The translations under genes were made by a program, and so were the position numbers. From a virus: a stretch of DNA of 64,000 bases. Location of the stretch: IMG/VR virus record IMGVR_UViG_3300037847_002819, positions 31,890 through 95,889 of that record, one strand, 5' to 3'. Below the pieces are notes generated by a model. That model did no database searches. It saw nothing but the letters and a program-made list of their open reading frames with translations, and was not told the DNA's origin. Numbering within the stretch: position 1 is the stretch's first letter; every line of letters starts with the position of its first letter. Of the stretch, positions 1 to 64,000 are shown piece by piece.

Positions 1-494
1 TAATGACCATAAATAGGTTCTTCGTCATCGCTTGCAACAACAACCTTTTTTCCTCCTCTTTTAACTTCATCAAATGAAGTAGGAGTATGGAAAAGAATAT
101 TTCTAGGATTTAATTTACTTTTAGGTTGTTCGAAAATTGCTAATTTATCTTGTATTTTTTCCAAGTCTTCAAGATTGTCTTTTGTTAAAACCTTCTTTCC
201 TTTAATAGCCTTAGCAATATCTTTCAAAACTTCAAATACTCCTTTATCTCCTTTATTACGAGAATTAGGCCGCCTATACGCAGAAGTAACATGTTGTTCT
301 AATTGACCAAATAAAGTATTAGGAACTGCTTTTTTTCCTTGTTTTGTTTTTCTTCCTTCTGATTGAATATCTTTATCGCTAATCCCTTTACATTTAGTTT
401 CCCATGCAATATAATCAGCAATAAAATCTAATGTAGGACTATCAACGGTATTGCCGAAACCATCACTTGTTCGTGCTTTCTTCTTACTCGGCAT
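1..494 (-). CDS. Partial hypothetical protein, continues beyond left edge
   Basis: An open frame starts at the ATG whose complement is at 492-494 (MPSKKKARTSDGFGN...) and runs without a stop to the window edge, giving at least 164 residues. The N-terminus is lysine-rich; the body is mixed helical and charged (QLEQHVTSAYRR, DNLEDLEKIQDKL). It overlaps the preceding gene by 11 bases, so it is the next member of the same minus-strand operon, but it lacks the MSW tag of that operon. I do not recognise the family. Its place after the tagged proteins and before the unseen late genes suggests a virion or packaging role, but that is inference. Confidence 0.75.
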   Translation of the reverse strand, partial: MPSKKKARTSDGFGNTVDSPTLDFIADYIAWETKCKGISDKDIQSEGRKTKQGKKAVPNTLFGQLEQHVTSAYRRPNSRNKGDKGVFEVLKDIAKAIKGKKVLTKDNLEDLEKIQDKLAIFEQPKSKLNPRNILFHTPTSFDEVKRGGKKVVVASDDEEPIYGH

Positions 495-855
495 CTTCAT
501 CTTCCTCCTTCTTTTTGTGTGAATATCTTAAATTTATTATGTTGGGTGTGGCAGTGCTAACCGCCCCTGCTTCTCTTAGGAGAACATCGGTATAAGAAGA
601 TTCTTGCTTTTTAATTTCTGACATTACCTGTTGTAATAATTCACCTAGACTATATGCTTCAAGAGTTTTTTTACCGTCAACAGTAACGAAGTATTTACCT
701 CCGCCTTTTTGACGAACCTTGACATATCCTGTATCATGGTGCAAAGACATATTAGTTCCGCCTTTGCCGACACCGCCTTTAATGTCACCTTCTAAACCTA
801 ATGCTTCTAGAAACTCTCTAGGAGTCATCATTTTGAGAATGTTAAACCAATTCAT
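484..855 (-). CDS. Tagged small protein 11 (MNWFNILK N-terminus)
   Basis: 123 residues. It begins MNWFNILKM, a variant of the M-[S/T]-W-x-x-[I]-[L]-K tag shared by eleven genes of this operon (Asn instead of Ser/Thr). The body has a glycine-rich stretch (DIKGGVGKGG), a basic beta-like segment and an acidic lysine/glutamate tail ending KKKEEDEDAE. The start overlaps the upstream stop as ATGA. Function unknown; no enzyme motif is visible. Confidence 0.8.
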   Translation of the reverse strand: MNWFNILKMMTPREFLEALGLEGDIKGGVGKGGTNMSLHHDTGYVKVRQKGGGKYFVTVDGKKTLEAYSLGELLQQVMSEIKKQESSYTDVLLREAGAVSTATPNIINLRYSHKKKEEDEDAE

Positions 856-1148
856 TCATTGTCCTCCTGTAACATTCCCCAAGCCATTCCCTGTTCTTCT
901 TGGTATGAATCATCCATCATTTGAATAGTAGTTTTCAAATCGTTTATAGCACCTAATAATTCATTAATTGTTTTATTAATTTCTGTATCTCCGGCTTTAT
1001 TATCCTTAGAAAAATATATGTCTCTTAATTTCCTACTGATATAACTTAGCGAATTCTGTATTTCTTCGTGGTCTTCTAATACATCTGTTAATCTAGCCAT
1101 TCCTGAAAAACTAGTAATTTCCTTTTTCAGAATGGTTTGCCAAGACAT
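852..1148 (-). CDS. Tagged small protein 10 (MSWQTILK N-terminus)
   Basis: 98 residues, beginning MSWQTILKKE, the operon's shared tag. After the tag it looks mostly alpha-helical (LEDHEEIQNSLSYISRKLRD and a second helix around INELLGAINDLKTTIQMM). Its stop overlaps the next start (ATGA), implying translational coupling. Unknown family. Confidence 0.8.
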   Translation of the reverse strand: MSWQTILKKEITSFSGMARLTDVLEDHEEIQNSLSYISRKLRDIYFSKDNKAGDTEINKTINELLGAINDLKTTIQMMDDSYQEEQGMAWGMLQEDNE

Positions 1149-1157
1149 TGTTTCCCC

Positions 1158-1475
1158 TCAAATATTTTCATCAATAAATTTAACGCTATCATCAGGGTTT
1201 CCAGCAAACATTTGCGCTCTTTCGACTAACTCTAAAGCAAGCCTAGCAGTTTTTTGAAATTCTTTAGAAGTGTTTTTTAATTTAGCAGTTAACTTACTCC
1301 ATTCATTCTTTTCTTCATCTGATAACATATTATAAGTTCTTCCTCTTGTCATCAAACCTAATTTAAGACTGATACTTTCAGTTTCATTTCTCAACTTTTC
1401 TAAATGCTCCCCTGCTTCTAATATTTCTTCTGTTATGGATTCATAATCCTTTTTTACAATATCAAACCAACTCAT
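1158..1475 (-). CDS. Tagged small protein 9 (MSWFDIVK N-terminus)
   Basis: 105 residues from the ATG at 1473-1475 (MSWFDIVKKDY). An in-frame ATG three codons upstream (1484) is possible. The inner start is preferred because GATGATT lies just before it at normal ribosome-site spacing and because it aligns the tag with its ten relatives. The body is strongly helical and coiled-coil-like (EEILEAGEHLEKLRNETESI). Function unknown. Confidence 0.8.
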   Translation of the reverse strand: MSWFDIVKKDYESITEEILEAGEHLEKLRNETESISLKLGLMTRGRTYNMLSDEEKNEWSKLTAKLKNTSKEFQKTARLALELVERAQMFAGNPDDSVKFIDENI

Positions 1476-1476
1476 T

Positions 1477-1839
1477 TTAATCATCTCTCAAATGCGATAA
1501 ATATTCTATTTCGGGGTCTAAAGCATCTTCTATTGCTTCTGGGAAATCAATATCTTTGAAATTGAATCCATGTAATTCAAGTCTTTTTGTGAATCTTTCA
1601 TCCCTTTCTAATCTATCCGGTATTTCATCATTTAACATTTCTCTAATTTCTTTATCTGATTTACCTTCTCTCATAGCATCAGCGATTAAATCCAATGCGT
1701 GTCGTCTAAAACCCATACCTGCAAATTTACCATCATAATCATAATTGAGTTCATCTCCAAGATAAATAGCGGTTAGTTCTGTTGCATTAGCAACATCAGT
1801 CAACATATTGTCTTTTTTGATAATATTTTTCCATGACAT
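1477..1839 (-). CDS. Tagged small protein 8 (MSWKNIIK N-terminus)
   Basis: 120 residues from the ATG at 1837-1839 (MSWKNIIKKDN). A longer GTG-start reading exists (1848), but AGGTGA directly before the inner ATG acts as its ribosome site, and the tag aligns only from here. The body is acidic and helical (MREGKSDKEIREMLNDEIPD) and ends with an Asp/Glu-rich segment. Unknown family. Confidence 0.8.
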   Translation of the reverse strand: MSWKNIIKKDNMLTDVANATELTAIYLGDELNYDYDGKFAGMGFRRHALDLIADAMREGKSDKEIREMLNDEIPDRLERDERFTKRLELHGFNFKDIDFPEAIEDALDPEIEYLSHLRDD

Positions 1840-1848
1840 TTTTTTCAC

Positions 1849-2097
1849 CTAATCGCCTAGAGAAATACCTAAAGCATCTAAATCTGCTACTTCTTTTGCC
1901 TCTAGTATTTTCTTCTTTTGCTCAATCAACTTTTGCTTTTCATCCACTTCTCGCAACATTTGGTAAAGTTCTTTTTGGGTTTTACGCCTTAGTTTTTCCA
2001 ACTCTTGTTTTTTTCTATCCTCAACCATTTGTTGTCCGGCTCTTTCACGATAGTCGAATGTTTGACTTCCAACTTTAATTACATCTTCCCATGTCAT
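1849..2097 (-). CDS. Tagged small protein 7 (MTWEDVIK N-terminus)
   Basis: 82 residues from the ATG at 2095-2097 (MTWEDVIKVGSQ), with GATGATT as ribosome site. The frame is open six codons further upstream, but the tag alignment supports the inner start. From residue about 25 it is one long basic coiled coil (QELEKLRRKTQKELYQMLRE, then KQKLIEQKKKILEAKE). Function unknown. Confidence 0.8.
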   Translation of the reverse strand: MTWEDVIKVGSQTFDYRERAGQQMVEDRKKQELEKLRRKTQKELYQMLREVDEKQKLIEQKKKILEAKEVADLDALGISLGD

Positions 2098-2098
2098 A

Positions 2099-2380
2099 CT
2101 AATCATCCATCCCAAATATTTCTCTTAATTCATCACGCAATTGTTCATATCTTTTGGAATCAATTTTACCTTTCATAAACAACCTGCCTATTTTTTCTAT
2201 TCCTTGTTGATAGGTATGCGCCCCTGTTTGTAGTTCGGGCGACCTTGTGGAATAGTCATCCCTTGCTGATGTTGGTTCTTCATAAGAAGGACTCATGCCA
2301 TATTCTCTAAACGATTTAGGGTCTATGTTTCTTTCATTATCAGAAATCTTTCTTCTTTTTATTATGTCTTCCCAACTCAT
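2099..2380 (-). CDS. Tagged small protein 6 (MSWEDIIK N-terminus)
   Basis: 93 residues, starting MSWEDIIKRRKIS. The middle is polar and likely disordered (SPSYEEPTSARDDYSTRSPE). The last third is a predicted helix (IEKIGRLFMKGKIDSKRYEQ, then LRDELREIFGM), reminiscent of short oligomerisation (SHOCT-like) tails, a resemblance only. The start overlaps the stop of the tiny gene at 2377-2484 as ATGA. Confidence 0.8.
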   Translation of the reverse strand: MSWEDIIKRRKISDNERNIDPKSFREYGMSPSYEEPTSARDDYSTRSPELQTGAHTYQQGIEKIGRLFMKGKIDSKRYEQLRDELREIFGMDD

Positions 2381-2484
2381 TTCTTACCACCTGCGATTAA
2401 ATCTTTTTTGAGTTCTTTTTCTGCTTTATCTAATTCTTTAGACTTAGCATCAAACCAAGTATCTAGTAATGTGCATCTTGTCAT
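2377..2484 (-). CDS. Very small lysine-rich protein (35 aa), untagged
   Basis: ATG at 2482-2484 with GGTGATTAAT as ribosome site encodes MTRCTLLDTWFDAKSK and then a charged helix ending in AGGKK. Its TGA overlaps the ATG of the next tagged gene. It is the only gene in the run without the MSW tag, although TW occurs at residues 9-10. Function unknown. Confidence 0.6.
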   Translation of the reverse strand: MTRCTLLDTWFDAKSKELDKAEKELKKDLIAGGKK

Positions 2485-2485
2485 A

Positions 2486-2785
2486 TTAATCACCGTAGTA
2501 TATTTGGCCTTTGTCTCTATTCTGATAGGTTACATCAAATAGTAATTTTTGTGAATATTTTAGATTGGTTTTAACGCCTCTAATCCTTTCTTTTAATGTG
2601 GATAAGATAACCTTCTCTATTTTATCTCTATCATATTCGGGGTAATTATCAAATTCTTGCTTAATGGTGTCCACTACATCATCTAATTCTTTGTATAATT
2701 CATCCATAAATTGCCTTTGGCTATCATCTAATCTATTAGATATGAAATTTCTATCGCTTTTTTTAATCTCATCTTTCCATGTCAT
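2486..2785 (-). CDS. Tagged small protein 5 (MTWKDEIK N-terminus)
   Basis: 99 residues, beginning MTWKDEIKKSDRN. The rest is predicted helical, with an acidic heptad-like stretch (MDELYKELDDVVDTIKQEFD) followed by a basic helix (KVILSTLKERIRGVKTNLKY) and a short beta-like end. Immediate neighbours are only 1 base away on each side. Unknown family. Confidence 0.8.
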   Translation of the reverse strand: MTWKDEIKKSDRNFISNRLDDSQRQFMDELYKELDDVVDTIKQEFDNYPEYDRDKIEKVILSTLKERIRGVKTNLKYSQKLLFDVTYQNRDKGQIYYGD

Positions 2786-2786
2786 A

Positions 2787-3164
2787 TCAATGCCCCCTAA
2801 AACCTGACCCTTTACTCCCCATTTTAGGAGGTTTATTTCTTCGAGTTAATTCTCTTAACTCTTCTTCGGTTGCCCTTCTTCTTGGTTTTGGCTTATCTTC
2901 TTCTTTCATTCTATGTGGCCTATTTTTTCTTGGAGTTCCGAAAGGCTGCCTATAATCCGTTAAAAGACCTGTTCTTCTTCTTTTTTCCCTTCTCGCATCT
3001 CTATGAGACATTTCTTCAGCAGCAATATCTGACGATGAAGCCCTTCTCATATATGCTCTATCTTCTTCGGGAAGTTGAGTTAATTCATCTATTGACTCTA
3101 ATTCTTTTTTTCGCCTTCGCTTTAATTTAGCCCTGTCTAATTTTAATACTTCCTTCCATGTCAT
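2787..3164 (-). CDS. Tagged small protein 4, highly basic (MTWKEVLK)
   Basis: 125 residues, beginning MTWKEVLKLDRAKLKRRRKK. The protein is extremely Arg/Lys-rich and probably disordered (KPKPRRRATEEELRELTRR; basic C-terminus with GSKGSGFRGH). Such composition fits binding to nucleic acid, for example condensing or neutralising packaged DNA, but this is inference. It overlaps the upstream gene by four bases. Confidence 0.8.
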   Translation of the reverse strand: MTWKEVLKLDRAKLKRRRKKELESIDELTQLPEEDRAYMRRASSSDIAAEEMSHRDARREKRRRTGLLTDYRQPFGTPRKNRPHRMKEEDKPKPRRRATEEELRELTRRNKPPKMGSKGSGFRGH

Positions 3165-3484
3165 AGTTTCCCCGCCCTTCTGTCTTTTAATTTTTGATAC
3201 CTTTCTTTTTGGTCTGCGATTAATTTACCCATTTTACTCCGTTCAGTGTCCATCATAGAATCAACTTTTTCTCTTTTCGCTCTCTCTTTCCTTTGCCTCT
3301 TCATTTCTTTTGCTCTTTTACCTGCATCGGGAGCAAAGGGGTCAAATGGTTTTTTAGAAGGAGGCGGTAATTCCTTTTCGGGTTTAGGTTCAATATCAAC
3401 CTCATCCTTTTCTCTAGGATTACGCCTTCTATCTTTATCTCTAATTCTTCTCATATCATCTTTTAGTATATCTTTCCATGTCAT
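3161..3484 (-). CDS. Tagged small protein 3, highly basic (MTWKDILK)
   Basis: 107 residues from the ATG at 3482-3484 (MTWKDILKDDM), with GGTGATT as ribosome site; an upstream in-frame GTG (3496) is part of that site and is not preferred. The rest is very charged: Arg-rich helix (MRRIRDKDRRRNPREKDE), a proline-rich acidic linker (PKPEKELPPPSKKPFDPF), then a basic helix (AKEMKRQRKERAKREK). Function unknown. Confidence 0.8.
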   Translation of the reverse strand: MTWKDILKDDMRRIRDKDRRRNPREKDEVDIEPKPEKELPPPSKKPFDPFAPDAGKRAKEMKRQRKERAKREKVDSMMDTERSKMGKLIADQKERYQKLKDRRAGKL

Positions 3485-3489
3485 AATAA

Positions 3490-3879
3490 TCACCAATCTT
3501 CAGGGTCATTCATCCAACCATCACTTTCAACATTAAGATAGATTTCTAGACCCATACTTTCTGCTACTGATTTTATTTCTTGTGCGTTTGGTTCTTTAAT
3601 CATTTCAATTCTAGATGGGTCTTCTCTAAACTTAGCATATTTATTGAAAAATGCTACAAGAGGGGAATTAGGATGTTTATCAAAAACATTTCTTTTAAAA
3701 CTACTATTTTCCCTCATTCGTGCTTCAAGACCATTATCCCAATCGTTACTATAAAATGTTAGCCAATACTTATCACTATCTCCTATATTTGGGTCATATA
3801 CATAAATATCCCCCACTACCGGAAATCCGTGTTCTCGCTGCGTTGGTATGTTTTGTTTTAATATATCTTTCCAAGTCAT
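3490..3879 (-). CDS. Tagged small protein 2 (MTWKDILK N-terminus)
   Basis: 129 residues, beginning MTWKDILKQNIPTQ. Unlike most siblings its body looks globular, with beta-rich, aromatic segments (YDPNIGDSDKYWLTFYSNDW) and an alternating helix near IEMIKEPNAQEIKSVAESM. Unknown family. It shows that the tag is attached to quite different kinds of domain. Confidence 0.8.
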   Translation of the reverse strand: MTWKDILKQNIPTQREHGFPVVGDIYVYDPNIGDSDKYWLTFYSNDWDNGLEARMRENSSFKRNVFDKHPNSPLVAFFNKYAKFREDPSRIEMIKEPNAQEIKSVAESMGLEIYLNVESDGWMNDPEDW

Positions 3880-3880
3880 A

Positions 3881-4213
3881 TTAATCCCCTCTCAATTCTA
3901 ATAATTTTTCTAATTCAGCCTTTCTTTTCCTATAATCATCATCCATAGCGGTTTCTAATTTTTTAAGACTAACAGTTGTTTGATTAAGTAATTTTAGAGT
4001 ATTATTCACATATCCCTTAAACATCGTGTTTTTATATCTTGATAATTCTTTTTCAGCATCCCTTATACTATCCTCTAAATCATCAAAGTCAGCCTTTTCC
4101 AAAAACTTCAAATATCCTTCTAATGAACGAACATGGCTTTTATTTGCATTCTTAGTTTCTCCAAATACTTTTGTAGTAACTCTTTTCTTTTTAATCTCAT
4201 CTTCCCATGTCAT
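3881..4213 (-). CDS. Tagged small protein 1, first gene of the operon (MTWEDEIK)
   Basis: 110 residues, beginning MTWEDEIKKKRVT. The remainder is a predicted helical bundle or coiled coil (LEGYLKFLEKADFDDLEDSI, RDAEKELSRYKNTM, ETAMDDDYRKRKAELEKLLE). It is the first gene after a non-coding gap and so probably lies next to the operon promoter. Function unknown. Confidence 0.8.
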   Translation of the reverse strand: MTWEDEIKKKRVTTKVFGETKNANKSHVRSLEGYLKFLEKADFDDLEDSIRDAEKELSRYKNTMFKGYVNNTLKLLNQTTVSLKKLETAMDDDYRKRKAELEKLLELRGD

Positions 4214-4350
4214 AATAACCCTTTTCCTGTTTATTGCTTAAAATAAAAACGATTTTTCAAAAAATGTGGCGGAATTTTTTTGGCACTAGCGTCAACTTTT
4301 TTTTATTAATTAATGTATTCCCAGAATAAAATCTTAATCATTTAATATAA
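4214..4350 (-). promoter_or_regulatory. Promoter region of the tagged-protein operon
   Basis: AT-rich gap of 137 bases. On the minus strand a TATA-like TTTTTATTTTAAGC (4236-4249) lies about 25-35 bases before the first ATG, the distance expected for an archaeal promoter with a short or absent leader. The sequence further upstream has long A and T runs. No gene is seen here. Confidence 0.4.
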
Positions 4351-4575
4351 TCATTTAATATTTAATGTAGTTTGTCTTGTATTTGGTGAATAAACATCTG
4401 CTAATTTAGATTTAATCTCTTTAAGTTTCTTTGCTATTTCTTTTAATTTAACCTTGTTATCTTCAGTGGTTTGTATGTTCTTTTTACTTGTATTTGATTT
4501 AATATCCGAAACTATTTCTGTTATTTGTTGATTAATACCTTGTATCATGCTTTGTATGTCATCAGCACTAGTCAT
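4351..4575 (-). CDS. Small coiled-coil protein
   Basis: 74 residues, MTSADDIQSMIQGINQQ onward. It is nearly all predicted helix with heptad-like spacing (DNKVKLKEIAKKLKEIKSKL). No tag, no cysteine motif, no membrane segment. It stands alone between an AT-rich intergenic region upstream and the tagged operon downstream. Function unknown; a scaffold or regulatory coiled coil would fit. Confidence 0.6.
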   Translation of the reverse strand: MTSADDIQSMIQGINQQITEIVSDIKSNTSKKNIQTTEDNKVKLKEIAKKLKEIKSKLADVYSPNTRQTTLNIK

Positions 4576-4725
4576 GTATATCTCGGATTAGGCGAGGGTT
4601 GTAAAACATATAATAATGCCGGTTTAATGGCGAAATAATTAACCTTCAAATGTTAATATTGGTTAATTAACCGTTAAATACAGGCATTTTAATGTTAATA
4701 TAAAAAATAAAAAATTTGGACAAAG
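4576..4725. other. AT-rich intergenic region with short repeats at a strand switch
   Basis: No gene. It contains the 12-base palindrome GGTTAATTAACC (4661-4672) and AATGTTAATAT twice (about 4650 and 4691), with a third partial copy near 4760. It separates leftward from rightward transcription. It could be a divergent promoter region or part of an origin; the repeats are seen, the role is not. Confidence 0.4.
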
Positions 4726-4820
4726 CCATATGGTTGTATAAATAATAATATCAGCCAATTAATGTTAAAAGCATATGGTAGCAACTTTGGTAATGAGGAA
4801 CGAATGGCTACCTTATATGA
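4721..4820. repeat. Intermodule element E1 (degenerate CATATGG inverted repeat)
   Basis: Holds GCCATATGGT (4725-4734) and GCATATGG (4771-4778). The second is followed by arms GGTAGC (4777-4782) and GCTACC (4807-4812) with CTTTGG between them, then a TATA-like TTATATGA (4813-4820). On the left, GG-ACAAAG-CC makes a minimal arm. This is the least regular of six related elements between 4.7 and 8.2 kb. It probably drives the gene at 4892. Confidence 0.55.
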
Positions 4821-4891
4821 AGTCCGAGGTCGAATAGTAGTGGCTTCGGGGATTGAAGCATTAATCTAACACATTTAGGAGTTGATTAAAA

Positions 4892-5380
4892 ATGGAAATA
4901 GAAAAATGGAATGATAAAGTTGCCATGATTATTGCATGGTTAAAGGAAAATGACGCAGGTGCTATGGGACAGGTTATTCAAGTTAATATTGAAGCCGGTA
5001 ATGAAGCACAAACAGATGAAGATAGGAATAGATTTTGGGAGGCAGTTAGAGCCTTGTGTAAAACACTTCCAAATAGCCCTATTAAGAAAGGTCGTGGTTC
5101 AACACTACCTAATGAAGTCCAAGCGGTTTTAGATTCAATATCTGATGAAGTCGCTCAAGCCGCTAGTGATTTTTTTGCTATTGGTGACATGAATATGCTT
5201 CTTTTGAAGCATGGAAAGAGTGGCGGTGGTTTATTCACTGCTGACGAGTATTCTGCATATATGTCACAAACAGTAGTTAATTCTCTCAAGAGGAGATACA
5301 AAGACAAAATTTGGGATGGTAGTCGTCAAGGACTATTAACCCAAGCATTCCCCGTTGAGGAGGTTGACGAGGAAGAATGA
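4892..5380 (+). CDS. Acidic-tailed paralogue A of a three-member family
   Basis: 162 residues. It aligns closely with the gene at 5660 (shared NDAGAMG, DEDRNRFWEAVRALCKTLPN, SPIKKGRGSTL, HGK.GG, WDG) and more distantly with 9213. Predicted helical, no membrane segment, ending in the acidic EEVDEEE. The ribosome site TTAGGAG lies before the ATG. It is a single-gene module: element E1 upstream, a strong hairpin terminator downstream. The family is unknown to me. The conserved core plus acidic tail would suit a DNA-mimic or protein-binding role, which is a guess. Confidence 0.85.
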   Translation: MEIEKWNDKVAMIIAWLKENDAGAMGQVIQVNIEAGNEAQTDEDRNRFWEAVRALCKTLPNSPIKKGRGSTLPNEVQAVLDSISDEVAQAASDFFAIGDMNMLLLKHGKSGGGLFTADEYSAYMSQTVVNSLKRRYKDKIWDGSRQGLLTQAFPVEEVDEEE

Positions 5381-5417
5381 TTGATGCTTTAATCCCCAAG
5401 CCCCAGATTCACCAAAT

Positions 5418-5508
5418 AACCCGCATAGGACTGATAATTCCGATTCTTATATTTATTATCTGTATGATTAATCAGCCTATGCGGGTTATGCCTTATTTTT
5501 TTATTTTA
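5418..5508 (+). terminator. Hairpin terminator of paralogue A
   Basis: A 12-base-pair stem, AACCCGCATAGG (5418-5429) with CCTATGCGGGTT (5476-5487), has a long AT-rich loop and is followed by CCTTATTTTTTTATTTT. It looks like a strong transcription stop after the single gene. Confidence 0.75.
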
Positions 5509-5509
5509 G

Positions 5510-5587
5510 GGTAGTAAAACCAAAGTGTATTCATTACATGAATATTTATTACCATATGGTTGTATCTTTGAGCAACCCTACATATAG
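5510..5587. repeat. Intermodule element E2 (double inverted repeat)
   Basis: Central ACCATATGGT (5551-5560). Left arms GGTAGTAAA (5510-5518) and TTTATTACC (5545-5553), with CAAAG in the loop. Right arms GGTTG (5558-5562) and CAACC (5573-5577), with CTTTG in the loop. A TATA-like CTACATATAG follows at 5578-5587, so the right half probably positions the promoter for 5660. Confidence 0.7.
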
Positions 5588-5659
5588 TAGCACATCGAAT
5601 AGTAGTGGCTCAAAGGGATTGAGTCGGTATTGATGGAGTCAATACAGGAGATGAAAAGA

Positions 5660-6190
5660 ATGGAACAAGAAAAGTGGATAACAAAGTCTAACGAAATTAG
5701 AGCATGGCTTGAGCATAATGATGCAGGGGCTATGGGAGCAGTAATAACAGTAAATCTAGATGCTGGCGATTCAGCCGCATCCGATGAAGACAGAAATCGT
5801 TTTTGGGAAGCAGTTCGGGCATTATGCAAGACCCTCCCAAACTCGCCAATAAAGAAAGGTCGTGGCTCAACGCTAGACCCAGCAATTCAAGCCGTTGTGG
5901 ATTCTGTGAGCAATCGCATTCAAAATGCTTTTGTCACAATTTCTGACGCTGAATTGCTACTTGAAGTAATGCTACCACATGGTAAAACAGGTGGCGCATA
6001 CGCTAACATTGAAGCATTGGCTTCTGATATGGCAACAAAGGCTGTAAGAGTCCTAAAGGCGGCATTGAAAGATGGTCGCTGGGATGGAACAATGAGCGAT
6101 AGTGGACTAACAGGCATGACTCCGCCTATGAAGTCTGATTCCTCTAACGAGGAAGCAACGGAAGAATCCCAAGAGGAGGAAACCGTCTGA
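5660..6190 (+). CDS. Acidic-tailed paralogue B of the same family
   Basis: 176 residues from the ATG at 5660 (MEQEKWITKSNEI). This start is chosen because it aligns with paralogue A and has CAGGAG 9 bases upstream; the frame is open ten codons further back. It shares the NDAGAMG, DEDRNRFWEAVRALCKTLPN and KKGRGSTL blocks, then diverges and ends in a Ser/Glu-rich tail (SNEEATEESQEEETV). Codon use is richer in G and C than in A. Single-gene module with its own element and terminator. Function unknown. Confidence 0.85.
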   Translation: MEQEKWITKSNEIRAWLEHNDAGAMGAVITVNLDAGDSAASDEDRNRFWEAVRALCKTLPNSPIKKGRGSTLDPAIQAVVDSVSNRIQNAFVTISDAELLLEVMLPHGKTGGAYANIEALASDMATKAVRVLKAALKDGRWDGTMSDSGLTGMTPPMKSDSSNEEATEESQEEETV

Positions 6191-6281
6191 TACCGATTCA
6201 ATCCCTTTAAGCCCCATACGATTCCTACGGGCATCCGGTAACACCTGTTAAAATTACAATTGAATCTGAACATAGGTCAAT

Positions 6282-6360
6282 GCGGAAGAGTAGGAAAGGG
6301 GAAACAGTGAGAAAACCAAAGGACACTCACTGTTTCCCCTTCCGCCCACTATTTTTTTTA
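6282..6360 (+). terminator. Hairpin terminator of paralogue B
   Basis: A perfect 14-base-pair stem, GGGGAAACAGTGAG (6298-6311) with CTCACTGTTTCCCC (6326-6339), lies inside an outer GCGGAA/TTCCGC pairing and is followed by a run of eight or more T at about 6352-6359. Confidence 0.8.
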
Positions 6361-6364
6361 ATAG

Positions 6365-6437
6365 GGTTGTGTCAAATACTGCGTATTACCAAAGTATGAC
6401 ACAACCATATGGTAGCGACTTTGTGCTACCTTATCTG
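6365..6437. repeat. Intermodule element E3 (double inverted repeat)
   Basis: Central ACCATATGGT (6404-6413). Left arms GGTTGTGTC (6365-6373) and GACACAACC (6398-6406): nine perfect pairs, CAAAG in the loop. Right arms GGTAGC (6411-6416) and GCTACC (6425-6430), CTTTG in the loop, then TTATCTG. No good coding frame follows on the plus strand, so if the right half is a promoter its product would be a non-coding RNA. Confidence 0.7.
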
Positions 6438-6439
6438 TT

Positions 6440-6472
6440 AAAAAAATAAAGATGGATTTTTATACAGAATCC
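6440..6472 (-). terminator. Terminator of the leftward zinc-ribbon operon
   Basis: Read on the minus strand, GGATT...AATCC (6454-6458 with 6468-6472) is followed by ATCTTTATTTTTTT. It closes the operon 7120 to 6579. Confidence 0.55.
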
Positions 6473-6578
6473 TAACTGTTGCCGCCATCTCAGGCTCAGG
6501 CTTAGGCGACTATACCACCGTATAGTCTCGTTACATTTTGTCCGGTGGGGAACGCATAAAACCACATTCTTTGGACTA
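6473..6578. ncRNA. Hairpin-bearing untranslated region, possible small RNA
   Basis: No gene. It contains a perfect 8-base-pair hairpin GACTATAC-CACC-GTATAGTC (6508-6527). Its loop CCACC could pair with GGTGG near 6552 to make a pseudoknot. It is either a 3' untranslated structure of the leftward operon or a plus-strand RNA driven from element E3. Confidence 0.35.
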
Positions 6579-6737
6579 TCATACATATCTTCTTTTAGAA
6601 GTCAAGGGTTTATCCGGATTTAAAGCACACCCAATGGCAACTTTATCTTTATTCCGTTCATTCATTTTAGCGACATAACCTGCCCACCAAACTTCTCCAG
6701 CCCTAATTTCTGCTCTCATTTTACTTCTTCTATTCAT
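6579..6737 (-). CDS. Small basic protein (52 aa)
   Basis: ATG at 6735-6737 with ribosome site GGAGATGATT; starts MNRRSKMRAEIRAGEVWWAG and ends LTSKRRYV. It directly follows the stop of the zinc-ribbon gene at 6738-6887. Basic and aromatic; function unknown. Confidence 0.6.
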   Translation of the reverse strand: MNRRSKMRAEIRAGEVWWAGYVAKMNERNKDKVAIGCALNPDKPLTSKRRYV

Positions 6738-6887
6738 TTAATCATCTCCATAATTATCCGGTTCATTATCCTTAACATAAGTATCATACAACATAACCCA
6801 TTCACAGTCGTTACAACAAATGAAAACACTACCTGCATAACTCTCTTCTAATTCAGTATTTGCACTACCGCAAGCATCACAAGTCAT
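6738..6887 (-). CDS. Small zinc-ribbon protein (49 aa)
   Basis: Starts MTCDACGSANTELEESYAGS. Cysteine pairs CDAC and CCNDC fit a two-knuckle zinc ribbon; the tail is acidic (KDNEPDNYGDD). Its start overlaps the stop of the upstream gene. Probably a small nucleic-acid- or protein-binding module. Confidence 0.6.
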   Translation of the reverse strand: MTCDACGSANTELEESYAGSVFICCNDCEWVMLYDTYVKDNEPDNYGDD

Positions 6888-7120
6888 TCTTCCTCATCCC
6901 CCATATATTCTAGGTATTCTTCAAACTGCACATATGATACGGTTGCAATCGTTAATGCGTTAATGTTCATTGTATGTGAAGTATTAGGATTCTGATAACC
7001 TTCATTACGCCTCTTCCATACATGAAACATTATTTCTTTATCCTCGAAATAACTAACCACTCGCTTTTCAATCGTATTGTCCGGATGGACTATTGTTCCC
7101 CACTTTACTTTGGTTTCCAT
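6884..7120 (-). CDS. Hypothetical protein, first gene of a leftward operon
   Basis: 78 residues from the ATG at 7118-7120 (METKVKWGTIVHPDN). The frame is open 13 codons upstream, but that segment lies in the promoter: a TATA-like TTACATATAG ends 19 bases before this ATG, so the mRNA is probably leaderless. Mixed alpha/beta, ends GDEEE. The tail sequence forms the GARGAAGAATGA stop/start junction with the next gene. Function unknown. Confidence 0.65.
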   Translation of the reverse strand: METKVKWGTIVHPDNTIEKRVVSYFEDKEIMFHVWKRRNEGYQNPNTSHTMNINALTIATVSYVQFEEYLEYMGDEEE

Positions 7121-7149
7121 GTTGTTACAAATTAAACGACTATATGTAA

Positions 7150-7220
7150 GGTTTGACAAAGTTCAAACCATATGGTTGAGTAATGGTTCTTTTGAATTAA
7201 TGGATAACCATAAAAAAAAT
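7150..7220. repeat. Intermodule element E4 (double inverted repeat)
   Basis: Central ACCATATGGT (7167-7176). Left arms GGTTTGA (7150-7156) and TCAAACC (7163-7169): seven perfect pairs, CAAAG in the loop; the TATA-like box of the leftward gene at 7120 lies just beyond. Right arms GGTT (7174-7177) and AACC (7206-7209), CTTTTG in the loop. Confidence 0.7.
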
Positions 7221-7275
7221 TTAGGCGAATCCAGCGAGAGAGATAGCCACCGGCTTAGTTTTCGACTCTCTCGCT
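7212..7275 (-). terminator. Leftward terminator with long stem
   Basis: AGCGAGAGAG (7233-7242) pairs perfectly with CTCTCTCGCT (7266-7275). On the minus strand the stem is followed by CGCCTAAATTTTTTTT (eight T, from 7219 to 7212). It ends whatever is transcribed leftward from element E5. Confidence 0.7.
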
Positions 7276-7400
7276 GAATTCTAAAGGGTGTCAGCCTAGA
7301 AGATACCGTTTCCGGTTCTAGGAAGGTGAGTGGATTATCTTGCACCACTAAGTTTGTAACTCAATTTACTGCTTGTTCAATTGAGGGTCACACAACCTTC
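7276..7400. ncRNA. Multi-hairpin region, candidate structured RNA
   Basis: Successive hairpins: CCTAGA (7295-7300) with TCTAGG (7317-7322), enclosing ACCG/CGGT with a TTTC loop; AGTGG with CCACT near 7329-7350; CTCAATT (7360-7366) with AATTGAG (7379-7385). No convincing gene covers them. With the terminator at 7212-7275 they could be the 3' part of a leftward RNA starting near element E5. Confidence 0.4.
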
Positions 7401-7604
7401 TAATGTATTCATCAATTGGTGATTGATGCCCTTTTGGGGAACATACGCTTCAAGAACCACTACCATACTATCCAATAGGACTTCCGATAATGGGTGAAAC
7501 CCGCACCACACGGTTAAGAAGTGCATTACGCCGCTACTAGCGTTGTTCTGCCACTGACTATCCAGCAAAGGTAGCGAACCCTTGCTGAACAATACTATAT
7601 TCAT
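7377..7604 (-). CDS. Doubtful small protein, may instead be non-coding RNA
   Basis: A 75-residue frame (MNIVLFSKGSLPLLDSQWQN onward) lies downstream of element E5. There is no ribosome site. The TATA-like TAGATAAAG ends only about five bases before the ATG, whereas the neighbouring genes leave 19, so a transcript from it would start inside the frame. Composition is hydrophobic and unremarkable. The same strand shows several hairpins, so a structured RNA is an equally good reading. Confidence 0.3.
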   Translation of the reverse strand: MNIVLFSKGSLPLLDSQWQNNASSGVMHFLTVWCGFHPLSEVLLDSMVVVLEAYVPQKGINHQLMNTLEGCVTLN

Positions 7605-7619
7605 CAATACTTTATCTAG

Positions 7620-7686
7620 GGTTTATTCAAAAGACTCAACCATATGGTAAGATGTGCGAATCTTTTGATGCTTCGCAGATATTACC
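7620..7686. repeat. Intermodule element E5 (double inverted repeat)
   Basis: Central ACCATATGGT (7639-7648). Left arms GGTT (7620-7623) and AACC (7638-7641), CAAAAG loop. Right outer arms GGTAA (7646-7650) and TTACC (7682-7686), inner arms TGCGAA (7655-7660) and TTCGCA (7672-7677), CTTTTG loop. Confidence 0.7.
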
Positions 7687-7687
7687 A

Positions 7688-7728
7688 TAAAAAAAATAGG
7701 TGATGGCCGATTTTACTCGGCCACCACC
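7688..7728 (-). terminator. Terminator of the leftward gene 7713-8102
   Basis: GGTGATGGCCG (7699-7709) pairs with CGGCCACCACC (7718-7728) apart from one mismatch. On the minus strand the stem is followed by TATTTTTTTT. The stem overlaps the last codons and the stop of the gene, so the coding end doubles as the terminator. Confidence 0.75.
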
Positions 7729-8102
7729 ATTAATCCATGACTAGGTAGTGTTTTCAACAATCCCCAAATTGCCTCCAAATATCTAGGGTGTAATTGTTCC
7801 TTCCACAAACTAACAGTAAATTGGACTACATCATACAGATTGCTTTCATACACAATCCGATAATCAATCACATTATCAATTCCTTCGTTTATAACTCTGA
7901 TTTTGAATTTGGTCATAGAATCCTCATTTGTTTGTTCCTCTTCGTATCTGCTTGGAATACCTTGTTCTGCACGATTACATTCACCACAGGTAGCGATGAT
8001 TTCATAATCTGCATATTCATCTTCACAATCACCTAGTCCATAGTGACCTATTGATATTGATTCTCCACAGTTGTTCTTGCATGATATATTTGTCCATGTC
8101 AT
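7713..8102 (-). CDS. Zinc-finger-like hypothetical protein
   Basis: 129 residues, beginning MTWTNISCKNNCGES. Cysteines C8, C12 and a later CGEC suggest a metal site in the first 45 residues; the rest is alpha/beta. The start MTW resembles the tag of the 0.5-4.2 kb operon, but position 8 is not lysine in register with the others (MTWTNISC), so I treat it as untagged. Element E6 and a TATA-like TTATGATAAAG lie 19 bases before the ATG. Single-gene module; function unknown. Confidence 0.7.
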   Translation of the reverse strand: MTWTNISCKNNCGESISIGHYGLGDCEDEYADYEIIATCGECNRAEQGIPSRYEEEQTNEDSMTKFKIRVINEGIDNVIDYRIVYESNLYDVVQFTVSLWKEQLHPRYLEAIWGLLKTLPSHGLMVVAE

Positions 8103-8132
8103 ATTAATATCAATTCAATTACTTTATCATAA

Positions 8133-8189
8133 GGTAAGTTTCAAAGACTTACCATATGGTTGTAACTTTGAGGATTAGCGTAGCCAACC
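8133..8189. repeat. Intermodule element E6 (double inverted repeat)
   Basis: Central ACCATATGGT (8151-8160). Left arms GGTAAGT (8133-8139) and ACTTACC (8147-8153): seven perfect pairs, CAAAG loop, serving the leftward gene at 8102. Right arms GGTTG (8158-8162) and CAACC (8185-8189), CTTTG loop, followed by the TATA-like CTATATGA serving 8226. Confidence 0.7.
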
Positions 8190-8225
8190 CTATATGAAAT
8201 AGGGTAATTCATAGTATTGGTTCTT

Positions 8226-8495
8226 ATGGGATTAAGCATAGAAATTGAATTAGAGAACGGGCAGTGGAGTGGGACTCTCACTATGTCTGCTTGTGAAGCC
8301 GCAAAAAACTACCAACCAGAAGTTTTACGATTTTTGGCAAAAGAGTTGAAGAAGAATAGAAGCCTAGTTATCACAACAATGCATATGCGTGATAGCAGAA
8401 TTCGAGTAAACGGAGTTTGGAATTCAGCGCAGTTGAACAGATTCTCCCGTTTCCACGACCAAATGTTTAGAGAATACAACAAAAACGAGTCGTGA
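8226..8495 (+). CDS. Small hypothetical protein
   Basis: 89 residues from the ATG at 8226 (MGLSIEIELENGQWSGTL); a TTG three codons upstream is possible. Beta-rich N-terminus then a helical basic section (AKELKKNRSLVITTMH). The sequence around the start (ATAGTATTGGTTCTTATGGGATT) resembles a leader motif found before paralogues A and B. Single-gene module with its own terminator; function unknown. Confidence 0.65.
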   Translation: MGLSIEIELENGQWSGTLTMSACEAAKNYQPEVLRFLAKELKKNRSLVITTMHMRDSRIRVNGVWNSAQLNRFSRFHDQMFREYNKNES

Positions 8496-8507
8496 AATTA
8501 AGAATTA

Positions 8508-8568
8508 GGGGTGTCGAATCCGGAGTTAGTTGTTTTATCCGGATTCGGCATCCCGCACCATTTTTTTA
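8508..8568 (+). terminator. Hairpin terminator
   Basis: TCGAATCCGGA (8514-8524) pairs with TCCGGATTCGG (8538-8548, one wobble), followed by CACCATTTTTTT (T-run at 8561-8567). Confidence 0.75.
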
Positions 8569-8639
8569 GGGTTCTCGTTCTTCACTTCGTTACCCCAAAG
8601 TCCCACTATCACCAAGAAAGATACTATTAGAGAGCGATT

Positions 8640-9130
8640 AGTTGAAGGTGATTTATTGATTCTAAAATATCAACACATTATTTTGGATTGTTTTCAATTG
8701 ACCGTATAAGAAATATGTATAGTCATAAAATACTCATATGATATACCATATAATATATGATGCAAAAAATGTTTCCACTCAATTTTCCAACCGGAATCGG
8801 AAATAAAAATTAAGAAACTTAGGGGTTGTGCAACATAACCCCTAAGAAATTAATATTATTCTATTATTCCATTATTCCATACCATACATACACAATCCTA
8901 CCCCCTCTCTTTGATTTGCCCTCTCTCTCTATGAGATAGTGACCCCCCATTTTGAGTGGAATAATGGAATAATGCCAAACCCTCTAGAAACTCAAGGGTT
9001 GTGCAACATAACCTTGAAGTTTCTAATTCCATTATTTTTCCGAATAATTTTCCGGTGGAATAATGTATTTGAGTGAAAATTAATTATCGCTTATTAAACA
9101 CTAATTCTGAACAGGTTCGCAAGTAGCCGA
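8640..9130. other. Candidate replication origin
   Basis: About 490 bases without a gene. The 17-mer GGTTGTGCAACATAACC occurs at 8824-8840 and 8997-9013, each inside its own longer inverted repeat (CTTAGGGGTT/AACCCCTAAG at 8818-8846; AGAAACT...AGTTTCT at 8986-9024). Between them ATTATTCC occurs twice (8863-8878) and its reverse GGAATAAT twice (8958-8973), plus a fifth copy at 9057, flanking a pyrimidine-rich tract. The reverse complement near 8770 reads GAGTGGAAAC, partly like the TGGAAAC core of archaeal origin boxes. Iterons, nested symmetry and AT-richness fit an origin, but this is inference. Confidence 0.55.
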
Positions 9131-9144
9131 AAATACAGATAATT

Positions 9145-9173
9145 GACTCCCTTTATATGGTGTTAGCATATGG
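9145..9173 (+). promoter_or_regulatory. Promoter of paralogue C, shared with the ubiquitin-like gene
   Basis: GACTCCCTTTATATG (9145-9159), then GT-T-AGCATATGGA. The same 15-mer and a near-identical follow-on occur at 15884-15912 before the ubiquitin-like gene. TTTATATG is the likely TATA box with a pyrimidine-rich BRE-like flank. Confidence 0.6.
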
Positions 9174-9212
9174 AGAGTCTGCCCCCAAAATGGCGGGGTA
9201 GGATATGATAAT

Positions 9213-9689
9213 ATGGATGATGTAAAGTGGGACAGTATCGTTATTGAAACGAATGAATACCTAGAAACAGATGCGATTGATGGTGCGTTGAAACAAGTGG
9301 TTCAACTACACCTTGAAGTCGGTCAAAATAACCCGAATGAAAGAGATGCTGCGGCAAATGCGCTAAAGGCACTATTGAAAGGCCGTGATGGTTCACCATT
9401 TGGCCGCAAAGGTGCAAAGAGCGCAGTTCCAACAAGTGTTAGAGTAGTAATTGACCGCATTTGCGGTGTCGTTGAAGAAGCGGCAGTTAACTACTACAAC
9501 CATGATGGAATTATGGCGGCTCTTTGTCTTCGTCATGCTAAATCCGGTGGAGGACAATATGAGTCTGCTGAAGATTATGCAAAGGCACAGGCAAAGAAAG
9601 CACGAACCCAACTAAGTAAGATGTTCAAAGAACAAACTTGGGATGGGAGCGTTGAGTCGCTTTTGTCAAGTGAATCTTCTGAAGAATGA
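9213..9689 (+). CDS. Acidic-tailed paralogue C, divergent family member
   Basis: 158 residues (MDDVKWDSIVIETNEYLET). It keeps the layout of paralogues A and B: KW near the start, a helical core with GSPFGRKGAKSAVP in place of NSPIKKGRGSTLP, RHAKSGGGQY in place of KHGKSGGGLF, WDGS near the end, and an acidic tail. Identity is clearly lower than A to B. It uses a different promoter from A and B. Function unknown. Confidence 0.8.
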   Translation: MDDVKWDSIVIETNEYLETDAIDGALKQVVQLHLEVGQNNPNERDAAANALKALLKGRDGSPFGRKGAKSAVPTSVRVVIDRICGVVEEAAVNYYNHDGIMAALCLRHAKSGGGQYESAEDYAKAQAKKARTQLSKMFKEQTWDGSVESLLSSESSEE

Positions 9690-9736
9690 ATTTAATTTAA
9701 TTCTGAAAGATTTGGTTTAACCCTAATGGGTCTTTT

Positions 9737-9776
9737 GCCCCTCACAGGAGTTCGCTCTTGTGGGGGGCTTTTTTTA
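9737..9776 (+). terminator. Hairpin terminator of paralogue C
   Basis: GCCCCTCACAGGAG (9737-9750) pairs with CTCTTGTGGGGGGC (9755-9768) across a TTCG loop and is followed by seven T. A textbook-looking intrinsic terminator. Confidence 0.8.
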
Positions 9777-9820
9777 TTGTATGATAAGAGGCAATAGATT
9801 CAGATTAATTTATTAAAAAA

Positions 9821-10005
9821 CGGACTTCGGGCGACCTGACCCTCACTATAAGTAGTCCGGCCACCCTAGACAACGGTGAAAAGGGTTGTCGCACTAATCG
9901 CTCTTGACAAGCAATTGTGTGACATTCTTTCATTATGGAAGAAGTTGAGAGACATGGGGCTTTAGGAGAATATGTCTGATTTATCAGATTGTCTCTCCTT
10001 CTTCC
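9821..10005 (+). ncRNA. Structured RNA candidate just upstream of the tRNA
   Basis: CGGAC (9821-9825) pairs with GTCCG (9855-9859). GACAAC (9869-9874) pairs with GTTGTC (9885-9890). A long stem, GGAAGAAG and GAGAGAC (9937-9953), pairs with GTCTCTC and CTTCTTCC (9991-10005), enclosing TCTGAT/ATCAGA. A TATA-like TTTATTAAAAAA lies at about 9809-9820. No coding frame fits. It may be transcribed together with the tRNA that starts six bases later. The stems are seen; family and role are unknown. Confidence 0.5.
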
Positions 10006-10010
10006 GCTTT

Positions 10011-10172
10011 GGGCTATTGGCGCAGTCAGGTAGCGCAACGGGCTTTTAATGAGGTTTTATCGAAGTAATAAATGAGGACTTGCTCAATTTTCGATTATGT
10101 GTTATACTTTCTCATAACTCATTTTCCTCAAAAGATACCCGTTGGTCGTGGGTTCGAACCCCACATAGCCCG
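10011..10172 (+). tRNA. tRNA-Lys(UUU) with an 88-base intron
   Basis: Acceptor GGGCTAT (10011-10017) pairs with ATAGCCC (10165-10171). D stem GCGC/GCGC, anticodon stem ACGGG (10038-10042) with CCCGT (10138-10142), T arm GTGGG-TTCGAAC-CCCAC (10148-10164). The anticodon is TTT at 10045-10047. The intron runs from 10049 to 10136 at the canonical 37/38 position. Its borders form a perfect archaeal bulge-helix-bulge: TGAGG/CCTCA helix, TAA bulge, CTTT/AAAG four-pair core, ATA bulge, then the anticodon stem. No CCA is encoded. It needs the host splicing endonuclease, which marks the host as archaeal. Confidence 0.93.
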
Positions 10173-10181
10173 CTTATTCAA

Positions 10182-10197
10182 GTGTAAATTTTTACAC
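10182..10197. repeat. Short inverted repeat after the tRNA
   Basis: GTGTAAATTTTTACAC, seven pairs around a two-base centre. It may help end the tRNA transcript or bind a regulator of the early operon that starts at 10264. Confidence 0.4.
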
Positions 10198-10263
10198 ATT
10201 TTCACCGCCTAAGAAATTGGGCGTTTTCACATTCCCTAAAAATAACAATAGGAGGAAATAAAA

Positions 10264-11697
10264 ATGATAACAGGAACAAAAGAGCAAGAAGCAATTTGGA
10301 ATGAAATAGCAAATGGCACAAGTCACATTATTGTTGACGCAGGTGCAGGTGTTGGTAAAACATTTACAATTGTTGAAGGAGCAAATAGAGACAATGGACA
10401 AAAGAAAGCATTTTTGTGTTTTAATAAATCCATTCAGAAAGAATTAGCAGAAAGACTGCCAGATGATGTGGAAGCAAAGACTTTCCATGCATTAGGTTTT
10501 GCTGCATTAAGAAGTGCTGGAATTAGAACTAAGGTCAATAATTTCAAATTGAGAAATATTATTGATGATATGCTTGGTCGTGATTTTTACGCACAACCAT
10601 TAACTAAACTAATTAGTTTGATTAAAGGTTCAATGGTTGACGGTGACGATAAGAAGTCTATTTACAGATTGATTGATGAATATAATATTGAATTCAAATC
10701 AGACCGTGAAGAGTTAATCGCTATTGATAGTATTCCAGCCATTCTTAATCAATGCAAGAGAAATACTGCTATGATTGATTTTGATGACATGATTTGGCTA
10801 CCTTTAGTATTAGATATGCCATTACCTGTTTTTGATACATTATATGTTGATGAAGCGCAAGATTTCAATGAAATGCAAAGAGAATTGATTTCTAGATGTG
10901 TTGCAAACGGCAGATGTATTATTGTGGGCGACCCTAATCAAGCAATTTATGGTTTCCGAGGAGCAGATTCAAATTCAATGGATATGTTTGTCAAGAGGCT
11001 AGAAAAAGGTGATAGAGAAATCAAGCGTTTTTCTTTGAGTTTGACTTGGAGATGTCCTAAAACAGTCGTTGCAGAAGCAAACAGATATGTCAAGAATTTT
11101 ACTTGCCGTTCTGATGCAATAGATGGAATGGTTGTTGAGAATGCACCGTTTAATCCACAGGCAAACGATATGGTTCTATGCAGATATAATGCACCTTTGG
11201 TTTCAGCGTTTTACGATTTAATTTTACAGGGCAAGTCTGCCTATGTTCTAGGTCGTGACATGACTAAAGGACTGATTAATGCAGTTAGAAAAATTACTAA
11301 GAATGATAATATGGGTTCAGAAGAGTTTTCTGAATTACTAGCACAAGACTTCAAATTTACTTATGATAAGTTGGTTGCGGCTGATAAGGTCAATCAAGCA
11401 AACAACCTTGAAGATAAGTATGAATGTTTGAAGATTTTTGCTTCTATGGCTACTACTGTTGGTGGAATTGTAAATGAAATCAAGAGAGTATTCGATAATA
11501 ATGAAGAAGGAGAGATTATGCTTTCCACTGTTCACAAGGCTAAAGGTCTTGAGGCTGATAATGTATATATCTTGGCTACGGACAGAATGCCTCATCCAAA
11601 GGCATCTAATCCTAGAGAAGAAAGAAACATTTGCTATGTAGCAATTACAAGAGCCAAAAGAAATTTGTTTTATTGTGGGCCAAAACCAAAGAATTGA
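10264..11697 (+). CDS. UvrD/Rep-like superfamily 1 DNA helicase
   Basis: 477 residues. It unwinds DNA 3' to 5' using ATP. Motifs in order: TKEQ (Q-like motif, residues 5-8), Walker A AGVGKT (28-33), DEAQD (about 196-200), GDPNQAIYGFRGA (motif III), LTWRCP (motif IV), STVHKAKGLEADNV (motif V), VAITRAKRNL (motif VI). It is shorter than typical UvrD (about 720), because the 1B and 2B domains are compact. The ribosome site AGGAGG precedes the ATG. First gene of the long early operon; probable roles are replication restart or recombination. Confidence 0.93.
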   Translation: MITGTKEQEAIWNEIANGTSHIIVDAGAGVGKTFTIVEGANRDNGQKKAFLCFNKSIQKELAERLPDDVEAKTFHALGFAALRSAGIRTKVNNFKLRNIIDDMLGRDFYAQPLTKLISLIKGSMVDGDDKKSIYRLIDEYNIEFKSDREELIAIDSIPAILNQCKRNTAMIDFDDMIWLPLVLDMPLPVFDTLYVDEAQDFNEMQRELISRCVANGRCIIVGDPNQAIYGFRGADSNSMDMFVKRLEKGDREIKRFSLSLTWRCPKTVVAEANRYVKNFTCRSDAIDGMVVENAPFNPQANDMVLCRYNAPLVSAFYDLILQGKSAYVLGRDMTKGLINAVRKITKNDNMGSEEFSELLAQDFKFTYDKLVAADKVNQANNLEDKYECLKIFASMATTVGGIVNEIKRVFDNNEEGEIMLSTVHKAKGLEADNVYILATDRMPHPKASNPREERNICYVAITRAKRNLFYCGPKPKN

Positions 11698-11708
11698 GGT
11701 GAATAAAA

Positions 11709-11909
11709 ATGAGTAAATATGGAATAATGACAAAAGCACTAGATGAATGGAGTATAACAAAGGAGGTGTTGTGGGATAGTCTGAAGAAAAGAGTAATCTT
11801 TTTGACAGACGAAACCACTGACCTTTCTAAGATTAATACAGATTATGTTGTAACTTTTACTAGTTATGCAGATTGGGCTGGGAAGTTTATGAATGGTGAT
11901 TTAAGATGA
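11709..11909 (+). CDS. Small hypothetical protein (66 aa)
   Basis: MSKYGIMTKALDEWSITKEV onward, with ribosome site AGGTGA. Helical N-terminal half and a beta-like segment (DYVVTFTSYADWAGKF). The stop overlaps the next start (ATGA). Unknown family. Confidence 0.65.
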   Translation: MSKYGIMTKALDEWSITKEVLWDSLKKRVIFLTDETTDLSKINTDYVVTFTSYADWAGKFMNGDLR

Positions 11910-12046
11910 ATGGAAGAGAAGTAAGAATAATGCTTATGACTTGTAAAGGATGCGAAGCAACGGCAAGATACAATATTCATAGTAGTGTTGCTTTTGTTGA
12001 TGCTAGTCGTGCTTTGAAAGCAAAATGCACTTGTAAGGAGGAATAA
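11906..12046 (+). CDS. Small cysteine-rich protein (46 aa)
   Basis: MNGREVRIMLMTCKGCEATA, then a C-terminal KCTCKEE. The CKGC and CTC pairs fit a one-zinc ribbon, in a pattern reminiscent of short phage restriction-alleviation/Lar-like zinc ribbons, a resemblance only. Translationally coupled to both neighbours. Confidence 0.6.
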   Translation: MNGREVRIMLMTCKGCEATARYNIHSSVAFVDASRALKAKCTCKEE

Positions 12047-12048
12047 AT

Positions 12049-12489
12049 ATGGGATATAGAAGTGAAGTAAGTATAGTAACAAGAAAGGACAATAAAGAAT
12101 TGTGTGACATATTAAAAGCAGAATACGAGCAAGACAAGGATTTGTGGGATATATTCGAAGAAGGCACTATTAAAATGTATAATGGACAAAAGGAAGAAAT
12201 TTTGTATGTCCAATGCGATTATGTTAAATGGTATGATGGATATAAAACAGTTGATGATATTATGTCTGCAATTAGCCGTATTGAAGATGAAGAAAGTTAT
12301 GGATTCGTTAGAATAGGAGAAGAATGGAATGATGTTGAAACAATGGGTTATCCTTATGACTATGGTTTAACTATTCATAGATATGCTGAATTCAGTGCTA
12401 ATTTTTTAACAGATGAAGAAATCTGTATATGTAACAACCTAGACCATCAAACATTAAATGTTGATTGTCCGGTAAATAAGGAGGAATAA
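12049..12489 (+). CDS. Conserved phage-type protein, MGYRSEV family
   Basis: 146 residues. The opening MGYRSEVSIVTRKDNKEL is typical of a small uncharacterised phage protein family that starts MGYRSDV. Acidic, alpha/beta, with VRIGEEWNDVETMG near the middle. Preceded by AAGGAGG. No function is known to me. Confidence 0.75.
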   Translation: MGYRSEVSIVTRKDNKELCDILKAEYEQDKDLWDIFEEGTIKMYNGQKEEILYVQCDYVKWYDGYKTVDDIMSAISRIEDEESYGFVRIGEEWNDVETMGYPYDYGLTIHRYAEFSANFLTDEEICICNNLDHQTLNVDCPVNKEE

Positions 12490-12491
12490 AT

Positions 12492-12740
12492 ATGGTAGGA
12501 TTATGGAATATGGAAAGTAAAAGACCGGTATGTGCTTATTGTAAAATACAATCAGTAACGGATTGTGATAAAACAGGTGCGCCAATATGTTCAAAACATT
12601 CGGCAATAGTGCCTAATGGTGCAGAAGTTAATGTTTATGCAAGAAAACACGCACCAAGAAGTCACAAAAAGAAGATGGAAGCCTTAGCAATTAAGAGAGG
12701 TTTATTTAATCCGGAGGATGGTGAGCAATTTGAGTTTTGA
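12492..12740 (+). CDS. Small zinc-finger protein (82 aa)
   Basis: Contains CAYC and CSKH, spaced about 16 residues apart, a likely C2CH zinc knuckle, followed by a basic stretch (RKHAPRSHKKKMEALAIKRG). Probable nucleic-acid binder. Its end overlaps the MazG-like gene by 23 bases. Confidence 0.65.
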   Translation: MVGLWNMESKRPVCAYCKIQSVTDCDKTGAPICSKHSAIVPNGAEVNVYARKHAPRSHKKKMEALAIKRGLFNPEDGEQFEF

Positions 12741-13056
12741 AAAAGAATGGAATAAGAAGGCGAAGAAGATTTACAAGAACGCAGTTAATCATGGTTTTTG
12801 GAAAGATGAAGTAAATGATGGTGAAAGAATGGCATTGATTCATGCTGAAATTTCAGAAGCATTAGAGGCTTTGCGTGAAGGTAATCCTTCTTCGAATAAG
12901 ATTATGGAGTTTAGTAATCTTGAAGAAGAATTAGCAGATGCGGTAATCCGAATCATGGATTATGCTTTTGGTAAAGACTTAGATGTTGCAGGTGCTATTG
13001 TTGCTAAGATGGAATATAACGAAAGCCGTGAATTTATGCATGGTAAGACTTTTTGA
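12718..13056 (+). CDS. MazG-like nucleotide pyrophosphohydrolase
   Basis: About 112 residues. It carries the all-alpha NTP pyrophosphatase pattern: IHAEISEALEALREGN (the metal-binding E-x2-E helix) and EEELADAVIRIMDYA (the E-x2-D helix). Such enzymes hydrolyse NTPs or dNTPs to monophosphates and in phages may lower alarmones or clean damaged nucleotides. The start is uncertain: ATG at 12718, GTG at 12721 and TTG at 12730 are possible because GGAGG lies right at the ATG. Confidence 0.8.
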   Translation: MVSNLSFEKEWNKKAKKIYKNAVNHGFWKDEVNDGERMALIHAEISEALEALREGNPSSNKIMEFSNLEEELADAVIRIMDYAFGKDLDVAGAIVAKMEYNESREFMHGKTF

Positions 13057-13065
13057 GGTGATATT

Positions 13066-13209
13066 ATGCATAAATTACACAAAGAGTATTTAATTGAATG
13101 GGCTTCACAATATATTGATGATGTTACTGATTTAGAAATAAAAGGTGATGTTGTAAGATTGATTGTGGGCGGTAAATTGGTGGGTATTATTACCTATCAA
13201 AAAATATGA
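13066..13209 (+). CDS. Very small protein (47 aa)
   Basis: GAGGTGATATT precedes the ATG; sequence MHKLHKEYLIEWASQYIDDV onward, ending ITYQKI. Alpha then beta. Last gene before a 300-base structured gap. Function unknown. Confidence 0.55.
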   Translation: MHKLHKEYLIEWASQYIDDVTDLEIKGDVVRLIVGGKLVGIITYQKI

Positions 13210-13495
13210 GTCCATATTCTCTCGGACTTATGTTCGGTGGGCGGATAGTAATATGAGAGAATAAGGTCACAGGGGGTTTGCTAATAAAAAGAAGACATTT
13301 AGCGATGCATCTATCTCGTTTATTGTTGATGAAGGAGTTTAGTCAAGGGTTTTCATACATACTTCGGTATTCCTTGACTCTAGCCGTATAAGCAACACAA
13401 TCTTCTTTTCCCCCGATAGCAGGTTTTCTAAGTAATAACAAGAAGTTTAATTCTATTTAGATAGTGGTAATATTACCATGACTTGTTCCCTGCGC
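13210..13495 (+). ncRNA. Large structured RNA candidate with several nested stems
   Basis: A 300-base gap inside an otherwise gene-dense operon. TATTCTCTC (13215-13223) pairs with GAGAGAATA (13255-13263). GGGGG plus AAAAGAAGA (13272-13276, 13287-13295) pairs with TCTTCTTTT-CCCCC (13401-13414). Within that, AGTCAAGG (13341-13348) pairs with CCTTGACT (13372-13379) around ATAC-TTCG-GTAT (13359-13370). A second domain has GCAGG/CCTGC (13419-13423, 13489-13493), AACAAG/CTTGTT (13437-13442, 13482-13487) and TGGTAATATTACCA (13465-13478). It does not match RNase P, SRP or tRNA motifs that I know. A new family is possible. Confidence 0.6.
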
Positions 13496-13511
13496 CTTTT
13501 AGGTGATACTA

Positions 13512-13733
13512 ATGAAAATAATAGATTTTTTTAGAAGATTAAGAAAAGAGCCGGTAATACCTGTTCCTAAATGTAGTAGGTGTGGTTTAGCATCATCCTA
13601 CGAAATGATGACTTCTTTCGTGCATAGCGGAGAAGTTATTGAATTCAAACTATGCGAAAGTTGTTTAGAAGAATACAACGCAAAATATAATTCGAGGTGG
13701 ATTCCACCACCCATAACAAAAAGGGAGGAATAA
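13512..13733 (+). CDS. Zinc-ribbon protein (73 aa)
   Basis: ATG at 13512 after GGTGAT; starts MKIIDFFRRLRKEP. CSRC and CESC pairs about 28 residues apart form a zinc ribbon. Basic N-terminus, tail KREE. Likely nucleic-acid or protein binding. Confidence 0.65.
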   Translation: MKIIDFFRRLRKEPVIPVPKCSRCGLASSYEMMTSFVHSGEVIEFKLCESCLEEYNAKYNSRWIPPPITKREE

Positions 13734-13735
13734 AA

Positions 13736-13957
13736 ATGAATATAGAAATAGAATATGGAAATACAATATACAATAATGATAAGATAGCAAAATACACTAA
13801 GTTTCAATTCGACACACTGAATGACTTAGAACAATTTTGGGTAATTAGAACAGATGAAGGCGATTGGAAGGCTGATTTGAAAAGTTTAGTAATTACTCAT
13901 CAAATGTGGGTTGATTCAAAAGAGTTTTTTATGGAAGCGGGGCGTGAAGAAGAATGA
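13736..13957 (+). CDS. Small hypothetical protein (73 aa)
   Basis: ATG at 13736 preceded by GGGAGG; starts MNIEIEYGNTIYNNDKIAKY. Alpha/beta, acidic, ends GREEE. The end forms the recurring GAAGAAGAATGA stop/start junction with the next gene. Unknown. Confidence 0.65.
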   Translation: MNIEIEYGNTIYNNDKIAKYTKFQFDTLNDLEQFWVIRTDEGDWKADLKSLVITHQMWVDSKEFFMEAGREEE

Positions 13958-14259
13958 GTGAATGTTTAGAATGTCAAGGTAAAGGGTATGTTATTGAACC
14001 CGACCATCAGCACGATTGCATGATTAAGCGAGAATGTATAACTTGCATGATGGATGATAATTATAGAGAACACTTAGCCTTTGAAATGGCAAAGTTGATT
14101 AGTGGCTTGAGCAATCAGAAACTAGCGCAAACAGTGGCTAGTCTATTGGTTAATCATAGCAAATATATTAGTAACTCACAAGATTTCTTGCATGATATTG
14201 AGAATTATATTGCTCATAAGAATGTAAGTAACTTGTTTGCATTAGCGGGAGGAATTTGA
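13954..14259 (+). CDS. Zinc-binding protein with DnaJ-like CxxCxGxG
   Basis: 101 residues. CLECQGKGYV at residues 4-13 is a DnaJ-type CxxCxGxG knuckle; a second pair, CITC, completes one zinc site around residues 28-31. The rest is helical (AFEMAKLISGLSNQKLAQTV). It may be a small chaperone-like or regulatory adaptor, but lacks a J domain. Confidence 0.65.
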   Translation: MSECLECQGKGYVIEPDHQHDCMIKRECITCMMDDNYREHLAFEMAKLISGLSNQKLAQTVASLLVNHSKYISNSQDFLHDIENYIAHKNVSNLFALAGGI

Positions 14260-14511
14260 ATGAAAACGAATGTTGAATTTAGAATAGTAAATACAAGTGA
14301 ATTACCACCGATTGTAATTTCACAGAATGAAAATGATGAGCCGAAAGTTGTATTGAATACCTATCATAGAATATGGATTAGTCTTAATAGAAAGATTATT
14401 GCAGGTATTATAGATAACTTACCGGAGAAGATAGATATGATACTAACAGGCTATCTTCAAGAACAAAGACAGTTTGAAAAAGACGATTTAGAGATGATGA
14501 ATGATGGTTGA
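14260..14511 (+). CDS. Small hypothetical protein (83 aa)
   Basis: MKTNVEFRIVNTSELPPIVI onward; beta-rich first half, helical second half (IAGIIDNLPEKIDMILTGYL). GGAGGAATTTG precedes the ATG. Overlaps the next gene by 11 bases. Unknown. Confidence 0.65.
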   Translation: MKTNVEFRIVNTSELPPIVISQNENDEPKVVLNTYHRIWISLNRKIIAGIIDNLPEKIDMILTGYLQEQRQFEKDDLEMMNDG

Positions 14512-15772
14512 AACAATAGTAGCAAAGAGAAGTTTAGGACAAGGCCGTTGGGATAGAAAACTAATGGAAAGAATGGTTGAATTATCTGTTGCTGATAATT
14601 ATGAAGAAGCAAAAGAAGAATGGATTGCCACAGGTTCAGTTTGGTGGGGCGGTGATGAAGATGCTCCCGAATGGGTTAGAAACTCACAAATGGGAAGAGG
14701 TAAATGTCTTTGCGGTCATAGTGTAGTTTATCATTTTGAAATTGTTAATACTGAAAATGGTATTGTTGAATGTGTTGGTTCAGACCATATCAATACTTAT
14801 CTAATTATGAAAGAAATTGCTAACAGAACCGGAAGAGATATTGAAGATATTACAGAAGGTGAAATTGATACTTGGATTCAAGAGCGAACAAAAACAATGA
14901 TGGCTAAAGCATGGATGCACCAAAACGGTGAACAGTTTAATATGATATATGAAAAAATCAAAGAGGCTGATATTCTAATTAATGTTAAAGGACAACCTAA
15001 TTTGTTTTGGGATAGTAACGATAACCGTTACAGATATACTTCTGCCCTTAGAAAAAAGGGAGTTGGTTCACCAACAGATAGGTATTATCAAATGGCTTCT
15101 ATTGTTTGGCGTTGGGAACACCCTAACAACAAAAGGGCGCAATCAAGAACAAGAGGCTATCCAACAGATAAGTTGTGGCAAGATATGATTATTTTTGATG
15201 CTATGTTCACTATTAAACACAAAGAAAGGTTTGATAGTTTAATGAACCATGCTCAAGAAAGAACAGAACATTATCTTAGACAACAGGAAATAAGAAGGCA
15301 AAGAGAAGCCCAAAGGCGATTAGAATTAGAAGAAAGACAAAGAGCGTGGGAAGCCGGAAGAGAAGAAAGAGAGCGTCAAGCCGAAATCGCTAGACAAGAT
15401 AGAGAAAGGCGACAAAAGGAACAAGAAAGAAAAGCAACCGAAAGGGCTAAACTAATCCTAAGCACATCAGCAAATGAAACATTTATGCAAATGTGTATGT
15501 ATTATGGTTTAAGACCTTTTGATGTATCTTTGGCAGAAACCGCTTGGGAATATAAATTCTTATCCAGCGTTAAAACACAATTGTCCGAGAGAAGAGAATT
15601 AACAGGAAGTCAATTATCTTCATTAAAAGGAATTTGTGATAAAATGATAACTCCAGCCCAAATCAAATACTTGGAAGATTTGGGCTATTGCCCCGAAGAA
15701 AATTCGGAATGGAGAACGGGATTAACCCGAAAAGAGGCAAGTAATGAAATAGAAAGAATGAAAGAGGAATGA
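14501..15772 (+). CDS. Large hypothetical protein with Cys motif and charged coiled coil
   Basis: 423 residues. Near residues 65-100 a CLCGH ... VECVGSDH pattern suggests a zinc site. Residues about 255-330 form a long Arg/Glu/Gln single helix (QREAQRRLELEERQRAWEAG and so on). The C-terminal part is helical with YLEDLGYCPEENSEWRTG. I do not recognise a catalytic motif. Its place in the early operon suggests a role in DNA or RNA metabolism; not established. Confidence 0.75.
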   Translation: MMVETIVAKRSLGQGRWDRKLMERMVELSVADNYEEAKEEWIATGSVWWGGDEDAPEWVRNSQMGRGKCLCGHSVVYHFEIVNTENGIVECVGSDHINTYLIMKEIANRTGRDIEDITEGEIDTWIQERTKTMMAKAWMHQNGEQFNMIYEKIKEADILINVKGQPNLFWDSNDNRYRYTSALRKKGVGSPTDRYYQMASIVWRWEHPNNKRAQSRTRGYPTDKLWQDMIIFDAMFTIKHKERFDSLMNHAQERTEHYLRQQEIRRQREAQRRLELEERQRAWEAGREERERQAEIARQDRERRQKEQERKATERAKLILSTSANETFMQMCMYYGLRPFDVSLAETAWEYKFLSSVKTQLSERRELTGSQLSSLKGICDKMITPAQIKYLEDLGYCPEENSEWRTGLTRKEASNEIERMKEE

Positions 15773-15774
15773 AT

Positions 15775-15885
15775 ATGGGATTATTGAAAGAATTAGTAGT
15801 AGGAACAATAGCCGTAGTAGCGGCTTCAACAATGATTTGGCCTTTGGCCGCTTTAGCAATAGGGGGAGACGAGAATGAAGAATGA
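15775..15885 (+). CDS. Tiny single-span membrane protein (36 aa)
   Basis: MGLLKELVVGTIAVVAASTM, then a second hydrophobic half and an acidic GGDENEE tail. One transmembrane segment covers about residues 5-30. Starts 2 bases after the previous stop. Possibly a membrane-active early protein; unknown. Confidence 0.5.
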   Translation: MGLLKELVVGTIAVVAASTMIWPLAALAIGGDENEE

Positions 15886-15912
15886 CTCCCTTTATATGCA
15901 GTCAGCACATGG
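15884..15912 (+). promoter_or_regulatory. Promoter of the ubiquitin-like gene
   Basis: GACTCCCTTTATATG (15884-15898), then GTCAGCACATGGA, nearly identical to 9145-9173. TTTATATG is the likely TATA box. It gives the ubiquitin-like gene its own transcript inside the operon. Confidence 0.6.
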
Positions 15913-15936
15913 AAAGAATAAGACGGAGATGATAGA

Positions 15937-16137
15937 ATGATTAAGTTAACAATTTTGAACGAAACAGGACACACAGAATTAGTTATGGCTTCCGAAGAAG
16001 TCATTGAGCAGATTGATACACACCCTACACATTGGGTTTTCATCAATGGTGAAATGATGGCTAGAGAAGAAATAGCAGGTATTAATTGGGACACTGTTGA
16101 GTCAGTTGATTTAACGCCAGCAATCGTTGGCGGTTGA
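15937..16137 (+). CDS. Ubiquitin-like/MoaD-ThiS-like beta-grasp protein ending in GG
   Basis: 66 residues. Strand MIKLTILNE, strand HTELVMA, helix SEEVIEQIDTHP, strand HWVFINGEM, and the ending VESVDLTPAIVGG. The C-terminal Gly-Gly preceded by a D-x-V-x-L-x-P-A strand is the signature of sulfur carriers (MoaD, ThiS) and prokaryotic ubiquitin-like modifiers, which an E1 enzyme adenylates at the last glycine. The virus also carries an E1/ThiF-like gene (21881) and a JAMM peptidase (23533). The gene has its own promoter, a strong GGAGATGAT ribosome site and its own terminator. The fold is inferred from pattern; a structure prediction would test it. Confidence 0.65.
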   Translation: MIKLTILNETGHTELVMASEEVIEQIDTHPTHWVFINGEMMAREEIAGINWDTVESVDLTPAIVGG

Positions 16138-16168
16138 TTTTATTAACCCGACTATATTTGCGACATTT

Positions 16169-16210
16169 GGGGGGAGAATGGGGCTTAGTGCCTTGTTCTC
16201 TCCCCTTTTT
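16169..16210 (+). terminator. Hairpin terminator of the ubiquitin-like gene
   Basis: GGGGGGAGAA (16169-16178) pairs with TTCTCTCCCC (16196-16205, nine to ten pairs) and is followed by five T. Confidence 0.7.
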
Positions 16211-16224
16211 GCAGTGTGGTTAAT

Positions 16225-16596
16225 ATGAATTTGAAACATTTTATGTCTCCCGATGCTCTTAAAATTTTATTTGAACTGAATGGTTGGAATTTGACAAAAC
16301 CATTCATCCGTGATGAAGTAGCGGTTTTTACACCGGACTTCTATCCCGAAGGTTATGTTATTGGTCGTGGTAAATACGGCCAAATATACGCTTCGGGTGA
16401 AACAAAAATTCTATTCAAGGATAAGGAATATTCTTCTGTAAGTATTTTATTAGAAGAATATCCTTTCGCAGTTAATAACTTTGATGAGTGGGAATTCATC
16501 ATTGAGAAAGAGTGGGTAATTAGTAAAAAAGGTGAGTGGCTTTCATCCTTTTCAACTCTATTTGAATTACCTAAAGCCAGCAAATATAGGTGTTAA
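16225..16596 (+). CDS. Hypothetical protein (123 aa)
   Basis: ATG at 16225 (MNLKHFMSPDALKILFELNG). Alpha/beta, with a glycine-rich turn (VIGRGKYGQIYASGETK) reminiscent of nucleotide-binding or beta-hairpin segments but without a complete motif. Directly upstream of ribonucleotide reductase, so a linked role is possible. Unknown. Confidence 0.65.
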   Translation: MNLKHFMSPDALKILFELNGWNLTKPFIRDEVAVFTPDFYPEGYVIGRGKYGQIYASGETKILFKDKEYSSVSILLEEYPFAVNNFDEWEFIIEKEWVISKKGEWLSSFSTLFELPKASKYRC

Positions 16597-16598
16597 AG

Positions 16599-18461
16599 AT
16601 GTCAAATACAGCAATAGAAACATTGTCTGATATTACAGTGCATATGAAATATGCAAGGTATTTACCAGCAAAGAAAAGAAGAGAAACTTGGAATGAAATA
16701 GTTGAAAGAAACAGAAATATGCATATTAAAAAATATCCAGAATTAACAGAAGAAATAGGTGAAATATATGAAAAATTCGTCAAAACAAAGAAAATCCTCC
16801 CTTCTATGCGGTCTATGCAATTTGGGGGCAAACCTATCGAAATTAGTCCAAATAGGGTTTATAATTGCGCTTATATGCCTATTGATTCCCTTTTATCTTT
16901 TAGCGAGGCTATGTTCCTACTTCTCGGTGGAACGGGGGTTGGATATTCAGTCCAACGCCATCATATTGAGCAATTACCGGAAATCATTCAACCTAATCCC
17001 GAAAGAAAACGCAGGTATCTTATTAGTGATTCTATTGAAGGATGGGCTGATTCAATTAAAATCCTTTTGGAGTGTTATACCGGAAATAGGAGTAGTAGTC
17101 CTATTTTTGATTATTCTGATATTAGACCAAAAGGAAGCCTATTAAGGACTAGTGGCGGAAAAGCGCCGGGTTTTCAGCCATTAAGGGAATGTTTAGTTAA
17201 AATAGAAGGAATGCTTCAAAATAAAAATAATGGCTCTAAATTAGATTCAATTGAAGCACATGATATTATGTGTTATTTAGCAGATGCAGTATTAGCAGGT
17301 GGTATTAGGAGAGCCGCTATGATTAGTTTATTTAGTGCAGATGATTCTAAAATGATTAGTTGTAAGTCTGGTAATTGGTGGGAAAATAATCCACAAAGAG
17401 GTCGTGCAAATAATTCAGCAGTTATTCTTAGACATAGAGTGACTAAAGACTTCTTTATGGGTCTATGGGAAAGAATACAACATAGTGGTAGTGGTGAACC
17501 GGCAGTTTATTTCAGTAATGATAAAGATTGGGGAACAAACCCATGTTGTGAAATTGCTTTGCGACCATATCAGTTTTGTAATCTAACAGAAGTAAATGCT
17601 TCTGATATTACAGACCAAGCAGATTTAGAAGCAAGAGTAAAAGCGGCTTCATTCATAGGAACGCTTCAAGCAGGTTATACTGATTTCCATTACCTTAGAG
17701 AAATATGGAAAAAGAACACTGAAAAAGATTCTTTGCTCGGTGTATCTATGACAGGTATTGCTTCTAATGTTGTTGAACCTTTAGATTTAGAAATGGCTTC
17801 GTTTGCCGCTAAACAGGAAAACAAGAGGATTTCTAAAATCATTGGTGTAAAACCTGCGGCTAGAATTACTTGTGTAAAACCTGCTGGAACTACTTCTCTC
17901 GTTTTAGGAACAAGTAGTGGTATTCATGCTTGGCACGACAATTATTACATTCGAAGAATTAGAGTAGGTAAGAATGAAGCAATCTATTCTTATCTATCAT
18001 CTAATCATCCGGAATTGGTTGAAGATGAATACTTCAATCCGGAGGAACAAGCAGTTATTTCTATTCCTCAAAAGTCTCCCGATGATGCTATCACAAGACA
18101 TGAATCAGTATTTGATTTATTGGAGCGTGTTAAGAATTTTAGTATTCGTTGGGTTAGAACAGGCCATATTGATGGTTTGAATAGCCATAATGTGTCTGCA
18201 ACAATATCTGTTAAAGATGATGAATGGGATGATGTTGGCGAATGGTTATGGATGAATAGACACTACTACAATGGTTTGTCTGTATTACCTTATGATGGAG
18301 GAACATACAAACAAGCACCATTTGAAACAATAGATAAGGAAACATATGATGAAATGATGTTAGCCTTAACTAAGATTGATTTAACTAAAATTACCGAAGA
18401 ACAAGACGATACTAACTTAACAGGCGAATTGGCTTGTGCTGGTGGGGCTTGTGAAATCTAG
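16599..18461 (+). CDS. nrdJ: Class II (adenosylcobalamin) ribonucleoside-triphosphate reductase
   Basis: 620 residues. Reduces ribonucleotides to deoxyribonucleotides with B12 as radical source, supplying viral DNA synthesis. Seen: NCAYMPI (first redox cysteine), FLLLGGTGVGYS, ADAVLAGGIRRAAMI, NPCCEIAL with active-site cysteine near residue 316-317, CNLTEVN, CVKPAGTTSL, and a C-terminal C-x4-C (C613, C618) that shuttles electrons. These match the monomeric Lactobacillus RTPR-type enzyme, slightly shorter than its usual 700 or so. No separate small subunit is present, as expected. ATG at 16599 after AGGTGTT. Confidence 0.93.
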   Translation: MSNTAIETLSDITVHMKYARYLPAKKRRETWNEIVERNRNMHIKKYPELTEEIGEIYEKFVKTKKILPSMRSMQFGGKPIEISPNRVYNCAYMPIDSLLSFSEAMFLLLGGTGVGYSVQRHHIEQLPEIIQPNPERKRRYLISDSIEGWADSIKILLECYTGNRSSSPIFDYSDIRPKGSLLRTSGGKAPGFQPLRECLVKIEGMLQNKNNGSKLDSIEAHDIMCYLADAVLAGGIRRAAMISLFSADDSKMISCKSGNWWENNPQRGRANNSAVILRHRVTKDFFMGLWERIQHSGSGEPAVYFSNDKDWGTNPCCEIALRPYQFCNLTEVNASDITDQADLEARVKAASFIGTLQAGYTDFHYLREIWKKNTEKDSLLGVSMTGIASNVVEPLDLEMASFAAKQENKRISKIIGVKPAARITCVKPAGTTSLVLGTSSGIHAWHDNYYIRRIRVGKNEAIYSYLSSNHPELVEDEYFNPEEQAVISIPQKSPDDAITRHESVFDLLERVKNFSIRWVRTGHIDGLNSHNVSATISVKDDEWDDVGEWLWMNRHYYNGLSVLPYDGGTYKQAPFETIDKETYDEMMLALTKIDLTKITEEQDDTNLTGELACAGGACEI

Positions 18462-18469
18462 GTGATTAG

Positions 18470-18814
18470 ATGAAAACTCGCAGGATTCGGCCTATCCGTC
18501 ATTTGAGTTTTGATGACTTTGTAAGAGTCATTATTTCTTATGATGATGTATGGTCTAATTCTGCGAAAAAGAAGATTAAATTAGCACTTGACGCTTGTGC
18601 AGGTTTAGAAGATGAAACAGACAAAAAGTATAGACTTTGGCAGACTGTTAAAATAGTATTATGGGAAATACCCGAAGCGGTGGAAAGAGGCTTTGCTGAC
18701 TATGCTAGAAAAGCATTTGCAGAAAGACATGAAGCCCTTCAATACCATAATAAAAACCAAACTGATTTCTATAATAATTATATTTACGGAATAATGAAAG
18801 GGTGGTATAAATGA
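18470..18814 (+). CDS. Hypothetical protein (114 aa)
   Basis: MKTRRIRPIRHLSFDDFVRV onward; helical with a basic N-terminus. GGTGATTAG precedes the ATG. The stop overlaps the next start. Unknown. Confidence 0.65.
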   Translation: MKTRRIRPIRHLSFDDFVRVIISYDDVWSNSAKKKIKLALDACAGLEDETDKKYRLWQTVKIVLWEIPEAVERGFADYARKAFAERHEALQYHNKNQTDFYNNYIYGIMKGWYK

Positions 18815-18978
18815 AAGAAAAAGACCCCGAATATACAAAGAGTCATTGGTCGTATAAAAAAAGAGTCGCTACTAAATGTAGGATTTGTGGAGGCCAACTG
18901 CTTTTACCGGAAGATATGAAAAAAGAAATTCACAAAGAATGTGTTAATAATATAAATGATAATAGTTATATGATGTGA
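18811..18978 (+). CDS. Small zinc-ribbon-like protein (55 aa)
   Basis: MKEKDPEYTKSHWSYKKRVA, then CRICGGQLLL and a later HKEC, a C2HC-type knuckle. Basic. Likely nucleic-acid binding. Confidence 0.6.
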   Translation: MKEKDPEYTKSHWSYKKRVATKCRICGGQLLLPEDMKKEIHKECVNNINDNSYMM

Positions 18979-18982
18979 TAAA

Positions 18983-20230
18983 ATGAATGAATTAAAAATA
19001 AGAATACGAAGACCTGACGATTCCCAAGAATTTTGGAGAACAACGATTAAAAGTAATTTGATTAAATCGGCATACGATGTTCAAATTCAATCTAATAGAA
19101 ATGCGAAAGACCCTGTTCATTCTGCTATTACGACTTTCTTTTCTAGTAACTTAAAATCTTCAAGAGGATATTATAATAGACACTATAAATATATGAGATT
19201 ACCTTCACAGGACTTCAACGAAGTTATTGATATTGGAGGTTGTTTGATAGCATTAGGAAGAAGGGGTAATAGATATACTCTAAATGGTAAAACGGAAAGT
19301 TTGCATACTATTGCTTCTGCTTTGGCTAGAGTTACTTTCAAGTCCTGTTTTGAAAAAGATGTGGCTAAACTAATGAAAGGACTGTATGCTACTCTAAGTA
19401 TTCCCGAAGATGTAAAGTATTGTTTAGAGAATAGAGTGCCATTTCATTTCTTCGATAATTTTCAGAAAACCGAAGTTAGATTGAATTGTCAACAGATTAG
19501 CGATAGCGAAGTTGCAATTGAAGTTAGTGATGGAGTTTGGGGAACAATGACTAATAAAGAATTAGAATCCTTCTGTGCTTTTTATCTTCATGGTAAAAAG
19601 AGAAGTAAAAAATGGATGTTTTGTTCTCCTGAGATTCTTTATGAAAGAACAGTAGGAGTTAAACCAAAAATTTCAGATAGAAAACTAATGATTGAATTTC
19701 TAAAGCAAAATAGACAACAGGATATTGTCGAAGATAGGGCTAAGTTATTGGTTAAAGAAACGGCAGAAAAATATCCCGACAGAATCAAAGTCGTTTATGA
19801 TGATGATAAAGAAGTATCAGCCATGTATGTTCGTGGAAAAGGTTGGGATTGGAAACTTACTAACACTAAATTCAAATCAGATATTCAGATGGTTTCGACA
19901 TTTGTTTACTCAACACCCGATACTGATGAATACTTCGCACAAAGAATTGAGAAGTGGGAAGAAGAATGTTTGGGAATTAATAATGATGCTGTTAATAATG
20001 GTTCTGAAGAAGAAATTAAATTACCGCCAAAACCAACTAATGAACCTCAATGGAAAGGGCCGATTTGTATTGATAATATGTCTGGTGGTTCTTCTTTAGG
20101 CGACCAATTTGTAGCAAGAGCATTAGCACTTCTTAATGATACTTTAACAGTAAAAATAGTTAACACGATTAAAAGGTATATATGTAATGATGAAAATAGT
20201 ATAAGAGTTGATTTTGATGAAATGCAGTGA
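18983..20230 (+). CDS. Large hypothetical protein (415 aa)
   Basis: MNELKIRIRRPDDSQEFWRT onward. Mixed alpha/beta; segments such as YKYMRLPSQDFNEVIDIGG and VYDDDKEVSAMYVRGKGWDW. No Walker, nuclease or zinc motif seen. It overlaps the TFB gene by 14 bases, so translation is coupled; it may act with TFB. Unknown family. Confidence 0.7.
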   Translation: MNELKIRIRRPDDSQEFWRTTIKSNLIKSAYDVQIQSNRNAKDPVHSAITTFFSSNLKSSRGYYNRHYKYMRLPSQDFNEVIDIGGCLIALGRRGNRYTLNGKTESLHTIASALARVTFKSCFEKDVAKLMKGLYATLSIPEDVKYCLENRVPFHFFDNFQKTEVRLNCQQISDSEVAIEVSDGVWGTMTNKELESFCAFYLHGKKRSKKWMFCSPEILYERTVGVKPKISDRKLMIEFLKQNRQQDIVEDRAKLLVKETAEKYPDRIKVVYDDDKEVSAMYVRGKGWDWKLTNTKFKSDIQMVSTFVYSTPDTDEYFAQRIEKWEEECLGINNDAVNNGSEEEIKLPPKPTNEPQWKGPICIDNMSGGSSLGDQFVARALALLNDTLTVKIVNTIKRYICNDENSIRVDFDEMQ

Positions 20231-21116
20231 ATGTGGTTGTTTAGTCTTTAATTATAATGAAAGACTAGGAGAGACAGAATGTAGTGATTGCGGATTAGTA
20301 ATCGTAACAGATTTGTTTGAAGAAAGTGTCAGAATGATAGATGATGGAAAGGTTGTCCATTCTGCTGAAAGGGGAGAATTAGGTTCTGTAATAACAGGAA
20401 AGGGTTCGTTTAAGTTTAATAGAAGAGGTAACAATAATGTTATTCCTAGACATATTACTGCTGGTTTGCAGACTTGTAATATGATTCTATCTTCTATCCA
20501 AATAAACCATCCTCTTAAAGATAGAGTTAAGGAATGTTACTTAGAAGCACAAAAGAAAGGTTTGTTTGGAAAAATCAAACTAGAGGCTAGATGCACTGCT
20601 ACTGTCTTCTATGTTCTGAAAGAAAATAGAACACCTGTTCCTATGAAAAAATTATGTTCTGAATATTCGTGTTCAACTAAAGTAGTGAATAGATTAGTGC
20701 GGAAAATGATTCACCACTTCAAAAGTAAGAATATACTTTATGGAGCAGACCCCTCTTTTATGTTAAAGCAGACCTGTTCTAGAATAACAGATGATGTAAT
20801 GTTTTATTCTAATGCTATGGATTTGATGTTAAAGTTAGAACCTATCATAGAAGACCATTGTTATCATAAATCAAAGGCATATTACGCAAGTGTATGTTGG
20901 GTGGCGACAAATATGTTTAGATATTATGGTGTAACTAAGAATGATATTTCTGAAAGCACAGATATTTCCTTATCAGCAATAGGAAAGACAAGTAAAAAAT
21001 TAATCCAAATGTTAGGATTCGATAAAATGTCCGAAATTAAAGGGCGAGATATAATAGAATATGGTGATATAAATGACAATAAGAATGAGAGATGTAATAC
21101 CGACAAGCGAGCATAG
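20217..21116 (+). CDS. tfb: Transcription initiation factor TFB (TFIIB homologue)
   Basis: 299 residues from the ATG at 20217. N-terminal zinc ribbon CSEC ... CSDCGLVI (residues 3-26), then a linker (SAERGELGSVITGKGS) at the B-reader position, then two cyclin-like repeats from about residue 85 to 285. TFB recruits RNA polymerase to TATA-bound TBP; a viral copy could switch host transcription to viral promoters. No viral TBP is seen. The start sits inside the end of the upstream gene. Confidence 0.88.
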   Translation: MKCSECGCLVFNYNERLGETECSDCGLVIVTDLFEESVRMIDDGKVVHSAERGELGSVITGKGSFKFNRRGNNNVIPRHITAGLQTCNMILSSIQINHPLKDRVKECYLEAQKKGLFGKIKLEARCTATVFYVLKENRTPVPMKKLCSEYSCSTKVVNRLVRKMIHHFKSKNILYGADPSFMLKQTCSRITDDVMFYSNAMDLMLKLEPIIEDHCYHKSKAYYASVCWVATNMFRYYGVTKNDISESTDISLSAIGKTSKKLIQMLGFDKMSEIKGRDIIEYGDINDNKNERCNTDKRA

Positions 21117-21252
21117 ATATTGGAAAAAGGATTTTCTAAATACTTATGTGACTACCAATAATAAAAGAAAAGAGTATTGTAAATATCAAACTCTTTTGGG
21201 TCGTAAAGACTCGTTTAAGATATATGAAGAAGCAAGGAGGAAGTTTAAGTGA
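21073..21252 (+). CDS. Small basic protein (59 aa)
   Basis: GGTGATATAA precedes the ATG; MTIRMRDVIPTSEHRYWKKD onward with a basic C-terminus (EEARRKFK). It overlaps TFB by 44 bases and the next gene by four. Unknown. Confidence 0.5.
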   Translation: MTIRMRDVIPTSEHRYWKKDFLNTYVTTNNKRKEYCKYQTLLGRKDSFKIYEEARRKFK

Positions 21253-21884
21253 ATATATTTGCACTATCAAGAAATCCGCAAGAAGCGGCACTAGAAATGT
21301 TAGACAAGCACATAGTTAAAATGCCAACGGAAACTTGCCAAATGTTACATACAAATGTTTTGTATTTTGACTACATTGAACATTATGGTGAAGAACCTAC
21401 TTTAGCGCAAGTAAAGCAGTTTCATAGAGATATTAATTCAAAACTAATGAAACCTGCTATGTTGAATCATCCTTCAACAATATGGGCTAGACAGAACCCT
21501 CATAATACTCGATGGTTATATGAGCATGGTAAAGCATTATGTGAAGAATATACCTATCGCTACGGCAAGGTTCATGGTTCGCAATCTAGAATATTAGATA
21601 TAGCATATACGATTGATGAAGATTCTAATTGGTCGTTTGCTACACCTGTAACTATTGCTATGGATGATAAGTATAGATTAGTCAAAGATAACAGGATTCC
21701 CGATTGGGACTTCGTAATTAATAGTTACAGACATTATTACCTTCAAGGTAAATGGAGGTTTGCTGAATGGAGGGCAAATAGAATGCCAACATGGTGGCCT
21801 AAAGACCACTACAAAAACAAATACAATGAAGGAATAGACAATTATAATAAAAGATGGAATGCAAAATTGGAGAGATTAGAATGA
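21249..21884 (+). CDS. Conserved phage protein, possible pyrimidine-dimer glycosylase relative
   Basis: 211 residues with GTG start (AGGAGG upstream). The opening MNIFALSRNPQEAALEMLDK followed by HIVKMPTETCQML, then NHPSTIWARQ and WLYEHGKALCEEYTYRYGK, is typical of a widespread phage and giant-virus protein family (MNIF...DKHxVKMxxE). I recall this family being linked to pyrimidine-dimer DNA glycosylases; I am not certain of that link. Its end overlaps the E1-like start. Confidence 0.6.
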   Translation: MNIFALSRNPQEAALEMLDKHIVKMPTETCQMLHTNVLYFDYIEHYGEEPTLAQVKQFHRDINSKLMKPAMLNHPSTIWARQNPHNTRWLYEHGKALCEEYTYRYGKVHGSQSRILDIAYTIDEDSNWSFATPVTIAMDDKYRLVKDNRIPDWDFVINSYRHYYLQGKWRFAEWRANRMPTWWPKDHYKNKYNEGIDNYNKRWNAKLERLE

Positions 21885-22441
21885 AGAGAAAAATATTGAT
21901 TATAGGAGTGGGTGGTATTGGGAGTTTCCTAGTGCCACTATTAGATAAAGTAGGAATGTATGATATTTCAGTGGCAGACCCCGATAAGGTCGAAACTAAG
22001 AATTTAACATATCAAAACTTTACAGAAGAAGATGTTAATTTTCACAAAGTAAGTAGGATGAATGCTCGATATAATAGTGTTAATAATGCGAGCAAATTTC
22101 CTATCCTAACTTCTAAACAAATGCAAGGATATGATTTAGTCGTATGTTGTGTTGATAATTTATCAGTTAGAAGAACCTTGTATAATTCAAATATTAAATG
22201 GTTGGATTTAAGAGCGCAAGGTCGTAATGGGGCTTTCGTTACTTCTGATGCAGACCCTAAAATGTATGATTCTTTATTAGCAGGGCCAGATGGTTCATTT
22301 TCTTGTCAAGGAAATTCATGGGATGGTAGCAATAGTGGCGTTCATTTCATGCAAGTTGTTATTGCAGGTATTGGCGCACAATGGATTCAAAGATGGTTTA
22401 ACAAAGAAGATGTAAAATCCTTTATGGTAATTAATGTATAG
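21881..22441 (+). CDS. E1/ThiF-like adenylating enzyme
   Basis: 186 residues from the ATG at 21881. Rossmann nucleotide loop GVGGIGS (9-15), DPDKVETKNLTYQNF (the D-x-D-x-V-E-x-x-N-L block, with Tyr where E1 enzymes usually have Arg), VVCCVDNLSVRRTLYN (acidic pocket and R-x2-L-x-N), GSFSCQGNSW (possible active-site cysteine), and a C-terminal FMVINV. E1/ThiF proteins activate the C-terminal glycine of ubiquitin-like proteins with ATP. It is compact and resembles the PRTRC-type ThiF. With the GG-ending protein at 15937 and the JAMM gene at 23533 it suggests a viral conjugation system. Confidence 0.85.
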   Translation: MKRKILIIGVGGIGSFLVPLLDKVGMYDISVADPDKVETKNLTYQNFTEEDVNFHKVSRMNARYNSVNNASKFPILTSKQMQGYDLVVCCVDNLSVRRTLYNSNIKWLDLRAQGRNGAFVTSDADPKMYDSLLAGPDGSFSCQGNSWDGSNSGVHFMQVVIAGIGAQWIQRWFNKEDVKSFMVINV

Positions 22442-22452
22442 GAGGAATAAAA

Positions 22453-23532
22453 ATGAAAGGAGAGAAATGGACAACAGGACAAATAATGAGAGGCGCATAT
22501 TTGCGCTTAGTGGAAAAAAGAACTTGGCCGCAAATTAAAACACAGATGGAAAAAGAAGGCTTTCCTGTTAGAAGTGTTGATAATTATGGTGCTACAATTA
22601 GAAGATGTATCAATCAATATAACATATCTTTTGATGATGAACCTAAAACAAGTGATTGGAGAAGTGACCCTGCCACAAGAAAACAATGCAGGTATATTGC
22701 TTCTATGACACTACCCGATGGTAAAAATAGCGAAATCACTAAATTAACAAATGAGTTAATAGAAGCCTCAAAGCGTGGTGAATTTGATAAAGAGGCCGCT
22801 AATGAGCAGATTAAACTATTAGAAACTACTCTATTAGAGGCTCAATCTTTCAATGTTAAAGCGAAGAATAATACTAACTTGTTATACAGTGGTGTTGCTA
22901 CCCGTTGGACTCCAAAAGAAGATGCTCTTTTGGTTAATTGGATGAATGAGCATAAAGACGGAGAACAGGGTTTTCCTCCTAATCTGAATAGAACCCCTAG
23001 AGCGTGTCGTGAAAGATGGTTGAGAAGCCTAAAACATCTAACTCCTTCTATTAAGACTGTTAGAAAGAATGGCACATATACTCTTCAAGATGAAACACCT
23101 TTGGAGCAAACATTGGTGTATTATGAAGAACCTAAGAATACAAGTAAAAGACCTAAAAATTGGACTCGCTTGAATAATGAAAGTATTGAATATCCTAATA
23201 CTAACAAACCGTGGACATATGATGAATCATTAGAAGCATTGGTAATGTGGCATTCTATGTCAATTGATGATGCGAGAGAAAAGTTTGGTCGCCCATATTG
23301 GGTGATAGCAAAACATATCGAGAAGCATTTTGATTTTACATATGCTGAAAGTAAATCGTTGCTTATGGAGGCCGCAGGTATCAAGAATCAATTAGAGGCT
23401 AATAAGTTAGCAGAAAAGAAACCTTCGCTTAGGAAGCGTTGGAGAGACAAGAGAAACGCTAAAAAGCAAAGGCGACTAGAGAAGAAACTAGCAAAGACCC
23501 AAAGAAAATTGGAGAAGATGGAGTTGGAATAA
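22453..23532 (+). CDS. Myb/SANT-like DNA-binding protein
   Basis: 359 residues. A Myb/SANT-like repeat at about residues 150-200: RWTPKEDALLVNWM, then RTPRACRERWLRSLK. A second, weaker repeat near residues 255-300 (PWTYDESLEALVMW, FGRPYWVIAKHIEKHF) and a possible third at the N-terminus (KWTTGQIMRG, RTWPQIKTQME). The last 40 residues are a basic coiled coil. Probably binds DNA as a viral regulator. It lies between the E1-like and JAMM genes. GGAGG precedes the ATG. Confidence 0.7.
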   Translation: MKGEKWTTGQIMRGAYLRLVEKRTWPQIKTQMEKEGFPVRSVDNYGATIRRCINQYNISFDDEPKTSDWRSDPATRKQCRYIASMTLPDGKNSEITKLTNELIEASKRGEFDKEAANEQIKLLETTLLEAQSFNVKAKNNTNLLYSGVATRWTPKEDALLVNWMNEHKDGEQGFPPNLNRTPRACRERWLRSLKHLTPSIKTVRKNGTYTLQDETPLEQTLVYYEEPKNTSKRPKNWTRLNNESIEYPNTNKPWTYDESLEALVMWHSMSIDDAREKFGRPYWVIAKHIEKHFDFTYAESKSLLMEAAGIKNQLEANKLAEKKPSLRKRWRDKRNAKKQRRLEKKLAKTQRKLEKMELE

Positions 23533-24021
23533 ATGAATGGTAAATTTAATACAGTAATGAAAAGAATAGATTTAGAAGCAAATAGATTAAAGGCTGAATT
23601 ATACATAGATGCTTATTATGAACAAGGTATGGAAATAAAAGATTTATTTGAACATATTTGGTTTGCTTCAACAGAAATACTGAATGGTTTAGAGGTTCAA
23701 GTTGTTATTGATTCTAATGACGCTATTCATATTTCGTCAGGTTCAGCAGGTTATGTTGATTTTCAAATTGACCCTGTTGGAATGAAATTACCGATTAAGT
23801 GCTGGATTCACACACACCCATTCGGTAGTGCTTATTTCAGTGGAACTGATATTAGAACAGTTAGTATTTGGCAACCATTAATGAAGACTGCTTATGTGTT
23901 AGGTGGAGATGGGCATTATGGTTCTTGGAATCAAAAAGAACCTTATCTATTAGATATATACCGTAACCATGAATATGAAAGAACACAAGTTTGGGTTAGA
24001 AAAGGAGATGAAGAAGAATGA
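23533..24021 (+). CDS. JAMM/MPN metalloprotease (deubiquitinase-like)
   Basis: 162 residues. A complete JAMM signature: HTHPFGSAYFSGTD at residues 93-106, that is H-x-H-x7-S-x2-D, with a candidate upstream glutamate near residue 48-54. JAMM enzymes use zinc to cut isopeptide or peptide bonds after ubiquitin-like Gly-Gly tails. It lies in the early operon two genes after the E1-like gene, not among the tail genes, which argues against a tail-lysis (lambda K-like) role. Confidence 0.85.
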   Translation: MNGKFNTVMKRIDLEANRLKAELYIDAYYEQGMEIKDLFEHIWFASTEILNGLEVQVVIDSNDAIHISSGSAGYVDFQIDPVGMKLPIKCWIHTHPFGSAYFSGTDIRTVSIWQPLMKTAYVLGGDGHYGSWNQKEPYLLDIYRNHEYERTQVWVRKGDEEE

Positions 24022-24332
24022 GATTTAGAAGAATTAAAAGTGGAAATAATGCAATTAGACAATACAAAGGAAAGCCGTTCAATAAAGAAACGCAGTATGG
24101 CGAATCGGATGCTAAGGCAGTCGCTAGAATAACTCTAAGTGAAAGAAAGCGAAGACATATGTCAAAACACCCTAATGATGAAAATACTACTAATCCAAAC
24201 AAGGGAGTTTATTGGGGCAAGAAAGGTAAGTCTCACAAAGACTTAATGGAATTCCATAAGAATCATATTTGGACATATATTGATGCTGATATGAATAAGG
24301 GATGGGTTAACATCAGTGGTGAAGAAGAATGA
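24018..24332 (+). CDS. Small basic protein (104 aa)
   Basis: MRFRRIKSGNNAIRQYKGKP onward; Lys/Arg-rich with polar, glycine-rich sections, ending SGEEE. Translationally coupled on both sides by GAAGAAGAATGA junctions. Likely nucleic-acid binding; unknown family. Confidence 0.65.
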   Translation: MRFRRIKSGNNAIRQYKGKPFNKETQYGESDAKAVARITLSERKRRHMSKHPNDENTTNPNKGVYWGKKGKSHKDLMEFHKNHIWTYIDADMNKGWVNISGEEE

Positions 24333-24601
24333 TACAATGGATGCTTAGGAAGACAATATGGTTTATGGGTCTTGTTTATGTTACATTAGACAAGTTTGTA
24401 AAATATGAAGATAGTGATAAAATCTTAGGTATTAAGATTGATGATGATTTTCAAAGAATGACAAGAAGAGAATTATGTAATTATGTCGAATTTAAGTTTG
24501 GCTGGGATGAAGGTTCTTTTTGGGGATTGCAGTCCACACAGAAAATTAGAGTATGTTGCCAAGTGGCAAGAAATAATAGATTCAAAGGTGAAGAAGAATG
24601 A
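24329..24601 (+). CDS. Hypothetical protein (90 aa)
   Basis: MIQWMLRKTIWFMGLVYVTL: a hydrophobic N-terminal helix that could associate with a membrane, then a charged alpha/beta part. Ends KGEEE. Unknown. Confidence 0.6.
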   Translation: MIQWMLRKTIWFMGLVYVTLDKFVKYEDSDKILGIKIDDDFQRMTRRELCNYVEFKFGWDEGSFWGLQSTQKIRVCCQVARNNRFKGEEE

Positions 24602-24777
24602 ATACAAAAGTAAAGGCAGAAGTGTTAGATGAAATAATAAGTTATTTGGATATTATGAGAGAGAACAGTCAACATCATCAAGATGAATATGACGCTATTC
24701 AGTTTTTGCTAAATAACAGAACAAAAACAATTTGGCAGTTGCCATTTGAAATAACCCCTTTAGGTGATGCGGAATGA
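24598..24777 (+). CDS. Small helical protein (59 aa)
   Basis: Starts MNTKVKAEVLDEIISYLDIM; acidic, all-helical first half. The start overlaps the previous stop and the end overlaps the GroES-like start. Unknown. Confidence 0.6.
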   Translation: MNTKVKAEVLDEIISYLDIMRENSQHHQDEYDAIQFLLNNRTKTIWQLPFEITPLGDAE

Positions 24778-24989
24778 AAGCAGTAGGAGAATATGTAATT
24801 GTAAAAATAGAAGAAACAAAAAGCGAAAGTGGTATTTTAACTAAAGCCGCTAATCAAGGAAGAGTGATAGATTGTAAGGTTGATACTAGCCTTAGAGATA
24901 AGATTGTTCTTTTTAACGATAAGAGAGACTATACAAGACAAAACGATATTTTGTTTATTCCCTATGAGTTTATCTTGGCGGTGGTATAA
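24774..24989 (+). CDS. groES: GroES-like co-chaperonin, short form
   Basis: 71 residues. MKAVGEYVIVKIEETKSESG: the V-x-V-K strand followed by a mobile-loop-like SGIL, then NQGRVIDC, RDKIVLFNDKR and the ending DILFIPYEFILAVV. This follows the GroES layout of G-x-V, D-x-V-L-F and I-L-A-V-I. At 71 residues it is shorter than the usual 95, with the roof loop lost. Two genes upstream of a GroEL-like gene, which supports the call. Confidence 0.75.
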   Translation: MKAVGEYVIVKIEETKSESGILTKAANQGRVIDCKVDTSLRDKIVLFNDKRDYTRQNDILFIPYEFILAVV

Positions 24990-25138
24990 TGTGCGATAAT
25001 TGCGGTCAAAATGCAACTAGATACAAAGCGTTTGGTGCTACCGGCTGGAGATATTTTTGTAGTGAAAGATGCTACGCTAGATTTAATGCTATGCCTATTC
25101 AAGAAGAAGGATATTATGGATTGGAGAGATTAGAATGA
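24989..25138 (+). CDS. Small zinc-ribbon protein (49 aa)
   Basis: MCDNCGQNATRYKAFGATGW, then FCSERCYARFNAMP: CDNC and CSERC form a treble-clef or ribbon site similar to FCS/HIT-type fingers. It lies between the two chaperonin genes, overlapping both by a few bases. Confidence 0.6.
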   Translation: MCDNCGQNATRYKAFGATGWRYFCSERCYARFNAMPIQEEGYYGLERLE

Positions 25139-26652
25139 TAATTAATGGAGAAGAAGTAAAAGAGAAATTAAAAGAAGGGATTGATTTAGTAGCAAATACT
25201 GTTAAACCAACATTAGGGCCACAAGCAAAAACAGTTATTTTGCAAGGTAATCCTCCTGTTATAATTAATGACGGAGTTACAATTACTAAGTATGTATCAA
25301 GTAATGACCCTTATGTTCAAATGGGAGTCCAAATGGTGCAAAACTTAGCAAGTAAAGCACAGGATAATTCGGGCGATGGAACAACAACGGCCTGTATTAT
25401 TGCTCAAGCACTTGTTGAGAATATTCAGAAACAAGAGAATTATAACATTAGAGTGCTTCAAAATGAATTACAAGAGGCTCAAGAAATTATTGCGTCTTAT
25501 CTGATAGATAACGCAATACCTATTCTTGATGATGATATTCTGAATGTTGCTACTATTGCGGCTAATAATGATGATGAGTTAGGTTCTCTAATTCAAGAGG
25601 CTATCAATGCGGTAGGTCGTGACGGTATCATTACAGTTGAAGAATCCAAAACTCATAAGACACAAATAGTTACAAGAAGTGGTTTAGAGTTTGATGAAGG
25701 TTATCTAAGTCATATGATGTGTAATGGAGATGATGGTAAAGTAACATTTGATAATCCCGTTATCTTTTCATCTAATCTAAACATTAGACACTTTCAAGAA
25801 ATACTTCCGTTGCTAGAATTATGTGCTAAGAATAAGAAACCATTGGTAATCATTTGTCGTGGTATGGAAGGCACTGCACTAAGTAATGTAATTATGAATG
25901 TTCTTCAAAAGACAATTGAAGTAGCAGTGGTAAAAGCACCAAACTTCGGTGATGCTCAATTAGATGAGTTAGACGATATTGTAACTGTTTGTGGCGGTAA
26001 AATGTTTAACGAAGAAAGTAAAGATGAGCCGTCTATGGCTACTTTGGATGAGTTAGGAACTGCTGATAAAATAATCATATCTAAAGATAATACTGTTATT
26101 ATTGGTGGAGGTAATGCTGGTTCTGATTCAAAAGAACAGAAGGTTTCCTCTCTAAAAGAATTGTATGAATCAACTGATGATAGGTATGACAAGATGCGCT
26201 ACAAAAAGCGAATAGCAAGATTGAATGGCGGTATTGCTACTATTCAAGTTGGTGCATCTTCACAAATGGAAATGCGTGAAACTAAAGAAAGATTAGATGA
26301 TGCGCTTAATGCTACTAAAGCAGCACTTGACGAAGGTATTGTTATTGGTGGAGGTAAGGCACTTCTTAATGCTAGAGATTCTTTAGATGTAGCAAAGAAG
26401 GGTCATCATGTAGTGTATGAATCGTTAATTGCCCCGTTTATGACTTTATGTGATAACAGTAGTGTTGATGATTTGCATTATCTTCCTTTAGAAACAAATG
26501 AATCAATAAATGCTATGACGGGTGAAGTAGGAAATATGTTTGAATTGGGTATTGTTGACCCTGTAAAGGTAACTAGAAACAGTTTCCTTGCGGCTATGTC
26601 AATAGCAAAACTTTTCCTAACTACCGAAGTAGCAGTTTTGAGAGAGGAATGA
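25135..26652 (+). CDS. groEL: Group I (GroEL-type) chaperonin
   Basis: 505 residues. ATP-driven folding chamber subunit. Group I features: TLGPQAKTVIL, NDGVTITKYV, ASKAQDNSGDGTTTACIIAQ (ATP site), VATIAANNDDELGSLIQEAI, GRDGIITVEE, RIARLNGGIATIQVGA, then TKERLDDALNATKAALDEGI with VIGGG, and DPVKVTRNSFLAAMSIAKLF near the end. Archaeal thermosomes have different forms of these blocks. It lacks the Gly-Gly-Met tail and is about 40 residues shorter than GroEL. Probably folds viral capsid or tail proteins, together with the GroES-like protein. Confidence 0.92.
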   Translation: MIINGEEVKEKLKEGIDLVANTVKPTLGPQAKTVILQGNPPVIINDGVTITKYVSSNDPYVQMGVQMVQNLASKAQDNSGDGTTTACIIAQALVENIQKQENYNIRVLQNELQEAQEIIASYLIDNAIPILDDDILNVATIAANNDDELGSLIQEAINAVGRDGIITVEESKTHKTQIVTRSGLEFDEGYLSHMMCNGDDGKVTFDNPVIFSSNLNIRHFQEILPLLELCAKNKKPLVIICRGMEGTALSNVIMNVLQKTIEVAVVKAPNFGDAQLDELDDIVTVCGGKMFNEESKDEPSMATLDELGTADKIIISKDNTVIIGGGNAGSDSKEQKVSSLKELYESTDDRYDKMRYKKRIARLNGGIATIQVGASSQMEMRETKERLDDALNATKAALDEGIVIGGGKALLNARDSLDVAKKGHHVVYESLIAPFMTLCDNSSVDDLHYLPLETNESINAMTGEVGNMFELGIVDPVKVTRNSFLAAMSIAKLFLTTEVAVLREE

Positions 26653-26654
26653 AT

Positions 26655-27056
26655 ATGAAGAAAAGAGCCGTAACTGTAACTTTACCTGCTCCTCATGCGG
26701 CAGAAGTTAAATGTCCTATTTGTGAAGGTAACAAGTGTAAAGTTTGCAAAATGACAGGAAAGTTATCTATTCAAGTAGCACCAAAGATACCTATTCAAAG
26801 AGCGCATATTATCAAATATGTCATTGAGAATATACATGATGTTGCTAACGAAATAACTAGAAATTATGGCTTAGTCCCAGAAGTAAATACTATTGAGGTC
26901 ATTGAAATAAATGAAGGCCAATACGAAATAGTGCAAGTATCATCACTAGGCGGTGCTTGTTGGGTAGTAAATCGTTTAGATGAATTAGATACACCAAGAT
27001 ACTTTACTTCAAGAAAGGAGTTAGAGAAATTCAAGGAGGGATGGTTCAGTGAGTGA
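26655..27056 (+). CDS. Zinc-binding hypothetical protein (133 aa)
   Basis: ATG at 26655 (MKKRAVTVTLPAPHAAEVKC); an ATG two codons earlier is equally possible. CPICEGNKCKVCKMTG gives two Cys pairs in a DnaJ-like knuckle. The C-terminal half is alpha/beta (EVIEINEGQYEIVQVSSLGG). Follows the chaperonin directly and may be an accessory to it. Unknown family. Confidence 0.65.
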   Translation: MKKRAVTVTLPAPHAAEVKCPICEGNKCKVCKMTGKLSIQVAPKIPIQRAHIIKYVIENIHDVANEITRNYGLVPEVNTIEVIEINEGQYEIVQVSSLGGACWVVNRLDELDTPRYFTSRKELEKFKEGWFSE

Positions 27057-27246
27057 GCCAATGGAAATAAAAGGAAGGATTGTTAGAAATGCCAACGATG
27101 AAGTCCTTGTTAAAAGAGGAATTTATTGGAACATAGAAGTTATGGATATTAGATGGTATAAGAATGACAAACCAACAAAAGGTATTCGTCTAAATATAGA
27201 GGAAGCCAAAACATTACTGAACATATTAAAGAGGGAATTAGAATGA
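27049..27246 (+). CDS. PC4-like single-stranded DNA-binding protein
   Basis: 65 residues, GTG start after AAGGAGG. IYWNIEVMDIRWYKND, then KPTKGIRLNIEEAKTLLNIL matches the PC4/Sub1 pattern of a beta-sheet with DIR-x-[WY], KGI-x-L and a C-terminal helix. PC4-like proteins bind melted DNA in transcription and replication. The match is by pattern only. Confidence 0.6.
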   Translation: MSEPMEIKGRIVRNANDEVLVKRGIYWNIEVMDIRWYKNDKPTKGIRLNIEEAKTLLNILKRELE

Positions 27247-27524
27247 AATTTAGAATTAGTGAAGTGCAAGCGAAAGCGAGTGTTAGAAAAGCGAATAAGC
27301 ATAGGCAATTTGAAATGGGTGCTTTAGATAGACATAGAAGATATTCAACTGAATTGATTGATTTGTGGTCTGCATTCATAGAATTAGAAATGCCCGTTGG
27401 TGCGGGTGAAGGAAGAGGTTCAAGAGTAACTAAGGAACATATTGATAAATCTTGGAGTAAGTTTCAAGGTCATATGTTGAAATTATTATTATTGAATAGA
27501 CTGTTTGGAGATGAAGAAGAATGA
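27243..27524 (+). CDS. Hypothetical protein (93 aa)
   Basis: MKFRISEVQAKASVRKANKH onward; basic N-terminal helix, ending GDEEE. Coupled both ways by overlapping stop/start codons. Unknown. Confidence 0.65.
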   Translation: MKFRISEVQAKASVRKANKHRQFEMGALDRHRRYSTELIDLWSAFIELEMPVGAGEGRGSRVTKEHIDKSWSKFQGHMLKLLLLNRLFGDEEE

Positions 27525-27889
27525 ATTTGAATAAGATATTTTTAGATGTAACGAATGATAAAAGATTTGTTGAATGGGCAAAAGCGATGAAAAAGAAAAT
27601 TAAGAACAACCCTGCGGCATTGGCTCATTTTGAGCAAAATTATGCCGTAGTTAGGAATGGTATGTTCTTACCAAGAGCATCATTTGTGATGTATTGGGAA
27701 ATGTTTAATTCCGACAATTTGGCTAGATTAGCACCTGCTATCAGTCAAGCCTCGATGATTCATATGCTACATCGTTTAATGGAACAAAATAAAAATGAAG
27801 AGTCAGCAGTAATGCAGACTATGATGATTAATTATGTTAGAATGATGAACAGTATAGAACAAGGGGCGGCTTCTGATGAAGAAGAATGA
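27521..27889 (+). CDS. Helical hypothetical protein (122 aa)
   Basis: MNLNKIFLDVTNDKRFVEWA onward; predicted all-alpha, methionine-rich in the second half (MIHMLHRLMEQNKNE, VMQTMMINYVRMM). Ends SDEEE. Unknown. Confidence 0.65.
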   Translation: MNLNKIFLDVTNDKRFVEWAKAMKKKIKNNPAALAHFEQNYAVVRNGMFLPRASFVMYWEMFNSDNLARLAPAISQASMIHMLHRLMEQNKNEESAVMQTMMINYVRMMNSIEQGAASDEEE

Positions 27890-28109
27890 ATGGATTTACT
27901 TAGCAAATGCTATGTGGACTTATGCTGAAAAGCATGAAGGTAAAATTAGCCGCCTTCTAAAAGAATTGGTTAAAATAGTAAATAAAAATATGGAGATGAT
28001 TATAAATGACAATGAACAGACTAGCGAGACTATTAGAAAGCACAGACCAGAAAACACCAACACAACAAGTTTCGATGATAACGGAACAAGTGGGAACATT
28101 CAAGAATAA
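27876..28109 (+). CDS. Possible small protein overlapping the ligase start
   Basis: 77 residues, MKKNEWIYLANAMWTYAEKH onward, with a Thr/Asn-rich tail. It overlaps the ligase frame by about 100 bases, unusual here, and its ATG lies ten bases before the customary junction ATG. The first 43 codons lie in otherwise unused sequence, so part of it is plausible. Confidence 0.4.
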   Translation: MKKNEWIYLANAMWTYAEKHEGKISRLLKELVKIVNKNMEMIINDNEQTSETIRKHRPENTNTTSFDDNGTSGNIQE

Positions 28110-29535
28110 ACCAGCACTATTCGCAATTTTGGCTAGAGAATATCCTAATAATAACATAGGATTATCAAGAGCGAAAAAGTGGATGGCTAAGATATACGAT
28201 GTTTTTGAAGATGAAATAGAAATTGAATACAAAGCACATGATGATTTAGGAGATGCTATCTATTACTTGGATATATCAGCAGAAACAAAAGAACAAACTC
28301 CGCTATCAAGTGTATTGAGTTTGCTTTCTATGGATTGTGATGGTATCAAAACTGAATCTTTCAAAACTATACAACACGCTATTATTAATATGAGTGCATT
28401 AGAATGTCGTTGGTTTATCCGCTATTGGCTAAAGACACCACGCAACGGAATCAATAGTGGTATTGTTAAGAAAGTAATAGCAAAACACTACAACAAGAAG
28501 GTATCAGAAGTTAAGAAGCATTGTAACTTTAACACTATTTCTGATGTGGTAAGATATTATGAATCTAATTCTGAACCACCTACTAATCTAGAACATGGGT
28601 CTTTTGTAGCACCTATGTTAGCAAAAGAAATACCTATGAACAAATGGCCTGTTAATAGAATCGTTGATTACAAATATGATGGTAATAGGTATCAGATTCA
28701 CAAAGAAGGAGACAGTGTAATTATCTTTAACCGCAAAGGAAATATTGTTACTCCGCAGTTTCAAGATGTAGTCGAACAAGTTAGAAAATACAATGTTCAC
28801 ACTTGTATTCTTGATGGGGAAATATATCCTATTAATGAAGATGGTTCACCTGCTGAACATAAACTAATGGGAACAAGAGTCCATTCTAAGAATCACGAAG
28901 AAGCAAGAGAAAGGGTCAAAGTAAAATGGGTTATTTTCGATTGCCTAAAGTTTGGTAAGGACACCATTATGGACTTGCCGTATTCTGATAGATTAATAGC
29001 GATTAAAACATTACCCGACCAAGCACATAGAATGACAGGAACAGATACCTTAGCATTTTACAATAGAGCAATCAATGACGGCTTTGAAGGCATTATAGTT
29101 AAGGATGCCTCTTTGCCTTATGAATCCGGTAAAAGAAGTGTTGGTTGGGCTAAATACAAACCCCCTAGAATTAATCTAGATGTAGTTGTTCTTAGTGCAA
29201 AGTATGGTGAAGGAAGAAGGGCAAATGTATTTGCTTCATTCGCTATGGGAGTTAGAAGTGAACATGGTGATTATGTTCCTTTAGGTTCTATTGGTAGTGG
29301 TTTCAGTGATTCGCAGTTAGTTAGATTGACAAATGATTTAAGAAGAAATATTGATAGTCATTCTAATGGCACATATCACTTCATCCCAAGAATTGTTCTT
29401 GAAGTAACTGCTGATTTAATTTCACAAGATGCTCAAGGTAATTGGGGATTAAGGTTTCCAAGACTAGTTAGAATTAGAGATGATAAGTTTGTAGCAGATA
29501 TTAATACATTTGATGATTTAATGGAGATGGTGTGA
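28006..29535 (+). CDS. ATP-dependent DNA ligase
   Basis: 509 residues. Joins nicks using ATP. Motif I KYDGNRYQIHK with the adenylated lysine near residue 223; RKGN (motif Ia-like); ILDGEIYP (motif III); FEGIIVKD (motif IV); SVGWAKYKP (motif V). An N-terminal helical DNA-binding domain fills about the first 200 residues, as in archaeal and eukaryotic ligases, and a C-terminal OB domain follows. Length fits archaeal ligases (about 560) with modest trimming. GAGATGATT precedes the ATG. Confidence 0.93.
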   Translation: MTMNRLARLLESTDQKTPTQQVSMITEQVGTFKNKPALFAILAREYPNNNIGLSRAKKWMAKIYDVFEDEIEIEYKAHDDLGDAIYYLDISAETKEQTPLSSVLSLLSMDCDGIKTESFKTIQHAIINMSALECRWFIRYWLKTPRNGINSGIVKKVIAKHYNKKVSEVKKHCNFNTISDVVRYYESNSEPPTNLEHGSFVAPMLAKEIPMNKWPVNRIVDYKYDGNRYQIHKEGDSVIIFNRKGNIVTPQFQDVVEQVRKYNVHTCILDGEIYPINEDGSPAEHKLMGTRVHSKNHEEARERVKVKWVIFDCLKFGKDTIMDLPYSDRLIAIKTLPDQAHRMTGTDTLAFYNRAINDGFEGIIVKDASLPYESGKRSVGWAKYKPPRINLDVVVLSAKYGEGRRANVFASFAMGVRSEHGDYVPLGSIGSGFSDSQLVRLTNDLRRNIDSHSNGTYHFIPRIVLEVTADLISQDAQGNWGLRFPRLVRIRDDKFVADINTFDDLMEMV

Positions 29536-29969
29536 TGGGTGATGAATATGCAAAGCCGCATGATAAATATGTTGCAGATGAAAAGGGAAATATATTTTCA
29601 ATAGAACAGTTAAACAAAAGGCAAACTGAAAGAATGTTGGAGTTATACAAGAAACGAATGAAGATTTCTATTAATAAACTAAGACATTTACATCATAGGA
29701 TATATGATATTATAGGCAAAAAATATCCCAAAGATGCGGCATTCAGAAGGGCAAAAATAGATAAGAAGATTAGTAAAGAGGCTGGTTTTGTATTGAACGA
29801 TGACCTTCGTAATGTTCATGCTAAAATAAAAGAGGCAGATATACAACATCAAGAAATCCTTAGACATAAGACATTTGTTAACATGGCTATTGTTCAATTA
29901 GAAAATGGTGCAGACCATGATTTGATTTTGAACCTGTTAAAACAAACACAAAGGAGTGAACCCGAATGA
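29535..29969 (+). CDS. Helical hypothetical protein (144 aa)
   Basis: ATG at 29535, overlapping the ligase stop. MGDEYAKPHDKYVADEKGNI onward; long basic helices (MLELYKKRMKISINKLRHLH). Could be a DNA-binding accessory of the ligase. Unknown family. Confidence 0.65.
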   Translation: MGDEYAKPHDKYVADEKGNIFSIEQLNKRQTERMLELYKKRMKISINKLRHLHHRIYDIIGKKYPKDAAFRRAKIDKKISKEAGFVLNDDLRNVHAKIKEADIQHQEILRHKTFVNMAIVQLENGADHDLILNLLKQTQRSEPE

Positions 29970-30412
29970 TACAGAAAGGACAATTGACAGTTATTGATAT
30001 GGAGACATATACTTGCATTGATGTAAAGGATGGATATGCTTATTTGAAAAATGTTCTTCACGAACAAGGCAGACCGAAAAAGATGCTTCAACATCTTGTT
30101 CCATACTTTACAGAAGATGGTGAGTTTATAGAACCTAAACAACCGGAGAAGAAGAAATACTCTTCTAGAATCAGTCTTAAACAATTGATTAATAATAGCA
30201 CTGAAATGCCGGTCAGTAGGTCTTTTGTTAGTTTATTGTCTGAATGGTTAGAAAGTGCTATTTCCGATATGGTAGTGTGGGCTGAAGATAATGCGAATGC
30301 TAAAAATCATCAAAGGATTTCAGCGCAACATTTGTATTGGTGGGAGTTGAGTCACACTCAAGAACCTAACGGGCATTGGCCTTCACAGGAAGATTATGTA
30401 AAGGAAAGGTGA
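29966..30412 (+). CDS. Protein with a histone-fold-like C-terminal half
   Basis: 148 residues. Residues about 70-135 read like a histone fold: LKQLINNSTEMPVSRSFVSL, LSEWLESAISDMVVWAEDNA, then HQRISAQHLYW, which resembles the archaeal histone order of short helix, long helix with paired A/I, then RI-x-x-x-D/H. The first 60 residues are alpha/beta. If real, it could wrap viral DNA or act as a TBP-associated-type regulator. Pattern-based only. Confidence 0.5.
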   Translation: MIQKGQLTVIDMETYTCIDVKDGYAYLKNVLHEQGRPKKMLQHLVPYFTEDGEFIEPKQPEKKKYSSRISLKQLINNSTEMPVSRSFVSLLSEWLESAISDMVVWAEDNANAKNHQRISAQHLYWWELSHTQEPNGHWPSQEDYVKER

Positions 30413-30416
30413 TTAT

Positions 30417-30773
30417 TTGCTTCAAGATGAACATATCCAAGAATGGATTAAAGAGTATGGAGGAGTTACTTCCTATACTTATCTTGTTTATGGAGAAGTT
30501 GATAATAGAGATTTAATGATGATTCAACAAGGATTAACTCTTAGGTTAGTGCATAAAGGTCACGACCACATAATGTTATTTATTGAAGAAATAATTGATG
30601 AAGAGTTAGCGAATGCTTTAGGGCAATATAGAGGAACGCAAATCAATGTTGTTTTTCGAGGAGATAATTCAGATGTTGAAGACTTGATAACTTCAACAAT
30701 TTCAGAAGGATTAGAATATTTGAGATTGAAGCATGACTTTGTAGGAGTTATGGGAGCGAATGAATATGTATAG
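30417..30773 (+). CDS. Hypothetical protein (118 aa)
   Basis: TTG start with GGTGATTAT ribosome site. LQDEHIQEWIKEYGGVTSYT onward; alpha/beta, acidic. Unknown. Confidence 0.6.
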   Translation: MLQDEHIQEWIKEYGGVTSYTYLVYGEVDNRDLMMIQQGLTLRLVHKGHDHIMLFIEEIIDEELANALGQYRGTQINVVFRGDNSDVEDLITSTISEGLEYLRLKHDFVGVMGANEYV

Positions 30774-31164
30774 TAAAGATATGATAGTAGGAATTATGTT
30801 AAGTGTAGGAAAACCGGAAATACAAATCATAAGAGATGATAATTCTAACATAGGTTATAGAGTTAGATTGATGGTTAAGTTAAGAGGAAGAGAAAAGTTT
30901 GTTGAGGCAGTGTCGAGAACACTTCTTCAACACGAAATAAAATCTTCTGTAATACAACAGGAATCTAAATCAAGACCTGCACCAATACTAAAAATTGGTG
31001 GCATTAAAAATATGTATAGATTGATGGTTTTAATCCATCCTCATCTTATTGATAAGAATGACCTATGGACTCCGTTTAGGAAAGCAGTAGGAATAGTTTC
31101 AGATAATAAACACTTAACGCTAGAAGGTATGGAAGAATTATTCCGTATAAAGGGATTGATATAA
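30766..31164 (+). CDS. Hypothetical protein, LAGLIDADG-like fold possible
   Basis: 132 residues from the ATG at 30766 (an ATG two codons earlier is possible). The order GYRVRLMVKLRGREKFVEAV, then L-x-x-x-x-I-K-S-S-V, then ILKIGGIKNMYRLMVLI resembles a relic LAGLIDADG homing-endonuclease domain, but the acidic catalytic LAGLIDADG helix is absent. It could instead be a DNA-binding regulator. Confidence 0.5.
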   Translation: MYSKDMIVGIMLSVGKPEIQIIRDDNSNIGYRVRLMVKLRGREKFVEAVSRTLLQHEIKSSVIQQESKSRPAPILKIGGIKNMYRLMVLIHPHLIDKNDLWTPFRKAVGIVSDNKHLTLEGMEELFRIKGLI

Positions 31165-32015
31165 TGGGTATGAGTAATTTGAATAACAATAGACCAATAC
31201 TAATAACAGGAAAAACAGGAACAGGAAAAACAACAAAGGCAAAAGGTATGTTACCCAACGCTTTAGTTGTATATGCAAACGAAATGAACATTCAAGATTT
31301 AGGTTCTTTACCTAAAGAGAATGGTATTATTATAGAAGATGTGCATTACAAACCTAATAAAGATTCTATTCTCAATGTTATTAGAAGGTATAGAGGTGAA
31401 ATAGTTTTAACTTCGTTAAATGAGAAAGATGTTCCAAAGGAAATCAAGGCTAAGTGCCAAATCAAGAGAGCAGGTTCTCATAATTATTTAGCCGAATCAA
31501 TCAAAGAATTAGCACCGCATTGTCAAGAACCGTTTGCTTTAGATATGGACACCTACTCTTTAGTTATGTTCTATCTAAAAGAAACTGATAGAGACATTGT
31601 TTCGGAAGTATTGAAACACAATAAACCAGCCGACACACAGATTATGTCTTGGCTTGTTGAAAACATTCACCCTAATAAGATATTATTTATTGATGGTGTA
31701 GTAAAAAGAAGATGGAGTCAAAACTATTTCTATGAGATGTTGGCTTATTGCCATAGCGGTAATGTCTATGGAAGAATCAATATGCCATCAAGAGGTAGTT
31801 ATTCTAAGATACCTAGACTTCTAAAAAGAATAGGTATCAAGAATGGAGATAAAAGAATCTTTACACAAATGAAAAATGATGATGAGTTTGTAAAGTATGT
31901 TAAAACTAAGTTTAACAATGCTGATTGTAGGATTCTTAACTTAGGCGAAAAGAAAAGAAGAAAAAGAAAGGAAAAAATAAAAGTAAAAATGAATACATTG
32001 GAGGAATATTTATGA
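31164..32015 (+). CDS. P-loop ATPase, possible clamp-loader or helicase-loader partner
   Basis: 283 residues. Walker A GKTGTGKTT at about residues 16-24, Walker B-like GIIIEDVHY near 52-60. The remainder is helical with a very basic C-terminus (KKRRKRKEKIKVKMN). It lacks clear sensor motifs. Its place two genes before RFC small subunit suggests it may take the part of a reduced large subunit, but this is not shown. Confidence 0.65.
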   Translation: MGMSNLNNNRPILITGKTGTGKTTKAKGMLPNALVVYANEMNIQDLGSLPKENGIIIEDVHYKPNKDSILNVIRRYRGEIVLTSLNEKDVPKEIKAKCQIKRAGSHNYLAESIKELAPHCQEPFALDMDTYSLVMFYLKETDRDIVSEVLKHNKPADTQIMSWLVENIHPNKILFIDGVVKRRWSQNYFYEMLAYCHSGNVYGRINMPSRGSYSKIPRLLKRIGIKNGDKRIFTQMKNDDEFVKYVKTKFNNADCRILNLGEKKRRKRKEKIKVKMNTLEEYL

Positions 32016-32305
32016 GAAATAAACAGTTAGTAAATTCCTTGTTTTATGTCTTACAAGACAAAGAATTAGGAGTTGGAGAAATTATACATGAATTGAAAGA
32101 ATACGGTCACAGTAGTAGGGGCAGGTCTTTTACTACTCAACAAATCGCTTGTATTCTTTCTAAGAATAAGTTATTTGTGAAGTCAAGAAAAAACTCCAAA
32201 GTAACTCTTTGGAAAACAAATCCTTCTTACGAATACATAGATGTAAAGAGAGAAGTTGGCGGAGCAGTATTACCAAATTGGAGGAAGAGAAATGTTGTGG
32301 ACTGA
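32012..32305 (+). CDS. Winged-helix-like small protein (97 aa)
   Basis: MRNKQLVNSLFYVLQDKELG onward; GVGEIIHELKEYG, FTTQQIACILSKN and a wing-like KSRKNSKVTLWK fit a winged helix. It overlaps the RFC start. Possible DNA-binding cofactor. Confidence 0.6.
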   Translation: MRNKQLVNSLFYVLQDKELGVGEIIHELKEYGHSSRGRSFTTQQIACILSKNKLFVKSRKNSKVTLWKTNPSYEYIDVKREVGGAVLPNWRKRNVVD

Positions 32306-33206
32306 AAAATATAGACCTAAGACTTTGCGAAATATCAAAGGACAAGAGCATTTTGTTTTAGATGCGGAAGTATGGGTTGAAGAAAAGAATATGCCTAATG
32401 TATTACTCTATGGTAATGCTGGAACAGGTAAAACAGGAGCAGGTTTGGCTTTGGCAAAAAGTATCTTAGGTGAAAATGCTAAAGATAATTTTGTTGAAGT
32501 AAATGCTTCTGATGATAGGCGACTAGAAGTAATTAGAACCACTATCAAAAGGGTTGCTCAAAGCGGCACTATTGGGGATGTTCCCTTTAGGATTTGTCTA
32601 TTAGATGAAATGGATGGTATGACAAAGGATGCCCAAAATGCTTTGAAAAGAATCATGGAAAGATATTCTAGTAATATTCGTTTCATTATTACCTGTAATG
32701 ATAAAAGTAAAATTATTCACCCACTACAAAGCCGGTGTGCTAACTATCACTTTAAGCCACTGTCTAATGAAGTAGTATTAGAAGTAATCAAGGAAATACT
32801 TCAAAATGAACAGGTGACTAGTTTTACGGATGATGAGTTGACTCCCTTTATAGCCTCCTTAGACGGTGATATGCGTAGGGCGATTACGGAATTACAAGCG
32901 GCTAAATCATCCGGCTTTTCATTAACAAAGCAAATAGAAAATTCACTACAAGAATATAATAAAATACTAATGCTAATACTAGATAAAAAACCAAACGAAT
33001 CACTTACATTACTTCATAATTTAATTTATGAAGGAAGAACAGTAAAGGAGATTTGTGTTGGTATTCACGACACAATAATTAATTCAGAAGGATTAGATAA
33101 TCTAACTAAATTTAAGTTACTAAGAACAATAGGAGAAAGCGAATGGCGTTCCACTACCATGACACCAAAGGTATTACTATCTTGGATGGTAGGGCAATTA
33201 ATTTGA
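32292..33206 (+). CDS. rfcS: Replication factor C small subunit (clamp loader)
   Basis: 304 residues from the ATG at 32292 (MLWTEKYRPKTLRNIKGQEH, the classic RFC box II opening). Walker A GNAGTGKTG, Walker B CLLDEMDGM, sensor 1 FIITCND, SRC motif LQSRC. Loads the PCNA ring onto primed DNA. Typical archaeal length is about 320. Four copies would act with one large subunit, which I cannot identify with confidence. Confidence 0.93.
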   Translation: MLWTEKYRPKTLRNIKGQEHFVLDAEVWVEEKNMPNVLLYGNAGTGKTGAGLALAKSILGENAKDNFVEVNASDDRRLEVIRTTIKRVAQSGTIGDVPFRICLLDEMDGMTKDAQNALKRIMERYSSNIRFIITCNDKSKIIHPLQSRCANYHFKPLSNEVVLEVIKEILQNEQVTSFTDDELTPFIASLDGDMRRAITELQAAKSSGFSLTKQIENSLQEYNKILMLILDKKPNESLTLLHNLIYEGRTVKEICVGIHDTIINSEGLDNLTKFKLLRTIGESEWRSTTMTPKVLLSWMVGQLI

Positions 33207-33223
33207 AAAAAAGAGGGAAAAAT

Positions 33224-34432
33224 ATGAATGAAGAAATGAAGAATGAAATAGAAAAATCTGTGCAATATATTGATATGAGCGTTGAAGATGCAATTGCTAA
33301 ATTTGAAAGCATTTGTGCAGAAAATGGAATAGGAACAGACGACCCTTTGGCAAAGGGGCTTTGGCGTAATTATGTTGCTCAAAGTAAAAGGGCTAATAAA
33401 CCAAACAATTCATCAAGCGGTTCACTTGTAAAGAAAACATTTGGTTTCTTTGTGGCTCTTGAAGAACCGAGAGACATGATGAGTTGGAACAGAAATAAGG
33501 CTAAAGAAGAATATCGAAGAGATTCTGATAATGCTTTAGAACAAGGTATTGTTGCTACTGCTGAAGAAAACGCTATGGGCGGTTGGAAAATTACTCGCTA
33601 TTACAAGGGTGATTTACAAGAAAAAGAGGTTGCTGAAAGACCTGCTACTGCCGAAGAAATGGAAGATGGTGTATGGGTTATTCCTTTAGATAATACAGAA
33701 AGATACCAAAATGGCGGAGAAAACCGTAACTACGGTAAGCCACTTCCTTTAGAGCAATTTAGAAGAAGCGGGGTATTCTATGGAAGTGTTGAAGGTGGAG
33801 AAATGAAGAAGTATAACTTCTCATATAAGAATCAAGGTGGAGTTGACTTTACTCCGAATACCTATGATTTCGTTCACTTTGTAGCAATTCCTAGTGATGA
33901 TGGTAATAATTTGTATGGTATGACTGATGTGACTAAAGCAAGTCTAATCAGAAATGCTGACTTAAATCCAGACAATTCTGATTATAGAAATATGGATAAT
34001 TATGATTTCGAAGAATGTCTAGCAAATAACTTTGGTAGCCATTTAACACCATTGGTTGAAATTGATAGAGCGCACATTCTTAGGCAGACACTTCCTACTA
34101 GTGAGCGTTTCGTTATTACTGATGGAACAGTTTGTAATATGAATATGATGCCGACAAAGAATGGTAATCGTATTTTGAATATAACCGACCTAAATTCTGA
34201 ATTTGACTATGACAACGATAACAACATGACTACTTGTTGGATTCCGTCTAATGTTGAATTGGACTTTGGTATTGGTTCTTCTGTTATTATTGTAGGAAGA
34301 ACTTCACAGCGAATTACTGATGAAGGGGCTGACCCTGTAACAATCAATGTTACCGGACTGTATGTAACAGAAAAGAGAGGTTCACCTGTTGAAGTGAATC
34401 AACCTGTTGAAACCGATTTCGATTGGTTTTGA
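33224..34432 (+). CDS. Single-stranded DNA-binding protein with acidic aromatic tip
   Basis: 402 residues from the ATG at 33224; the frame is open 27 codons upstream inside RFC, but AGAGGG precedes this ATG. The middle is beta-rich with OB-like segments (TFGFFVALEEPRDM, VHFVAIPSDDGNNL, SSVIIVGRTSQRI). It ends ETDFDWF, an acidic tail with a terminal aromatic like SSB proteins and T7 gp2.5. Placed next to RFC and PCNA. The family call rests on tail, composition and position. Confidence 0.6.
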   Translation: MNEEMKNEIEKSVQYIDMSVEDAIAKFESICAENGIGTDDPLAKGLWRNYVAQSKRANKPNNSSSGSLVKKTFGFFVALEEPRDMMSWNRNKAKEEYRRDSDNALEQGIVATAEENAMGGWKITRYYKGDLQEKEVAERPATAEEMEDGVWVIPLDNTERYQNGGENRNYGKPLPLEQFRRSGVFYGSVEGGEMKKYNFSYKNQGGVDFTPNTYDFVHFVAIPSDDGNNLYGMTDVTKASLIRNADLNPDNSDYRNMDNYDFEECLANNFGSHLTPLVEIDRAHILRQTLPTSERFVITDGTVCNMNMMPTKNGNRILNITDLNSEFDYDNDNNMTTCWIPSNVELDFGIGSSVIIVGRTSQRITDEGADPVTINVTGLYVTEKRGSPVEVNQPVETDFDWF

Positions 34433-34534
34433 AGTTTAACTCCAAATGAAGGCATACAAGTGTAAGCATAAACTTGTGGAGAAATAGATGCTCAAATGGG
34501 TGCGAAGCCCTGTTTAGATTTAAGAGGTATTAAA
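34433..34534. other. Short intergenic gap with a small hairpin
   Basis: About 100 bases. ACAAGT...ACTTGT forms a short hairpin near 34457-34477. There is no T-run. Likely leader of the next gene. Confidence 0.3.
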
Positions 34535-34801
34535 ATGAATGGAATATTAGAAGGAAGATTTCTAATCAAAGGTAATAGTTATATCATTGATTTGATAAAT
34601 GTTGACTTCCTAACTTGGAAAGAGAATGCAACAGAATATGAAACCTATTGGCTAAAGATGCACATAGGTTCGAAAGAAGCAAGATATGTTTGCTCTAGAG
34701 AAGAATTGAAAGTAATAATAGAAGAATGGACTAAGGTTCATGGAAATAAAATAGAAATAAATATAGATGAATTAGGTGAAGAAGATGAGTTTAACGAATA
34801 G
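34535..34801 (+). CDS. Small hypothetical protein (88 aa)
   Basis: ATG at 34535 after AAGAGGT. MNGILEGRFLIKGNSYIIDL onward, beta-rich first half, helix, acidic tail. Overlaps the Sak4-like gene by 17 bases. Unknown. Confidence 0.6.
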   Translation: MNGILEGRFLIKGNSYIIDLINVDFLTWKENATEYETYWLKMHIGSKEARYVCSREELKVIIEEWTKVHGNKIEINIDELGEEDEFNE

Positions 34802-35594
34802 ACAAGGTAATGCTAGTAATATGAGTTTTGGTAAAGCACAAGAAGATTTTAACAATAAGTTTCAGCAAATGATGGCTGAAAAAAGGAAGCAAGTTAATTC
34901 AAGATTAGTATTAGGTATTTGGGGTCATCCCAAAACAGGAAAGACAGGAATCGCTTTAGATTTTCCCGATAGACCAATTTATGTTTTAGATTGGGATAAA
35001 GGGGTTGAATCAACATGGCGTGAACATCACGAAGCGACTGAGCGCATACAAGTGTTCTGTCCAATTGAAATGAATAAAGACAATGTTATTGATATAACAA
35101 AGAGCGAAGAGAATTCGCATATGTTTATCAAATATGTTAGGTCTAAGATTGAAGAAGGAGAAAAGCCCGTCTTTGTATTAGACGGTGTTGATACATGGTT
35201 AGATTCATGTATATTGAAGATTAACCCTAATCCTACTTTAGTTACAAAGGTTATGCCGTATCAATATGGTGCTAGAAACAAGACTTTCTATCACCTATTG
35301 GATTCAATATATCTTCTTGATTGTGATGTAATTTACATTACTCACGAAACAGAAAAGTATCAAGACGGTTCTCCAATTGGTATGATTGCTAATTGGAAAG
35401 ATTGGGGAGGAAAACTAGAACAAGAGATACATTGTTCAAGAAAGAAAATAAAAGGTGAAATGCACTATTTGGCTGAATTAGTTGGTAGTCGAACAAATGG
35501 TAATTTGGTTGGCACTACTTGGACTCTTAGACAAGGCACACCACCTAATATCGTTTGGAACGGTATTCCTGAATTAAGGGAGGGTAATATTTGA
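34785..35594 (+). CDS. Sak4/RadA-like recombination ATPase
   Basis: 269 residues from the ATG at 34785. LVLGIWGHPKTGKTGIALDF contains a Walker A (GHPKTGKT); FVLDGVDTW is the Walker B. The core is a single RecA domain without the N-terminal HhH of full RadA, like phage Sak4 single-strand annealing ATPases. It probably promotes annealing or strand exchange during viral replication. Confidence 0.75.
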   Translation: MSLTNRQGNASNMSFGKAQEDFNNKFQQMMAEKRKQVNSRLVLGIWGHPKTGKTGIALDFPDRPIYVLDWDKGVESTWREHHEATERIQVFCPIEMNKDNVIDITKSEENSHMFIKYVRSKIEEGEKPVFVLDGVDTWLDSCILKINPNPTLVTKVMPYQYGARNKTFYHLLDSIYLLDCDVIYITHETEKYQDGSPIGMIANWKDWGGKLEQEIHCSRKKIKGEMHYLAELVGSRTNGNLVGTTWTLRQGTPPNIVWNGIPELREGNI

Positions 35595-36385
35595 AATTTA
35601 CAATATGGCCGAAGACATTACAAAAAGGATTAGAAGACATACAAGGAAAAGGAATGTATTTAGGAGACAGTGGTTTAACTAACTCTAAGTTAGGAGAATA
35701 TGTTTTGATGGAATTGGCAAACGATACCTTAACTCTATGGAATGGTGATACTACATTTGGGTTAACGGTATCTTTGCCTGTTGAAGAAACATTAGAAGAA
35801 GGCACTTTTATTGGTAATGCCGCTATGATTATACCTTACTTGAAGAAGTTTAATGGTATTATTACTCTTCACTATACTGACTTTTTGGCAGTTAGTAGTG
35901 GAAACAAATCTGCTACTATTCCAGCCGCAGTTAATCATCCTAACATTGATGCTATTGAAAGAATCAAACAAATGGTTGCTGATGTAACATATGAGCCTGT
36001 GATTAATAATCTATGGAAGTTTGGTTCTTCAAACTTTGAAGGTGCATTTCAAGTAACTGATGAGTTGTTTGATGAAGCGGTTAGTGGTTGTGAATTGGTT
36101 AAAAGCGGTGTATATCTTTTGAATTATTTACCTACCGATAATGACGAAAGTGTTCATGCTTCTGTTACTATTAGTAGTGAAAATGGAACTGCTAATGCGT
36201 ATAAGCAAACTATTCACCCAACTCAATCAATAGGTGAAGCCGCTACTTTGCAGTATTCAAGTCCACTTCATAAGTTTTTGAAAGGACAGGGATTGCTTAA
36301 CTTTTATGTGAAAGACGAGTTTCCTCTTTTGATTGTTGGAGAAAATAAGATGATTGTAAAAGCACCCTTCACAGGAGTTGACTGA
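35591..36385 (+). CDS. pcn: PCNA-like sliding clamp
   Basis: 264 residues, TTG start after GAGGGTAAT. MKFTIWPKTLQKGLEDIQGK onward; two-domain beta/alpha layout of a trimeric clamp, ending EFPLLIVGENKMIVKAPF, which fits the last strands and inner ring of PCNA. Length fits (about 250). Directly before PolB and after SSB and a recombinase, as expected for a replication block. Confidence 0.75.
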   Translation: MKFTIWPKTLQKGLEDIQGKGMYLGDSGLTNSKLGEYVLMELANDTLTLWNGDTTFGLTVSLPVEETLEEGTFIGNAAMIIPYLKKFNGIITLHYTDFLAVSSGNKSATIPAAVNHPNIDAIERIKQMVADVTYEPVINNLWKFGSSNFEGAFQVTDELFDEAVSGCELVKSGVYLLNYLPTDNDESVHASVTISSENGTANAYKQTIHPTQSIGEAATLQYSSPLHKFLKGQGLLNFYVKDEFPLLIVGENKMIVKAPFTGVD

Positions 36386-38041
36386 ATGATAATTAGTAGG
36401 TGTTTAGATGGAAAACACATATACAAATCTTGGAGAGAGAATAACGAGAAAAAATTCGAATTGGAAAGATTTAGACCCTACTTTTATGTGAAGGAAAACG
36501 AAAAGGAACATACAACATATTCTCCTTCTAAGTATATCAAACGAGAGTTTGAATATGAAAGAGGAGAATGGGTGAATCTAGATGGTGATAGATTAAAGAG
36601 AGTATATGTTGAAAACTCTTTTGATGTTTTTTCTGCTAGAAAAATGTTTAAGCAAACATATGAAGCAGATGTTCCATATACATTTAGATATGCAGTTGAT
36701 TGTATTTCGGAAATGCCGGAGTATAAAATGCGTAAATGGTATTGGGATATGGAATGGCAACAAGGAGGAGAACATCATAATAAAATTACTACTATTGTAA
36801 TGTATGATAATTATGATAAGGACTATCATCATTGGGTTTGGTTTCCTAATAAATACAAACATGAAATTGAAAAAGCAAAGCCAAAATATGTTTTTGGTTC
36901 TGAAAAAGAAATGCTTGAACATTTCATTAACACAATGATAGATAAAGACCCCGATATGTTAATTGCGTGGTTCGGTAACTTCGCTGATATACCTAAATTA
37001 CTTGAAAGGTGTTGTGCTTTAGGAATTAACCCTAATAGAATGTCTCCGATTAACCGGATAGATGGTGTTAAACAGACTAAGAACGGCTTCAAATATACTA
37101 AAGGTGAAAAGGGGTTCTCGCCAATAGAACAACCCATAGGGGGTCGCATAACCCTCTCATTAGACATGGCTTTTGAAAGACAATGGAATGACTCGCAAAG
37201 AGGAACATTACCTTCTCTATCTTTGGACTATGTATCTGAATCTTTACTTAACAAGAAGAAGTTAGTTTCAGAAAAGTTTCCCGACCCAAACGAATTCTAT
37301 CGTAGGGCTTGGTTAGAAGATACTGAAACTTATTTGCAGTATGCTCTAAAAGATGTTGAATTGATTGTTGAAATAGATGAAACTAATTATTGTAGCGAAG
37401 CGATTATTGCACTACAAAGATTACTGAAAGCACCATTTGATGCTTGTTTTTATGCAAGCCATATGGGTTCTATTTACTTCATGCGTAATGCTTGGTGGAA
37501 AGCACCAACAGGTAATAAGAAAGCAGAAAAGAAGTCTTATCAAGGGGCTATGATTTATGACCCGTTGAGTGAAAACACTAACGGATTACATCTTAATGTG
37601 GCGGCTTTTGATTATGCAGGTCTATACCCTGCTATGATGATTTCAAGAAACATTTCGTTTGAAACTAAAAGCGAAGAACCTACCGAGTTTGGTGTGAACA
37701 TATTGACTCCTAGAGATTTTAGCGAGGTAACAGAAACAAAGATGCTATACTACAAAACCGATAAACTAGGATTGTTGCCTAAGTCTGTATTAGAACTCAA
37801 AGAGTTGCGAAATGAATATAAGCGACTTATGCGTGAGGCGAGAGAGAACAATAATAACAGTGACTATATCAAGTGGTATAACAATCAAATGGCGGTAAAG
37901 AGACTAATGGCTTCATTTTACGGAATCATTGGCTATACCGGTTTTAGTTGGGCTGATGCTGATTTAGCGGCTAGTATTACTGCTAGTGCTAGAGAAGCAA
38001 TTAGATTGGCGGCTTTTAAGGCAAAGGAGATGAATGTATGA
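36386..38041 (+). CDS. polB1: Family B DNA polymerase, N-terminal part (exonuclease and palm A/B)
   Basis: 551 residues. Exo I WDMEW (about 119-123), Exo II AWFGNFADIPKL, Exo III YALKDVEL give a complete proofreading domain. Polymerase motif A DYAGLYPAMM with Asp409; motif B KRLMASFYGIIGYTGF with Lys505. It stops after KAKEMNV, just before motif C, which lies in a separate gene 1.1 kb downstream (39150). Both parts together reach about 840 residues, normal for PolB. Must assemble with the other half to work. Confidence 0.93.
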   Translation: MIISRCLDGKHIYKSWRENNEKKFELERFRPYFYVKENEKEHTTYSPSKYIKREFEYERGEWVNLDGDRLKRVYVENSFDVFSARKMFKQTYEADVPYTFRYAVDCISEMPEYKMRKWYWDMEWQQGGEHHNKITTIVMYDNYDKDYHHWVWFPNKYKHEIEKAKPKYVFGSEKEMLEHFINTMIDKDPDMLIAWFGNFADIPKLLERCCALGINPNRMSPINRIDGVKQTKNGFKYTKGEKGFSPIEQPIGGRITLSLDMAFERQWNDSQRGTLPSLSLDYVSESLLNKKKLVSEKFPDPNEFYRRAWLEDTETYLQYALKDVELIVEIDETNYCSEAIIALQRLLKAPFDACFYASHMGSIYFMRNAWWKAPTGNKKAEKKSYQGAMIYDPLSENTNGLHLNVAAFDYAGLYPAMMISRNISFETKSEEPTEFGVNILTPRDFSEVTETKMLYYKTDKLGLLPKSVLELKELRNEYKRLMREARENNNNSDYIKWYNNQMAVKRLMASFYGIIGYTGFSWADADLAASITASAREAIRLAAFKAKEMNV

Positions 38042-38172
38042 AATGCATCTATTGTAAGAAGGGTAAAATGGAAATAGTTTGGTATAAGAAACCAAAGGTA
38101 GGTCATAGATTAATGAAAGATAAAGCAAAATTACAATGTAATAATTGTGGTCATAAGGAGTTGTTTGAATGA
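38038..38172 (+). CDS. Small zinc-ribbon protein between PolB halves (44 aa)
   Basis: MKCIYCKKGKMEIVWYKKPK, later CNNCGHKELFE. CIYC and CNNC make a zinc ribbon. The ATG overlaps the polymerase stop. Confidence 0.6.
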   Translation: MKCIYCKKGKMEIVWYKKPKVGHRLMKDKAKLQCNNCGHKELFE

Positions 38173-38378
38173 AACAAAGATGTAAAAAATGGATAATGAA
38201 TTTAATTGAATTTTGGGATGAACCCTTTACTGCGGTTCATGTAAGAGAGAGGCTTGTTGATAAACATGGGACTAACTGTGTTCCTTGTTCTGGTTCTATT
38301 GCTAATTTTCTTAAAAGAAATTGTGATGTAATAGGAATGCATGATGGAAGAAATCTATATTCTAGGAGGAAAAGATAA
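38169..38378 (+). CDS. Small winged-helix-like protein (69 aa)
   Basis: MKQRCKKWIMNLIEFWDEPF then VHVRERLVDKHG, SGSIANFLKRNC and a basic end (LYSRRKR); fits a compact winged helix. Between the PolB halves. Unknown target. Confidence 0.55.
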   Translation: MKQRCKKWIMNLIEFWDEPFTAVHVRERLVDKHGTNCVPCSGSIANFLKRNCDVIGMHDGRNLYSRRKR

Positions 38379-38587
38379 TGCCATACACATATGACAGGAC
38401 TTGGAAAGAAATACATGATATGTTAGATAAAGCAGAAAGGAAACAAAACTCACATTATACCGAAATGCAAAAGGGCGGTAAAACGGAGAGGCTTTATCAT
38501 ATGCGTAATTATAAAGCATTAGAAGGTGTCATTAAAGCCCTTAAATGGACTCTTGGTGATAAAGACATAGAGCATCCTTTGGAGTGA
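38378..38587 (+). CDS. Small helical protein (69 aa)
   Basis: MPYTYDRTWKEIHDMLDKAE onward; basic helical, ending KDIEHPLE. Overlaps the previous stop by one base. Unknown. Confidence 0.55.
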   Translation: MPYTYDRTWKEIHDMLDKAERKQNSHYTEMQKGGKTERLYHMRNYKALEGVIKALKWTLGDKDIEHPLE

Positions 38588-38592
38588 TATAA

Positions 38593-38763
38593 ATGAAAAC
38601 TAAATATGTAACTGTAAAAGTATCGTATGATACAGAAGAAACTTGGGATATTACTTTACAAGAAGTAAAAGAAATATTTCAAATGATGAATAACTTGAAG
38701 CGTCATGCTATCATTACTGAAATAGAACAAGGTGTTAACCATGATGATGGACAAGACGAATGA
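38593..38763 (+). CDS. Very small protein (56 aa)
   Basis: MKTKYVTVKVSYDTEETWDI then a helix (LQEVKEIFQMMNNLKRHAII) and acidic tail. Ribosome site GGAGTGATAT. Alpha/beta. Unknown. Confidence 0.55.
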   Translation: MKTKYVTVKVSYDTEETWDITLQEVKEIFQMMNNLKRHAIITEIEQGVNHDDGQDE

Positions 38764-38872
38764 GTTATTGGAAGAATTGCTGGCTATGATAGCAAAATCA
38801 AATAAGATATTGATGATGGTAAATATCGTGAACATAGCAACCATCTTAACAATAGTAACGGTGATATTATGA
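38741..38872 (+). CDS. Tiny membrane-anchored helical protein (43 aa)
   Basis: Three possible ATGs from 38741; a charged helix (DKTNELLEELLAMIAKSNK) then a hydrophobic C-terminal span (MMVNIVNIATILTIVTVIL). Overlaps both neighbours. With the next coiled-coil gene it resembles small membrane/coiled-coil pairs; role unknown. Confidence 0.45.
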   Translation: MMMDKTNELLEELLAMIAKSNKILMMVNIVNIATILTIVTVIL

Positions 38873-39153
38873 ATAGATATGAATTGGATAAATTAAATGA
38901 AGAAATTAAAAGACTTACTATGGAAAATGAAGGTCTTGCTAATAGAATAGATGAATTGGATGAGAAGATTGAAAAACTGCAAAATACAATTGAAAGATTG
39001 GAAATAGAGTTGGATAGGCAATATAATGAGGATTCGCAAACATACAATGTAGCAAAAGCGATTCACGAAATGCAAAACGACCTACAAAAGTTGCATCCTG
39101 AATTAACATTCAACAATCTAATATATGCACCCGATAAGGTGGGCGGAGTATGA
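38869..39153 (+). CDS. Coiled-coil protein (94 aa)
   Basis: MNRYELDKLNEEIKRLTMEN then RIDELDEKIEKLQNTIERLE: a clear heptad coiled coil to about residue 50, then an alpha/beta end. Stop overlaps the PolB C-part start. Could help bring the PolB halves together, but this is speculation. Confidence 0.6.
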   Translation: MNRYELDKLNEEIKRLTMENEGLANRIDELDEKIEKLQNTIERLEIELDRQYNEDSQTYNVAKAIHEMQNDLQKLHPELTFNNLIYAPDKVGGV

Positions 39154-40031
39154 AAGTAGTTTATGGGCATACAGATTCAATCTATGTTCAGATTGATTCA
39201 GTTGAAAAGGCTCAAACTGCTATCAAAGAAATAGAAGCAAGTGTTAGAGAACATTTTCCTAATGTATTAGGTTTAGATGAACACCCTGTTCAGTTAGAGT
39301 TTGAAAAGTATTTTTCTGCTTTAGGCGTAGGAACGGTAAAGAATCGTAATGCAGGGTTAGTATCTTGGGAAGATGGAGTATGGTTGGATGAACCAAAATT
39401 CACCATGACAGGTTTTACTGCTAAAAGAGTTAGTGAAACTAAAATGGCAAAGGAGGTTCAAACTACTGTGCTAAAAATGTGGGTGAATCAGAATACTCAA
39501 GACGAAATAAATAAGTATTTACACAATACTTATTCTTCTGTTCTGAATGGCAAAATACCTATTAATTCTATTATTAAAAGGTCTAGACTAAAGAGCAATA
39601 GGCTTACTGTAAAATGTCCGGATTGTGGAACTAAGCATAGCATAAAAGAACACATTAAATGGTGTAAAAAATGCGGTGTGGAAGGTAAATTATTCAGAAC
39701 ATTAGACAATGCAAAACCCTCTTTTGGTGAGGGTATTTCCGGAATATTATATGCTTGGCAAAATACAGATGCCGAGTTTGATGATTCATATTTATTTATG
39801 AAAGTAAGGAATTTGCATAAGACATATACTCATCCTTTAACGGGAGAGAAGCGAAAAGCCGAATATATTTCCGGCACAACCTATGCAGACTTTGAGAGTT
39901 ATGAACCGGATTGGCGACACTACGCTGAACAGGTGATAAAGAAGGCCGAGCCTATTTACAAGGCGATGGATTGGGATTTGTCAAGCATTAGAACAGGTAA
40001 AATACAAAAGAAATTAGATGATTGGTGGTAA
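39150..40031 (+). CDS. polB2: Family B DNA polymerase, C-terminal part (motif C, thumb)
   Basis: 293 residues. Starts MKVVYGHTDSIYVQI: motif C, normally YGDTDS, with His for the first Asp; the second Asp (D9), the essential metal ligand in PolB, is kept. Then the thumb domain with FTAKRVSETKMAKE (a KKRY-like position) and an inserted zinc ribbon (CPDCGTKHSIKEHIKWCKKC). It continues exactly where polB1 stops, so no residues appear lost. Confidence 0.9.
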   Translation: MKVVYGHTDSIYVQIDSVEKAQTAIKEIEASVREHFPNVLGLDEHPVQLEFEKYFSALGVGTVKNRNAGLVSWEDGVWLDEPKFTMTGFTAKRVSETKMAKEVQTTVLKMWVNQNTQDEINKYLHNTYSSVLNGKIPINSIIKRSRLKSNRLTVKCPDCGTKHSIKEHIKWCKKCGVEGKLFRTLDNAKPSFGEGISGILYAWQNTDAEFDDSYLFMKVRNLHKTYTHPLTGEKRKAEYISGTTYADFESYEPDWRHYAEQVIKKAEPIYKAMDWDLSSIRTGKIQKKLDDWW

Positions 40032-40032
40032 T

Positions 40033-40938
40033 ATGAATAACGATGAAAAATATAATGCGGTAATTTCTGCTATGCCGGAATTTACTTATGATTGGAAGCA
40101 TGAAAATTATGATGACCCTAGCAAACCTATATTGAAAATAACTAAATCTTCTTTAGGTTCTTTCGATTGGTGCGCTAAAAAGTATGATTTTTCCTACATT
40201 CAGCGTTTGCCTCAAGACCAAACGGAGGCTATGTTGAAAGGAACAATTTGCCATACTTCAAGAGAGAATTTTTTCAATGACTTTGATGTTAAGAAAGCAG
40301 AATCAATGACTGCTAATGAGTTGTATGAGTATTGTCAAAGCCTTCATCCTATTGATGATTATTTGGATATTTCAATTACTCAATCAGCGTTTGAAGCCGA
40401 GAGGTTCATTGAAGCGAGGGATGCAAATAAGATTGATGAATATTTGCCTGTTTGTAACGAAGGAAAATTCGATGCAAATATAACAATTGATAAAGATACA
40501 AACCCTAAGTTTCCTCTAAAGAGAGACTACAAAATACATATTCAAGGTATTATTGATAGAATCTTTGAAGAAGATGGAGGGTATATTCCTTTTGAGTATA
40601 AAACAGGTGCTTGGAAAGATTACAAAGCAACAAGTATGAGAAAGGAAATGGCTTTCTATCAATTACTTATTGAAAATGCTGAAGATGAAGTATTGATTAA
40701 AAATGGATTAGACCCTAATAAGAAAGTAACTCATTGGGGTTGGTATTATCCGGTTTCTAATTATGTATTTTCAGAAGGTGTAAAGAAAAGAACAATGACT
40801 TCTGTAATGAATAATATTGCTAAGTTGATTTGGTCTTATGAAAACTCGCATTTCCCTGCAAAGTTTTTCTATAAGACTTGTTCGCATTGTTCTTTCTTTG
40901 GTATCTGTGATGCGGCACAAACCGATACATGGGTGTGA
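40033..40938 (+). CDS. Cas4/RecB-like PD-(D/E)XK nuclease
   Basis: 301 residues from the ATG at 40033. TKSSLGSFDWCAKKYDFSYI (first Cys), GTICHTSRENF, IHIQGIIDRIFEEDGGYIPF then EYKTG (the D...E-x-K active site), QxxxY-like AFYQLLIENA, and C-terminal CSHCSFFGIC. The four cysteines fit a 4Fe-4S cluster, as in Cas4/AddB. Probably a recombination or end-processing exonuclease. Confidence 0.85.
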   Translation: MNNDEKYNAVISAMPEFTYDWKHENYDDPSKPILKITKSSLGSFDWCAKKYDFSYIQRLPQDQTEAMLKGTICHTSRENFFNDFDVKKAESMTANELYEYCQSLHPIDDYLDISITQSAFEAERFIEARDANKIDEYLPVCNEGKFDANITIDKDTNPKFPLKRDYKIHIQGIIDRIFEEDGGYIPFEYKTGAWKDYKATSMRKEMAFYQLLIENAEDEVLIKNGLDPNKKVTHWGWYYPVSNYVFSEGVKKRTMTSVMNNIAKLIWSYENSHFPAKFFYKTCSHCSFFGICDAAQTDTWV

Positions 40939-40942
40939 TTAA

Positions 40943-41080
40943 ATGAAATGTAAATTATGTAAAGAAGAAATAGAAGGCCACGGTCATATGCTAACAAAAG
41001 GAAATGGTGAATGGTTTTGTTGTGATGGTTGCAATTACACAATAGTATTACCTGCAAGATTAAAGGGGGTTCACTATTGA
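40943..41080 (+). CDS. Small zinc-ribbon protein (45 aa)
   Basis: MKCKLCKEEIEGHGHMLTKG, then CCDGCNYTIVLPARL. CKLC and CCDGC form a zinc ribbon. GTGATTAA precedes the ATG. Confidence 0.6.
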   Translation: MKCKLCKEEIEGHGHMLTKGNGEWFCCDGCNYTIVLPARLKGVHY

Positions 41081-41451
41081 ACGAAGATATGATAAAAGAA
41101 AAAGTATTGTCAAGAAATTGGACATTTACAGAAATATCTAATCTAAAAGATACTATCAATAAACTTTGTAACGAAATCTATTCGGAGTCAAAACTAATTG
41201 AAAGATTTGATTTAGTTAGAGAAGTAAGAATAAACGAAAACTTCGTAGGACATACATTTGAAGATGTAATGAGAGAAGCGATACATACTAAACTATCCGG
41301 TGAAATAGCCGGAGTTATAAGGAATATGTTAAACAATGCAACAGTTAATTTTGGAGGTAAAAATAATGAAATATCCGAGGGAAGTTTGGGCGGGGAGTCA
41401 CATAAAGAACGCCCCACAAATGAAAAGAAAAGTAGTCTTATCGAGGAATGA
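41077..41451 (+). CDS. Hypothetical protein (124 aa)
   Basis: TTG start overlapping the upstream stop, with GGGGGTT as ribosome site (ATG at 41089 is an alternative). LNEDMIKEKVLSRNWTFTEI onward; helical, then a Gly/Ser/Lys-rich tail. It overlaps the primase gene by 86 bases, the longest believable overlap here. Unknown. Confidence 0.55.
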   Translation: MNEDMIKEKVLSRNWTFTEISNLKDTINKLCNEIYSESKLIERFDLVREVRINENFVGHTFEDVMREAIHTKLSGEIAGVIRNMLNNATVNFGGKNNEISEGSLGGESHKERPTNEKKSSLIEE

Positions 41452-42409
41452 ATATGCTAAGTTTGTTAATGCTCAAAATAATAGGACAAATGTTTATACA
41501 ACCGTTTACGACTTTGAACATTTTTCAGAAACGGCAAAGATAGAATCGTCTGTTATTCTTGATAGAATCTTTTTAGATTTTGATGGACATGATAATGATT
41601 TAGAATTAGCATGGAGAGATTTGAAAATGATAATGCAGAAGGTTATTGAAAACGATTGGAAACATACTATCTTCTTTTCGGGAAGAGGTTTTCATTTGTT
41701 TTTATTTGGTGAACCAACTGATTCTATTAGAGATATTCAAACCTTTTTTAGAGGAATGAAAGAAGTGCTTAAACAAGCCTTTAGCGGAAAGAATACTTTA
41801 GATGATAGAGTAGGGCAACCAACAAGATTGAGAAGAGTTCCTAATACAGTTAATATGTCATCTTCCGATAAAGAAGGTAATCCGTATTATTGTATTCCTT
41901 TGATTAAAGAAGACCTTTCTTTTAATCTTGAGCATATTCTTGAGTTAGCAACCAAACCCCGCCTTTTACCGTTCCAAATGGGCGGCAATAAGAAGGTAGT
42001 TTTTCCAAAAGCACCCCCTATTGATAAGGTGGAGGGCGAAATTAGTGTCGCAAAATATACAGGTAAATTGCCAATATTGCCCTGCTTACATAGTGCCATT
42101 ATGACGGAGAATCCTTCGCATATGGCTAGAGCATATCTTGTTTCTTGGTATAGAGACTTGCTAACAGGAAGACGACCTATCAATTCCTTGAACGAAAAAC
42201 AAGAAGTGTTAGATTTAGTCGTTGCCGAAATCAAACAACTAGTTGAAAATAATGATGAAATATGGCTAGATTGGGATGAAGCAACTACAAGAAAACACGC
42301 TAAGTTTACAGTGTTCGGAAATTACAAAACTCCTTTCTGTAATAAGTTAATTTCTGATGGTTATTGTGTAGGAAAGTGCTGGCGTTATCCAGATTATTTA
42401 GGTGAGTAA
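41366..42409 (+). CDS. priS: Primase catalytic subunit (PriS-like)
   Basis: 347 residues from the ATG at 41366 (TTGGAGG upstream). RIFLDFDGHDN (the catalytic D-x-D block), FFSGRGFHLFLFG (the S-G-x-G-x-H motif) and a C-terminal cysteine cluster (CNKLISDGYCVGKC) reminiscent of the PriL/Fe-S or zinc domain of fused viral primases. Makes primers for PolB. No separate PriL is seen. Confidence 0.85.
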   Translation: MKYPREVWAGSHIKNAPQMKRKVVLSRNEYAKFVNAQNNRTNVYTTVYDFEHFSETAKIESSVILDRIFLDFDGHDNDLELAWRDLKMIMQKVIENDWKHTIFFSGRGFHLFLFGEPTDSIRDIQTFFRGMKEVLKQAFSGKNTLDDRVGQPTRLRRVPNTVNMSSSDKEGNPYYCIPLIKEDLSFNLEHILELATKPRLLPFQMGGNKKVVFPKAPPIDKVEGEISVAKYTGKLPILPCLHSAIMTENPSHMARAYLVSWYRDLLTGRRPINSLNEKQEVLDLVVAEIKQLVENNDEIWLDWDEATTRKHAKFTVFGNYKTPFCNKLISDGYCVGKCWRYPDYLGE

Positions 42410-42410
42410 T

Positions 42411-43106
42411 ATGTTAATAATAGACAGTCGAGAAAGACAAGGTTCTAAATTAGTGCATTTAGTTGAGACTAAATGTAGGAGTTTAGGAATCAAAACAGAA
42501 AAAAAGTGGCTTGAGATTGGAGACTATGTTTTTGATGATGTTTGTTTTGAAGCAAAATCATCAACAGATTTTTTAGGTTCAGTAATGAATAAAAGAATAT
42601 GGACTCAAATAGATAATATGGATAGACACTACAAAACAAATATAGTTATTATTTATGGTTCTTTAGATGAAGCGATTTATAATGTTAAAAGGCATACAAA
42701 ATCTAAGATTCAAGAACCTGCTAGAACAATAATGTTAAATAATAAATTTCTAGGAGCAATAGGAAGAATTACATTAGATACTGATGTAAAGGCTTTTTGG
42801 GTTTCTTCTGAAGAAGAAGCGGCATTAATTATATCCGCTATTTGTAAAATGAAACCTATTGTTAGAGATGTAATTAGGCCGGAAGTATTCAAAAGAATCA
42901 CTACCGATGATTTAAGATTAGATGTTTTAACAAGCATTAAAGGTGTTTCCTATAAAAAAGCAAAGGCTCTAATTAAAGAGTATGGTTGTATTATGGAAAT
43001 AGGAGAGCAGTCTGTCCATGAATTGTGTCACATGGATGGTATAGGAGAAAAAACTGCTAAAAGAATTTTAGACACATTAAACAGTGAAGATAAGGTGAAA
43101 ATATGA
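42411..43106 (+). CDS. XPF/ERCC4-family structure-specific nuclease
   Basis: 231 residues from the ATG at 42411 (GGTGAG site). IIDSRERQGSKL, LEIGDYVFDD, CFEAKSSTDFLGSV: the G-D-x(n)-E-R-K-type nuclease core (here D-S-R-E-R, GDY, E-x-K). C-terminal helix-hairpin-helix pair (LTSIKGVSYKKAKALIKEYG, HMDGIGEKTAKRILDTL). Cuts branched DNA; probably resolves replication or repair intermediates. Confidence 0.9.
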   Translation: MLIIDSRERQGSKLVHLVETKCRSLGIKTEKKWLEIGDYVFDDVCFEAKSSTDFLGSVMNKRIWTQIDNMDRHYKTNIVIIYGSLDEAIYNVKRHTKSKIQEPARTIMLNNKFLGAIGRITLDTDVKAFWVSSEEEAALIISAICKMKPIVRDVIRPEVFKRITTDDLRLDVLTSIKGVSYKKAKALIKEYGCIMEIGEQSVHELCHMDGIGEKTAKRILDTLNSEDKVKI

Positions 43107-44641
43107 ATGACGAATTAACTAAAGTTGAAGATGTTAAAACTGCCTTGATGTATGAAGGCGAAGATGAAGAAAAATACATGGAACAGTATGAAGAGAATAC
43201 AAAGTTCTTTGCAGGTCAATTACCTGCAATTGTTCAAGAGTTTCAAAAAGATGCTACTAATGTAGCACATTATAATGAAATACCTGCGGCAATTTGTTAC
43301 TTTGTAATCTTAGGACAAATATGTAAAGATTATATTAGTATTCCTAATGGTTTCAGTATTGAAGATTCAAGAGTGCATTTCTGCCAAATTCAAACTTCCG
43401 GAACGGGTAAATCAACATTATACAATTTTGTTGGCCCTGTTGCTAATAGAGTATTTAAGAAGATTAATGATACTAATAGTCATCCTTTAGCAGAATTAAT
43501 ACCTGCTGAATACGAAGGTGAATTTGTGGCTAAGAAGCCTAAGAATTTTAATGTCTTTTCCACTACTCTTTATACTGATGCCGCATTGATTGGGCATTAC
43601 AAAGAAGAATTAGATAGAGAAGAAGATAGCGAAACTAAAGGTGAGTTTAGGCAAAAAAGAATTGCAGGTGAATTGGAAGGTAGTGGTTTAGCACATTGGG
43701 ATGAGTTTGAATATTCTGGTGTGTTTAAGGAAAGCCAACATAAACAAGATGCTATTGTTATGCTTAATACTTTTATGAATACATTACACGGTGAAAATTG
43801 GGTTGTATCTAAAAAATTGAAAGAAGGCGATACAATGATGTGTTTTTGTGAGCGTTCTGTTTTGGCTATGACTTATCCGCCACATGAATTAGAATCAGTA
43901 ATGACAGAAAAAGGTGTTCTTCAAAGAATGCTTCTGTTTATTTGGGATGTTCCGCACTTTATTCAAGATAAAATGAGAAGAAAGCAAATATCATATGCTG
44001 GTAAAATTATGAATACAGATATGCCAATTGAAAAACACGCAAATGCTTTCTTTAAGATATATTGTATGGTAAAAGAAAGATGGGAGTCTGTGGATAAAAA
44101 CGGGCTTGAAGTAATGAAATTTTCGAGTGAATTTAACGATGTATTGGAATTAGAATACGAAGGTATGGAAATGTATATTCAATCCGCTTCACCCGAAGTT
44201 AGAAAGATTGCATCTAATTTTACTACCCGTTTGCTTAAAATTCTAATTAAAATGTCTGTTCTTTGTAGCGTGGCGCAAAGTCGGTCTATTGCTAAAAAAG
44301 AAGACCGCTTCCTAGTGACGGGTTACAATGTCCGTCAAGCCGCTACCATCGTGCGACAATGTTATATGACACTTGTGGATTGGTTAGAACGAAGCCTAAG
44401 AGTTAGGCGAAGAGGCATGGCTGAAAAAGCACAAGAACCTCAATTTATCAAAGTATTCACTGAAATGGAGAAAGATGAAGAAGGATATGTTAGTAAAAGA
44501 CTATTTCTAGAAACTCTTATGGAGAAAATAGGTCTTCAAAAAGCAAGAATCTATGAATTATGGAATCATAATGAACATCACTTTGAAACAGATAAACAGG
44601 GTCGTTCAGTATTTATTAAATTGAAGGAGGGTAAAAAATGA
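43103..44641 (+). CDS. Putative replicative helicase, P-loop ATPase with C-terminal winged helix
   Basis: 512 residues. CQIQTSGTGKSTLYNFVGPV is a Walker A (about residues 100-110); GLAHWDEFEYSGVF a likely Walker B. The C-terminal 60 residues (DEEGYVSKRLFLETLMEKIG) look like a winged helix, as in MCM and DUF3987-type helicases. No other replicative helicase is visible, so position and domain order suggest this role. Not proven. Confidence 0.6.
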   Translation: MNDELTKVEDVKTALMYEGEDEEKYMEQYEENTKFFAGQLPAIVQEFQKDATNVAHYNEIPAAICYFVILGQICKDYISIPNGFSIEDSRVHFCQIQTSGTGKSTLYNFVGPVANRVFKKINDTNSHPLAELIPAEYEGEFVAKKPKNFNVFSTTLYTDAALIGHYKEELDREEDSETKGEFRQKRIAGELEGSGLAHWDEFEYSGVFKESQHKQDAIVMLNTFMNTLHGENWVVSKKLKEGDTMMCFCERSVLAMTYPPHELESVMTEKGVLQRMLLFIWDVPHFIQDKMRRKQISYAGKIMNTDMPIEKHANAFFKIYCMVKERWESVDKNGLEVMKFSSEFNDVLELEYEGMEMYIQSASPEVRKIASNFTTRLLKILIKMSVLCSVAQSRSIAKKEDRFLVTGYNVRQAATIVRQCYMTLVDWLERSLRVRRRGMAEKAQEPQFIKVFTEMEKDEEGYVSKRLFLETLMEKIGLQKARIYELWNHNEHHFETDKQGRSVFIKLKEGKK

Positions 44642-44868
44642 CAAAATGGGAAAACCAATATGTAGTGTTTGATGTAACTAAAGGGCCAAAAGTAATTATT
44701 GAGACTTTAGACACATATGGAGATGAAGGCTGGGAATGCTGTTCTATGCTAAGTATTGCAGGAACAAACATTGTTGCGTTTCTAAAAAGAAGAATAGGCG
44801 ACAATGAACCTGTTGAAGATGCAGAAGCAAAGAAGATTTCTAAACTGTGGTCTAATGGTTCTGAGTGA
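44638..44868 (+). CDS. DUF4177-like small protein (76 aa)
   Basis: MTKWENQYVVFDVTKGPKVI, ETLDTYGDEGWECCSMLSIA, IVAFLKRR follow the DUF4177 pattern (strand, helix, G-x-E-G-W-E, strand, K-R). A common small phage domain of unknown role. Confidence 0.65.
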   Translation: MTKWENQYVVFDVTKGPKVIIETLDTYGDEGWECCSMLSIAGTNIVAFLKRRIGDNEPVEDAEAKKISKLWSNGSE

Positions 44869-44873
44869 TTATA

Positions 44874-45467
44874 ATGTCTGTATTAGCGTTAGATATTGAA
44901 ACAAAGAATATGTCACATGACATAGGTGGGTTTGGTAATACCCATATGTTTCAAGTATCAACTGTTGCCACTTGGGATGGTTCAAATGGCACTGTTTATG
45001 TTGATGAACCTGTTGATTCTTTTGCTAAGTCTGGTCATGTAATTAAACCTCTTTCTGAATTAAAATATGATTTAGATAATCATTTGCAAAAAGGAGGAAG
45101 TGTGCTAGGTCATAATATAGCGGCCTTTGATTTACCTATTCTTAGAGACTCTATGGATATTTATTGCATTCATAAATATCTAAATGAAGAAAAGTATATT
45201 GATACAAGTAAATATATTCTAAAAGAACATGGTGAAAGAATACAATTAAAGAACCTTGTAAAATGTTCTTTAGATGATGCTAAACTAATGGAAAGTGCTG
45301 ATGCACCTAAATTATGGAAAATGGGAAGATACGATGAAGTGGTTGAGTATTGTATGAAAGATACTCAATTAGTATATGACCTTTGGAAGTATGGACAGGA
45401 TAATGGTATTGTTAAAGCGTTTTCTATCGAAAAAGAAGAATTTGTGGAATTAGGAGTGGAATGGTAA
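44874..45467 (+). CDS. DnaQ-like DEDD 3'-5' exonuclease
   Basis: 197 residues from the ATG at 44874. SVLALDIETKN (Exo I), VLGHNIAAFDLPIL (Exo II), VVEYCMKDTQLVYDLW (Exo III with Tyr, DEDDy type). Complete catalytic set. It may proofread or degrade host nucleic acid; the polymerase already has its own exonuclease. Confidence 0.88.
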   Translation: MSVLALDIETKNMSHDIGGFGNTHMFQVSTVATWDGSNGTVYVDEPVDSFAKSGHVIKPLSELKYDLDNHLQKGGSVLGHNIAAFDLPILRDSMDIYCIHKYLNEEKYIDTSKYILKEHGERIQLKNLVKCSLDDAKLMESADAPKLWKMGRYDEVVEYCMKDTQLVYDLWKYGQDNGIVKAFSIEKEEFVELGVEW

Positions 45468-45622
45468 TGTCAACGGCAGAATGGTTTGGCCTACTTGTTT
45501 TCCTAGTAATCATCACATTATTGTTCTTTGCCGCTTTTGGTGGTAATAATATTACAGACCAAAGTGTTGAAGACTATATGAGAAGATTAGTAGGAGAAAA
45601 AGAAGGTGACAATAATAAATGA
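45467..45622 (+). CDS. Small membrane protein (51 aa)
   Basis: MSTAEWFGLLVFLVIITLLF, then FAAFGG: one transmembrane segment at residues 5-25, followed by a charged cytoplasmic or external tail (DYMRRLVGEKEGDNNK). Unknown. Confidence 0.6.
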   Translation: MSTAEWFGLLVFLVIITLLFFAAFGGNNITDQSVEDYMRRLVGEKEGDNNK

Positions 45623-45777
45623 GTTTAAAGCAAACTTGTAAGTATTGTAATACGCCTACATTAGCGAAGCGTATATTAGGATTTTACATAGGTTCTAATG
45701 ATAAAATTAAATTGTGGGAATGCCGAGAATGTGGCGGCATTTGGTCTAACAAAACTAAAGGGGGAGGTAGTCTTTAA
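45619..45777 (+). CDS. Small zinc-ribbon protein (52 aa), last early gene
   Basis: MSLKQTCKYCNTPTLAKRIL, later ECRECGGIWSNKTK: CKYC and CREC make a zinc ribbon. Its last codons form the first arm of the terminator that follows. Confidence 0.6.
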   Translation: MSLKQTCKYCNTPTLAKRILGFYIGSNDKIKLWECRECGGIWSNKTKGGGSL

Positions 45778-45801
45778 TAGGCTACTTCCCCCATTTTTTT
45801 T
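45760..45801 (+). terminator. Terminator of the early operon
   Basis: GGGGGAGGTAG (45760-45770) pairs with CTACTTCCCCC (45782-45792, one wobble), followed by eight T (45794-45801). Confidence 0.8.
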
Positions 45802-45817
45802 GTCATTTTTTTTCTTG

Positions 45818-45846
45818 AAAAAATACTCTAAATTGGAGTATTTTTT
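45818..45846. terminator. Terminator of the late operon (bidirectional)
   Basis: AAAAAATACTC (45818-45828) pairs with GAGTATTTTTT (45836-45846). A-rich on one side and T-rich on the other, so it can act in either direction; here it mainly ends the leftward late genes. Confidence 0.7.
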
Positions 45847-45850
45847 ATTA

Positions 45851-46327
45851 TCATGGGATAGTTACTCCGTTAGCAATAAATTGCAAAGGAACAACAACTG
45901 CGCTAACTCCATCAAAAACAATGCACCTTACAGTAAAAAATGCTTCAAATGGTGCGTCTAAATCAGATGCCGGTCTTGCACCATCAATTGTTAAAGTGTT
46001 ATATCTCGGTGTATTTGTAGTTCCAGTTGAATTAATTGAGAATCTTGGTGTAGGAGAACCAAGAGGATTAGGATTGTTAGGATAAGTGTCAGAAATTTCA
46101 TCAAGCCAACCGGCTTGCCAATTATAAGTATATGCTCCTGTTCCTCCCGATGCTACTACTGATACATCAAATCCTCCTTGATTAGTAAATGTTACAACTG
46201 AACCTGTTGCTGACCCTACTACATCAATTATTTCATTAAATGGGGCAATTGGGTCAATTGTGGCTGATAAAGGCCCACCGCCTCTTTTTGCTTTTGAACC
46301 AAAACCCGAAACTGTTCTTCCAAACAT
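45851..46327 (-). CDS. Ig-like/beta-sandwich virion surface protein
   Basis: 158 residues from the ATG at 46325-46327 (MFGRTVSGFGSKAKRGGG); GTG at 46336 is part of its ribosome site. Thr/Gly/Ser-rich beta pattern (GSVVTFTNQGGFDVSVVASG, GTGAYTYNWQ) typical of Ig-like or PKD-like domains on tails. Last late gene, after the fibre. Probably decorates the tail tip. Confidence 0.65.
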   Translation of the reverse strand: MFGRTVSGFGSKAKRGGGPLSATIDPIAPFNEIIDVVGSATGSVVTFTNQGGFDVSVVASGGTGAYTYNWQAGWLDEISDTYPNNPNPLGSPTPRFSINSTGTTNTPRYNTLTIDGARPASDLDAPFEAFFTVRCIVFDGVSAVVVPLQFIANGVTIP

Positions 46328-46332
46328 AGTTA

Positions 46333-48441
46333 TCACTCATCATTATGTCCATCTATTGTATAAAACAATTTAATTCCTAAAAGAAGCGCATCTTCATTTA
46401 GAGTATCGTTAGAATCTGAAACATCTCTATACACTTGGAAACAGGTTAAATCATTTGCGGCTGGTGAACCGCCAATTGTAATTGCACTACTTTCTGCACT
46501 AATATGAACATATCTAACCGTTCCTACTTGTGTATCATCAGTTACAACGGGAGTTCCGAATGCAGTATCAATTGCGTCATTATTAGATAATGAAACACCT
46601 TGAAGCCCCCAAGAAACTCCACCGCTTGTTTCATAAATATTAGTCCAATAGAATTGTGCGGTAATCGTTCCTTCATTCCACATTTTAGGCATAGCAATTG
46701 TAAATTGAGCGTGTTCGTCTGAATCTTTATCAAACGCTAATGCTCTAATATCCGGCCTACCGGCAGTTGCGGCGGCAGTTGTGGCTAAATCAGCACAACC
46801 GGCATCATTTCTAGGACTAATCGCTTCTGCTGGAATCCAAATAGAATGTTTTCCACCAAGTAAAACGGGATAATCTTCTCCTTGTGTAGTTTGACTTGAA
46901 GGATGGAAAGCCGTGTAATGCAAGTGAGCATCTGTTTTAGTCCAAATATGACCTACTTCCTTATTACTTGTAGTATTTTGTGGAAGCGCATCTCCTCTAA
47001 ATAGACCTATTGCTGCTGCCCAAGCAAGCGCACTAACATTGTTTTCTTTGGCAGTTCCGCCATAAAAAGTAACAGACGGAAATGGTGAAGCACTATCGTC
47101 ATTATTATCCACTTGTTTGATATACAACTTTAATGCACCTTGCGCTTGTGAATCGGTAGCGTGGGTTGAGGAAGCATCTAAACTTGTCCCTGCAATAGAA
47201 ACATAAGTGACTTCTGCATCAGAACCGCCCGCATGAGTTTCTATTCCATCAAACTTAATTACACCTAAGTTTTGGTCGTCAACTATACTTGAATCATTAC
47301 GGAAAAATGAAATATCCGGTGCGGCATTATTGCCACTTGTAGCGGTTTCAACTCTAAGTGCATTATCTGTTTCTGAAGTATTTTTAATATGTAAATTAGC
47401 AGTTGGAGTAGTAGTTCCAATACCTACTCTTGAAACATCACCATCAATTCTCATTACTTCCGTAGTTACGCCACCGTCATTTACTTGAAATATAATATCT
47501 TTATCTTGAGTTACATTTTCGATAATTGCATTATCAGAAGATGTGCTTAATTTCAAATCAGTGTTAATTGTTGTTGCACCGTTCACTGTCAAATCAGTTC
47601 CAACAGTAGCAGTGGTTGTAGTGGTTAATCCACCGCCAATAGTTACATTATCGGAAGTGTCCATTGTAATTGTTGAACCACCATCAGATGCTTGAATTAC
47701 ATTTCCACCGACTTTAATGTTCCCACCGGAATGAAGAAGTCCTTCTGTTGAAACTTCTCCATCTCCTTGAACCTTAAATTGAACCTGTGATGCACTATCA
47801 ATAACTTCAAAAGTATCTGTTGCGGCAGTTCCGGCTAATTTAACTTTAACATCTGTGCTACTTCCAGCAGTAATCGTTGTTACTCCACTAGCACCACTAA
47901 TATTAGCAGTTTCAGTATAAGCACCCGAATTATCATAACCAATGCTTAAATCATTACTAACTTTACTTGTAGTTAAAAATTGCACTAATCTATCAGTAGT
48001 AGCATTAGAACCTTGAGCCGAACCTGCAACTAATTTAATTACTGCAATAGGAATATCACCATCTGTTAAATCTGGTATTCTATTAGTAACTGAATTAGAA
48101 CCTCTTAATGCCATTGTGTTATTTGCTTGAGCAACTAACAATTGGTAAACATCTTCTGTTGCATGAACGCCTGTTAAATTAGTAGCATTTAATTGTGTTA
48201 TTGTAACTAATTTACCATCTCTATATGCTTTACCTGTCGTTACTGCTATTTGTGTATAAGTGCTAGAAGTTAGGGTAATATCAAAATCAGTAGCACTTCC
48301 TTTAATAGCATAGTTTCCTCTAATACCTTGACTTAACGCTTTAATTAATCCGGAGTGCGGATAATCAATATCGTCAGATATTTGCGTTGTTGTGGTTACT
48401 CCTGATGTAGTGCTATAATGATGCGGGTTTTCTATTGCCAT
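46333..48441 (-). CDS. Tail fibre/receptor-binding protein
   Basis: 702 residues. N-terminal MAIENPHHYSTTSGVTTTTQ; a long central repeat region of short beta turns (GGNIKVGGNVIQASDGGSTI, ITMDTSDNVTIGGGL), a RIDGDVSRVGIGTTTPTANL segment common in fibre shafts, and a globular C-terminal part with host-binding-like beta content. Trimeric fibre is the likely form. Confidence 0.8.
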   Translation of the reverse strand: MAIENPHHYSTTSGVTTTTQISDDIDYPHSGLIKALSQGIRGNYAIKGSATDFDITLTSSTYTQIAVTTGKAYRDGKLVTITQLNATNLTGVHATEDVYQLLVAQANNTMALRGSNSVTNRIPDLTDGDIPIAVIKLVAGSAQGSNATTDRLVQFLTTSKVSNDLSIGYDNSGAYTETANISGASGVTTITAGSSTDVKVKLAGTAATDTFEVIDSASQVQFKVQGDGEVSTEGLLHSGGNIKVGGNVIQASDGGSTITMDTSDNVTIGGGLTTTTTATVGTDLTVNGATTINTDLKLSTSSDNAIIENVTQDKDIIFQVNDGGVTTEVMRIDGDVSRVGIGTTTPTANLHIKNTSETDNALRVETATSGNNAAPDISFFRNDSSIVDDQNLGVIKFDGIETHAGGSDAEVTYVSIAGTSLDASSTHATDSQAQGALKLYIKQVDNNDDSASPFPSVTFYGGTAKENNVSALAWAAAIGLFRGDALPQNTTSNKEVGHIWTKTDAHLHYTAFHPSSQTTQGEDYPVLLGGKHSIWIPAEAISPRNDAGCADLATTAAATAGRPDIRALAFDKDSDEHAQFTIAMPKMWNEGTITAQFYWTNIYETSGGVSWGLQGVSLSNNDAIDTAFGTPVVTDDTQVGTVRYVHISAESSAITIGGSPAANDLTCFQVYRDVSDSNDTLNEDALLLGIKLFYTIDGHNDE

Positions 48442-48442
48442 T

Positions 48443-48796
48443 TCATTCCACCTCTAATATAAAAAATATCTCTAAATCACTAGTATTTGCTATTGGCCCA
48501 ATTGCGTCAAAATTTAACCTAGCCAACATATTATCATTTGAATCAAAAAAGGCTGCTTCTCTAATACTTTTACCTGTTAAATTAGTATTAGAACCTGCTA
48601 TTCTTAAACTATATTCAACAGTATTTTCATCGGACTTAATTGCTGATTTAGTATATGCCGCATCAGCCGCCCCTATATCAACATCTAAATCCGTTGCAGA
48701 AGGGCTAGTTGAATTTCCTCCTTGACCCACTCTAGCATTACTTAGCAGTGTAACTAATTGGGTTGCCATTAATGATTTGAATTTATCTGTTATCAA
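48443..48796 (-). CDS. Small tail-associated protein (117 aa)
   Basis: TTG start with GGAAGAATA before it (MITDKFKSLMATQLVTLLSN). Beta-rich C-terminal half (GKSIREAAFFDSNDNMLARL). Between the fibre and the tail hub; likely a fibre connector. Overlaps the upstream stop by four bases. Confidence 0.65.
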   Translation of the reverse strand: MITDKFKSLMATQLVTLLSNARVGQGGNSTSPSATDLDVDIGAADAAYTKSAIKSDENTVEYSLRIAGSNTNLTGKSIREAAFFDSNDNMLARLNFDAIGPIANTSDLEIFFILEVE

Positions 48797-51700
48797 TATT
48801 CTTCCTCCAATAATATTGTATGGGTAACTCCTTGCCCTTCCTCATGCCCTAGTGGTCGGGTGTTGGTATTTAGATGTGTTCCAAATCCTAAAACCGCACC
48901 ACCGCTACTACTTCTTTCTCTAATCGTTAGTCTGATAGGTTTTATTTTAATTTTTTCTAAAAAGGTATTATACACACTACTTTCATCGAATTTAACATTT
49001 CTTGTTGATGCTCTAATATTTCTTTGTTCTATTGCTAATTCAGCAAACCTATCTTCTAATTGTTTAGAATATCTTCCTAATTGTAGCCTCATGTTTCCTA
49101 ATAATAAATGTTCCACTTGCAATACCAAAAACTGATTTCTAAATATAGACTCTCTTGCTATTTCTAATTCTATTACATCACCTGCTCGTAATTGCGATAA
49201 ATGTTTATGCCCCACAGTAATAGTTATTTTTTCGTTTAATTCGGTATGTAATTTTAATAATTGAAAAGCGTGTTTATCTGTTTCTTCTTGGGTTATTAAA
49301 GTATCATCATAAACTTCTAAAGTTTTCTTTCCTATTTGACTAATAGAAAACATATCTCTTCGTGTTGTTTTAGTATTTTTTCCATATACAATTACTTCAT
49401 TATAAAAATCAAACATATTCTTAGTTTTTTCGTAATCATATATTTCAACATCTCCGGTATCTTTTATTAGAATGCCTGTAAAGAAAGACGAATCATCTCT
49501 ATTTTTAATTTGGAAAGTATTATCAAAATGCAATACTTTATCTTTTTTAGATAAAAGATTGTTAATTGCGCTAAATAAATCTATTCCTTGATAGTTAGGT
49601 GCTAAGAATAAAGGATAGTTTGTCGCTGATGAAGTAAATTCAATATCATTTTCTTCAAGTAAAGTATTTATTAAATCATCTGTTTCACTGCAAATAGTGA
49701 CACCTGTGCCTATCATAGCCCTTTCATATTCGCCTTCTATTTCATCTTTTATTTTTATTGTAAAAGGTTCGCTTATTGAAGGAACTCCTATCATTTCTTG
49801 CATTTCTTCAAAATTTAAGAAATATCCTATATCATCATCATCATCGGTATAAGTTACTGCGGTTCTTAACTTATTTTCTCCATCAGCAATTATCAATGAT
49901 TTATTCATCTGTATTCCAGCAGTAGTCTCTCCACTAATAGTTTTTCTTATATCTAGTTTACCTTGTTTATACAGATTACCACTATTTTCTGTATCTAATA
50001 CAACATACATTGACAATGCCGCTTCTTGGCCTCCTGTGTTGTAATGTATTGCCGATGCTCCCGTTCCTATACTGTTTCCTAGTGTTCTTTCACCAGCAGA
50101 TTCAACTAAAGTATAATCTTTAATATCAGTATAACAAGAATTTTCTCCACTAATTTTAGTGTATTTAGAAGAAAGTTCGTTTAATCTTATATTTTTAGGG
50201 CTGAAATTATAAAAACAAGTATGGTTAGGTTGCATTAGTCTATACCACCCAACAGGCAATTCTATGTTAGTTGTTATAATATGTCTTAAACTTGTATTTG
50301 TTGTATCTATTGTATGTGATAAAATATATGCAATTTTATCGGGAGTTTGCCCATTTAATGAAGGGTTAGTTATAAAGTTACTACTATACGAACCAATTGA
50401 ACCATCTTCTTCATAATATTTACCTGCTTCACTTACTAAATAACAACCTGTTAAATCGTTAATAACATCTAAAAATAGCCTAGATATATTTCCTTCTGCC
50501 GTAGTCGAACCGTCTAATAAAGAGTTAATAGCAACTGCTTCATCAATATCAATAATATAATTGTAGGTTGAACCTCCGACTCTATTTTTTCTAGTATCAA
50601 CAGTCAAGTCCCTCGGAGAAGATGTGGTAGTAACATTATTATTTATTCTAAATAAAGAACTACTATCTATTTGAGTAATTACAGAATTATTTGGTATAGG
50701 TAATCCTGTTATTTTCATACCCACTCTTAATGCAGTAGTATCTCCCGAAGCCATTTGAATAATTTTAGGATTGCTTCCAAAAGAAGAACCGCTACCGGCA
50801 GTAGTATCTGTGTTACAGGATATGTCGAAAGTTACATCTTCACTAATATACAATCTAGGTTTGAATCCCATTAATACTCCGTCTGCTGTTTTACCCGCAG
50901 TATGGGTATTTGTAGTTAAAGTGTTATCTTCCCACTTAGCAAAATCAAATTGTGTTTTCATGCTAATACAAGCGAAATGGTCGTGACCGGTTTCATCTAT
51001 TGTTCTAATACTTCCGCCCATAATAGGTTGCCCTACCATTCCTTTACTCGCTTTAGCACCATTAGCGTTTTCAACATTAAATCTATCTAAGAATAAAGGT
51101 AGCATTCCTTTGTAAAGTAATTCTTCTGCTGAACAATCATTAGAATTACCTTCTTCTTTCATTCTAGATAATTTGTAAAATACTTTAGAAGGAGGCCAAA
51201 AAGAAAAGTTTGTTGATAAGGTATGGACTAATCCTTGAAGGCTTTGTTCATCCATATTAATAGGTAGCCATAAATTAGGGTCACGGTGTTCATGCCCTGC
51301 CGGTGCAACCCCTAAATCATTATTGTATGTGTCTTCAAAGGCACTACCGCTTTCTCCGTAATATTCAGTTCCACCACTACTTTCACCTACTCTTCTAGCA
51401 ACCATTGTTTTCAACATATGTATTTGGTTTTGGAATCTAGCAAAAGTATCTCCTTTACCATGACCTGTTATCCTAGCAGTTCTATTACTATTATTATTAG
51501 GATAAGAAGAATTATATCCCGCACTTACAAAATGTAATCTTCCGGTAAAAAAAGAATTTCCGTTTGTTTTAATTGGCCCATCTGATAAATCTATTTTATA
51601 TGGGTCACCACCACTTCCTGTTCCACTTGTTCCAGAAATAGTTCCTATATATCTTCCATTATCATCAAATATAAAATTTCCAGAAGTAATGCCGAAACCG

Positions 51701-54700
51701 GAAGGATTAGAATTTAATTCGATAGCATTGGAAACATAATCACTAACTGCTACATTACCGCCACTAAATAAGGAATCTAATTGTTTTGGCATCTTAAATG
51801 AATAATTCCATTGAGGTAATACCTTGTCTTTTGCCGGAGCATTTTCGGGGTCTATTTGATTAAAAGCAAAATCAACTACTACTTCTGTTAATCTCATTAT
51901 TGAGAATCTTGTAAGATTGGCTAAATTTGCTTCGCTAGAACTAATATCAACCATTGAATAACTTGAGTCATTAAGATTTATATTTTTACTTCCTCCAAAA
52001 AATTGTTCTTTATCATCAGAAAAATCAACAATAGAGGGTTTTTTAAGCAAAAATAAATTGTATTTTTCTAAACTTCTTCCTGTTCTCAACAAACTGTCTT
52101 TTCGTGCGCTTGAATACCCTACAATATCTCCGTTAATAAACAAAAACATTCTTGCAATTTTAGGGTCTAGTAAGTCTAAGTTATCAACTGCGGTAAATGG
52201 AGAACTTTTTCCTGTTGCGGTATCTGATATATCTGTTGGGTCTTTATAGAAAGCAACCCTTTCTGGACTACCTCCACTTTTAGTTACCTTTTGTTCAAAA
52301 AATTTAGAACCTGCGGCATTAGTCCAACCACGACTTTCTGGTAAAATATGATTATCTGCGGCATCTTTTCCTGTTTTTCCGTAATGAACTAAATTTGTTG
52401 CTCCTATTCCTCTATATGCATTCGCATAATATTTAATTTTAGAAGATATATCAGAATAATAAAGAGCGTTGGTTCTTTCACAAGCAATAGGTTCTGTGGT
52501 TTTATTAATATTACCCTTTTCAATATTAAAAATCCTATAATAAGGAGAACCATATTTATCTGCATATGCTATTTCACCTGTTTCAGAACTTTGAAATAAT
52601 TCATAATTTAGAGGAACTGTTATTGTGAAATTATCTGTTGAGGTTCGATTTTCAGGATTTGCTAAAATTATTGTTTTTCCTCCATGTAAGTGTGCGCCAT
52701 TTAAGAAATTCATTTCATGGGTTTTATGACTAGTTTCTCCATCAGTTTGATAATTTAGAACTCTAATATATAAATTATCAATGTCTTGTTCTAACACTTT
52801 GCTAACATATATTGTAATTGTATCTGCCGCTTCATTCAAATCGGCTTGGATAAATCTGCCTAAGTAAGTAACTGTTCCTAAATTATCGTTTTGCGTTGTG
52901 CTGGCATAAACAGGATTTCCATGATGTTTTCTTTGATTGGCCGTTGAAGAAAGTGATTCAGTGGAACTTGTTGCTGGAATAGTAAAATAACGATTTCCTA
53001 CTGTGCTGGCATTCACTTGTCCTAAGTCAGTCGAAGATAAATCAGTATCTATCATATTAGCATAGTTAATATCCACTCTTCCTAAAGTTAAAGGAATGTA
53101 TGGTGCTAACTCAACAATAGTTTCATTATTATTATCATCTTCTGTAATATTTAAAACTGTAAAATCTAATAAAGTATTAACTGTATCAAAATCTGAAAAT
53201 GCCTTATTTACGCCATCATTGGTTCGACCATCATCAAGTCTCCCTTCAAAGATAGGGCTTTTTTTCACACCCTTTATTCCTGAAATATAATACCCTACTG
53301 ATTCAGAATTATTAGTATTAGCACTACTACCTACTAGTTCAACAACTTCTCCTCCAGAACCATTTAGGGTAGTGCCTCCATTAAAATATAATCCTTTATT
53401 AGAAGCACCGCTTAAAGTGGAAACAGTATTTGTTTTAGTATTTGCAGACATGGCTTTATTAAACATATAGTATTTAGAATTAGATGTATATAATTCATAA
53501 CTATAATCTATACTACTATCAATGATTCCTGTTTCATTTATTGATGTTAAACAATCAGCGTGTAAAGTAATGGTATTTCCAGAAACACTCTTTAATATTC
53601 CCAAGAAAATAAATTTTGAATGTGCATTGGTATGAGCAAATAACAACTTTCCTTCATCAGAAGTAGTTAAAATAGCACTACCTGAACCATTATCGTTATT
53701 ACTCACAACAATGTCGGGTGATGACATTGAGGCAGAAATGATGACATTACCGCTACTTGCCATATTTTCTCCAGATGCATTTTGTGGTGGAATTAAAGGA
53801 GTATAAGGACTATGTGAAGAATAAATAATATCTTTAGAATGTAATGTATTTTTATTTATTATTGGGCCTAATAGTTTTCTTATTTCTGAACGACCAGAAA
53901 GTTCGAAAATAGTCTGCCCATTTTCTTTGTAATAAGAATTTTTTTCTATTGAACCATCAAATTTTTCAACTTCAATATAATAAGAACCTTCCATATAATC
54001 TAATGCCGAAACTCCTGTATTTGTTGTTGTTGGAAAACTAAGCGTCAACAACTGTTTATTTTTATCAGAATTAGTAACAGTGGCTTCTAGGAAACTAAAA
54101 TCTTTAGATATTAATTTAACATAAAGCCTATCATTTCTATTTTCTAAAATATCAAAAGTAGTTAATAAAGTGCTATCAGTAGTATTCCACGCCCTTCTAT
54201 AAATAACACTTCCGTCAGTTAAACTATATGAAGAAGCAGAACTAAAGATTCCTCCCGTTTCTAATCTATGGACTGCTCTAAATTTAACATCTTGTTCTTT
54301 TCCCGTAGTGCCTAAATTATTGATAGCGTCTATTGTTTCAACAATTAGAATGCGATTTCCTATTTTAACTTCATCACCCAAATTAAACATAGTGCTTAAA
54401 TCATATTCGGTAGTGAATCTGTATTCATTTAGACCTAGATAAGATTTTATTTTAGCCTTTAATGCAAACCAATCATTGAAATTACCCTTATGTAATCTAT
54501 GCCTAACTCTTAATTTATCAAAAGTGTTTATTTTAGCAGGTAGCAATCTTTTAGTATCAACTACCTTTGTTTCACAATAACTGCCTCTTGTTCCTATGGA
54601 TTCTTCTAATGTTAAATCAATTACATTATACAATTTATTTGCTCTAGTAGGAGAAAAGTCATAATGGACATATCTTGTTGGCCCTCTATATGAAAGATTA

Positions 54701-55815
54701 CTTAAAGGGTCTATATCTAAATTAGTGCTTCTTTTAGCATTATGAAAACAATCATCATAGTCGCCAAAAGAATCAGGTGGGCTAATCAATTGATATGTTC
54801 CGCTAGTAAATTCTTGTGCTAAGGAGCGAGGAATATTAAATACTTCTGCATAAGCAGGGTAGTCCATATCTTTTAGATTATCTGTTAATGTTAAATTCAT
54901 TGTATATTTACTATAATCTTTAATTACATAGCCATTATCTTGTGATGTAACAAAGGTGTTTTTAACACTAGGTTCAGTAGTTGTAGTGTTCGCACCCTTA
55001 AATTTCATAAAATATTTAGTATTATGGTCTAATTGATTCTTTTTATCTAAATTGTCATTAAAGAAGTAAAATAAAGGTTCAGCACATACTAAGTCTTCTT
55101 GTAAATTATTTTTAATACCTGCTGAAACTGCTAAAATTTTACAACCTCTATCATCATCTAAAATCTTTGGCCCTCTAAATACCATAAACTTAGTTCCTTC
55201 TGCTATTTCTGTTCCTAATCTTGGCTCAAAATCAAAAGAATCTCCGGCATTATCATCATTATTTAATTGAGTAATTTTAGCAAAATGATGTAATAAGTGA
55301 TTATCTGAGTGTATTAAAACAAAATAATTGTAGGTGTTCAGGTCTATCGCACTTAATGATACTCCTTCTGATGTTGCAGCATGGAAGTTTTTGATTCTAA
55401 ATCCTTCTGTTGTTTCTAAATTTAAGTATTCTGTATCTGCACTATCTGAACCTTGTAATTGCTGAACAAAATTTTCAGCAGAACCCGTTAAAGTATGTTC
55501 ATAAATAATAGTGTATAATCTTTCATTTCCAGAAAATGCACCAAATGTTCTAAATTTAGGATTAGTAGGAACATTATAATTAGTCTTATTAAATGTAGCA
55601 TTAATTGTAGCGGCTGAACCTCCAATAGTATTGCTTAAAGTAACTTGATTACTACCCAATCCTGTGGCAACAATACGAGAATTGTCAGGAATACCATCTC
55701 CTGTTACACCCATTCCTATGTAATAAGTTCCATTAACATTAGATAAAACGGTATTAGTATTTCGATAAACTTCTTCAACAATACTTTCGTTAGATTCAGC
55801 AAAAATACGGGTCAT
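48793..55815 (-). CDS. Giant tail hub/tip protein (2340 aa)
   Basis: The longest gene in the window. Beta-rich, many Thr/Ser/Asn and Gly segments, no signal peptide. The last 350 residues (LFSAINNLLSKKDKVLHFDN, LSQLRAGDVIELEIARESIF, NMRLQLGRYSKQLEDRFAEL) resemble the hub domain of baseplate/gpJ-type tip proteins. It lies between the distal-tail genes and the fibre, as expected for a central tail tip. GGAGGTG precedes the ATG. Individual domains cannot be assigned by eye. Confidence 0.75.
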   Translation of the reverse strand: MTRIFAESNESIVEEVYRNTNTVLSNVNGTYYIGMGVTGDGIPDNSRIVATGLGSNQVTLSNTIGGSAATINATFNKTNYNVPTNPKFRTFGAFSGNERLYTIIYEHTLTGSAENFVQQLQGSDSADTEYLNLETTEGFRIKNFHAATSEGVSLSAIDLNTYNYFVLIHSDNHLLHHFAKITQLNNDDNAGDSFDFEPRLGTEIAEGTKFMVFRGPKILDDDRGCKILAVSAGIKNNLQEDLVCAEPLFYFFNDNLDKKNQLDHNTKYFMKFKGANTTTTEPSVKNTFVTSQDNGYVIKDYSKYTMNLTLTDNLKDMDYPAYAEVFNIPRSLAQEFTSGTYQLISPPDSFGDYDDCFHNAKRSTNLDIDPLSNLSYRGPTRYVHYDFSPTRANKLYNVIDLTLEESIGTRGSYCETKVVDTKRLLPAKINTFDKLRVRHRLHKGNFNDWFALKAKIKSYLGLNEYRFTTEYDLSTMFNLGDEVKIGNRILIVETIDAINNLGTTGKEQDVKFRAVHRLETGGIFSSASSYSLTDGSVIYRRAWNTTDSTLLTTFDILENRNDRLYVKLISKDFSFLEATVTNSDKNKQLLTLSFPTTTNTGVSALDYMEGSYYIEVEKFDGSIEKNSYYKENGQTIFELSGRSEIRKLLGPIINKNTLHSKDIIYSSHSPYTPLIPPQNASGENMASSGNVIISASMSSPDIVVSNNDNGSGSAILTTSDEGKLLFAHTNAHSKFIFLGILKSVSGNTITLHADCLTSINETGIIDSSIDYSYELYTSNSKYYMFNKAMSANTKTNTVSTLSGASNKGLYFNGGTTLNGSGGEVVELVGSSANTNNSESVGYYISGIKGVKKSPIFEGRLDDGRTNDGVNKAFSDFDTVNTLLDFTVLNITEDDNNNETIVELAPYIPLTLGRVDINYANMIDTDLSSTDLGQVNASTVGNRYFTIPATSSTESLSSTANQRKHHGNPVYASTTQNDNLGTVTYLGRFIQADLNEAADTITIYVSKVLEQDIDNLYIRVLNYQTDGETSHKTHEMNFLNGAHLHGGKTIILANPENRTSTDNFTITVPLNYELFQSSETGEIAYADKYGSPYYRIFNIEKGNINKTTEPIACERTNALYYSDISSKIKYYANAYRGIGATNLVHYGKTGKDAADNHILPESRGWTNAAGSKFFEQKVTKSGGSPERVAFYKDPTDISDTATGKSSPFTAVDNLDLLDPKIARMFLFINGDIVGYSSARKDSLLRTGRSLEKYNLFLLKKPSIVDFSDDKEQFFGGSKNINLNDSSYSMVDISSSEANLANLTRFSIMRLTEVVVDFAFNQIDPENAPAKDKVLPQWNYSFKMPKQLDSLFSGGNVAVSDYVSNAIELNSNPSGFGITSGNFIFDDNGRYIGTISGTSGTGSGGDPYKIDLSDGPIKTNGNSFFTGRLHFVSAGYNSSYPNNNSNRTARITGHGKGDTFARFQNQIHMLKTMVARRVGESSGGTEYYGESGSAFEDTYNNDLGVAPAGHEHRDPNLWLPINMDEQSLQGLVHTLSTNFSFWPPSKVFYKLSRMKEEGNSNDCSAEELLYKGMLPLFLDRFNVENANGAKASKGMVGQPIMGGSIRTIDETGHDHFACISMKTQFDFAKWEDNTLTTNTHTAGKTADGVLMGFKPRLYISEDVTFDISCNTDTTAGSGSSFGSNPKIIQMASGDTTALRVGMKITGLPIPNNSVITQIDSSSLFRINNNVTTTSSPRDLTVDTRKNRVGGSTYNYIIDIDEAVAINSLLDGSTTAEGNISRLFLDVINDLTGCYLVSEAGKYYEEDGSIGSYSSNFITNPSLNGQTPDKIAYILSHTIDTTNTSLRHIITTNIELPVGWYRLMQPNHTCFYNFSPKNIRLNELSSKYTKISGENSCYTDIKDYTLVESAGERTLGNSIGTGASAIHYNTGGQEAALSMYVVLDTENSGNLYKQGKLDIRKTISGETTAGIQMNKSLIIADGENKLRTAVTYTDDDDDIGYFLNFEEMQEMIGVPSISEPFTIKIKDEIEGEYERAMIGTGVTICSETDDLINTLLEENDIEFTSSATNYPLFLAPNYQGIDLFSAINNLLSKKDKVLHFDNTFQIKNRDDSSFFTGILIKDTGDVEIYDYEKTKNMFDFYNEVIVYGKNTKTTRRDMFSISQIGKKTLEVYDDTLITQEETDKHAFQLLKLHTELNEKITITVGHKHLSQLRAGDVIELEIARESIFRNQFLVLQVEHLLLGNMRLQLGRYSKQLEDRFAELAIEQRNIRASTRNVKFDESSVYNTFLEKIKIKPIRLTIRERSSSGGAVLGFGTHLNTNTRPLGHEEGQGVTHTILLEEEY

Positions 55816-57041
55816 AAATCCACCTCCTCGAATCTAAGATATAATAAAGCATCGTTAAAATTAGGCATTAAATTATCTATTGATGTAAAAGAAGTAATTT
55901 TATTACTAATTGCCAATTCGTGAAACTCTCCCATAAATTGTTTGCAAGTAGTAGCACCGTTAATACCGGTAGCAGTTCCTCCGCTTAAAGTATCATAAAT
56001 ACCGGAAACAGTCATATCGTTTAGACCATTAGAACCTAAATAAATATCTGTTTTAGCAAATTCAAAGGTAGCAGTTTCGCTATGGGTATCTGATTTAATA
56101 GGAATACCGTTAAGATACAATGTTATTAATTTAGTTTTATCATTATAAACACAACCCACATGAAACATTTGGTCTATATATGTCGGGTGTTTGTATGTTG
56201 GTAGGAATAAGTCAGTGCCTCCGGCTAGTGCTGGTGTTGCTGCATTCATCTCTAAATCACTACCGCTTACACTGTAAATTGTGCCTAATGAAGTAAATGT
56301 TGTTCCGCTACTGCGATAAAAAATCTCTTGTCCTGTAATAAAAGGATGAGTCGCTGATGCCAAAGGCAAATCTATGTTGTCTTCTGCACCGTTAGTATGG
56401 ACTTCGGCAACCTTAGCGAACATAACTCTCCCTGCTTTGTTAAAGCCACTAAACAAATTAGAAGTGTTAGTAGTGTTATATCTGAAAGAATGTCCTTGAC
56501 TCGGTTTGATAACAACATCAGAAGTAACTGTTTTTGTGGTGCTTCCTATTTTTACAGTGGCTTTAATTTTGTATTGGGCTGGATTATTTTGTGTATGCGT
56601 GGTTGAATTTACTAAAGATATTGTAAAGTTATCGTTATCGAAAATCATCATTTCGTGCGTAATTCTATTTGCTCTTGATAGATACAATTCATTTTGCATT
56701 TCAGTTTCATCATTAGCATCACTCGCACCTAAGTCATAAGTCTCTTGTAGTAGTCCCGCCATTATTTTTTTACTATCGTTTCTAGTATTTCCTACACCTA
56801 AAGCAGTATTAGAAAGGTCAACTGCGGTTTGGTGAGTGCTATTACCATTTATCTCATATGGAGTAATCAATGCTTCGAAAGAAAAAGAACCTTTATGCGC
56901 CCATAAACCATAGCCTACATCATCAAATGTTCCTGCATTATCTGTATTTGGTATATTATCATCATAAGACATTTTAACAAAAGCATTACACATTATTGGA
57001 AAAACCAATGAGCGTTGTTTTCCTGTTAAAACTTCATACAT
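55812..57041 (-). CDS. LamG/concanavalin-like tail protein
   Basis: 409 residues from the ATG at 57039-57041 (MYEVLTGKQRSLVF). The second half shows LamG-type pattern: MFHVGCVYNDKTKLITLYLN then GIPIKS, and FMGEFHELAISNKITSF. Such domains bind sugars on the host surface. In the distal tail block. Confidence 0.7.
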   Translation of the reverse strand: MYEVLTGKQRSLVFPIMCNAFVKMSYDDNIPNTDNAGTFDDVGYGLWAHKGSFSFEALITPYEINGNSTHQTAVDLSNTALGVGNTRNDSKKIMAGLLQETYDLGASDANDETEMQNELYLSRANRITHEMMIFDNDNFTISLVNSTTHTQNNPAQYKIKATVKIGSTTKTVTSDVVIKPSQGHSFRYNTTNTSNLFSGFNKAGRVMFAKVAEVHTNGAEDNIDLPLASATHPFITGQEIFYRSSGTTFTSLGTIYSVSGSDLEMNAATPALAGGTDLFLPTYKHPTYIDQMFHVGCVYNDKTKLITLYLNGIPIKSDTHSETATFEFAKTDIYLGSNGLNDMTVSGIYDTLSGGTATGINGATTCKQFMGEFHELAISNKITSFTSIDNLMPNFNDALLYLRFEEVDL

Positions 57042-57045
57042 TTTA

Positions 57046-57684
57046 TCACGGCCCAACTATTGCTACTTCGAATTGCATTGAAAAACTAATATCAACTGCT
57101 TCTGCTTCCATATTAAAACTAAAACTGCGAATAAAACCTGCTACTCCCGAAGCCGTTGAAGAATCTGGAAAATCAGAACCTTTGAATGATACTCCTAAAT
57201 TGTCTCCAAATCCTTCTTCTCCTCTTGATGCGAAATTAAAAGGAACTAAAGTTTCTGTTGTTCTTGCAGCATAATTGTTCCCTACTTTAGAAGGATAAAG
57301 AATAATTAATTCATTTATCGCTTGGTTGACCTGTAAGCCTGTTGAATCAACACTTGATGCAATCATCTGTGCAACTTCGTGAGCAGTATAGGTTAAAGCC
57401 GTTTCATCATCTTCTGCGGAAGTATCGGTAGCGGTTTTTGTTTTCTTAATTACTGTTTCAGAAATAAAACCGGTTAAATCTATTTGTTTAGTAGCCATAC
57501 CTAAATCTAAAGCGGCAGTTACAGATTCACCCGTTACAACACCGGAGAACGGAATAGGAAAAGAAGGAATGGTTTTACTTACAGAAACTCCAACCGATGT
57601 AACATTCAACGGAATAGTATTAACTGTTAAATCAGTAGTTTCCTGTTCAGCATACTGCCCAAATTTCAAATATACATATGTCAT
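57046..57684 (-). CDS. Distal tail/baseplate protein (212 aa)
   Basis: MTYVYLKFGQYAEQETTDLT onward; beta-rich, with a helical middle (YTAHEVAQMIASSVDSTG). Follows the tape measure directly, the usual place of a distal tail protein. GGTGATTAA precedes the ATG. The call rests mainly on position. Confidence 0.6.
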   Translation of the reverse strand: MTYVYLKFGQYAEQETTDLTVNTIPLNVTSVGVSVSKTIPSFPIPFSGVVTGESVTAALDLGMATKQIDLTGFISETVIKKTKTATDTSAEDDETALTYTAHEVAQMIASSVDSTGLQVNQAINELIILYPSKVGNNYAARTTETLVPFNFASRGEEGFGDNLGVSFKGSDFPDSSTASGVAGFIRSFSFNMEAEAVDISFSMQFEVAIVGP

Positions 57685-57688
57685 TTAA

Positions 57689-59878
57689 TCACCCTAATGT
57701 TCTTGAAGATACCGTTCTGTTCATTTTATTGTTTACCATATTACCTATCTTTTCTGCAATTCTTCTTAATTCTGCATCAGAAGTATCTTTCGCATTAATA
57801 GTAATATGATTATTAATTACTGTTGAACCGCTTGTCATTGACCTACTTTGTGAATTAGAATAAACTCTTGAACCTGCTGGTAATTTAACTCTTTCTGGGC
57901 CTCTTTCTCCGACTAATGTTGTATTGCCGTGAGTTAAACCGCCTGTTGCTAATCCATCTGCACCGAACCATTCTAATACATCATTGATGGAACTTTTAAT
58001 TGATTTCCAAATGCCTGTAATCCAACCCCATAAACTACTAAATAATCCACCAACCCAATTAAGACCATCTCTAATCCATTCAACTTCTTGATAAAGTTTC
58101 ATAAATAATGCGGTAACAAATGCAGCAATCAATACAAACATCATAATAGGTAAAGCATATATTCCTATTAACAACAGTGCTTGGCTTAACAGATACTTTA
58201 TGAAATATAATCCGATTAAGGTTACTCCTAATTTAAGAAGTGCTGGTAATGCTACTTTCCACCCTCCATCAAAGAACCAAAATATTCCATCTATAAGAGA
58301 ATAAAATAACCCAACTGCGATTGCGAAAAGACCCTTTGCGAATATGGTTATTAAATTCCAACCTATATCCATTAGAGATGACATTATAGTTCCTAAATAA
58401 TCAAACATAGCCGTAAAGTCACCGGATAAAAATGCCCCTACTATTCCAAATATTGCCCCTCCTATGGTTAACACACTACCTATTATTTCTTTAATATCAT
58501 CTATTACTCCAAATTGACCCATTATTCCTACAATATCATAAGCAACTTTAGCAACTGCTAATAGAGCAATCATTCCCAATATGCCGAATATTAAGAACTT
58601 AAATGCCATATTGAGAATAGGCTTCATAAATTGTTGGAATGCGAGTGCTTTCATTTGTATTTTAAGTTTTAATTTATCTCTTGCTTCTTCGCTTTTCATT
58701 AATTTACGCATAAAATAAATAGGCTTAAACAACTTTTCAACCATTTCTTCTGTGTTATCGTCTTCAAATGCCGCATCAACATCCCCCAATTGTCCTTTCA
58801 ATGCCTTTCGTCTATCTTGAACCATCTTATGAATAACTTTGAATTCTTTACTTTCTGCTCCTTTTTCAAATGCTTCTTGTATTTGCATCGCTTCCGCCAT
58901 TTTATCCTTAAACGACTCATATGACTCTTTATTTTTATTAACATTTTCAGTTACCTGTTCAAATGCGGCTGCGTATGCTTCTTGTTGTGACCTTCCTCGA
59001 ATTATTGCTTGGTTAAAAGCAGTAGTGGATTCTAATGCATCCAATTGTGTTTGTGTATAATTAGCAAGTTCAATAGTTGATAAATCGACTGCTTTTGCTT
59101 CTTGTTTTCTTTTTTCTATGTGTTCTTCAGCATTTTTTATGTAATTTTCTGCTAGTCTGTTAGCCGCTTCCCTATCCTTTTTTTGCTGCTCGAATTGTTT
59201 CTTTTGTGTTTCTTGTAATTCTTTTATTTTTTTGCGTCTTGTTCTTTCTTGTCTCTCAAAGTTCTTCAAATCCTTTTTACTAACTTTACCGTCTTTCATT
59301 TTTTCGACATGAAGTTTTTGAAAATTTTCTAATTCTTTTTGCTTTCTTTTAATCTCATTATTATACACTTCTTTGGTTTTCTTCTCTCTTTCTTTAATTG
59401 ATTTCAACTCGTCTTCTAATGAAGATTTTCTTCTATCTATCGCATTTGTAGTTGCTTTAATGTCTTCTAGTCTTTGAGCATTCAATTCCACTTCTTTCTT
59501 ACTAACTCTATCATTAAAATCATCTTGCACTTCTTTCAAAGCCTTATATTCTTCATTAATCTTTTTAACACCTTTAATGCTTTTAGCCAAAGCCTTTTCT
59601 TGTTCTGTTTGAGCCTTAATAGCCTCATCTGTTCTTTCACCAAAAGCACCAATAACTTCTAATGTTCCACGCAAATAATTCTGAAACTTCCAAAGACCTG
59701 TTCCGGAAGTTAAACGACTAAATGTAGTCCAACGCTTACCGGCCTTTCCTGTTGATTTAGACCATTCAACAATCTTACTACTGCTTAATGCGAATCTTTT
59801 AGAATTTTCAGAAAGTGTTGCAGATAAATCAGAAATAGATTGTGAAACATTGTTAATGCTTTGTTCAGCCTCAGACAT
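57689..59878 (-). CDS. Tail tape measure protein
   Basis: 729 residues. The first 370 are long coiled coils (KEREKKTKEVYNNEIKRKQK). Several hydrophobic spans follow between about 415 and 590. Near the C-terminus LATGGLTHGNTTLVGERGPE then RVKLPAGSRVYSNS is the G-G...V-G-E-x-G-P-E motif of tape measure proteins. Sets tail length and takes part in DNA ejection; 729 residues would suggest a tail of roughly 110 nm by the usual 0.15 nm per residue rule. Confidence 0.9.
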   Translation of the reverse strand: MSEAEQSINNVSQSISDLSATLSENSKRFALSSSKIVEWSKSTGKAGKRWTTFSRLTSGTGLWKFQNYLRGTLEVIGAFGERTDEAIKAQTEQEKALAKSIKGVKKINEEYKALKEVQDDFNDRVSKKEVELNAQRLEDIKATTNAIDRRKSSLEDELKSIKEREKKTKEVYNNEIKRKQKELENFQKLHVEKMKDGKVSKKDLKNFERQERTRRKKIKELQETQKKQFEQQKKDREAANRLAENYIKNAEEHIEKRKQEAKAVDLSTIELANYTQTQLDALESTTAFNQAIIRGRSQQEAYAAAFEQVTENVNKNKESYESFKDKMAEAMQIQEAFEKGAESKEFKVIHKMVQDRRKALKGQLGDVDAAFEDDNTEEMVEKLFKPIYFMRKLMKSEEARDKLKLKIQMKALAFQQFMKPILNMAFKFLIFGILGMIALLAVAKVAYDIVGIMGQFGVIDDIKEIIGSVLTIGGAIFGIVGAFLSGDFTAMFDYLGTIMSSLMDIGWNLITIFAKGLFAIAVGLFYSLIDGIFWFFDGGWKVALPALLKLGVTLIGLYFIKYLLSQALLLIGIYALPIMMFVLIAAFVTALFMKLYQEVEWIRDGLNWVGGLFSSLWGWITGIWKSIKSSINDVLEWFGADGLATGGLTHGNTTLVGERGPERVKLPAGSRVYSNSQSRSMTSGSTVINNHITINAKDTSDAELRRIAEKIGNMVNNKMNRTVSSRTLG

Positions 59879-60108
59879 TATCTCACCTTTGCCTTTCTTT
59901 GTATTTTATCCATTTCTTCCGCTTTATATTCCTCAACAACTGAATGAACCTGTAATAAATCTTTAACAAGACTAACAGGCATTTGATATACTTCTAAAGG
60001 ACTTATTCCTAAAGCCTTAGAAAGCATATATACGGTGACTAAAGATGCCGTTTTGTGGTCAGTTTCCTTTCCCTTAAACGCACCTTTAATCATCCTTTTT
60101 TTCTTCAT
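59878..60108 (-). CDS. Tail assembly chaperone, second frame (GT-like)
   Basis: Up to 76 residues (MKKKRMIKGAFKGKETDHKT onward), helical and basic. It lies between the first chaperone and the tape measure and overlaps the former by 23 bases, including an A7 run, so it may be made as a frameshift extension as in lambda G/GT. An independent start at the ATG within the overlap is also possible. Confidence 0.65.
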   Translation of the reverse strand: MKKKRMIKGAFKGKETDHKTASLVTVYMLSKALGISPLEVYQMPVSLVKDLLQVHSVVEEYKAEEMDKIQRKAKVR

Positions 60109-60451
60109 CCTCCTGCATTAGACTCATAGGGTTAGGAAGAATTTCTTTTAATTGGTTGCCAACATAAGGGCTAAGACGCAACATATCAATTGTTGTTAAT
60201 GAAGGTTCTGTCTTTTCAATAAAGTTTTCGACCATATACCTATACATGGCATTTATATCAAGGTCGAAAGATTGAGTGCGAGAGTTAATTTTCATGACGG
60301 AATTCAAGGCTTTTTCGGCTTCAAGCCAAGTAGGTTCTTTAACCCATACCTTGATGTATTCGTCTAATTCTGCTGACACTTTAACATAATGTAGTGTCGA
60401 TTCGTTCAATGCAAAAAGCACATTTTTATTACTTATAATTTTCTTTTCCAT
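60086..60451 (-). CDS. Tail assembly chaperone, first frame (G-like)
   Basis: 121 residues from the ATG at 60449-60451 (MEKKIISNKNVLFALNESTL). Acidic, helical, ends MQEDEEKKDD. Position before the tape measure and after the tail tube matches the G protein of long-tailed viruses. Function by position. Confidence 0.65.
   Translation of the reverse strand: MEKKIISNKNVLFALNESTLHYVKVSAELDEYIKVWVKEPTWLEAEKALNSVMKINSRTQSFDLDINAMYRYMVENFIEKTEPSLTTIDMLRLSPYVGNQLKEILPNPMSLMQEDEEKKDD
60096..60102 (-). promoter_or_regulatory. Possible frameshift slippery run
   Basis: Seven A on the minus strand (GAAGAAAAAAAGGATG) near the end of the G-like frame. The next frame is in +1 (equivalently -2) relation, so a slip here would fuse the two chaperone parts. 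Not tested. Confidence 0.4.
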
Positions 60452-60500
60452 ATTATCCACCTTCAAAACCAACAAACAAACAAACGGTGTTGGTGGAATA

Positions 60501-60635
60501 TTATTCTGCTAATTTAGACTTCTTAGGTTCTTCTTTTTTTACCTCAGTAGTTTCTTTTTTAGCAGGTTTCTTTTTCTTTGAGGCTTCTTCTAGTCTTTTT
60601 CGAACTAAAATTCCTTTTTCTGATTTTGATACCAT
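60501..60635 (-). CDS. Small lysine-rich protein (44 aa)
   Basis: GGTGATTAAA then ATG at 60633-60635; MVSKSEKGILVRKRLEEASK, then KKKKPAKKETTEVKKEEPKK. Almost all Lys/Glu, disordered. Between tail tube and assembly chaperones. Unknown. Confidence 0.55.
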   Translation of the reverse strand: MVSKSEKGILVRKRLEEASKKKKPAKKETTEVKKEEPKKSKLAE

Positions 60636-60640
60636 TTTAA

Positions 60641-62284
60641 TCACCCCTGCAATACCCAATGAGTTTTAACTGTGCATGATTCTAAACTTCTAGGCATTAC
60701 TGTTCCTTCAACAGTAATTGGCCCTTTATCTTCAGGAATAGTAAAGTTAGCAGCATTTAGGTGATAATCTGCTAATTTAATAAGTATTTGTTCTCCATTT
60801 GCTTTGTCAAATTGTAAAGTAAGAAGAGTTGAAGAAGTGTTATCTGTTTCTGTTTCATTAAACAATTCTTCAAACAGTTTATCATCAGTTACCATAGCAG
60901 TAAATGAAACTTCATAATTTCTTTGTGCGGGAATACCTTCTTTTAGGTCTTTGTTACCAATACCAATATATCTTTTATCTTGTAAGTTGTTATTGATAGT
61001 TAAAGTTAGGTTAGTAACCTTTAGGAATTGTTGCCCAAAGATACTAAACAAACCGCTTGAGAAGAAGAACGGTTCTAAAAATTCAGGGTCTTTATCAGTT
61101 GTGCTAGTATTATTGGCCTGTTCGAAATTAAACAATTGGCGATTATCTGTTATTCCGCCCCTTGCTTCATAGTTTTCATCTTGGTCTAATTTATGAACTG
61201 TTCTTGTATTCAAATCCATAGTCATTTTAACTTCTTCATTTTCATTAGCGGTCATAGTGAATGTATTTACCCTATTTCCGGTAGCAATTCTAACGAAGGT
61301 CGTGTCTTCTGAATCTGATGCAGTATTAGTAGTTAATGTGCTAGATTTAGCCAATGTTTGTTCAAGAGCAAAAGAAGGAAGTTTTTCTCCGTTTGCTTCT
61401 TCAAACTTATATGTGATAGGATTTGCTACATTTGTTGCAGATGATGTAGGTCTGTCCAATAATTCCATATTAGTATTCACATCAAAACCGTGTAGTAAAG
61501 GAGGAACTAATGTATTTGAACCTCTTGCGGTTTTATAGAAAAATGGCCCTTGTTCCAAAAATTCGCTTGAAGTAATCGTTCCTGTTTCAGCACCGCCATT
61601 AGTAGTATCAAGATAAACATTCCTTCTATCATCTTTTGTTGTATTTGCACCATGACCTGTTAGTTTGTTAGCGGGATTATTTGCCTCAAAAGTAGCAGTA
61701 ATTTCTGTGCATTTACCTAAAGCATAGTAAAGCCAAGCACCATGATTAGCCATCACTGCTAAATTACCACCGGAAGCAGTTTTTATTCCCTTATATTGAT
61801 GAGTAAAGTTTCTTGAACCGCCAAGTGAAAGATTTAATTGTTTCATCTCAACTTCAAGATTAGGGAATGTTGATGATTCGATTAAGCCTAACCAATTGTC
61901 AGCATTTAATCGCTTGGTTGAACCTGTGTATAAACCAACACAAGGCGCACCATATCCTCTAATGTGAATGAAATCACCAGAAACAATTGTTCTTGGGTCG
62001 GGAGAGAGAACTATGTCTTTTTCAGTGTTTGAAGTAATAGTGTGAGTTGAAATTACAGTTGTTGGTGCGCCTGTTGCATATAATTCAACAGTGCATCCTG
62101 TGTATAAATTATTTACCATCAAAAAGTGCGCTTCCCAATCATCATGCGCTCTTACGGTATTTGTGTTTGCGGAATTTTCTCCGCTTCCTGTGCTATTGCT
62201 ATGGTCTAACGGTATATACAAATCCACTTCGGGAATCATCGTTAAACTTGCTTGACTTCCTAAAAATATATCTTCTGCTGACAT
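60641..62284 (-). CDS. Major tail tube protein, probable
   Basis: 547 residues, MSAEDIFLGSQASLTMIPEV onward. Beta-rich; FPNLEVEMKQLNLSLGGSRN then FTHQYKGIKTASG and NLTLTINNNLQDKRYIGIGN fit tube-type beta-sandwich proteins, larger than usual through added loops. Position upstream of the chaperones and tape measure is the standard place for the tube. Strong ribosome site AGGAGAG. Confidence 0.7.
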   Translation of the reverse strand: MSAEDIFLGSQASLTMIPEVDLYIPLDHSNSTGSGENSANTNTVRAHDDWEAHFLMVNNLYTGCTVELYATGAPTTVISTHTITSNTEKDIVLSPDPRTIVSGDFIHIRGYGAPCVGLYTGSTKRLNADNWLGLIESSTFPNLEVEMKQLNLSLGGSRNFTHQYKGIKTASGGNLAVMANHGAWLYYALGKCTEITATFEANNPANKLTGHGANTTKDDRRNVYLDTTNGGAETGTITSSEFLEQGPFFYKTARGSNTLVPPLLHGFDVNTNMELLDRPTSSATNVANPITYKFEEANGEKLPSFALEQTLAKSSTLTTNTASDSEDTTFVRIATGNRVNTFTMTANENEEVKMTMDLNTRTVHKLDQDENYEARGGITDNRQLFNFEQANNTSTTDKDPEFLEPFFFSSGLFSIFGQQFLKVTNLTLTINNNLQDKRYIGIGNKDLKEGIPAQRNYEVSFTAMVTDDKLFEELFNETETDNTSSTLLTLQFDKANGEQILIKLADYHLNAANFTIPEDKGPITVEGTVMPRSLESCTVKTHWVLQG

Positions 62285-62314
62285 AATTAATCTCTCCTTT
62301 CCTTTACAAACTTA

Positions 62315-62824
62315 CTAAGGGAGTGTTAATGCGAATCTTTTTGCTTCAATGTTTACTTTATATCCAAATAATCGTTTTGAACGGTCATTACTTTCATTTC
62401 TAGAACCAATAAATATTTGATTAAACTTAGAACCATCACTTGCAGTATAGCCCCTTCGCCCCCGTTCAATTGCATGACGAGCAATCAAGTATAAAGCCCT
62501 TAGCCTATCTTTGCCAAATGCAGCGTCAGTTCCAGCCCTTTCATCATGTATTGTTCGAATGTGCATAGTAAATGTATATGTCTCATGTCTAACATCAAAA
62601 TGAGTAGTAGGATATTCTATGTTTTGTCCATCCTCAAAGAATATAATTACATCTTTAGCGGTTAAATCATACCTAACCCCTCTATTTTTTTGTAATGTTC
62701 TAACATCAACAAAGTTAGGAGTTCCAGCGTGGTCTGCTGAAATAGTGCCAGCACTTTGTAATGTGGTAGCGGAACTAGCCCAATTAGTGCTAACTAAATC
62801 AATTAAAAGCGAAACTTCATCCAT
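62315..62824 (-). CDS. Tail completion/terminator-like protein
   Basis: 169 residues, MDEVSLLIDLVSTNWASSAT onward; KDVIIFFEDGQNIEYPTTHF, then ETYTFTMHIRTIHDERAGTD and KDRLRALYLIARHAIERGRR follow the layout of neck and tail-terminator proteins. Sits between adaptor and tube genes. Function from position and pattern. Confidence 0.65.
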   Translation of the reverse strand: MDEVSLLIDLVSTNWASSATTLQSAGTISADHAGTPNFVDVRTLQKNRGVRYDLTAKDVIIFFEDGQNIEYPTTHFDVRHETYTFTMHIRTIHDERAGTDAAFGKDRLRALYLIARHAIERGRRGYTASDGSKFNQIFIGSRNESNDRSKRLFGYKVNIEAKRFALTLP

Positions 62825-63021
62825 TCAGCCGCCTCCTTTTTTATTTGTTCACTAACTGCTTTTGAGTAACTTTCACTAGCATTATTAATCATTTCTTCTT
62901 CGCTGAAACTAACATCAAACCCTAATATTTCTGATAATTCTTCTAGGGCGGCTTGTCTTTCCTTTTCAATGGCTAAATACCTATTGAAGTCTTTAAGTGA
63001 AACCGCCATGCTTCTTGCCAT
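62803..63021 (-). CDS. Small helical neck protein (72 aa)
   Basis: MARSMAVSLKDFNRYLAIEK onward, all helical, acidic middle and basic end. GGTGTTATT precedes the ATG. Overlaps the next gene by 22 bases. May be a head-tail connector; unknown. Confidence 0.6.
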   Translation of the reverse strand: MARSMAVSLKDFNRYLAIEKERQAALEELSEILGFDVSFSEEEMINNASESYSKAVSEQIKKEAAEWMKFRF

Positions 63022-63033
63022 AATAACACCTAA

Positions 63034-64000
63034 TCAAAGTAAGAACACTAAGTCACCTTTACCTTTCAGTATATCCATCGCTTCTTTTTTCAGAATATCA
63101 TATTTCTCTTTAGTGTTAATATTACCACCCGTTTCAGCAATCATTATTGTTTGGTCGTCATGTCGTAATATTTCAGCCGCTACTAACATTGTTGTTGCTT
63201 TGTGTATAGCGGAAGGAACACGGCTACTGCCAGCAATATAGGTTACAATGATTGAATTTTGAGTATGGTATGGATAGTCTCTAAGGAAGAATACTCGACC
63301 TTCATCCCCAATAGTCCAAAAAGAACCAAGCCTCTTCATATCTTGCATATCAGTAAATGGCGTTGATGTAGTGCTTGAATCTTGACCTGCTTTATCTGCT
63401 ATTGTAAGTGTGCAAGCAGAACCATCTTCACCGGATAAAAGGCTAGAAATGTTGATTTTATTACTATCATCGGGGTCTGTGCTGGCATAAAAGAAATCAC
63501 TTATGTTTAGACCATTAGGTGAAGAAGTCAATACTTTGTCTCTTGTTGCTCCTGTAAATTGTGCAGTGCTAGCAGGGTATTCTTCATTAATCAAATGACA
63601 TATTTCCTTTGCAGTTGTTTTAGAACCGAAGCCATTATGGAATGTATTATGTGCCGCTAAACTTCCTTCTGCATGATGATACAATACCCACGAATCACCA
63701 CTATTAGGTAATTGTAATGTAATACTTCTTAGATTATTATATCCGCTACTGTCTAATGTAATAGATGCGGAAGCCGATGCTAACTCTTGATATTGATTTC
63801 CTTGCCAAACCTTTAGAGAAATAATCTTCTTAACTTTCATAGTATCTAACTGAATAAATCCAACATAGCCACCATAATAAGATTGCATAGGATGGCGAAT
63901 AAACTCAAAGTTATGGAATTCGTTTTCATAAATAATTGGTCTGTATGACCTCTTTACTTTATCATCAACAATACCTTCTATGTTTTTGATAATAGCACCA
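63034..64000 (-). CDS. Head-tail adaptor-like protein, 5' end outside the window
   Basis: At least 321 residues; the frame stays open to the right edge (GAIIKNIEGIVDDKVKRSYR and onward), so the Met at 63888 is internal. The C-terminal part (AIHKATTMLVAAEILRHDDQ, TKEKYDILKKEAMDILKGKG) resembles the helical adaptor (gp6/gp15-type) at the portal. First visible gene of the late tail block. Confidence 0.65.
   Translation of the reverse strand, partial: GAIIKNIEGIVDDKVKRSYRPIIYENEFHNFEFIRHPMQSYYGGYVGFIQLDTMKVKKIISLKVWQGNQYQELASASASITLDSSGYNNLRSITLQLPNSGDSWVLYHHAEGSLAAHNTFHNGFGSKTTAKEICHLINEEYPASTAQFTGATRDKVLTSSPNGLNISDFFYASTDPDDSNKINISSLLSGEDGSACTLTIADKAGQDSSTTSTPFTDMQDMKRLGSFWTIGDEGRVFFLRDYPYHTQNSIIVTYIAGSSRVPSAIHKATTMLVAAEILRHDDQTIMIAETGGNINTKEKYDILKKEAMDILKGKGDLVFLL

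What the first reader, a model, noticed from the sequence alone, without database searches (positions are those of the whole stretch)
484..4213. Eleven consecutive small genes share one N-terminal tag on unrelated bodies
Proteins starting at 855, 1148, 1475, 1839, 2097, 2380, 2785, 3164, 3484, 3879 and 4213 all begin M-[S/T/N]-W-x-x-x-[I/L/V]-K (for example MTWKDILK, MSWEDIIK, MTWEDEIK). Trp3 and Lys8 are invariant in 11 of 11. After residue 8-10 the sequences diverge completely: Arg-rich disordered proteins, coiled coils, and an aromatic globular one. Repeated duplication should leave similarity elsewhere, so the tag looks actively kept as a sorting signal. T4 internal proteins carry a short N-terminal capsid-targeting sequence (MKTYQEF-type) that routes them into the prohead. 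An archaeal virus analogue, loading cargo into the capsid or onto a scaffold or portal, would explain the pattern and the operon's likely place at the head of the late genes.
Basis: partly seen in the sequence, partly recalled or inferred. Interest (0 to 1): 0.92.

Follow-up and report, generated by a model that had tools for sequence, protein, structure and literature searches.

The report
Shared scaffold-like tag on virus cargo
Tailed viruses of abundant ocean archaea put the same eight-letter protein label on up to about twenty otherwise unrelated small proteins, and a near-identical label ends the virus's own shell-building protein, which suggests it is an address tag that loads these proteins into the virus head for delivery into the host.

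Summary
All eleven proteins begin M-[STN]-W-x3-[ILV]-K. Over all late ORFs of 18 related records 223 match strictly, against 1.3 expected by shuffling. The window belongs to a 95.9-kb magrovirus-like virus (Poseidoniales group). The same genome has eight more strict copies. In 11 near-complete genomes, 144 tagged late proteins fall into 86 sequence families. Tags lie only in the late block from the start of late genes to just past the capsid gene, never in the tail module.

The new, decisive finding is a C-terminal copy with identical spacing. The prohead protease-scaffold ends M[DES]W[SA]D[IL][HN][KR] (Trp in 78/78 unique sequences). A neighbouring 75-90-aa protein and a conserved ~370-aa late protein carry it too. 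The motif thus sits at either end, and on a protein that must be inside the procapsid.

Best explanation: a capsid-loading peptide mimicking the scaffold's docking end, working like the T4 capsid-targeting sequence but unrelated in sequence. Packaging itself, the partner and any cleavage are untested; two AlphaFold jobs failed (pLDDT about 40). Novelty: new variant of a known kind.

The parts
484..855 (-). tagged protein MNWFNILK..., 123 aa; best-conserved body of the eleven (MTPREFLEALGL...)
   Evidence: ORF and tag; homologs with tag in other records
852..1148 (-). tagged protein MSWQTILK..., 98 aa
   Evidence: homolog with tag in G001
1158..1475 (-). tagged protein MSWFDIVK..., 105 aa, coiled-coil-like
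   Evidence: homolog with tag in G001
1477..1839 (-). tagged protein MSWKNIIK..., 120 aa
   Evidence: homologs with tag
1849..2097 (-). tagged protein MTWEDVIK..., 82 aa, charged helical
   Evidence: homolog with tag in G002
2099..2380 (-). tagged protein MSWEDIIK..., 93 aa
   Evidence: homologs with tag
2377..2493 (-). 38-aa untagged ORF (GTG start) between two tagged genes; may or may not be a gene
2486..2785 (-). tagged protein MTWKDEIK..., 99 aa
2787..3164 (-). tagged protein MTWKEVLK..., 125 aa, Arg/Lys-rich
   Evidence: homolog with tag in G001
3161..3484 (-). tagged protein MTWKDILK..., 107 aa, Lys/Arg-rich; no homolog among the tagged proteins of the other genomes
3490..3879 (-). tagged protein MTWKDILK..., 129 aa, aromatic body; no homolog among the tagged proteins of the other genomes
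   Evidence: no Pfam match
3881..4213 (-). tagged protein MTWEDEIK..., 110 aa, helical; first tagged gene of the late transcription block
   Evidence: position
1..500 (-). N-terminal part of a 374-aa late protein (G000 31265-32389, runs off the window) whose C-terminus, outside the window, is ...KKSWQDILRW, a C-terminal copy of the tag kept in diverged orthologs

Best explanation
The octapeptide M-x-W-x-x-[IV]-[IL]-K is a portable docking peptide that sends late proteins into the assembling procapsid of magroviruses. It mimics the C-terminal end of the virus's own prohead protease-scaffold (M-[DES]-W-[SA]-D-[IL]-[HN]-[KR]), which by analogy with other tailed viruses would contact the inner face of the coat shell or the scaffold core. 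A protein given this peptide at either terminus is co-assembled inside the procapsid, stays with the packaged DNA, and is presumably delivered into the archaeal host at infection. Each virus carries about 10-20 such cargo proteins, and several turn over rapidly between close relatives. Shown by sequence: the shared motif, its spacing, its selection at amino-acid level, its confinement to the head-module block, and its presence on the scaffold terminus. Inferred: docking, encapsidation and delivery.
For: 1) 144 tagged late proteins in 86 body families over 11 genomes, and 272 with a slightly looser pattern in 18 records versus 2 on the other strand. 2) Same 8-residue motif, same spacing, at the C-terminus of the S78 protease-scaffold (Pfam Peptidase_S78 5.8e-9): Trp in 78/78 unique sequences and Met two residues before it in 77/78; 72/72 in a further set; and at the C-terminus of an independent 75-90-aa neighbour. 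3) A diverged 329-421-aa late family keeps it C-terminally (KSWQDILRW, KSWLELLKDF, KSWQEVIRA, LKWDEVLRV, KQWREILKGL); C-terminal motif 13 late versus 0 on the other strand, shuffle expectation 0.7. 4) About half of late ORFs at -30 to -20 kb and -15 to -10 kb from the capsid gene are tagged, 0 in the tail module. 5) Homologs of three tagged bodies in bacterial phages lack the tag, so the tag is an add-on. 6) A 24-nt degenerate pattern for M[ST]WKDILK listed 80 loci from IMG/VR; 77 show the tag on at least one ORF, always on a single strand within a locus, and nearly all encode magrovirus relatives. 7) T4 precedent: diverse internal proteins with only the targeting sequence conserved (PMC3012670).
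Against: No virion proteomics exist for these uncultured viruses. No partner was identified: AlphaFold on a scaffold-tail/capsid read-through gave pLDDT 43 and is uninformative. No conserved cleavage site follows the tag, unlike T4. The scaffold motif carries His or Asn where tags carry Leu or Ile (the position before Lys), so the two may not bind identically. In one clade the small protein has Phe for Trp (MSFDDMAKI) while tags keep Trp. About 20% of tagged bodies are strongly basic versus 7% of other late proteins, but most have no predicted function.
Confidence: 0.68

Rival explanations
1. The motif is a recognition or cleavage site of the S78 maturation protease, shared by its own C-terminus and by its substrates. 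Tagged proteins are head proteins trimmed by the protease, and targeting resides elsewhere.
For: The protease bears the motif itself. In T4 the targeting sequence overlaps the gp21 cleavage site: IPII and IPIII start MKTYQEFIAEA and scaffold gp22 starts MLKEQLIAEA.
Against: Residues after position 8 show no consensus. Cleavage near the motif in the protease would remove only a handful of residues. The capsid protein of these viruses, the usual substrate, lacks the motif near its N-terminus.
Confidence: 0.1
2. The tag binds the scaffold core, the portal or another morphogenesis factor to build a non-packaged assembly or core structure; the proteins are assembly chaperones, not delivered cargo.
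For: Many tagged bodies are small, helical and charged, like scaffold or core proteins, and share a motif with the scaffold. T4 internal proteins also join the scaffolding core (PMC3012670).
Against: 86 body families with strong turnover between close relatives fit diverse cargo better than a conserved assembly core; some bodies are found in unrelated phages.
Confidence: 0.12
3. The tag is a host- or chaperonin-directed signal, for example docking to the virus-encoded thermosome (window 25135-26652) or to a host factor, unrelated to capsids.
For: The genome encodes a Cpn60_TCP1 chaperonin; short terminal hydrophobic-Lys peptides can be chaperone or membrane ligands (general knowledge).
Against: Strict confinement to the head-module side of the late block with none in tail genes, and match with the protease-scaffold C-terminus.
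Confidence: 0.05
4. DNA-level origin: a conserved start region (recombination junction or translation-initiation element) copied with each new gene, with no role for the peptide.
For: ATGAGTTGG is over-used: Ser2 is AGT in 88% versus 24% background.
Against: All six Leu codons are used at position 7 and all three Ile codons at positions 6-7; the start position shifts (MWxxILK, MNDWxxLLK, MIDDWxxILK) while the peptide is kept; C-terminal copies are far from any start codon.
Confidence: 0.02

Closest known systems
Bacteriophage T4 capsid-targeting sequence (CTS) of internal proteins IPI, IPII, IPIII
   Same: Short N-terminal peptide (MKTYQEF/MKTFKEF) shared by otherwise unrelated small proteins; encapsidates them into the scaffolding core; cargo is a diverse set of defence proteins with only the CTS conserved (PMC3012670). 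T4 scaffold gp22 begins MLKEQLIAEA, resembling MKTYQEFIAEA, a parallel to the scaffold match here.
   Different: No sequence similarity; the T4 CTS is a 10-20-residue propeptide that is cleaved off (PMC5694885), with no sign of such a site here; T4 has three internal proteins plus Alt, magroviruses roughly 10-20 tagged proteins; here the scaffold copy is C-terminal and the tag also occurs at C-termini of other proteins.
Phage P1 DarB capsid-targeting sequence
   Same: N-terminal segment needed and sufficient to put a protein (TetR-mCherry) into the head; cargo is counter-defence (PMC9024508).
   Different: P1 Dar proteins share no consensus N-terminus (stated in PMC9024508); here the consensus is near-invariant over 86 families.
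Giant phage SPN3US/phiKZ-type ejection-protein propeptides
   Same: N-terminal regions thought to route inner-head proteins into the prohead (PMC5694885).
   Different: Those are mostly long propeptides removed by the protease; this tag is about 8 residues with no sign of processing.
Scaffold proteins whose terminal helix binds coat (phage P22, herpesvirus UL26/UL26.5; from general knowledge)
   Same: Terminal peptide of protease or scaffold as the shell-binding end.
   Different: There the element serves the scaffold alone; here it appears to have been copied onto many unrelated proteins.

Membership tests
T4-type capsid-targeting sequence (functional class) | Short terminal peptide shared by otherwise unrelated proteins of the head module | tested here: met
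   144 proteins, 86 body families, M1/W3/K8 conserved; map position
T4-type capsid-targeting sequence (by descent) | Sequence similarity to MKTYQEF | tested here: not met
   T4 IP and scaffold termini read from NC_000866 do not fit M.W...[IL]K; so not a member by descent
T4-type capsid-targeting sequence (functional class) | Conserved protease cleavage site within or right after the tag | tested here: not met
   No consensus at positions 9-14
T4-type capsid-targeting sequence (functional class) | Tagged proteins found inside virions; tag sufficient to package a reporter | not testable with these tools
   uncultured viruses, no virion proteomics held
Scaffold shell-binding terminus | Conserved motif at the terminus of the scaffold/protease protein | tested here: met
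   W403 78/78, M401 77/78, D405 76/78 unique sequences
Scaffold shell-binding terminus | Direct binding to the coat protein | tested here: inconclusive
   AlphaFold2 on scaffold tail plus capsid read-through, pLDDT 43
Magrovirales (virus assignment) | Marine 90-110-kb dsDNA tailed virus, opposed replication and morphogenesis modules, HK97-fold capsid related to Druskaviridae haloviruses | tested here: met
   capsid protein 25% identical to HVTV-1/HCTV, SU10_MCP Pfam, opposite-strand modules, matches PMC12999244 description
Magrovirales (virus assignment) | Direct match to a named magrovirus record | tested here: inconclusive
   no named magrovirus appeared in the phages collection search; assignment is by description and relatives

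The most novel reading that the evidence does not exclude
Magroviruses run a modular protein-delivery system: a single scaffold-derived address peptide, usable at either end of a protein, loads 10-20 quickly exchangeable effector or counter-defence proteins per virion and delivers them into Poseidoniales cells. About a fifth of late ORFs (272 of 1159 in 18 records) is devoted to it.
Probability: 0.45. Interest if true: 0.9.

Novelty: new variant of a known kind. Interest (0 to 1): 0.82.

Why it matters
[quoted passage not shown] The tag turns dozens of orphan genes into a defined class that anyone can list with a simple pattern. It predicts which proteins are delivered with the DNA, hence where to look for counter-defence factors against archaeal hosts. 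It offers a testable, minimal loading peptide for an archaeal virus shell. It also suggests cargo addressing by copying the scaffold's own end, which would explain how unrelated proteins are recruited so readily.

Tried and rejected
Known larger domain shared by the eleven: rejected, Pfam and PHROGs scans of 89 tagged proteins give only one-off hits. Recent gene duplication: rejected, the eleven bodies fall in eleven families. DNA or translation element: rejected by codon variety, shifting start positions and C-terminal copies. A start shared by all genes of the genome: rejected, the other strand has 4 of 996. Same tag in haloviral relatives: HVTV-1 head-module proteins lack it. AlphaFold2 of a scaffold-tail/capsid read-through of L032 (natural DNA, stops read as Gly) and of the Cys-rich tagged family both failed (pLDDT 43 and 41), so no fold search was made. 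Rows holding the scaffold tail alone misaligned and were dropped. The genome-contig scan gave only four contigs from bacterial MAGs, probably mis-binned viral DNA. Paper search for the tag letters found nothing.
Full report
What the window is. The window is bases 31890-95889 of a 95,889-bp virus record. The rest of the record was read in two stretches. It has two opposed modules: a replication module on the + strand (UvrD helicase, ribonucleotide reductase, chaperonin) and a late module on the - strand holding terminase, portal, S78 prohead protease, SU10-type capsid protein and tail genes (portal and tail by position and size). The capsid protein is about 25% identical to that of haloviruses HVTV-1 and HCTV-1/5, and 454 relatives were confirmed in IMG/VR. 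This fits the published description of Magrovirales, viruses of Poseidoniales archaea (PMC12999244; PMC10160649). The assignment is by description; no named magrovirus record was matched.

All eleven starts and the M-[STN]-W-x3-[ILV]-K pattern are exact. Outside the window the same genome has eight more strict copies (G000 18635-21132 and 29959-30610) and variants with a shifted or altered tag: INWRSILK, MELLMWEDLLK, MSWKAVLS, MTWDYYDEQEEYILK. A 38-aa untagged ORF lies inside the array.

The tag is general in relatives. Eleven near-complete genomes have 144 strict late-strand copies in 86 body families. Trp3 and a hydrophobic residue at 7 are fixed by the search pattern, but Ile6 (105/144), Leu7 (91/144) and Lys rather than Arg at 8 (137/144) are strongly preferred, and nothing is conserved from residue 9 on. 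In 18 records, 223 of 1159 late ORFs match strictly against 4 of 996 on the other strand, and 1.3 are expected by shuffling. A looser pattern gives 272 against 2. A 24-nt degenerate DNA pattern for M[ST]WKDILK recovered 86 stretches in 2.9 million viral contigs; of the 80 loci listed, 77 show tags on at least one ORF, in every case all on one strand, and nearly all encode magrovirus relatives; two look like chance.

Where tags are. Plotted by distance from the capsid gene, tagged ORFs make up about half of late ORFs between -30 and -20 kb and between -15 and -10 kb, 8% from 0 to +5 kb, and none beyond +10 kb, where the tail genes lie.

The scaffold match. The protease-scaffold of the same genome ends ASMDWSDIHKMVNNI, and an 82-aa neighbour ends SSMDWSDIHKMMEKVGGQ. 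Spacing of W, D, I and K is that of the tag MSWKDILK. In 78 unique protease sequences the Trp is invariant and the Met two before it is 77/78, while the acidic linker around residues 201-260 varies freely. Distant clades keep it as MSWADLNR, MSWDEIGR or MSWSDIHK, and the small protein as MSWDDIEK or, in one clade, MSFDDMAK. A third, diverged family of 329-421 aa encoded beside the array keeps the motif at its C-terminus (KSWQDILRW, KSWLELLKDF, KSWVELLRV, KQWREILKGL, LKWDEVLRV) although homology between bodies is only moderate. Over all late ORFs the C-terminal form of the tag occurs 13 times, never on the other strand, with 0.7 expected.

Selection is on the peptide. Leu7 uses all six codons and Ile6 all three. 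The start moves (MW, MSW, MNDW, MIDDW) while W-x-x-[IL]-L-K stays. Complete orthologs of the Cys-rich and AHCG families keep the tag, while parts of the body come and go: the AHCG family occurs with and without its EF-hand-like part behind the same tag. Body homologs in pelagiphages, roseophages and an actinophage lack the tag. In the actinophage the homolog lies directly next to the capsid maturation protease gene.

Mechanism. The simplest reading is that the tag copies the docking end of the scaffold. Scaffold and protease must be inside the procapsid (established for tailed viruses), so a protein bearing the same end would be co-assembled with them. T4 offers the precedent: its internal proteins are diverse defence proteins with only the targeting sequence conserved (PMC3012670), and its scaffold gp22 starts MLKEQLIAEA against MKTYQEFIAEA of IPII and IPIII. 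P1 packages DarB by its N-terminus, but Dar proteins share no consensus (PMC9024508). Here the consensus is near-invariant, is found at both ends and spans many more proteins. Steps shown: motif match, spacing, selection and map position. Steps inferred: binding to coat or scaffold core, packaging, delivery.

Limits. No virion data exist. Two structure predictions failed. Protease-site and assembly-core readings remain open. Gene calls are mechanical and include spurious ORFs, so percentages of tagged ORFs are lower bounds. Record coverage and relatedness are uneven, so the Fisher values count sequences, not independent events; the 86 unrelated body families are the better measure.

Verdict. 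A real, strongly selected, lineage-wide address tag; capsid loading by scaffold mimicry is the best-supported account (0.68). It is a new variant of the capsid-targeting-sequence kind.

Noticed in passing
window 10011-10172 (+): tRNA gene found by Rfam but not ARAGORN, with about 90 extra bases: probably an intron-bearing archaeal tRNA.
   Followed up: no
window 4892-5380, 13697-13957, 23533-24021, 24018-24332, 27243-27524, 27521-27889 (+): Many replication-module proteins end in DEEE/GEEE, usually encoded GA(A/G)GAAGAATGA just before the next start; 12 of 68 + strand ORFs end EE against 4 of 78 on the - strand. Possibly a purine-rich ribosome-binding sequence read in frame.
   Followed up: partly
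window 4892-5380, 5630-6190 and 9213-9689 (+): Two close paralogs (NRFWEAVRALCKTLPNSPIKKGRGSTL) and a third diverged one near the start of the early block.
   Followed up: no
L139 (HVTV-1) genes 113, 115, 116: Three proteins between portal and protease of the related halovirus share a VYI.SP.EAPE module; it may be that lineage's own shared head-protein module.
   Followed up: no
G000 21135-22784 (L010 5135-6784 -): 549-aa protein directly downstream of terminase with a homing-endonuclease-like domain (phrog_5046).
   Followed up: no
IMG/VR 3300021958_000021 (184,733 bp; L035 and L262): One record holds two different protease/capsid loci about 90 kb apart, as if two magroviruses were joined in assembly.
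   Followed up: no
G000 18147-18638; L104 18032-18340; L010 4926-5132: DUF6321 and two other small basic domains are shared between magroviruses and pelagiphages, cyanophages and roseophages, suggesting exchange between archaeal and bacterial marine viruses.
   Followed up: partly
L009 8709-11234 (-): The ATP-dependent DNA ligase gene sits inside the head module directly upstream of the prohead protease, apart from the replication module.
   Followed up: no

What the first reader, a model, noticed from the sequence alone, without database searches (positions are those of the whole stretch)
15937..24021. Viral ubiquitin-like protein, E1/ThiF-like enzyme and JAMM peptidase in one early region
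A 66-residue protein with beta-grasp-like pattern ends in ...LTPAIVGG (15937-16137). An E1/ThiF-like enzyme with GVGGIGS and DPDKVETKNL lies at 21881. A peptidase with a perfect JAMM motif (H-x-H-x7-S-x2-D) lies at 23533. Together these could attach and remove a small modifier. E1, ubiquitin-like and JAB genes co-occur in bacterial PRTRC-type and anti-phage conjugation operons, and archaea use SAMP/E1/JAMM. A virus carrying all three might modify host proteins, protect its own, or subvert a host SAMP system. No E2 or E3 is seen, as in archaeal SAMP systems.
Basis: partly seen in the sequence, partly recalled or inferred. Interest (0 to 1): 0.9.

Follow-up and report, generated by a model that had tools for sequence, protein, structure and literature searches.

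The report
Ubiquitin-like conjugation kit in marine archaeal viruses
A group of common ocean viruses that infect archaea carries, in every genome that could be checked, a tiny ubiquitin-like protein with its own activating enzyme and its own removal enzyme, which suggests that these viruses run a reversible protein-tagging system of their own.

Summary
The 66-residue protein (15937-16137) is predicted with high confidence (pLDDT 92) to have a beta-grasp fold. It is among the most conserved proteins of the region: its end, PAIVGG, is unchanged in 71 distinct coding sequences that spell the two glycines with 14 codon pairs. The E1-like enzyme (21881-22441) folds like UBA3, ThiF and MoeB (Z about 20), with nucleotide site, Mg-binding Asp and catalytic-Cys position intact in 72 of 72 relatives. 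The JAMM peptidase (23533-24021) keeps its motif in 81 of 81 complete relatives. The three genes co-occur in 48 of 48 testable magrovirus-type contigs, in one order and strand. In a distant, bacterial-type phage the homologous trio sits side by side with overlapping ends and the modifier again ends in VGG. No E2, rhodanese, PAPS reductase or CysM was found in 19 large genomes. Most likely this is a virus-encoded, reversible Ubl-conjugation module; sulfur transfer is the main rival. No biochemistry exists. An earlier survey noted MoeB/ThiF genes in archaeal viruses; I found no report of the modifier, the peptidase or their linkage. A fourth co-conserved gene (18983-20230), with an invariant Cys, is a candidate partner.

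The parts
15937..16137 (+). Ubiquitin-like modifier, 66 aa, ends in PAIVGG (Gly-Gly at the extreme C-terminus here; 1-2 extra residues in most relatives)
   Evidence: AF2 beta-grasp, pLDDT 91.8; VIA-align Z about 5 to MoaD, ubiquitin, TtuB, SAMP2; C-terminus invariant
21881..22441 (+). E1/ThiF-like activating enzyme, 186 aa: GVGGIGS, DPDKVETKNLTYQN, CCVDNLSVR, WLDLR, invariant Cys142
   Evidence: Pfam ThiF 3e-17; AF2 pLDDT 89, Z 18-20 to UBA3, SAE2, ThiF, MoeB; residues conserved 72/72
23533..24021 (+). JAMM/JAB metallopeptidase, 162 aa: E54, H93, H95, S103, D106
   Evidence: Prok-JAB 2e-4; profile matches AMSH deubiquitinases E 0.0017; motif 81/81 complete relatives
18983..20230 (+). Co-conserved 415-aa protein of unknown family with an invariant Cys in GPICIDN...GDQFxxRALALLND; candidate fourth component (possible cryptic E2 or target adaptor)
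   Evidence: found in 56 sequence clusters across the loci; C-terminal HMM hits the gene directly upstream of the Ubl in the distant phage L011 (E 0.0026 among 1129 ORFs); similarity to E2 not significant

Best explanation
The virus encodes a compact, reversible ubiquitin-like conjugation module that acts early in infection. Proposed cycle: (1) where 1-2 residues follow the Gly-Gly, the JAMM trims the precursor; in the window the modifier is born mature. (2) The E1-like enzyme adenylates the C-terminal Gly with ATP and passes it to its invariant Cys142, as ThiF, UbaA and eukaryotic E1s do. (3) The activated modifier is moved, directly or through a partner not yet identified (the 415-aa Cys protein at 18983 is a candidate), to lysines of viral or host proteins, as a single tag rather than a chain, because the modifier itself has 0 or 1 lysine. 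(4) The JAMM removes the tag. Shown here: gene identity, folds (predicted), conserved catalytic residues, complete co-occurrence and operon linkage. Inferred: every chemical step, the targets, and the early timing (from position among replication genes).
For: Beta-grasp with invariant Gly-Gly. E1 fold Z about 20, nucleotide-site residues, Mg-Asp (D92) and the Cys in the ThiF C184/MoeB C187 column conserved. JAMM motif 81/81; closest solved relatives by sequence are AMSH deubiquitinases. 48/50 records have both partners and both misses are contig ends; order Ubl - E1 - JAMM, one strand, in all 46 unbroken contigs plus one circularly permuted one. Distant phage L011: Ubl (ends NALVGG)-JAMM-E1 with overlapping ends; its JAMM is Prok-JAB at 53 bits. 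Modifier has at most one Lys in 54 of 56 sequences. JAMM is kept even where the modifier needs no trimming (17 of 71 lack a tail, including the window), so it probably does more than maturation. No rhodanese, PAPS reductase/PP-loop or CysM in 19 large genomes although controls ring.
Against: No conjugate has been seen; no E2 or E3 is recognisable (the E2 model is also rarely detected in the controls). The E1 lacks the N-terminal Arg helix of MoeB/ThiF, has Tyr where they have the second ATP-contacting Arg (NLxYQ for NLxRQ), and has no CxxC zinc pairs, so its activity cannot be assumed. Lysine-poor modifiers also fit sulfur carriers (E. coli ThiS has none).
Confidence: 0.6

Rival explanations
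1. Sulfur carrier. The E1 adenylates the modifier, which becomes a C-terminal thiocarboxylate and delivers sulfur, for example to tRNA (s2U) or another metabolite, using host sulfur donors; the JAMM trims the precursor (as QbsD does for QbsE) or frees a product (as Mec+ does for CysO).
For: 66 aa, the size of ThiS; folds tie with MoaD and TtuB; short variable 1-2 residue tails after Gly-Gly in 54 of 71 recall QbsE (from memory); Urm1/SAMP2/TtuB do both jobs (established knowledge).
Against: No rhodanese, PAPS reductase/PP-loop or CysM-type gene in 19 large magrovirus genomes, so all partners would have to be the host's; E1 has no rhodanese domain; JAMM retained where no trimming is needed.
Confidence: 0.2
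2. Counter-defence. The JAMM mainly removes host SAMP-type tags from viral proteins, and the viral Ubl/E1 act as decoys or competitors of the host SAMP pathway rather than as a tagging system of their own.
For: Borg elements of archaea carry many putative deSAMPylases proposed to counter host tagging (PMC12660748); bacterial Ubl conjugation can be anti-phage (cited there).
Against: The viral JAMM is single-copy, strictly co-conserved with its own Ubl and E1, and the trio recurs as an operon in a phage with bacterial-type sigma factor and PolA, which a SAMP-only role would not predict; the host system could not be examined.
Confidence: 0.12
3. The E1-like protein is a peptide- or metabolite-adenylating enzyme (MccB/AclA type) and the small protein is its peptide substrate; the JAMM matures the product.
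For: AclA (9egb/9egc) and MccB are among the best PDB sequence matches of the E1 profile.
Against: The substrate is a folded, highly conserved beta-grasp protein, not a short leader peptide; overall fold is at least as close to UBA3, ThiF and SAE2; the Cys of the catalytic column is conserved.
Confidence: 0.05

Closest known systems
Archaeal SAMP system (SAMP1-3, UbaA, HvJAMM1)
   Same: Gly-Gly beta-grasp modifier, single E1-like enzyme, JAMM deconjugase, no recognisable E2/E3
   Different: Carried by a virus; E1 is a 186-aa Rossmann core without the N-terminal Arg helix, the second Arg or the zinc CxxC pairs; the modifier has no detectable sequence match to ThiS/MoaD families
PRTRC system of bacterial plasmids (ThiF, Ubl protein C, JAB protein A, E2-like protein B)
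   Same: E1 is homologous over its length (hhalign 98%, 28% identity), also without the N-terminal Arg helix; Ubl and JAB partners in principle
   Different: PRTRC protein C is Prok_Ub and does not end in Gly-Gly in the two examples read; PRTRC has Prok-E2_D and ParB; gene order differs
crAss-like phage E1 + JAMM pair (cr106_1, crAss001 gp76/gp77)
   Same: E1 (hhalign 98%) directly next to a JAMM with the same HxHx7SGTD site, near class II RNR
   Different: E1 carries a ~180-aa N-terminal extension; no Gly-Gly protein seen nearby (candidate Ubl QOR58313/gp79 ends differently); annotated only as thiamine biosynthesis protein and metalloprotease
Bacterial anti-phage conjugation (CBASS Cap2/Cap3, Bil, Bub)
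   Same: E1-type adenylation domain, JAB peptidase
   Different: Those use E1-E2 fusions or separate E2s; none found here
MoeB/ThiF genes of uncultured archaeal viruses (Coutinho 2021, PMC8276007)
   Same: Probably includes the same E1 gene, with a suggested link to ubiquitination
   Different: Modifier, JAMM and their linkage not reported there

Membership tests
Archaeal SAMP/UbaA/JAMM system | Beta-grasp modifier ending in Gly-Gly | tested here: met
   AF2 fold, PAIVGG invariant in 71 coding sequences
Archaeal SAMP/UbaA/JAMM system | E1 of the MoeB/UbaA type with Arg finger (RYxRQ), NLxRQ and zinc CxxC pairs | tested here: not met
   NLxRQ and CxxC absent in 72/72, N-terminal helix absent in those aligned; NCBIfam UbaA 30.6 bits against a cut-off of 450
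Archaeal SAMP/UbaA/JAMM system | JAMM metallopeptidase with intact motif | tested here: met
   81/81 complete relatives
Archaeal SAMP/UbaA/JAMM system | Isopeptide conjugates made and removed | not testable with these tools
   needs biochemistry
PRTRC cassette | ThiF of the PRTRC type | tested here: inconclusive
   clear homology (hhalign E 4e-14) but TIGR03736 42 bits against a cut-off of 145
PRTRC cassette | Prok_Ub-type protein C | tested here: not met
   no Pfam Prok_Ub match for the modifier, no profile similarity to PRTRC C
PRTRC cassette | Linked ParB and Prok-E2_D genes | tested here: inconclusive
   not among the early-region proteins scanned; not searched genome-wide
ThiS/MoaD/Urm1 sulfur carriers | Beta-grasp with Gly-Gly, match to the ThiS family | tested here: inconclusive
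   fold and Gly-Gly match, no Pfam ThiS hit at E 1, Z about 5 tied with ubiquitin
ThiS/MoaD/Urm1 sulfur carriers | Sulfur donor/acceptor enzymes encoded with it (rhodanese, PP-loop, CysM) | tested here: not met
   0 of 19 large genomes for PF00581, PF01507, PF00291; a host could still supply them
E1-E2-JAB anti-phage systems (CBASS II, Bil, Bub) | E2 (UBC) domain | tested here: inconclusive
   0 of 19 for PF00179, but that model also misses prokaryotic E2s; cryptic candidate at 18983 not resolved
Order Magrovirales | 90-110 kb tailed virus with split PolB, TFB, RFC, Cpn60/co-chaperonin, opposed replication and virion blocks | tested here: met
   searches compared with the ICTV text
Order Magrovirales | Phylogenetic placement with reference genomes | not testable with these tools
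   reference records not in the collections

The most novel reading that the evidence does not exclude
The viruses carry a complete, self-contained conjugation pathway that has its own unrecognised E2: the co-conserved 415-aa protein (18983-20230) transfers the modifier through its invariant Cys in the GPICIDN motif, giving a virus-borne E1-E2-Ubl-deconjugase set independent of the host's SAMP machinery.
Probability: 0.13. Interest if true: 0.93.

Novelty: new variant of a known kind. Interest (0 to 1): 0.8.

Why it matters
Viruses usually hijack or evade ubiquitin-type systems of their hosts; here abundant ocean viruses of archaea appear to bring modifier, activator and eraser themselves, in every genome that could be checked. 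It would give a minimal Ubl system (66 + 186 + 162 residues) for asking whether archaeal-type conjugation needs an E2, and a concrete handle on how viruses reprogramme the barely studied Poseidoniales hosts. The parallel trio in a bacterial-type phage and the E1-JAMM pairs of crAss-like phages point to a wider, largely unannotated class of phage-borne Ubl systems.

Tried and rejected
Gly-Gly as Shine-Dalgarno artefact: rejected (codons vary, no start codon follows). Tail after Gly-Gly predicts JAMM presence: rejected, JAMM is present with and without tails. Host homologue or recent host capture of the modifier: the genome scan returned only virus contigs apparently misbinned in a Bacteroidota MAG; the host SAMP system could not be examined because no Poseidoniales genome could be reached. 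Sequence search of the modifier against PDB, Pfam, PHROGs, NCBIfam, PADLOC gave nothing above chance. Further relatives of the L011 operon: two scans found only the same virus twice. GenBank phages: no relative of modifier or JAMM. Papers: a magrovirus paper and ICTV profiles do not mention the system; the main magrovirus papers (Philosof 2017, Prabhu 2025) are not held, so prior annotation there cannot be excluded.
Full report
What the window is. It is 64 kb of a 95,889-bp IMG/VR virus record. Replication-type genes run on the + strand from about 4.9 to 45.5 kb and virion genes on the - strand. Split family B polymerase, TFIIB-like factor, RFC, Cpn60, DNA ligase, ERCC4 nuclease, class II RNR, terminase, portal and an HK97/SU10-like capsid protein match the ICTV description of the order Magrovirales, viruses of marine Poseidoniales archaea. 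That assignment rests on gene content, not on a tree, because the reference genomes are not in the collections. No near match exists among GenBank phages.

The modifier. The 66-aa ORF at 15937-16137 has no sequence match above chance in Pfam, PHROGs, NCBIfam, PADLOC or PDB. It has at least 94 IMG/VR relatives, the listed ones at 69-100% identity, more conserved than most neighbours (TFB 22-42%, chaperonin 44-59%). AlphaFold2 on a 43-sequence alignment gives pLDDT 91.8 with strand-strand-helix-strand-strand-short helix-strand, the beta-grasp order. Foldseek's list is dominated by ubiquitin, SUMO, ISG15, NEDD8, ThiS and MoaD; VIA-align gives Z about 5 to MoaD, ubiquitin, TtuB and JAMM-bound SAMP2, all tied. 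These scores are modest on their own; what carries weight is that nearly all hits are one superfamily and cover the whole protein. PAIVGG is present in 71 of 71 distinct coding sequences, with 14 codon pairs for Gly-Gly; 17 end there, 6 have one and 48 two extra residues. 54 of 56 have at most one lysine and 17 have none, against about 5 expected from neighbouring proteins.

The E1. AlphaFold2 gives pLDDT 89; VIA-align Z 18-20 over about 175 residues to UBA3, SAE2, ThiF, MoeB and UBA5. Sequence profile hits in PDB are all E1/ThiF/MccB-type proteins. Alignment with E. coli MoeB and ThiF, PRTRC ThiF and crAss-phage E1 leaves invariant G9 G11 G12 G14 D33 D35 N41 Q45 K56 D92 R97 C142; C142 falls in the column of ThiF C184 and MoeB C187 (residue roles from established knowledge of ThiF/MoeB). 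Across 72 full-length relatives the glycine loop, DNxxxR, WxDLR and SCQ are always kept, while NLxRQ and CxxC never occur. The enzyme also starts directly at the Rossmann fold, without the helix that bears the Arg finger in MoeB/ThiF. PRTRC ThiF shares that short N-terminus but keeps the second Arg, and crAss E1 has Gly there. The loop around C142 is the least confident part of the model.

The JAMM. E54, H93, H95, S103 and D106 are invariant in the alignment of ten; HxHx7Sx2D is intact in all 81 complete relatives, the other 10 being cut before or within the motif by sequence ends. Its profile's best PDB matches are AMSH-type deubiquitinases (E 0.0017).

Linkage. Fifty Ubl-bearing contigs of 42 kb or more were searched: 48 have the E1 and the same 48 have the JAMM. 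The two misses end 3.0 and 5.8 kb after the modifier, and in the second the first 14 residues of the E1 are visible at the contig end. Order and strand are the same in every contig where distances can be measured, one of them circularly permuted. The decisive link is L011/L012, a 93.8-kb virus with a bacterial-type sigma factor and PolA: Ubl (79 aa, ends LTNALVGG, profile E 1e-4 among 1129 ORFs), JAMM (HTHPNNLPIPSMTD; Prok-JAB 53 bits) and E1 (36% identity) overlap end to start as one operon. A common origin of the trio followed by reshuffling of the genomes is the simplest reading.

A possible fourth part. The 415-aa protein at 18983-20230 lies between modifier and E1, occurs across the loci in 56 sequence clusters, and has an invariant Cys in a C-terminal GPICIDN...GDQFxxRALALLND block. 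A model of this block hits, among 1129 ORFs, the gene directly upstream of the modifier in L011 (E 0.0026). The motif recalls the E2 active-site ICLDIL and the apparent order helix - strands - Cys - helices would fit, but profile tests do not establish it. I treat it as a lead.

Mechanism. I favour reversible protein tagging: JAMM maturation where needed, adenylation and thioester at C142, transfer to lysines, removal by JAMM. That JAMM is kept where no trimming is needed argues for a deconjugating role. Lysine poverty of the modifier suggests single tags and avoidance of self-ligation, although E. coli ThiS is equally lysine-free, so this does not separate tagging from sulfur transfer. Against sulfur transfer, 19 large genomes lack rhodanese, PAPS reductase/PP-loop and CysM-type genes, but a host could supply them. 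UQ_con was also absent, with the caveat that this model rarely detects prokaryotic E2s.

Known and new. Coutinho et al. 2021 list MoeB/ThiF among the most prevalent auxiliary genes of archaeal viruses and suggest a tie to ubiquitination (PMC8276007). Borg elements carry many putative deSAMPylases (PMC12660748). SAMP conjugation in archaea is established (PMC4443979 and PMC4895103, abstracts). I found no report of the viral modifier, its peptidase, or their universal linkage; the two central magrovirus papers are not held, so this is a qualified statement. I rate it a new variant of a known kind.

Noticed in passing
window 484-4213 (- strand) and L171 (G000:15501-32500) 2180-5445, 14682-15110; L170 11943-15634: About twenty mostly short late genes start with the same motif M[ST]W[KE]xILK (MSWKDILK, MTWKEVLK, MSWENVIKR...), also on a 1109-aa protein; looks like a shared N-terminal sorting or capsid-targeting tag, comparable in spirit to the T4 internal-protein signal (recalled, not tested).
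   Followed up: no
window 23533-24601 and other early genes: Several consecutive proteins end in GEEE because a GGAGG-type ribosome-binding site plus overlapping ATGA is translated; such tails should not be read as functional motifs.
   Followed up: partly
3' end of the Ubl gene in relatives, e.g. L026 about 390-430, L037 about 10190-10240: The stop codon of the modifier gene often lies inside a hairpin whose stem includes the tail codons (mean z -1.35 over 71, below -1.5 in 41%); not significant in the window itself. May be a transcript end and may explain the variable 1-2 residue tails.
   Followed up: partly
L165 (MT774378) 1683-6654; L182 (crAss001) 3247-7657: crAss-like phages have an E1-like protein directly next to a JAMM (HSHNN..FFSGTD), a conserved 434-444 aa protein, and a Ubl-looking protein (QOR58313, gp79 N-terminus); annotated only as thiamine biosynthesis protein and metalloprotease.
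   Followed up: partly
L011 3130-10603 (IMGVR_UViG_3300009008_002419): Cluster of a 754-aa protein, Ubl, JAMM and E1 in a bacterial-type phage; the class II RNR upstream (3130-6507, 1125 aa) appears to hold an intein-like insertion.
   Followed up: partly
L170 8709-11234 (- strand): A second ATP-dependent DNA ligase domain inside an 841-aa protein sits next to the head protease in the virion block, besides the ligase at window 28006-29535.
   Followed up: no
G037 (IMGVR_UViG_3300021958_000021, 184,733 bp; L066 and L069): One contig carries two different copies of the whole Ubl/E1/JAMM set about 93 kb apart: either an assembly chimera or two related genomes joined.
   Followed up: no
window 23533-23570 versus L002 11656-11750: The JAMM N-terminus differs abruptly between two otherwise nearly identical viruses: L002 has a CxxC zinc-ribbon-like start that the window lacks.
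   Followed up: no
G020, G023, G049, G055 and G043 JAMM matches: Four JAMM matches read through one TGA and one is split in two pieces: possible frameshifts, assembly errors or start-site artefacts.
   Followed up: no
L163, L164 (NZTP01000027.1, NZTP01000030.1): A public Altibacter (Bacteroidota) MAG contains two contigs with the magrovirus modifier gene, i.e. probable contamination of a bacterial bin.
   Followed up: no
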